NCBI GenBank assembly: GCA_937968025.1
Contig: CALBSL010000084.1
Coordinates: 1 to 11,726 of the forward strand
Reading direction: 5' to 3'
Source of the DNA: an uncultured bacterium
Lineage (GTDB): Bacteria; Patescibacteriota; Patescibacteriia; 2-12-FULL-60-25
Length of the DNA stretch: 11,726 bases
Of this stretch, positions 1-11,726 are shown piece after piece. Each line of letters opens with the position of its first letter. Within the stretch, counting starts at the first letter, position 1. The notes under the pieces were generated by a model. It was not told the origin of the DNA, made no database searches, and saw nothing but the letters and a program-made list of their open reading frames with translations. The translations under genes and the position numbers were made by a program.

Positions 1-50
1 GATCTACACAGGCGAAGACACTCTTTCCCTACACGACGCTCTTCCGATCT
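1..50 (+). other. Illumina P5/TruSeq adapter contamination (not genomic)
   Basis: Bases 1-9 are the end of the P5 flow-cell sequence, 10-17 (aggcgaag) are an 8-base index, and 18-50 are the 33-base TruSeq read-1 primer ending in CTTCCGATCT. The match to this well-known synthetic oligonucleotide is complete. The contig end was therefore not trimmed and genomic sequence starts at 51. Any reading frame entering this part is artificial. Confidence 0.98.
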
Positions 51-1417
51 TTGGTGGATCCTCCTCCGCTAGGAAGTGGGCAGCGCGTATCACTCGGATC
101 AAAAATGGTGATGGGGAGCGACTCGCCATTCAGGAGGTGCGCCAATCGTGATCCGCCATAGATGGAGGGGAGAATGCCGATCCCGTTGCAGCCAAGGTTG
201 TAGTAGAGCTCAGCGTGGCAAGGGTCCTGCCCAATCAACCGAATACGATTGGGGGTGTATCCCATGAGACCGTGCCAACGATAGAGGAGCGGCTGACGAG
301 CATCGTCAGGACGCAGTCGTTTTACGCAGGCTTGAAGACGAGCGCGCATGCCGTCTGGCATCGCCTCTGTGCGGTTGTAGTCGCTGAGTGTTGGGAGCTC
401 TGCTTCTGGCTCACCCCAACACAAGAGACTCGTGCCCGGCCCGTGTGGCCGCCGTGTCATGTAGGCGTAGGGCGTATTGCCGCCGTATTCGCCTTCGATG
501 TAGCTCATGGCAGTTGGTGGCGCTTCTGGACGGACGTAGCCAATCATGTAGGCGATCGTCGGGTCGATGGAGGCATGAAACCGGTAGTTAATATCTACGC
601 CTTCCTCTGAACGGAGATCAAAAGACTCAAATCCGTTCGTGCAGAGCACGACCGAGGCCGCATGAATAGCGTGGGTCTTTCCTACGATCACCCGCGTGTC
701 ACGTCCAAGACGGAGCTCTTTGACGGGAGTTTCTTCCAAAATGGTAAATCGATCAGGAAATTGCGTGAGCAAGAGCTCAGCCAACTCTTCGCAGAGAGCG
801 GCGCTGTTGGTCACGCCTTTTTGTTCGGCTTGTGCGCCAATAAAATCATGATTTGGCGTTTCGAGGAGGGTAAGGAGAGCGGCATGAGGAAGGAACGTCA
901 CCTGCTCACGTTCGGCGGCGGAGAGACGGAGGGAGGCGGTCTGTTCTTCGGCGAGATAGATTGGGTGCATGCGCAGTCCTGCTTTGGCTCGTAGGCGATT
1001 GGTTTCAAAAAACGCGCGAACGGTGTCGATCGTTGAAAACCCCACGTATCCCATGAAGCGATGCAGGGGAGTGGTGAGCTGAAACCTTCGCTTGAGCTCG
1101 TCGAGAAGATCCCAACCAGATTCTACGCCGCGTACAGCATCGGCCGCTCGAGTGAGCCCGTATTCGCGCACCATGTCAGGAAACGAGCGTTCGAAGTAGG
1201 ACGTGATCTGCCCAGCGTTGTGCCCGGTTGCGCCATGGGCAATGCGCGTTGCTTCAAGCAGCAGCACGGACCGCTGGGTGCGTAGGAGCGTAAACGCCGC
1301 CGTCATCATGCCAGCGATCCCGCCACCGATAATCACCACGTCTTCACGTCGGTGTTGATCCAGCGTATACAAAGGACGACGCCGGTTGAGGTGGTGGAGC
1401 CAAGGAGATTGGTTCAT
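51..1417 (-). CDS. FAD-dependent oxidoreductase (DAO family), 3' end missing
   Basis: Predicted flavoprotein of the D-amino-acid oxidase/glycine oxidase-like (DAO) superfamily, which oxidises amines or amino acids. The substrate cannot be read from the sequence. The N-terminus has the Rossmann dinucleotide fold: VVIIGGGIAG with the GxGxxG glycines at residues 31-36 and the ribose-binding Glu at 55 (VLLLEA). It is followed by GATGHNAGQ, typical of the family. Near the C-terminus, YYNLGCNGIGI matches the second FAD-contacting segment. 455 native codons are present. Beyond them the frame runs through a junction Lys and DRKSVV into the adapter, so the true C-terminus is unknown, although the family is usually not much longer. 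The ATG at 1417 is 7 bases after a TATACT -10 box on this strand and has no Shine-Dalgarno site, so the mRNA is probably leaderless. The gene is divergent from the BrkB-like gene. Confidence 0.9.
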
Positions 1418-1424
1418 TGGTGGC

Positions 1425-1446
1425 AGTATATCACGAGTGCTATACT
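1425..1446. promoter_or_regulatory. Divergent promoter with mirror-image extended -10 boxes
   Basis: AGTATATCAC-GA-GTGCTATACT is a near-perfect inverted repeat (9 of 10 positions match). Each arm is itself an extended -10 element. TGCTATACT (1438-1446) faces the BrkB-like gene, and TGATATACT (1433-1425 on the minus strand) faces the FAD oxidoreductase. No good -35 box is visible on either side, which is typical of extended -10 promoters. Expected transcription starts fall at about 1418 (minus) and 1453 (plus). That gives a leaderless message for the oxidoreductase and a leader of about 6 bases for the other gene. The symmetry could also serve as a regulator site. Confidence 0.7.
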
Positions 1447-1458
1447 CCGTTTATCTTT

Positions 1459-2301
1459 ATGTCTGCCACGACTGTACTGCGCTTCTGGCGCTCGGTGGGA
1501 TTTCGTTGGGTGGGGGCACGGTGTTGGGAGCGGGGAGCGGCGATGGCCTTTTTTGCTCTGTTTTCCATCGCGCCGCTGTTTGTATTGCTCCTGTCGCTCC
1601 TCGATCGTATTTTTGGTGAAGGTATTGCGAGGAACGAGGTTTACGTGACGTTGGTGCGTGGGCTCGGCGTTGAAACCGCTGACGCGATTCGCGCCCTTCT
1701 CCTTCAGCCGAACCTGTTTCAGGGGGATTGGATCACGATTGCTGGAAATATGGCCCTGACCGCCGTTGGTGCGGCCGCATTGTTTCGGCATATGCAGACC
1801 TGTCTTCAGGTGTTATGGGGCAGAACCGAACAGCGCTCTCATCCTGTCCCGCGATTTTTCCGAGGGTTCCTTCGCTCATTCGCGACGATGGGCGCCCTGG
1901 TGATTGCGGCGGTCGGTGGGTTTTTCTTGCTGGCATCCGCGCTCTTACTGGGACCGGTGATCAAAGAGGCGATTTTTGGTCAGTCTATCCCAACATTGTG
2001 GGCGCTCTTCTCGAACTGGTTTGTGTTTGCAGGGGCACTTGGAGTGTTTAGCGTGTTGTATTTCACTCTCGCGCCTGAAGCGCCATCGTTTCGTCGGTTG
2101 TGGACCTCCTTAGCTGTGTTGTTGGCGGGGTTGTTGGCTGCCAAAGCTCTGATCGCTCCGCTCACTCATTCGAAGAGCTTGTTCTCGTTGTTTGGAGCTG
2201 GATCGGCCGTGGTCTATCTCTTGCTGTGGTGTTTTCTTCTTTCGCAGCTGTTCTTGTTTGGAGCCGTGGTGGGGGCGGTGCGTACTGAGCAAGAGGGTTG
2301 A
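1459..2301 (+). CDS. YihY/BrkB family inner-membrane protein
   Basis: Integral membrane protein of the YihY/virulence factor BrkB family (old name 'ribonuclease BN-like'). The molecular role is unsettled; transport or envelope integrity has been proposed for the family. The 280 residues contain about six hydrophobic segments at roughly 27-48, 92-110, 142-166, 180-203, 216-234 and 244-274. The family's N-terminal signature is visible as AAMAFFALFSIAPLFVLL, and its C-terminal one as FGAGSAVVYLLLW followed by FLFGA. I chose ATG 1459 over an in-frame GTG at 1417. The GTG would lie upstream of the -10 box, and its 14 extra residues are not family-like. There is no Shine-Dalgarno site, and the start is 12 bases after TATACT. 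The stop codon overlaps the -35 box of the next gene. Length is typical of the family. Confidence 0.88.
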   Translation: MSATTVLRFWRSVGFRWVGARCWERGAAMAFFALFSIAPLFVLLLSLLDRIFGEGIARNEVYVTLVRGLGVETADAIRALLLQPNLFQGDWITIAGNMALTAVGAAALFRHMQTCLQVLWGRTEQRSHPVPRFFRGFLRSFATMGALVIAAVGGFFLLASALLLGPVIKEAIFGQSIPTLWALFSNWFVFAGALGVFSVLYFTLAPEAPSFRRLWTSLAVLLAGLLAAKALIAPLTHSKSLFSLFGAGSAVVYLLLWCFLLSQLFLFGAVVGAVRTEQEG

Positions 2302-2326
2302 CAGAAGAGGAAAAACACGATAGTAT
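2298..2326 (+). promoter_or_regulatory. Sigma-70-type promoter of the tail-anchored protein gene
   Basis: A perfect TTGACA at 2298-2303 is followed after exactly 17 bases by TAGTAT (2321-2326, 4 of 6 to consensus). The -35 box overlaps the stop codon of the preceding gene. The start of transcription should be near 2333, giving a leader of about 24 bases that contains AGGAGG. Confidence 0.72.
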
Positions 2327-2342
2327 CGCCGCGGTGTTCTGT

Positions 2343-2348
2343 AGGAGG
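2343..2348 (+). promoter_or_regulatory. Strong Shine-Dalgarno site AGGAGG
   Basis: AGGAGG sits 8 bases before ATG 2357, close to ideal spacing. It decides the start of this gene. It is notable because most recognisable genes in the window have no such site. Confidence 0.85.
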
Positions 2349-2356
2349 AAGCGTTC

Positions 2357-2863
2357 ATGGGTGGTGAGGTGAATATGTTTCGTTTGAAGGTGGGAACCAA
2401 GTCGGACGCTGATGCGGCCGCCAAGGGTGATGGGGCTGAGCTCCCTGTTCCTGTCCGTCGATCGTCAACGCTCGATGGGCTGCTCAATGGGTTCACGGAT
2501 TTCAAGGACGCCGTGGCGCGGCGTCCGCCCACGCTGCGCGCCGGTTCCAGGCTCGGTGCGGAGGACCTCGTGGTTCCTGAAGAGCGGCCGTTCGATCCCG
2601 TGAAGGCCGCCAACGCCAGGTGGAAGGCCATGGTCACTCGTAACCCGACCGTCGTCACGTCGCTCAAGCCGCTCGCGCCTGACGTCGAGAAGCGCAGAGC
2701 GCTGGAACGCATGGCGATGGAGCGTACCTCGTGGCAGAAGTTCTGCGATGCGGTGCGCGAGCGTCCCAGCTGGATGGAGGTCCGCTACATGCTTCTGGGC
2801 GCCTTCATGCTGCTCTTCTCCATCACCTTTCTCGCGTACGCCATTCGCGTGGCGGGCATCTGA
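2357..2863 (+). CDS. Unrecognised protein with C-terminal membrane anchor
   Basis: I do not recognise this 168-residue protein. Residues 1-140 are polar, rich in Ala, Arg and Pro, and probably only partly ordered. They include a basic stretch at 110-143. Residues 144-163 (start YMLLGAFMLL) form a single strong transmembrane helix that ends five residues before the C-terminus, so the bulk should face the cytoplasm as a tail-anchored protein. The gene has its own promoter, AGGAGG site and terminator, so it is transcribed alone. It lies just before ftsI, where ftsL stands in many cell-wall clusters. However, FtsL has the opposite arrangement (membrane helix near the N-terminus), so I do not call it FtsL. 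Base composition looks more GC-rich than in the flanking conserved genes. Confidence 0.8.
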   Translation: MGGEVNMFRLKVGTKSDADAAAKGDGAELPVPVRRSSTLDGLLNGFTDFKDAVARRPPTLRAGSRLGAEDLVVPEERPFDPVKAANARWKAMVTRNPTVVTSLKPLAPDVEKRRALERMAMERTSWQKFCDAVRERPSWMEVRYMLLGAFMLLFSITFLAYAIRVAGI

Positions 2864-2866
2864 CCC

Positions 2867-2893
2867 CCGAGCTCTCTCTGAGCTCGGTTTTTT
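2867..2893 (+). terminator. Rho-independent terminator after the tail-anchored protein gene
   Basis: CCGAGCTC (2867-2874), a 5-base loop TCTCT, and GAGCTCGG (2880-2887) form a perfect 8-bp stem followed by six T. It begins 4 bases after the stop codon at 2863 and separates this gene from ftsI. Confidence 0.92.
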
Positions 2894-2906
2894 GTTGTGC
2901 TTGCGG

Positions 2907-2912
2907 TATACT
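2907..2912 (+). promoter_or_regulatory. -10 box TATACT of the ftsI-murF unit
   Basis: TATACT ends 6 bases before the GTG start codon of ftsI at 2919, so transcription should begin at or within a base or two of the start codon. No convincing -35 box is visible; its expected place lies inside the preceding terminator stem. The same hexamer is used by the oxidoreductase, the BrkB-like gene and tRNA-Glu in this window. Confidence 0.6.
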
Positions 2913-2918
2913 ACAGAC

Positions 2919-4733
2919 GTGAAGTGGACTTCTTCTGGAACAAGACGAGGAGGGTCTTGGTACTCAGCGCTTTCCGGTGATCCTCGTTTGTATTGGTTGG
3001 CGGCGGGGTGTGCCTTGCTTGGCATCACGTTGCTTGTGCGATTTTTTCAGTTGCAGGTGCTGGAGCACAAATCGTATCAAGTGCTTGCGTCTGGGCAACA
3101 TTCACTCGAGCGAGCGCTCATGCCACGTCGTGGAACGATCTATGTGCGTGATCGGGTCGACGGGGCGCTCCATCCTATCGCCACAGACCGTGATGCCTGG
3201 CAGATTTATGCGGTTCCTCGTGAAATGAAGGACCGTGCCGCCATCGCTGAACAGGTGTCGCAGATTTTACAAAAGCCAAAAGAGGAATTTATCGATAGGC
3301 TTCTCGCACCTACCACGACCTACATGGTGCTTGATCGTGATGCTGCTTACGAGAAAGTTGAAGCATTGCGCGCTGCTCGTTTGCCGGGCATAGGTGTCCA
3401 AAAAGGCCTCGCTCGCCTGTATCCCGAGTCTGGATTGGGCGGGCAAATGCTTGGTTTTGTTTCGTTGAATGAGCGGAATGAGCGAGTTGGTCGGTACGGA
3501 CTCGAAGGGTATTTTGATGATGTTCTCCGAGGAAAGGCCGGAAGAATCGAGGCAGAACGTGATGCAACGGGTCGTCGGCTCACGATTGGGTCGATCAACC
3601 TCGAAGCGGCAGAAGATGGTAAAGATATCGTGCTCACGATCGATCGCCAAATCCAGTACATTACCTGTGCAAAAATCAAAGAAGCTGTCGATCGATTCGG
3701 GGCGACGGGTGGATCGGTAGTGATCGTGCGTCCGACGGATGGCTCGGTGTTAGCTATGTGTTCGGCGCCGGATTTTGATCCGGCAAATTTTCGATATGTT
3801 GACGATGTAGCGGTGTTCAATAATCCGATCACGTTTTATCAGTATGAACCGGGGTCCATTTTTAAGGCGGTCACGTTGGCGGCGGGGCTTGATGCAAAGA
3901 AAATTTCGCCATCGACGGTGTATAACGACACGGGCGCTGAAAAGATCGATGATTTTACGATCAGAAATTCAGACAAGTTGGCCCACGGTCTGCAAACCAT
4001 GACGCAGGTGTTGGAGAAGTCGTTAAACACAGGGACGATTTTCGTGGAACGATTGCTCGGCAAGGAGCTGTTTCGCACGTATGTTGAGCAGTTCGGCTTT
4101 GGCGAAAAAACCGGCGTACCATTATCGCCGGAAGTAAAGGGGGATATTTCACAGATCTATAAACGGGGAGAGATTTTCGGGGCGACCATTTCGTTCGGCC
4201 AAGGGATGGCGGCAACACCCATGCAAATGGTGATGTCCTATGTTCCGCTCGCGAACGGTGGTATTCGGTATGCGCCGCGTCTGGTGGAGGAGTATCGTCG
4301 TGCGGATGGAACGGTTGAAGCGGTGACGCCGAAGCCGCTCGGGCAGGTTATTTCTGAGCGCACGAGCCGACTCATCACGGCGATGCTCGTGAACGTGGTC
4401 GAGAACGGGCATGGAAAACGGGCGGGTGTCCCGGGGTATTACATCGCCGGAAAAACAGGCACGGCGCAGATTCCGAACCCAAACGGTCAAGGGTATTTGA
4501 AGGATGCCACGATTGGGTCATTCGTGGGTTATGGGCCAACCGATCAACCGCAGTTTGTGATGCTTGTGAAGATTGATCGCCCAACCACCGTGCAGTACGC
4601 CGAGTCTTCCGCCGCCCCAATTTTTGGGGAACTCGCGAAGGAATTGGTTCGTATTTTAGAGATTCCTCCAGAGCGTGCCGTAAAAACCGTCGTTGTTCCT
4701 CCGACGAGTTCAACGACCAGCGTGCAGCCGTAG
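2919..4733 (+). CDS. ftsI: Class B penicillin-binding protein (FtsI/PBP2-like transpeptidase)
   Basis: Peptidoglycan D,D-transpeptidase that cross-links stem peptides outside the membrane, most likely at the division septum. In the 604 residues there is a short cytoplasmic N-terminus and one membrane anchor at about 24-46 (WLAAGCALLGITLLV). Next comes the pedestal domain, beginning with the conserved RRGTIYVRD at 70-78, and then the transpeptidase domain. All three penicillin-binding motifs are intact: SxxK at S313-K316 (EPGSIFK), SxN at S368-N370 (KSLN) and KTG at 512-514 (AGKTGTAQ). No PASTA domains follow; the C-terminus is a Pro/Thr/Ser-rich tail. I chose GTG 2919 because an upstream in-frame start at 2748 would run through the preceding gene and its terminator. 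There is no Shine-Dalgarno site. The stop overlaps the murF start by one base (TAGTG). An elongation-type PBP2 is the alternative; linkage to murF favours FtsI. Confidence 0.93.
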   Translation: MKWTSSGTRRGGSWYSALSGDPRLYWLAAGCALLGITLLVRFFQLQVLEHKSYQVLASGQHSLERALMPRRGTIYVRDRVDGALHPIATDRDAWQIYAVPREMKDRAAIAEQVSQILQKPKEEFIDRLLAPTTTYMVLDRDAAYEKVEALRAARLPGIGVQKGLARLYPESGLGGQMLGFVSLNERNERVGRYGLEGYFDDVLRGKAGRIEAERDATGRRLTIGSINLEAAEDGKDIVLTIDRQIQYITCAKIKEAVDRFGATGGSVVIVRPTDGSVLAMCSAPDFDPANFRYVDDVAVFNNPITFYQYEPGSIFKAVTLAAGLDAKKISPSTVYNDTGAEKIDDFTIRNSDKLAHGLQTMTQVLEKSLNTGTIFVERLLGKELFRTYVEQFGFGEKTGVPLSPEVKGDISQIYKRGEIFGATISFGQGMAATPMQMVMSYVPLANGGIRYAPRLVEEYRRADGTVEAVTPKPLGQVISERTSRLITAMLVNVVENGHGKRAGVPGYYIAGKTGTAQIPNPNGQGYLKDATIGSFVGYGPTDQPQFVMLVKIDRPTTVQYAESSAAPIFGELAKELVRILEIPPERAVKTVVVPPTSSTTSVQP

Positions 4734-6151
4734 TGTTTACCACGGACTTGAAGCGTGGGACCGGTGTCGCTATGCTCACGATATCTATGTCCTCGATCCT
4801 CTCTCTTTTGACGGGCTATCTCGGCAGCAGTGCCCGTATCGTGCTTGAACGGGAACGTCCGCTCATTATTGCGCTCACAGGTTCGGTGGGGAAGTCCACG
4901 AGTCGGCAATGCGTCGGCGCCGTACTTGGAGGTTCGCTTGAATATCGCGAGGGGCTTCGTGTGCCAACAAAGAACTACAATAACCAACTGGGTGTTCCGC
5001 TCACGATTTTTGCGCTTCCAGCCCCTGGTCGATCTCCTGTTCGCTGGGTGAAGCTTCTTTGGCGTGCGACGTGCGGACGGTTTGGTTTGTGGCGCACCGG
5101 AGCGAAGACCTTTGTTCTCGAGATGGGTGCGGACCATCCGGGCGATATTGCCTACCTTACTTCGCTGGCACGTCCGTCTATTTCCGTGGTGACGGCAGTG
5201 ACGCCTGAAGATCCAAACTGGGCTCCGGTGCATGCGGCAAACTATCCAACCATCAACGATCTTGCTCATGAGAAGGCGACGCTCGTTCGTGCCTTGCCGA
5301 CGAATGGAACGATGGTGCTCAATGCAGATGATCCGCGGGTGCTCGCCATGCGCTCCGAAGCGCCAACGGCACAGCTGATCACCTTTGGGACCGCTGAATC
5401 CGCCGACGTGCGCATTCTGTCGATGCGCATTCGTACGGAAGACACGTCCGCCGGTGCGATGCCGACAGGTCTCGAGGTGGAACTGCGCGTCTTACAACAA
5501 AAACAGACGGTAGTTGTTGAGGGGGTGTTTGGACGCTCGGTTGCATATGCCTTAGCGGCATCAGCGGCCGTTGGTCTTGCGCTCGATATCTCAACCTCAG
5601 AAATGGCCGAAGGTTGGAAGCAGATTCGTCCGCTCCCTGGACGTACGCGACTCATTCCAGGGGTCAAGAAGACAATGCTCTTCGATGATAGCTATAACGC
5701 CTCGCCGGTCGCGGTGCTCGCCGCCCTTCGTGATCTTGCCTCTGTGGAGGTGGATCAGGGAAAGCAACGCACCATCGCCTGTCTTGGAGAGATGCGTGAG
5801 CTCGGTCCTTCGGCGGAGATGTTGCACGCAGAGATCGGCAAACAGGCGGCTCAACTAGGCATCGATGTACTGGCGGTGACGGGGGCATTCGCCGAAGCGT
5901 ATCGACGCGGAGCGCTCGAAGGCGGCATGACCGAAGACCGGGTACGAATCTTCGCGGATACGCCGGAACTTGGCGAATGGGTGCAGGACATCCTACGACC
6001 AGGCGATCTCGTGCTCGCCAAGGCATCTGAAGGAGGGCATCACACCAAGGGGGTCCGGATGGAACGGGTCATCAAAGAACTGATGGCTGAACCGGCGCAG
6101 GCGGAAACGTTGCTGTGCCGCCAAGAACACGTGTGGCAGACGCGGGCGTAA
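4733..6151 (+). CDS. murF: MurF-like UDP-MurNAc-tripeptide:D-Ala-D-Ala ligase lacking the usual N-terminal domain
   Basis: Cytoplasmic ATP-dependent Mur ligase that adds D-Ala-D-Ala to the peptidoglycan precursor. Visible motifs are the ATP-binding loop TGSVGKST (49-56), NNQLGVP (83-89), EMG (130-132), HEK (179-181), NADDPR (197-202), DDSYNASP (318-325), GEM (352-354) and LAKASEGG (428-435). In typical MurF the ATP loop comes after about 100 residues of substrate-binding domain. Here it starts near residue 50, preceded only by a hydrophobic segment (about 19-31), so that domain is absent. The C-terminal KASEGGHHTKGVRME also departs from the usual KGSxxxxME form. The start is taken as the GTG overlapping the ftsI stop; ATG 4772 is a possible alternative. 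Neither has a Shine-Dalgarno site, so translation probably depends on coupling to ftsI. Another Mur-ligase-family amide synthase is a less likely identity. Confidence 0.87.
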   Translation: MFTTDLKRGTGVAMLTISMSSILSLLTGYLGSSARIVLERERPLIIALTGSVGKSTSRQCVGAVLGGSLEYREGLRVPTKNYNNQLGVPLTIFALPAPGRSPVRWVKLLWRATCGRFGLWRTGAKTFVLEMGADHPGDIAYLTSLARPSISVVTAVTPEDPNWAPVHAANYPTINDLAHEKATLVRALPTNGTMVLNADDPRVLAMRSEAPTAQLITFGTAESADVRILSMRIRTEDTSAGAMPTGLEVELRVLQQKQTVVVEGVFGRSVAYALAASAAVGLALDISTSEMAEGWKQIRPLPGRTRLIPGVKKTMLFDDSYNASPVAVLAALRDLASVEVDQGKQRTIACLGEMRELGPSAEMLHAEIGKQAAQLGIDVLAVTGAFAEAYRRGALEGGMTEDRVRIFADTPELGEWVQDILRPGDLVLAKASEGGHHTKGVRMERVIKELMAEPAQAETLLCRQEHVWQTRA

Positions 6152-6156
6152 ACACG

Positions 6157-6188
6157 ACACCTCTCGAACCATCGGGAGGTGTTTTTTT
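6157..6188 (+). terminator. Terminator of the ftsI-murF unit
   Basis: ACACCTC (6157-6163) pairs with GAGGTGT (6176-6182). The stem extends inward through a G-T pair and two G-C pairs, leaving a 6-base loop AACCAT, and a run of seven T (6182-6188) follows. It lies 5 bases after the murF stop. Confidence 0.93.
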
Positions 6189-6192
6189 GGAA

Positions 6193-6219
6193 AGAAAAGA
6201 CCCACTCGAGCGAGTGGGT
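6193..6219 (-). terminator. Terminator of the minus-strand putative lipoprotein unit
   Basis: On the minus strand ACCCACTCG (6219-6211), a two-base centre CT, and CGAGTGGGT (6208-6200) form a hairpin followed by C and then T-rich sequence TTTTCTTT. It begins immediately after the stop codon at 6220. It is back to back with the plus-strand murF terminator and insulates the convergent units. Confidence 0.82.
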
Positions 6220-6489
6220 TCAGCGATCGTTCGGGCGGCCGCCGTCGCGGGGCGAGGGGAGACCGCCGTCGGTGTCGGACGGGATCGTGATGAGGAGCGT
6301 GGCCGGCGTCGGCCCGGTGGGGTTGCCCGCCCGGCTTCGAAGTCCGCAGTTCTCGGCCTGGAGGCGACCGTTCTCGCGCTCGAGGGTGAGGGTGCGGCTG
6401 AGGAGCGTCTGCACGTCGACAGGTGACAGCCCGACGAAGCAGCCAGAGGTGACGATGATGGCGAGGATGAGGAGAAAGGGGCGGTTCAT
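6220..6489 (-). CDS. Small unrecognised secreted protein, putative lipoprotein
   Basis: An 89-residue protein I do not recognise. The N-terminus MNRPFLLILAIIVTSGCFVG is a signal peptide. Its Cys17 is preceded by T-S-G, a weak but plausible lipobox, so the protein may be lipid-anchored outside the membrane. Residues 24-52 are predicted helical and heptad-like (TLLSRTLTLERENGRLQAEN). The rest is rich in Pro, Gly, Asp and Arg and probably disordered. AGGAGAGG lies about 7 bases before the ATG and fixes the start. It is second in a two-gene unit, 26 bases after the preceding gene. The terminator starts directly after its stop. A simple N-terminal membrane anchor is the alternative to lipidation. 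Confidence 0.72.
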   Translation of the reverse strand: MNRPFLLILAIIVTSGCFVGLSPVDVQTLLSRTLTLERENGRLQAENCGLRSRAGNPTGPTPATLLITIPSDTDGGLPSPRDGGRPNDR

Positions 6490-6515
6490 GTGACCTCTCC
6501 TGAGTTGGAAGTGTT

Positions 6516-7103
6516 TCAGCGCTTGAGGAGCCCGGGATGGCTCCTGGCGAGCTCCTCGCGGAGCATGTCCAGACCTCCCGTCTGCGTGTTGAGGTAGCGC
6601 AGGAGGATGACAGCACGATTGGGCAACGGCATGGCGTCCGGCGTTCGCTCCCCAGTCGGGACCCCGAGGAAGAGCTCCAGAACAGCGAACTGTGCGGGGA
6701 CGAGCTTCTTGAGGGCCTCGTAGAGGTCCGAATGGGGGGCCTCGAGGCTGAAGAGGCGCTCCGCGCTCTTGACGTGCGTCGGGAGGCGCTTCATGAGAGT
6801 GAGGTAGAACTCGTAGGTGCTCGACTCGGGGATCTGTGAGGTTTGGGCGTTCGTCGCCGGGACCTCGTGCCAGATCGCGAGGATCTGGTTGAGTACCCCT
6901 GTGTCGGTGATACCGGTGCAGTAGGTGATCATCTCAGGGGTGAGGAAGTCGTACGAGCCGCTGAGGCGGTATTCGCTCGAAGTGAGCAGATCCTGAAGTC
7001 CGCTCACGGCGTTTCCGATGTTGACCGTCTTGGTCGGCTCTCGCAGGGCGTAGAAGGTGATGCAGGCGATGGTCGCGGTGAGTTTGATGTTGAAGCGGTC
7101 CAT
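6516..7103 (-). CDS. Unrecognised 195-residue protein
   Basis: I do not recognise this protein. It begins with a short basic start (MDRFNIK) and a hydrophobic stretch at about 8-20 (LTATIACITFYAL), which may be an inefficient signal or an N-terminal anchor. The rest is a mixed, mostly helical soluble sequence without obvious catalytic motifs. The start is supported by AGGAG 4 bases before ATG 7103 and by a strong promoter about 90 bases upstream. It is co-transcribed with the putative lipoprotein gene downstream (26-base gap), so the two products may act together at the cell surface; that is inference. GC content by eye is higher than in pepF or ftsI. An overlapping frame on the opposite strand is judged a shadow because only the minus strand has promoter, Shine-Dalgarno and terminator in the right order. 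Confidence 0.75.
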   Translation of the reverse strand: MDRFNIKLTATIACITFYALREPTKTVNIGNAVSGLQDLLTSSEYRLSGSYDFLTPEMITYCTGITDTGVLNQILAIWHEVPATNAQTSQIPESSTYEFYLTLMKRLPTHVKSAERLFSLEAPHSDLYEALKKLVPAQFAVLELFLGVPTGERTPDAMPLPNRAVILLRYLNTQTGGLDMLREELARSHPGLLKR

Positions 7104-7146
7104 GGTGCTCCTGGGTGCGCTCTGCCGTGGCTATCAGTGCTCTCCG

Positions 7147-7161
7147 GTCCCACTGTGGGAC
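7147..7161. repeat. Perfect palindrome in the leader of the 7103-6220 unit
   Basis: GTCCCAC-T-GTGGGAC is a perfect inverted repeat of 7-bp arms around one base. It lies about 25-40 bases after the predicted transcription start (about 7184, minus strand) and about 45 bases before the start codon. It could be a protein-binding operator or, as RNA, a small leader hairpin. Confidence 0.55.
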
Positions 7162-7190
7162 GAGGGCTGATGCGTGTGCAAGAGTGGCTG

Positions 7191-7219
7191 ATTCTACACA
7201 GAATCCGAGGTTTTGTCAA
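7191..7219 (-). promoter_or_regulatory. Strong sigma-70-type promoter of the 7103-6220 unit
   Basis: On the minus strand a perfect TTGACA (7219-7214) is followed after 17 bases by TAGAAT (7196-7191, 5 of 6 to consensus). This is the best promoter in the window. The predicted start is near 7184, leaving a leader of about 80 bases. An inverted repeat GATTCT-ACAC-AGAATC (7190-7205) overlaps the -10 box and could be an operator. Confidence 0.85.
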
Positions 7220-7267
7220 GGGATGCCGGCAGAACAGGCAATTCGATCCACGTGCGTTTCTTGGTAT

Positions 7268-7289
7268 AAAAAATCCCGGGTGTACCGGG
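7268..7289 (-). terminator. Terminator of the coiled-coil protein gene
   Basis: On the minus strand CCCGG (7289-7285), loop TACAC, and CCGGG (7279-7275) form a 5-bp all-G/C stem followed by A and six T. Between the stop codon (7302) and this hairpin lies a C-rich tract (C6-T-C8). Confidence 0.75.
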
Positions 7290-7301
7290 GGGGGAGGGGG
7301 G

Positions 7302-8039
7302 TCAGCTTTCCTCCTTGGGAGGTGGATCGGAGAGCGCGTCGAGCTGAGCCTGGGCGATCACGAGGGAGCGCTCGAGATGATCCGCGCTGGCTTTGGCGAG
7401 TGCGAACCCCTTCTTTGCTTCGTCGAGATGAGAGTGCATGGTGAGGAGCTGGATCCTCTGAGACTTGGTTGATCCGCCGGCCGCTCGATGTTCGTCCTTG
7501 GCTCGATTGATGGCCTCGTTGATTCGTCGGAGCTCAGCCTTCTTGGATTCGAGTGTTGCCAGCGCATCAAGATATTCGGCCTTACGCGCTTTCACCCGAC
7601 CTTCCGCCAGGATCCTCTTGATCGAAGGATCGTTCGTGGCGGCGAAAATGAACAGAAGCGCCTTCCGCTCGAGCTCTCTGGCGATGACGATCTCCTGCTC
7701 GCACTGGCGGAGCCTGTCTGTGATCTGCCGCCGAAGCTCGTGCTCGGCGTGCTGCGGTGGAAGAAGCTCGAGCAGGGTGCGCTCGTGCCAGGCCGCCTCG
7801 GCACGAGTTGCGATGGAGCGGAGAGCGGCGACGGCCTTGTCGACCTTCGTCTCCGGGGGCGGAGAGTAAATGAACGGAAACTCGGAAACGGTGGTGAAGC
7901 CGTGCGCATTCAGGGTGTCGAGGAGCTGATTGAGGGACGCGATTTCGAGGCGGAGAGCCTCGACTTGAGCGGCGCGGAACTCGCTGTGGGCGAGCAGCGA
8001 GGGGAGGAGAGGGTACTCGGGATTTGTATTGTTCGACAT
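7302..8039 (-). CDS. Unrecognised coiled-coil protein
   Basis: A 245-residue protein I do not recognise, predicted cytoplasmic: no signal peptide or membrane segment is seen. Most of it is charged helix with heptad-like spacing. Candidate coiled coils lie at about 95-125 (ELRRQITDRLRQCEQEI), 150-185 (ATLESKKAELRRINEAINRA) and 200-235, and it ends in PPPKEES. A Pro-rich break (YSPPPET, 58-64) separates a shorter N-terminal helical part. A structural or scaffolding role is a guess only. I chose ATG 8039 over the in-frame GTG at 8051 because the promoter puts the transcript start near 8057, which would leave the GTG almost no leader. The ribosome site is weak (GTGA about 8 bases upstream). It is a single-gene unit with its own promoter and terminator, though read-through from pepF is possible. 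Confidence 0.76.
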   Translation of the reverse strand: MSNNTNPEYPLLPSLLAHSEFRAAQVEALRLEIASLNQLLDTLNAHGFTTVSEFPFIYSPPPETKVDKAVAALRSIATRAEAAWHERTLLELLPPQHAEHELRRQITDRLRQCEQEIVIARELERKALLFIFAATNDPSIKRILAEGRVKARKAEYLDALATLESKKAELRRINEAINRAKDEHRAAGGSTKSQRIQLLTMHSHLDEAKKGFALAKASADHLERSLVIAQAQLDALSDPPPKEES

Positions 8040-8063
8040 GCGGAATCTCACTTTCCGGGGGAA

Positions 8064-8092
8064 AATGTACTCACGTGAGGGGTTGTTGTCAA
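8064..8092 (-). promoter_or_regulatory. Sigma-70-type promoter of the coiled-coil gene with palindromic spacer
   Basis: On the minus strand TTGACA (8092-8087) is followed after 17 bases by TACATT (8069-8064, 4 of 6). The expected start is near 8057, 18 bases before ATG 8039. The spacer contains the perfect 10-bp palindrome CTCACGTGAG (8070-8079), directly next to the -10 box, a position suited to a repressor. Confidence 0.7.
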
Positions 8093-8129
8093 TGGTTGGT
8101 AGTTGAAACGAGGGGCTGAAACATTGTTG

Positions 8130-9911
8130 TTAGAGCGTGGTGGTTTCGTGGGATGAGGTATCAGCGGTAGTTTCGTCAACGAGGCGCTTGATCCACTCGA
8201 GTCCTCGAATCCAGGTTTTGGTGGATTCCGGATCAAGACCAATCGGAGCCAGGAGCTCTTTAGGGCTCTTTGTGCCACCTTGACTCAAGAGTTCAAGGTA
8301 GTTCTCTTGAAAGCCTGCAGGATTCAGCAGAGACTCTTCGTACAGGCAGCAGGTGATGAGCTCGCCGAATGCGTAGGCGTACACATAGAACTCTCGATCA
8401 AAAAAGTGGCTGATACGACTCCATGAATGTCTGTACCCCGGGGAGATGTCGATCGCTTCGCCGAAGAGGCTCTTCGTGGCATCGATCCACAGGGTTTGAT
8501 ACTGCTCAGGTGCGGCATAGCCGTGCTCACGCACGAAGCGATGGGCGCTCTGCTCAAAGCGGTAGTAGTTGATCTGTCGAAAGACGGTCGCAAAGATCTC
8601 TTCGATTTTGCTTGCGTGAAACGCCATCCGTTCTTTTGGATCCGTAAGTTCACGGCGCAACGCATCAAATACAAGCATTTCGCTAAAGGTGCTCGCCGTT
8701 TCGGCAAGGGTGAGAGGGGTGGTGAACTGGAGCTCGCCACGTGGTCGCGCGAGCATCGTGTGGATCGCATGCCCCAGCTCATGCGCCAGCGTTAGCACGT
8801 CGCTGATTTTTCCCTGAAAATTCAAGAAGACATACGGATGGAGATCCGCTGTCATGAACTGACAGTAGGCGCCGCTCTGCTTGCCCGCCGATGGTTCCGC
8901 GTCGATCCACTGATGCTCGAAGAACAGGGACGCGATTTCCGCCATCTTTGGGGAGAAGGCGTGGAAGGCCTTCAAGACGCACTCTCTTGCTTCAGCGAAC
9001 GTATAGGTTTTTTCGACCGTCGCGAGCGGTGCGTAGAGGTCATACTCAGTGAGTTTTTCCAGACCTAGATGTTTCGCTTTCCAGGTGTAATATCGTTGAA
9101 ACAGTTCGCGGTAGGCCTCGACGGATTCAGCTAGTGCCTCGACGGCAGCAGGGGAAATCTCATTCGTCTGGTGGCGAAGCTGTTCGGGAAATTCGTATCG
9201 ACGATACCGATCGGTCATCGCCTTATCTTTAATGATCGTTGTATAGATGAAACTACGGCGTAGAGCGTCATCGCCTAGGCCCTTCCCAATAGCCTCCGCG
9301 GCTTCAGCGCGTACGCGACGATCGCTATTGGTTTGATTGTGGAGCAGCGTTTCCAACGTGCAAAGCACGCCGTTCACTTCGAACGCTTTTGTTGCGTCCT
9401 CCTGCTCAAAGAGCGCGTAGAATGCTTCGCGACCCGTTTGTTGAAGGTCTGCAAGCAAGCGTTCCTCGGCTTCGGGGAGCTGATGCCGCTTCGCTAGGGA
9501 GATGTTTTCTAGATAGTGATGATAGCGTGCTGTTTCGGGGGCGGTCACAAGTGATGCAAAACGCTCACTCGGGAGTTGAGCGAGTTCGAGCTTCACCCAG
9601 ACGAGCTCATTCTCGACCTGAAGCACTCGTTCGCGCATGAGACGCAGAAACCCTTCGCGAGCAGGATCACTCACGTCAGTCGTGTAGCGCAGGAACGCAT
9701 AGTTCTCCGGTTTGTCCGCCGTTTGCACAATACGTTCGTATCGCTCAAGGAGGTCTCGAATCTGATCAGCGGATAGATCGGCGAGCTTGCCTTTATAGTC
9801 ACGAACAAGCGACTGCGCTTCGGCGGTCGCCGTGGCAAGAGTTGTGTCGATCGCTGGATCTTGTGGACTATCGAATAGATCACGTAAGTCCCAACGAGGA
9901 GGAGTGGTCAT
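8130..9911 (-). CDS. pepF: Oligoendopeptidase F (M3 family zinc metallopeptidase)
   Basis: Cytoplasmic zinc peptidase that cleaves oligopeptides, likely in peptide recycling or nutrient use. The 593 residues match the usual PepF length of about 600. The zinc site HELGH is at 377-381 in LAHELGHAIHTM, and the third zinc ligand is Glu404 in LAETASTFSE, the expected M3 arrangement. The downstream substrate-binding region has the conserved Tyr/His-rich stretch near 493-512 (GYRHSW, SHFFDREFYVYAYAFGE). The N-terminal M3 helical domain (about 1-200) is present, so the gene looks complete. The start is taken as ATG 9911; no Shine-Dalgarno site or clear promoter precedes it, so it may be read through from the protease gene 95 bases upstream. 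No terminator is seen before the next minus-strand promoter. Confidence 0.95.
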   Translation of the reverse strand: MTTPPRWDLRDLFDSPQDPAIDTTLATATAEAQSLVRDYKGKLADLSADQIRDLLERYERIVQTADKPENYAFLRYTTDVSDPAREGFLRLMRERVLQVENELVWVKLELAQLPSERFASLVTAPETARYHHYLENISLAKRHQLPEAEERLLADLQQTGREAFYALFEQEDATKAFEVNGVLCTLETLLHNQTNSDRRVRAEAAEAIGKGLGDDALRRSFIYTTIIKDKAMTDRYRRYEFPEQLRHQTNEISPAAVEALAESVEAYRELFQRYYTWKAKHLGLEKLTEYDLYAPLATVEKTYTFAEARECVLKAFHAFSPKMAEIASLFFEHQWIDAEPSAGKQSGAYCQFMTADLHPYVFLNFQGKISDVLTLAHELGHAIHTMLARPRGELQFTTPLTLAETASTFSEMLVFDALRRELTDPKERMAFHASKIEEIFATVFRQINYYRFEQSAHRFVREHGYAAPEQYQTLWIDATKSLFGEAIDISPGYRHSWSRISHFFDREFYVYAYAFGELITCCLYEESLLNPAGFQENYLELLSQGGTKSPKELLAPIGLDPESTKTWIRGLEWIKRLVDETTADTSSHETTTL

Positions 9912-10006
9912 AGAAACGGGGAAGAGGTTTGAAGAGGAGTGTGAACAGAACGCAACCAGGGTGCAAGTAGCTATGGTTGGCGTAGTCGGAGTGATGAAGA
10001 TCGTGT

Positions 10007-10741
10007 CTACTCGTTAAAGAAAGTCGCTATAATTGGTTCGCGAGAAATGGCTTCAGCTAGGTTGATACATAGGCCAAAACGCCAACCAGATCTTATAATT
10101 GTTCTAGAGGTTATTTTACCCCCGGTACTCTCGTAGAAGTCCTCGAAGTCCTCTCTTTCTTCTGTATAGGCCTCCGATTGTCCAAGACAAATGCCAATCA
10201 AAGCATCTTCAAACTTAACTCTGTGCGTAAGAAGTGGCGCGCCACTTTGACCCTTTAGTATCGGAAAAAAAACTTCGATGATCGGATGGTCTTTTTTAAG
10301 CCAGTTATCTTCATACAGCGAGGTCACGTTCCCAAAAAAGCTACGCGCAATGATTGCGGAAACCGTTGCATCCGTTGATCGAGTCTGCGCCAATGGATAG
10401 CCTAGACTGGTCACCTCAGAGTTTAGGTGGATGGCTTGAGTGGGTTTTTTGAAGACCGCACTTGGCTCAGTATGCTTACTTGGATCTGTGGGGGTAATGA
10501 TCGCAAGATCAAAATGTTCGCTTCTCCAGATTACAGTCGCTGGGATCAGGTAGTGGTAACGGGTTTTGTTTTTGTGGTCAGTCTCGTCTTTATCAGTAAT
10601 AAAAACCAGATCTAGATCCTCAACGACATGTTTAGCGGTAAGGTATGATGACTTTGAAATGGCAAAACAAGTACCTACGCAGGTTAGGCTTTTGTTGGTC
10701 ACAAAGCGAATCGTTAGATGGAAGTCAGATATGGTACTCAT
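10007..10741 (-). CDS. Trypsin-like (S1-type) serine protease, soluble
   Basis: Predicted trypsin-fold serine peptidase of 244 residues with an apparently intact triad. His38 lies in LTAKHVVED, Asp78 in EHFDLAIITP and Ser166 in GQSGAPLL. These spacings suit the family, and CVGTCFAIS before the His matches the usual GTGF-type strand. No signal peptide, membrane helix or PDZ domain is visible, so it is not a typical DegP/HtrA and probably acts in the cytoplasm; the substrate is unknown. I chose ATG 10741. The longer frame to a GTG at 10888 would start inside the tRNA terminator hairpin, and its extra 49 residues are low-complexity. By eye the gene is clearly more AT-rich than its neighbours and uses different codons. 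It lies next to a tRNA gene, so recent acquisition is plausible. Stand-alone trypsin-like domains also occur as effectors in conflict systems, but no partner is seen here. Confidence 0.82.
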   Translation of the reverse strand: MSTISDFHLTIRFVTNKSLTCVGTCFAISKSSYLTAKHVVEDLDLVFITDKDETDHKNKTRYHYLIPATVIWRSEHFDLAIITPTDPSKHTEPSAVFKKPTQAIHLNSEVTSLGYPLAQTRSTDATVSAIIARSFFGNVTSLYEDNWLKKDHPIIEVFFPILKGQSGAPLLTHRVKFEDALIGICLGQSEAYTEEREDFEDFYESTGGKITSRTIIRSGWRFGLCINLAEAISREPIIATFFNE

Positions 10742-10871
10742 GGATGAGGATAGCTTACAGCTGTGTAGTAGATTATCAAGATCATTCCCAGCTTTTGAGG
10801 AAGAAGTGTATTGGGATCCTTTCTTGTTGCAAGCAAAAAAATCTTGGCTTACCTCCTCTGTGCTCTCTCTT

Positions 10872-10914
10872 ACCAACAAAACCACCACCCGGTTTGGGTG
10901 GTGGTTTTGTTGGT
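10872..10914. terminator. Bidirectional terminator hairpin fused to the tRNA-Glu 3' end
   Basis: ACCAACAAAACCACCACCC (10872-10890), loop GGTTT (10891-10895) and the exact complement at 10896-10914 form a perfect 19-bp stem, 20 bp if the outer T-A pair is counted. The top 9 bp are G/C-rich and are flanked by AAAA and TTTT, so it can terminate in both directions. On the minus strand it lies directly after tRNA-Glu, and the stem includes the tRNA discriminator base and CCA. Confidence 0.88.
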
Positions 10915-10985
10915 AGCCCGTAGGGGAATCGAACCCCTATTTTCCCCGTGAGAGGGGGATGTCCTAGCCATTAAACGAACGGGCC
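10911..10985 (-). tRNA. tRNA-Glu (anticodon CUC), CCA encoded
   Basis: The minus strand folds into a standard cloverleaf. The acceptor stem is GGCCCGT with ACGGGCT (first pair G-U). The D-arm is GTTTAATGGCTAGGAC. The anticodon stem TCCCC/GGGGA has loop CTCTCAC, giving anticodon CTC. The T-arm is GGGGTTCGATTCCCC. The discriminator base is A and the CCA end is encoded. The overall sequence closely follows the tRNA-Glu pattern, including the TTTAATGGCTAGGAC region. It reads GAG codons. Confidence 0.95.
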
Positions 10986-11002
10986 GTAGATTGACGATCG
11001 AG

Positions 11003-11031
11003 AGTATACGGAGGAATGGGAAGATTGGCAA
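11003..11031 (-). promoter_or_regulatory. Promoter of tRNA-Glu
   Basis: On the minus strand TTGCCA (11031-11026, 5 of 6) is followed after 17 bases by TATACT (11008-11003). The -10 box ends 17 bases before the mature tRNA 5' end at 10985, leaving about 10 bases of precursor leader for RNase P to remove. Confidence 0.75.
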
Positions 11032-11046
11032 GAACCGGCTGTCTCC

Positions 11047-11075
11047 TTGCTATTCTGTGGATTTTGTGCCAGAAT
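11047..11075 (+). promoter_or_regulatory. Candidate promoter of the 11110 gene
   Basis: TTGCTA (11047-11052), 17 bases, then CAGAAT (11070-11075) preceded by TGC (extended -10) is the best-fitting promoter. It would start the transcript near 11082. An inverted repeat CTATTCTG/CAGAATAG (11050-11057, 11070-11077) spans the -35/-10 region. A second reading uses TGCTATTCT (11048-11056) as the -10 box. Neither is strong. Confidence 0.4.
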
Positions 11076-11080
11076 AGGGT

Positions 11081-11109
11081 GCCTCTTTTTTTGAGGCGGG
11101 GAGTGTACC
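11081..11109 (+). promoter_or_regulatory. Leader hairpin and Shine-Dalgarno site of the 11110 gene
   Basis: GCCTC-TTTTTTT-GAGGC (11081-11097) forms a 5-bp hairpin with a seven-T loop. Directly after it, GGGGAG (11098-11103) is a Shine-Dalgarno-like site 6 bases before the GTG start. The hairpin at the very 5' end may stabilise the message or limit ribosome access. Confidence 0.5.
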
Positions 11110-11598
11110 GTGGGATCAATCGTCATTGTTGCTCTCGTCATCATCTCAGGACTCATCGCCTTGCGAGGGTATCGCTGGGCGACTTCAGCACCGACGAAGC
11201 TCGAGAAGCTGGGCTACATCAGCGGTCTCGAGGATGCGGGGAGTCGCGAAGAGGACGTCTTGGCTCGGTTCAAGGATTCGGGTCACCCGATCCATCGCGC
11301 CTCGCGTTCGCCTCCGTCAGCGTCTGAGCTTTCGGCGGCAAAGCTGGCTGAGACGATGGTGAAGATCAGCACCCTGCAGGCGCTGCTCAGCAACTCCTCC
11401 TTGCCGATGTCTGCCGCTGCTCGAACCCGTCACCATGTGGCGCTCGAGGGGCTTCGTGCGCAGCTGCAGGACCTGACGCGAAGCGAAGGGGACGCGCGGT
11501 CCGACGCCCTGCGCTTCAATCAGCTCCTGTGTCGCTTGCGGGGGATCGAGCTGGACATTAGCCGTCGCCAAGAACCACCGCCCACCCTTGAGGCCTGA
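11110..11598 (+). CDS. Unrecognised small protein with N-terminal membrane anchor
   Basis: A 162-residue protein I do not recognise. Residues 3-19 (SIVIVALVIISGLIALRGY region) form one transmembrane helix or uncleaved signal anchor, followed by a basic/polar segment. Residues about 75-150 are helical with heptad-like Leu spacing and may form a coiled coil, and the tail is Pro-rich. The start is GTG 11110, supported by GGGGAG six bases upstream. The gene is single, followed after 5 bases by a strong terminator. In size, composition and signals it resembles the other unrecognised genes of this window more than the conserved ones. Confidence 0.76.
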   Translation: MGSIVIVALVIISGLIALRGYRWATSAPTKLEKLGYISGLEDAGSREEDVLARFKDSGHPIHRASRSPPSASELSAAKLAETMVKISTLQALLSNSSLPMSAAARTRHHVALEGLRAQLQDLTRSEGDARSDALRFNQLLCRLRGIELDISRRQEPPPTLEA

Positions 11599-11603
11599 TC
11601 TCA

Positions 11604-11634
11604 ACCCTTGTTCTCGCTGAACAAGGGTGTTTTT
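11604..11634 (+). terminator. Terminator after the 11110 gene
   Basis: ACCCTTGTTC (11604-11613), loop TCGCT, and GAACAAGGGT (11619-11628) form a perfect 10-bp stem followed by G and five T. It ends 8 bases before the next start codon. Confidence 0.94.
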
Positions 11635-11642
11635 ATTCTGAT

Positions 11643-11726
11643 ATGTCCACCTTGTTTGACGCCGCCCATCCCGATATCCGCAAGCCCCTCGGCGATCGGC
11701 TACGTCCGAAGGAGTTTTCTGGCTAT
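11643..11726 (+). CDS. rarA: Probable RarA/MgsA-type AAA+ ATPase, first 28 codons only
   Basis: Only the N-terminus is inside the window: MSTLFD, then PLGDRLRPKEFSGY. The pattern of a short start followed by PLxxRxRPxxxxxY is the conserved opening of RarA (replication-associated recombination protein A, MgsA/WRNIP1 family). RarA is an AAA+ ATPase that acts at stalled replication forks. The same opening is shared to some degree by RuvB and clamp-loader subunits, so the identity rests on little sequence. There is no Shine-Dalgarno site. The start lies 8 bases after the T-tract of the preceding terminator, so any promoter would have to overlap that terminator (TATTCT at 11634-11639 is a weak candidate). 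Confidence 0.7.
   Translation, partial: MSTLFDAAHPDIRKPLGDRLRPKEFSGY

Follow-up and report, generated by a model that had tools for sequence, protein, structure and literature searches.

The window, that is, the whole stretch of 11,726 nt analysed here, comes from a Patescibacteria contig and starts with adapter sequence, into which the 3′ end of a gene for an FAD-dependent oxidoreductase (DAO; 29..1417, − strand) runs. This gene has no Shine-Dalgarno (SD) site, and TATACT (1430-1425) lies 7 bases before its ATG. The same hexamer precedes the gene of a BrkB-like membrane protein (1441..2301, +; TATACT 1441-1446, 12 bases before ATG 1459; T at −1) and ftsI (2907..4733, +; TATACT 2907-2912, 6 bases before GTG 2919), which are likewise non-SD. 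SD sites are also absent from murF (4733..6151, +), whose GTG overlaps the ftsI stop codon, from a gene for a pepF-like M3 oligoendopeptidase (8130..9911, −; T at −1), and from a gene for a trypsin-like protease (10007..10741, −; GC 0.44), the start of which is uncertain, with TATCCT about 5 nt upstream of the candidate ATG 10741. At the right edge, the 5′ end of rarA (11643..11726, +) is cut by the window end and has T at −1 and no proximal SD; its name was taken from the original prediction, and NCBIfam gave no match for the fragment of 28 aa. A tRNA-Glu(CTC) gene (10911..10985, −) follows a promoter-like TTGCCA-17-TATACT at 11031-11003.

Five further genes were unrecognised. Gene 2357 (2357..2863, +; 168 aa; GC3 0.77), with a hydrophobic C-terminal stretch by eye, is preceded by a promoter, TTGACA-17-TAGTAT (2298..2326, +), and the SD AGGAGG (2343..2348, +), and is followed by a terminator-like stem (2867..2887, +). 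On the opposite strand lie the small ORF 6489 (6220..6489, −; GC3 0.89; N terminus lipoprotein-like by eye), with AGGAGAGG as its SD (6501-6494) and a terminator-like stem at 6219-6200, and gene 7103 (6516..7103, −; 195 aa; GC3 0.86), with the SD AGGAG (7112-7108); a promoter, TTGACA-17-TAGAAT (7191..7219, −), stands upstream of both. Gene 8039 (7302..8039, −; GC3 0.74), coiled-coil-like by eye, has the promoter TTGACA-17-TACATT (8064..8092, −), a weak SD, and a terminator-like stem (7289-7275, −). Gene 11110 (GTG; 11110..11598, +; 162 aa; GC3 0.72) has the SD GGGGAG (11098..11103, +) and a terminator-like stem at 11604-11628.

All motifs named in the original prediction, including the three TATACT boxes, the four SD sites, and the TTGACA promoters of units 2357, 7103, and 8039, were found in their places. 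The anti-SD duplex energies of the five unrecognised genes were −10.2 (gene 2357), −8.3, −6.6, −5.4 (gene 8039, for which weak pairing had been predicted), and −8.6 kcal/mol (gene 11110). Those of the recognisable genes, predicted to lack SD sites, were −3.1 kcal/mol or weaker, except for rarA (−6.4 kcal/mol), where the source was AAGGGTG of the preceding terminator stem. An additional point, absent from the prediction, was C at −1 in all five unrecognised genes. Their GC at third codon positions (GC3, 0.72-0.89) was above that of five recognisable genes (0.56-0.62); the rarA fragment had 0.70 and the protease gene 0.43. Five promoter-like sites were found in the window, the three TTGACA promoters with their 17-nt spacers among them, versus a shuffle mean of 4.6; thus, promoter number alone is unremarkable. 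Terminator-like stems, present after genes 2357, 6489, 8039, and 11110, totalled 16 versus a shuffle mean of 11.9. Putative leaderless starts from TATACT are supported in only three of the seven recognisable genes: pepF and rarA have no TATACT, the murF start overlaps the ftsI stop, and the protease start is uncertain.

Start signals in sampled relatives

The count drew on stretches sampled from 18 genomes of Patescibacteria relatives, amounting to 1.85 Mb and 1721 genes. These were called with our own caller, whose gene calls and starts are visibly wrong in places (in the window, ftsI and BrkB). First genes, defined as genes not closely behind another gene, were scored for a 5-mer SD motif; the same rule gave 17/42 on annotated starts of E. 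coli, with 0 in the upstream control. A gene was called conserved if it had a match in the sample of another genome, so the non-conserved class holds some truly conserved genes. The original prediction had proposed comparing SD frequency between such classes, and in the sampled relatives it was unequal: 14/491 conserved first genes, a background level, versus 95/524 non-conserved ones (Fisher 1.7e-16). In the control comparison, 14/440 conserved genes had an SD, compared with 10 in the upstream and 16 in the antisense control. Duplexes of −7 kcal/mol or stronger were present in 32/491 conserved (control 29) and 105/524 non-conserved genes (control 39), and in 30/545 operon-internal genes (control 38). 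SD frequency fell with conservation, from 75/427 through 5/196, 2/105, and 0/36 to 0/12 at matches in 0, 1, 2-3, 4-6, and 7-13 genomes, and was 2/260 among genes conserved in two or more genomes.

The split was retained when the family of G016 was taken by itself (13/435 versus 77/437); in this family six of the eight well-sampled genomes showed an SD excess and G021 (3/27, control 3) and G015 (1/24, control 2) showed no clear one. Outside this family, two of four sampled genomes had an excess of the same sign, and G064 and G169 were without a clear one. The mark for SD-scarce genomes is an SD in fewer than about 5.5% of all genes, and the present counts follow another motif rule and a sample instead of whole genomes. 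On sequence evidence, the division by start signal is confirmed as real and as reaching beyond the window into relatives, and it would seem that start signals of two styles, each serving its own gene set, operate within a single cell.

The original prediction had suggested that housekeeping genes may use leaderless translation. A −10-like box (TANNNT) 5-9 nt before the start was found in 134/477 conserved first genes versus 32-41 at control distances, an excess of about a fifth, and in 94/477 at 10-14 nt; TATANT was most frequent at 6-12 nt. These counts indicate probable leaderless starts in a minority of conserved genes, and give the suggestion partial support only. The wider feature is T at −1, present in 286/477 conserved first genes (60%) and 222/329 conserved internal genes versus 14% at 5506 in-frame internal ATGs; few first genes had it in G176 (1/9) and G169 (2/7). 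An SD-free T(−1)-AUG thus seems to be the wider rule, common also to operon-internal genes. The preference for A at −3 and −6 that characterises Kozak-like initiation of the Bacteroidota type was absent from conserved first genes (23% and 29%, background 25%); internal genes had 28% and 39%.

Features of the SD-led genes

The SD set differed from conserved first genes in several coupled features. A near −10 box (TANNNT, 5-9 nt) was found in 2/95 genes and T at −1 in 14/95, whereas TTGAC at 36-80 nt upstream was present in 43/95 versus 37/477 conserved genes, and C at −1 in 56/95 versus 97/477 conserved first and 61/329 conserved internal genes. Among non-conserved genes, SD frequency climbed with GC3 (9/257, 27/118, 59/149). 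The set consists mostly of single-gene units: a co-directional gene within 30 nt downstream was found for 7/86 members, 153/469 conserved, and 91/410 other non-conserved genes. Terminators, scored by a simple rule, were only mildly raised (30/93, 104/491, and 69/427, respectively). A crude hydrophobicity rule showed no enrichment in exported proteins, with hydrophobic N termini in 18/93 SD-set, 122/491 conserved, and 114/427 other non-conserved genes. Pfam families matched numbered 37 among 100 SD-set proteins versus 126 among 91 non-SD controls, a contrast that is exaggerated because the controls include broadly conserved proteins (RecA, EF-Ts) missed by sampling. In PHROGs, 54 families were matched among 100 SD-set proteins; among the 25 families listed, 24 match one protein and one matches two.

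The original prediction suggested that the SD-led genes may be highly expressed, and codon use gives this indirect support: the codon shift of the set points toward the usage of ribosomal-protein genes (r 0.75; 0.57 with the GC effect removed). However, the residual lies inside the range of random sets (95th percentile 0.43, maximum 0.69), and is larger in GC3-rich conserved (0.86) and GC3-rich non-SD, non-conserved genes (0.64). Moreover, only 4/63 ribosomal-protein, elongation-factor, and rpoA genes have an SD; strong expression alone is therefore no predictor of SD, and was rejected as a sufficient cause.

The anti-SD GGATCACCTCCTTT was intact in 21/21 16S loci of relatives, which represent nine of the 18 sampled genomes; G016 and G001, the two closest, have partial 16S and stand outside this count, and the window contains no 16S. 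The protein bS21, a possible anti-SD blocker, was matched in 10 of 12 genomes, in four over the cut-off.

Origin of the SD-led genes

Homologues were searched for three window genes, giving 10 besides the query for gene 2357, 4 for gene 7103, and 1 (69%) for gene 11110. The gene 2357 profile had no match in 41 genomes of the G016 family, and a search of 34 relatives with the proteins of genes 2357 and 8039 was likewise empty, both searches being made with no positive-control genome; none of the five unrecognised genes was traced in the DNA of relatives. A viral or plasmid origin was rejected for the collections searched, in which no relatives were found of gene 2357 (viral contigs and plasmids), gene 7103 (viral contigs), or gene 8039 (phages).

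A match in another genome was available for 54 genes that have an SD or are GC3-rich. For 27 of them the best match belonged to the ordinary conserved class, and for 9 it was some other gene; the remaining 18 are members of seven related-gene groups in which both partners are SD-led or GC3-rich. The GC3 offset was +0.12 to +0.33 in all 17 entries measured in these groups, with 5 of the 17 starts re-chosen by eye. One member, in G019 (murF side), carries GAGAGGAAG, uncounted by the 5-mer rule; no clear SD precedes one of the G028 copies or an additional relative in G176 (L164:15147).

We consider it rather probable that the SD-led genes are a native accessory set kept by selection beside an SD-free default style in one Patescibacteria family. 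What is demonstrated is that the two classes differ statistically, that the features go together, that relatives have an intact anti-SD, and that several groups of related genes have kept both SD and GC offset. Another explanation, which is unlikely but deserves consideration, is that the genes were recently acquired from SD-using bacteria, with donor promoter, SD, and codon usage kept and leader and SD lost with time. It would account for their poor conservation, scarcity of Pfam domains, self-contained units, and high GC3, and for codon use that is more alike among SD genes across genomes (mean distance 0.77) than among conserved genes across genomes (1.01) or between the two sets within a genome (0.94); a recombinase-like ORF, seen by eye in the murF-pepF interval of L001, also fits it. 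However, three groups at 21-45% protein identity retain SD-like stretches and the GC offset, and one of these groups is flanked by rnhB-like and yqgF-like genes in each of the three genomes that carry it (G010, G013, G019). The mean GC3 of the SD set tracks its own genome (r 0.81, slope 0.68), the foreign-looking, AT-richest window gene, that of the protease, has no SD, and the neighbours of SD genes are conserved genes as often as other non-conserved genes (90 versus 91; 32 neighbours have an SD). The suggestion in the original prediction that the set was acquired is thus disfavoured, and recent acquisition was marked down as the whole explanation.

Position alone, with SD needed behind a leadered promoter and dispensable where the promoter sits at the start or the gene is operon-internal, would make gene class a by-product. 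The near absence of close −10 boxes from SD genes and the control-level duplexes of internal genes agree with this; the raised GC3, C(−1) preference, and conservation gradient are all unpredicted by it, and we regard it as improbable. An artefact of contaminant contigs or false ORFs is scarcely credible. The assemblies are draft metagenomes and the window starts with adapter, but restricting the count to contigs no shorter than 318 kb leaves the split in place (8/289 conserved versus 60/300 non-conserved), on which contamination was rejected; SD genes adjoin conserved genes and have homologues, and false ORFs would lower SD frequency, not increase it.

Two proposed styles of translation start

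On the favoured reading, genes of the default style, which are the conserved and many others, lack an SD and carry T at −1. Some of those that come first in an operon also have a −10 box near enough to the start for a leaderless or almost leaderless mRNA to be predicted. The second style is that of a scattered, poorly conserved, mostly single-gene minority with an autonomous sigma-70-type promoter containing a TTGAC box and a predicted leader of about 10-50 nt. In these genes the SD is normally spaced, position −1 is C, and GC3 is raised. Ribosomes may recognise the start codon of default mRNAs directly, perhaps aided by pairing between T(−1) and A37 of the initiator tRNA, and may find the start of SD mRNAs through anti-SD pairing. 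We infer that the latter come from native, strongly expressed accessory genes held in SD mode by selection, to which the five unrecognised window genes would belong. A more far-reaching and rather doubtful reading is that each cell runs two parallel start systems, one with SD-free T(−1)-AUG starts for inherited core genes and one for an SD-dependent, fast-evolving, self-contained, strongly expressed accessory set. If so, a change in initiation state (e.g., IF2/IF3 balance or anti-SD accessibility) could shift core and accessory output all at once.

With the division, true gene starts of uncultured Patescibacteria could be located by a simple rule read from sequence. It would also separate two gene sets possibly under different expression control, and suggest a reason for an intact anti-SD in genomes whose core genes make no use of it. 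Moreover, it singles out accessory proteins that merit study, and a gene finder tuned to one start signal would put starts in the wrong place in whichever set uses the other.

Actinobacteria and Deinococcus-Thermus have leaderless genes with TANNNT near the start alongside SD genes (PMC3160421; PMC12340547). The relatives resemble them in the near −10-like box of a sizeable gene fraction and in SD genes of the same genome; however, here the conserved genes are at SD background, operon-internal ones also lack SD, and SD is concentrated among poorly conserved, mostly monocistronic genes of high GC3. SD-scarce Bacteroidota such as Flavobacterium johnsoniae likewise lack SD in most genes despite an intact 16S anti-SD (PMC6847099; PMC10783764), but F. 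johnsoniae transcripts are described as mostly leadered, with A at −3/−6, whereas T(−1) dominates here beside a definable SD-using minority. Within the same broad radiation, Candidate Phyla Radiation genomes without CCUCC (Absconditabacteria, Campbellbacteria, Peregrinibacteria, and Wolfebacteria) have an SD frequency of 2-7% (PMC10783764, Table 4), and that of the relatives seems likewise low; unlike them, the relatives have CCUCC in 21/21 loci and SD use split by gene class. No account of core-versus-accessory SD use in Patescibacteria was found in the literature covered, which was thin for subscription papers and included no bioRxiv preprints. Extended codon-anticodon pairing in initiation was reportedly described by Esposito in 2003 for a chloroplast system, and the T before the start codon could pair in a similar way with A37 of the initiator tRNA. 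Two tRNAs with a CAT anticodon were found in the samples (both in G001), and in each the base following the anticodon is A.

Start signals and genes of the window

All motif positions of the original prediction, which had separated recognisable genes without a Shine-Dalgarno (SD) site from unrecognised genes, were confirmed in the window. The anti-SD duplex energies split the same two groups, except for rarA, whose apparent SD pairing derives from a terminator stem. All unrecognised ORFs had C directly before the start codon (-1), and their GC content at third codon positions (GC3) was 0.72–0.89 vs 0.56–0.62 in five recognisable genes; values for the rarA fragment and the protease were 0.70 and 0.43. 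Genes 2357, 7103, and 11110 are real, because homologues exist; the family start of 2357 lies at the corresponding position in 8 of 10 other members and at the second methionine in two.

All four homologues of the 195-aa protein encoded at 6516–7103 lack a 28-residue stretch that it contains; the protein search did not list the copy from the window itself. The trypsin-like protease gene (10007–10741) had a GC content of 0.44 vs 0.56 for the window and no SD; its listed GTG start at 10888 sits within a stem-like repeat, and ATG 10741 is the likelier start. The tRNA-Glu gene had a promoter-like TTGCCA-17-TATACT at 11003–11031, with a -10 hexamer identical to that of three leaderless-looking genes.

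The window is a metagenome-type contig. Its PepF protein had one relative in the species collection, in Patescibacteria assembly L001 (genome G001; 70% identity), and a search of 192 G001 relatives with FtsI gave G016 (73%) as the closest among the matches listed. Between murF and pepF, the window has three unrecognised genes and L001:1025–9781 a different run of ORFs, of which one looks recombinase-like by eye. The left end is an assembly artefact, since an exact Illumina adapter occupies bases 18–50, beside an index-like AGGCGAAG (10–17) that we take to be an index; with the contig end (1–50) so occupied, the last residues of the 29–1417 ORF are not genuine.

SD frequency by gene class in relatives

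SD sites were counted in stretches sampled from 18 relatives, L001 included. Genes were called with our own script, and starts were picked from codon score and start-codon type only; therefore, upstream signals could not bias the count. A gene was conserved if its protein had a hit in another genome's sample (E < 1e-10, at least 50 residues) and first if no co-directional gene ended within 30 nt upstream; an SD was AAGGA, AGGAG, GGAGG, or GAGGT inside bases -18 to -4.

The frequencies in the two classes were unequal, as originally predicted: 14/491 conserved vs 95/524 non-conserved first genes over all 18 genomes (Fisher 1.7e-16). Among first genes of the 12 best-sampled genomes, an SD preceded 14/440 conserved ones (against 10 in the upstream and 16 in the antisense control) and 91/496 non-conserved ones (21 and 15); annotated E. 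coli starts under the same rule gave 17/42 (control 0). Across the 18 genomes, the difference persisted when only ORFs of 200 codons or more were counted (12/313 vs 54/278), and genes conserved across at least two genomes had an SD in 2/260 cases. The non-conserved count exceeded the upstream control (in brackets) in G016, 12/92 (5); G001, 19/104 (4); G028, 8/41 (2); G019, 8/38 (3); G026, 9/38 (0); G014, 13/45 (1); G176, 7/39 (0); and G113, 10/28 (1). No excess, or no useful one, was found in G021, 3/27 (3); G015, 1/24 (2); G064, 1/18 (0); and G169, 0/2 (0). The GTDB family of G016 is represented by 41 available genomes; G169, G176, G113, and G064 lie outside it. The observed split of start signals by gene class is real and recurs in most of the sampled family.

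Features accompanying each start style

In SD-free conserved genes, TANNNT lay 5–9 nt upstream in 134/477 and 10–14 nt upstream in 94/477 (control distances 41, 35, 32); the corresponding counts in the 95 SD-preceded non-conserved first genes (the SD set) were 2 and 4 (controls 8, 8, 11). For TTGAC between 36 and 80 nt upstream, the counts were 43/95 (SD set) and 37/477 (conserved genes); several of these boxes read TTGACAAAA, followed about 17 nt on by a TA...T box. T at -1 was found in 286/477 conserved first, 222/329 conserved internal, and 14/95 SD-set genes, and C in 97/477, 61/329, and 56/95, respectively; T preceded 14% of 5506 in-frame internal ATGs of conserved genes, and of 42 E. coli starts, 13 had T and 15 had C. 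Only a weak preference for T(-1) was seen in G176 (1/9 first genes), in G169 (2/7), and among the first genes of G064 (4/12). Among non-conserved genes, SD frequency climbed with GC3 (9/257 at z < 0, 27/118 at 0 to 1, 59/149 at > 1); among conserved genes, it was low in every class (5/268, 2/156, 7/67). A close co-directional gene followed 7/86 SD, 153/469 conserved, and 91/410 other non-conserved genes.

The 16S end was GGATCACCTCCTTT in all 21 relatives with a full 16S match, nine of the 18 sampled genomes being covered and G016 and G001 having partial 16S only. Two CAT-anticodon tRNAs were present in the samples, both from G001 and both with A directly after the anticodon. SD sites preceded 4/63 ribosomal-protein, elongation-factor, and rpoA genes, the majority of which were operon-internal.

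The best explanation would be two start-signal styles for two gene sets, which we consider fairly probable, inferring the mechanism from sequence; confidence is slightly reduced because two well-sampled family genomes lack the SD excess and the ribosomal-protein codon link described below is shared by genes outside the SD set. The proposal of leaderless housekeeping translation with SD initiation of a distinct set is strongly supported in its SD part, and the leaderless part is supported for a minority of conserved genes only. The nearest known cases are TANNNT-led leaderless genes (PMC3160421), start signals other than SD in various phyla (PMC5397173), SD-scarce genomes of two kinds, namely Bacteroidota in which CCUCC is intact and members of the Candidate Phyla Radiation in which it is missing (PMC10783764), and the A(-3) rule of F. 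johnsoniae (PMC6847099). The available parts of PMC12641178 and PMC6851277 contained nothing on a division by gene class, and no report of a core-vs-accessory division in Patescibacteria was found in the literature searched.

Origin and expression of the SD set

A sensitive search with 249 SD or GC3-rich, poorly conserved genes gave cross-genome hits for 54 (hand count); the best hit was an SD or GC3-rich gene for 18, an ordinary conserved-class gene for 27, and another gene for nine. The 18 fell into seven groups. The first consists of a small gene flanked by an rnhB-like and a yqgF-like gene (names assigned from protein starts, not family search), and its site is identical in G010, G013, and G019. 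The second and third form an adjacent pair, which adjoins the rnhB-like gene in G013 and G019; in G010 and G019 it lies between that gene and murF. These three groups were present in only 3–4 of the 41 family genomes, with protein identities of 21–45%. An SD-like stretch preceded 9/9 members, three starts being re-chosen by eye and one member (G019) having GAGAGGAAG, outside the 5-mer rule. In the remaining four groups, another two starts were changed in this way; upstream of L164:15147, a second relative in G176, only GGAAAGGGG was present. Less clear copies of the pair occur at a different site in G028, one with GAGGAG well upstream and the other with no SD upstream.

The suggestion that the SD set was acquired is disfavoured, since related SD genes keep SD-like stretches at such divergence and their GC3 tracks the genome: SD-set and genome means correlated with r 0.81 and slope 0.68 over 11 sets, the window among them. 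The GC3 offset was positive (+0.12 to +0.33) in 17/17 entries measured, which exclude the G028 pair copies and L164:15147, and looks to be under selection, because silent sites should long have relaxed at such protein divergence. High expression, also originally suggested, is plausible but unproven from codon use: the shift of the SD set resembled the ribosomal-protein shift (r 0.75, or 0.57 as a residual, where random sets had a 95th percentile of 0.43 and a maximum of 0.69), but GC3-rich genes outside the SD set came closer still, both the conserved ones (0.86) and the non-conserved ones lacking SD (0.64).

The adjacent pair, at L114:10468–11263, L137:4548–5446, and L138:16558–17432 (three genomes), flanked by murF, the rnhB-like gene, or both, looks STAS-like by eye, and its two genes match each other weakly. 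G028 and G176, the latter outside the family of G016, share a set of related genes, one helicase-like by eye and the others smaller (L107:13568–17204, L164:9665–16512), all SD-led or GC3-rich.
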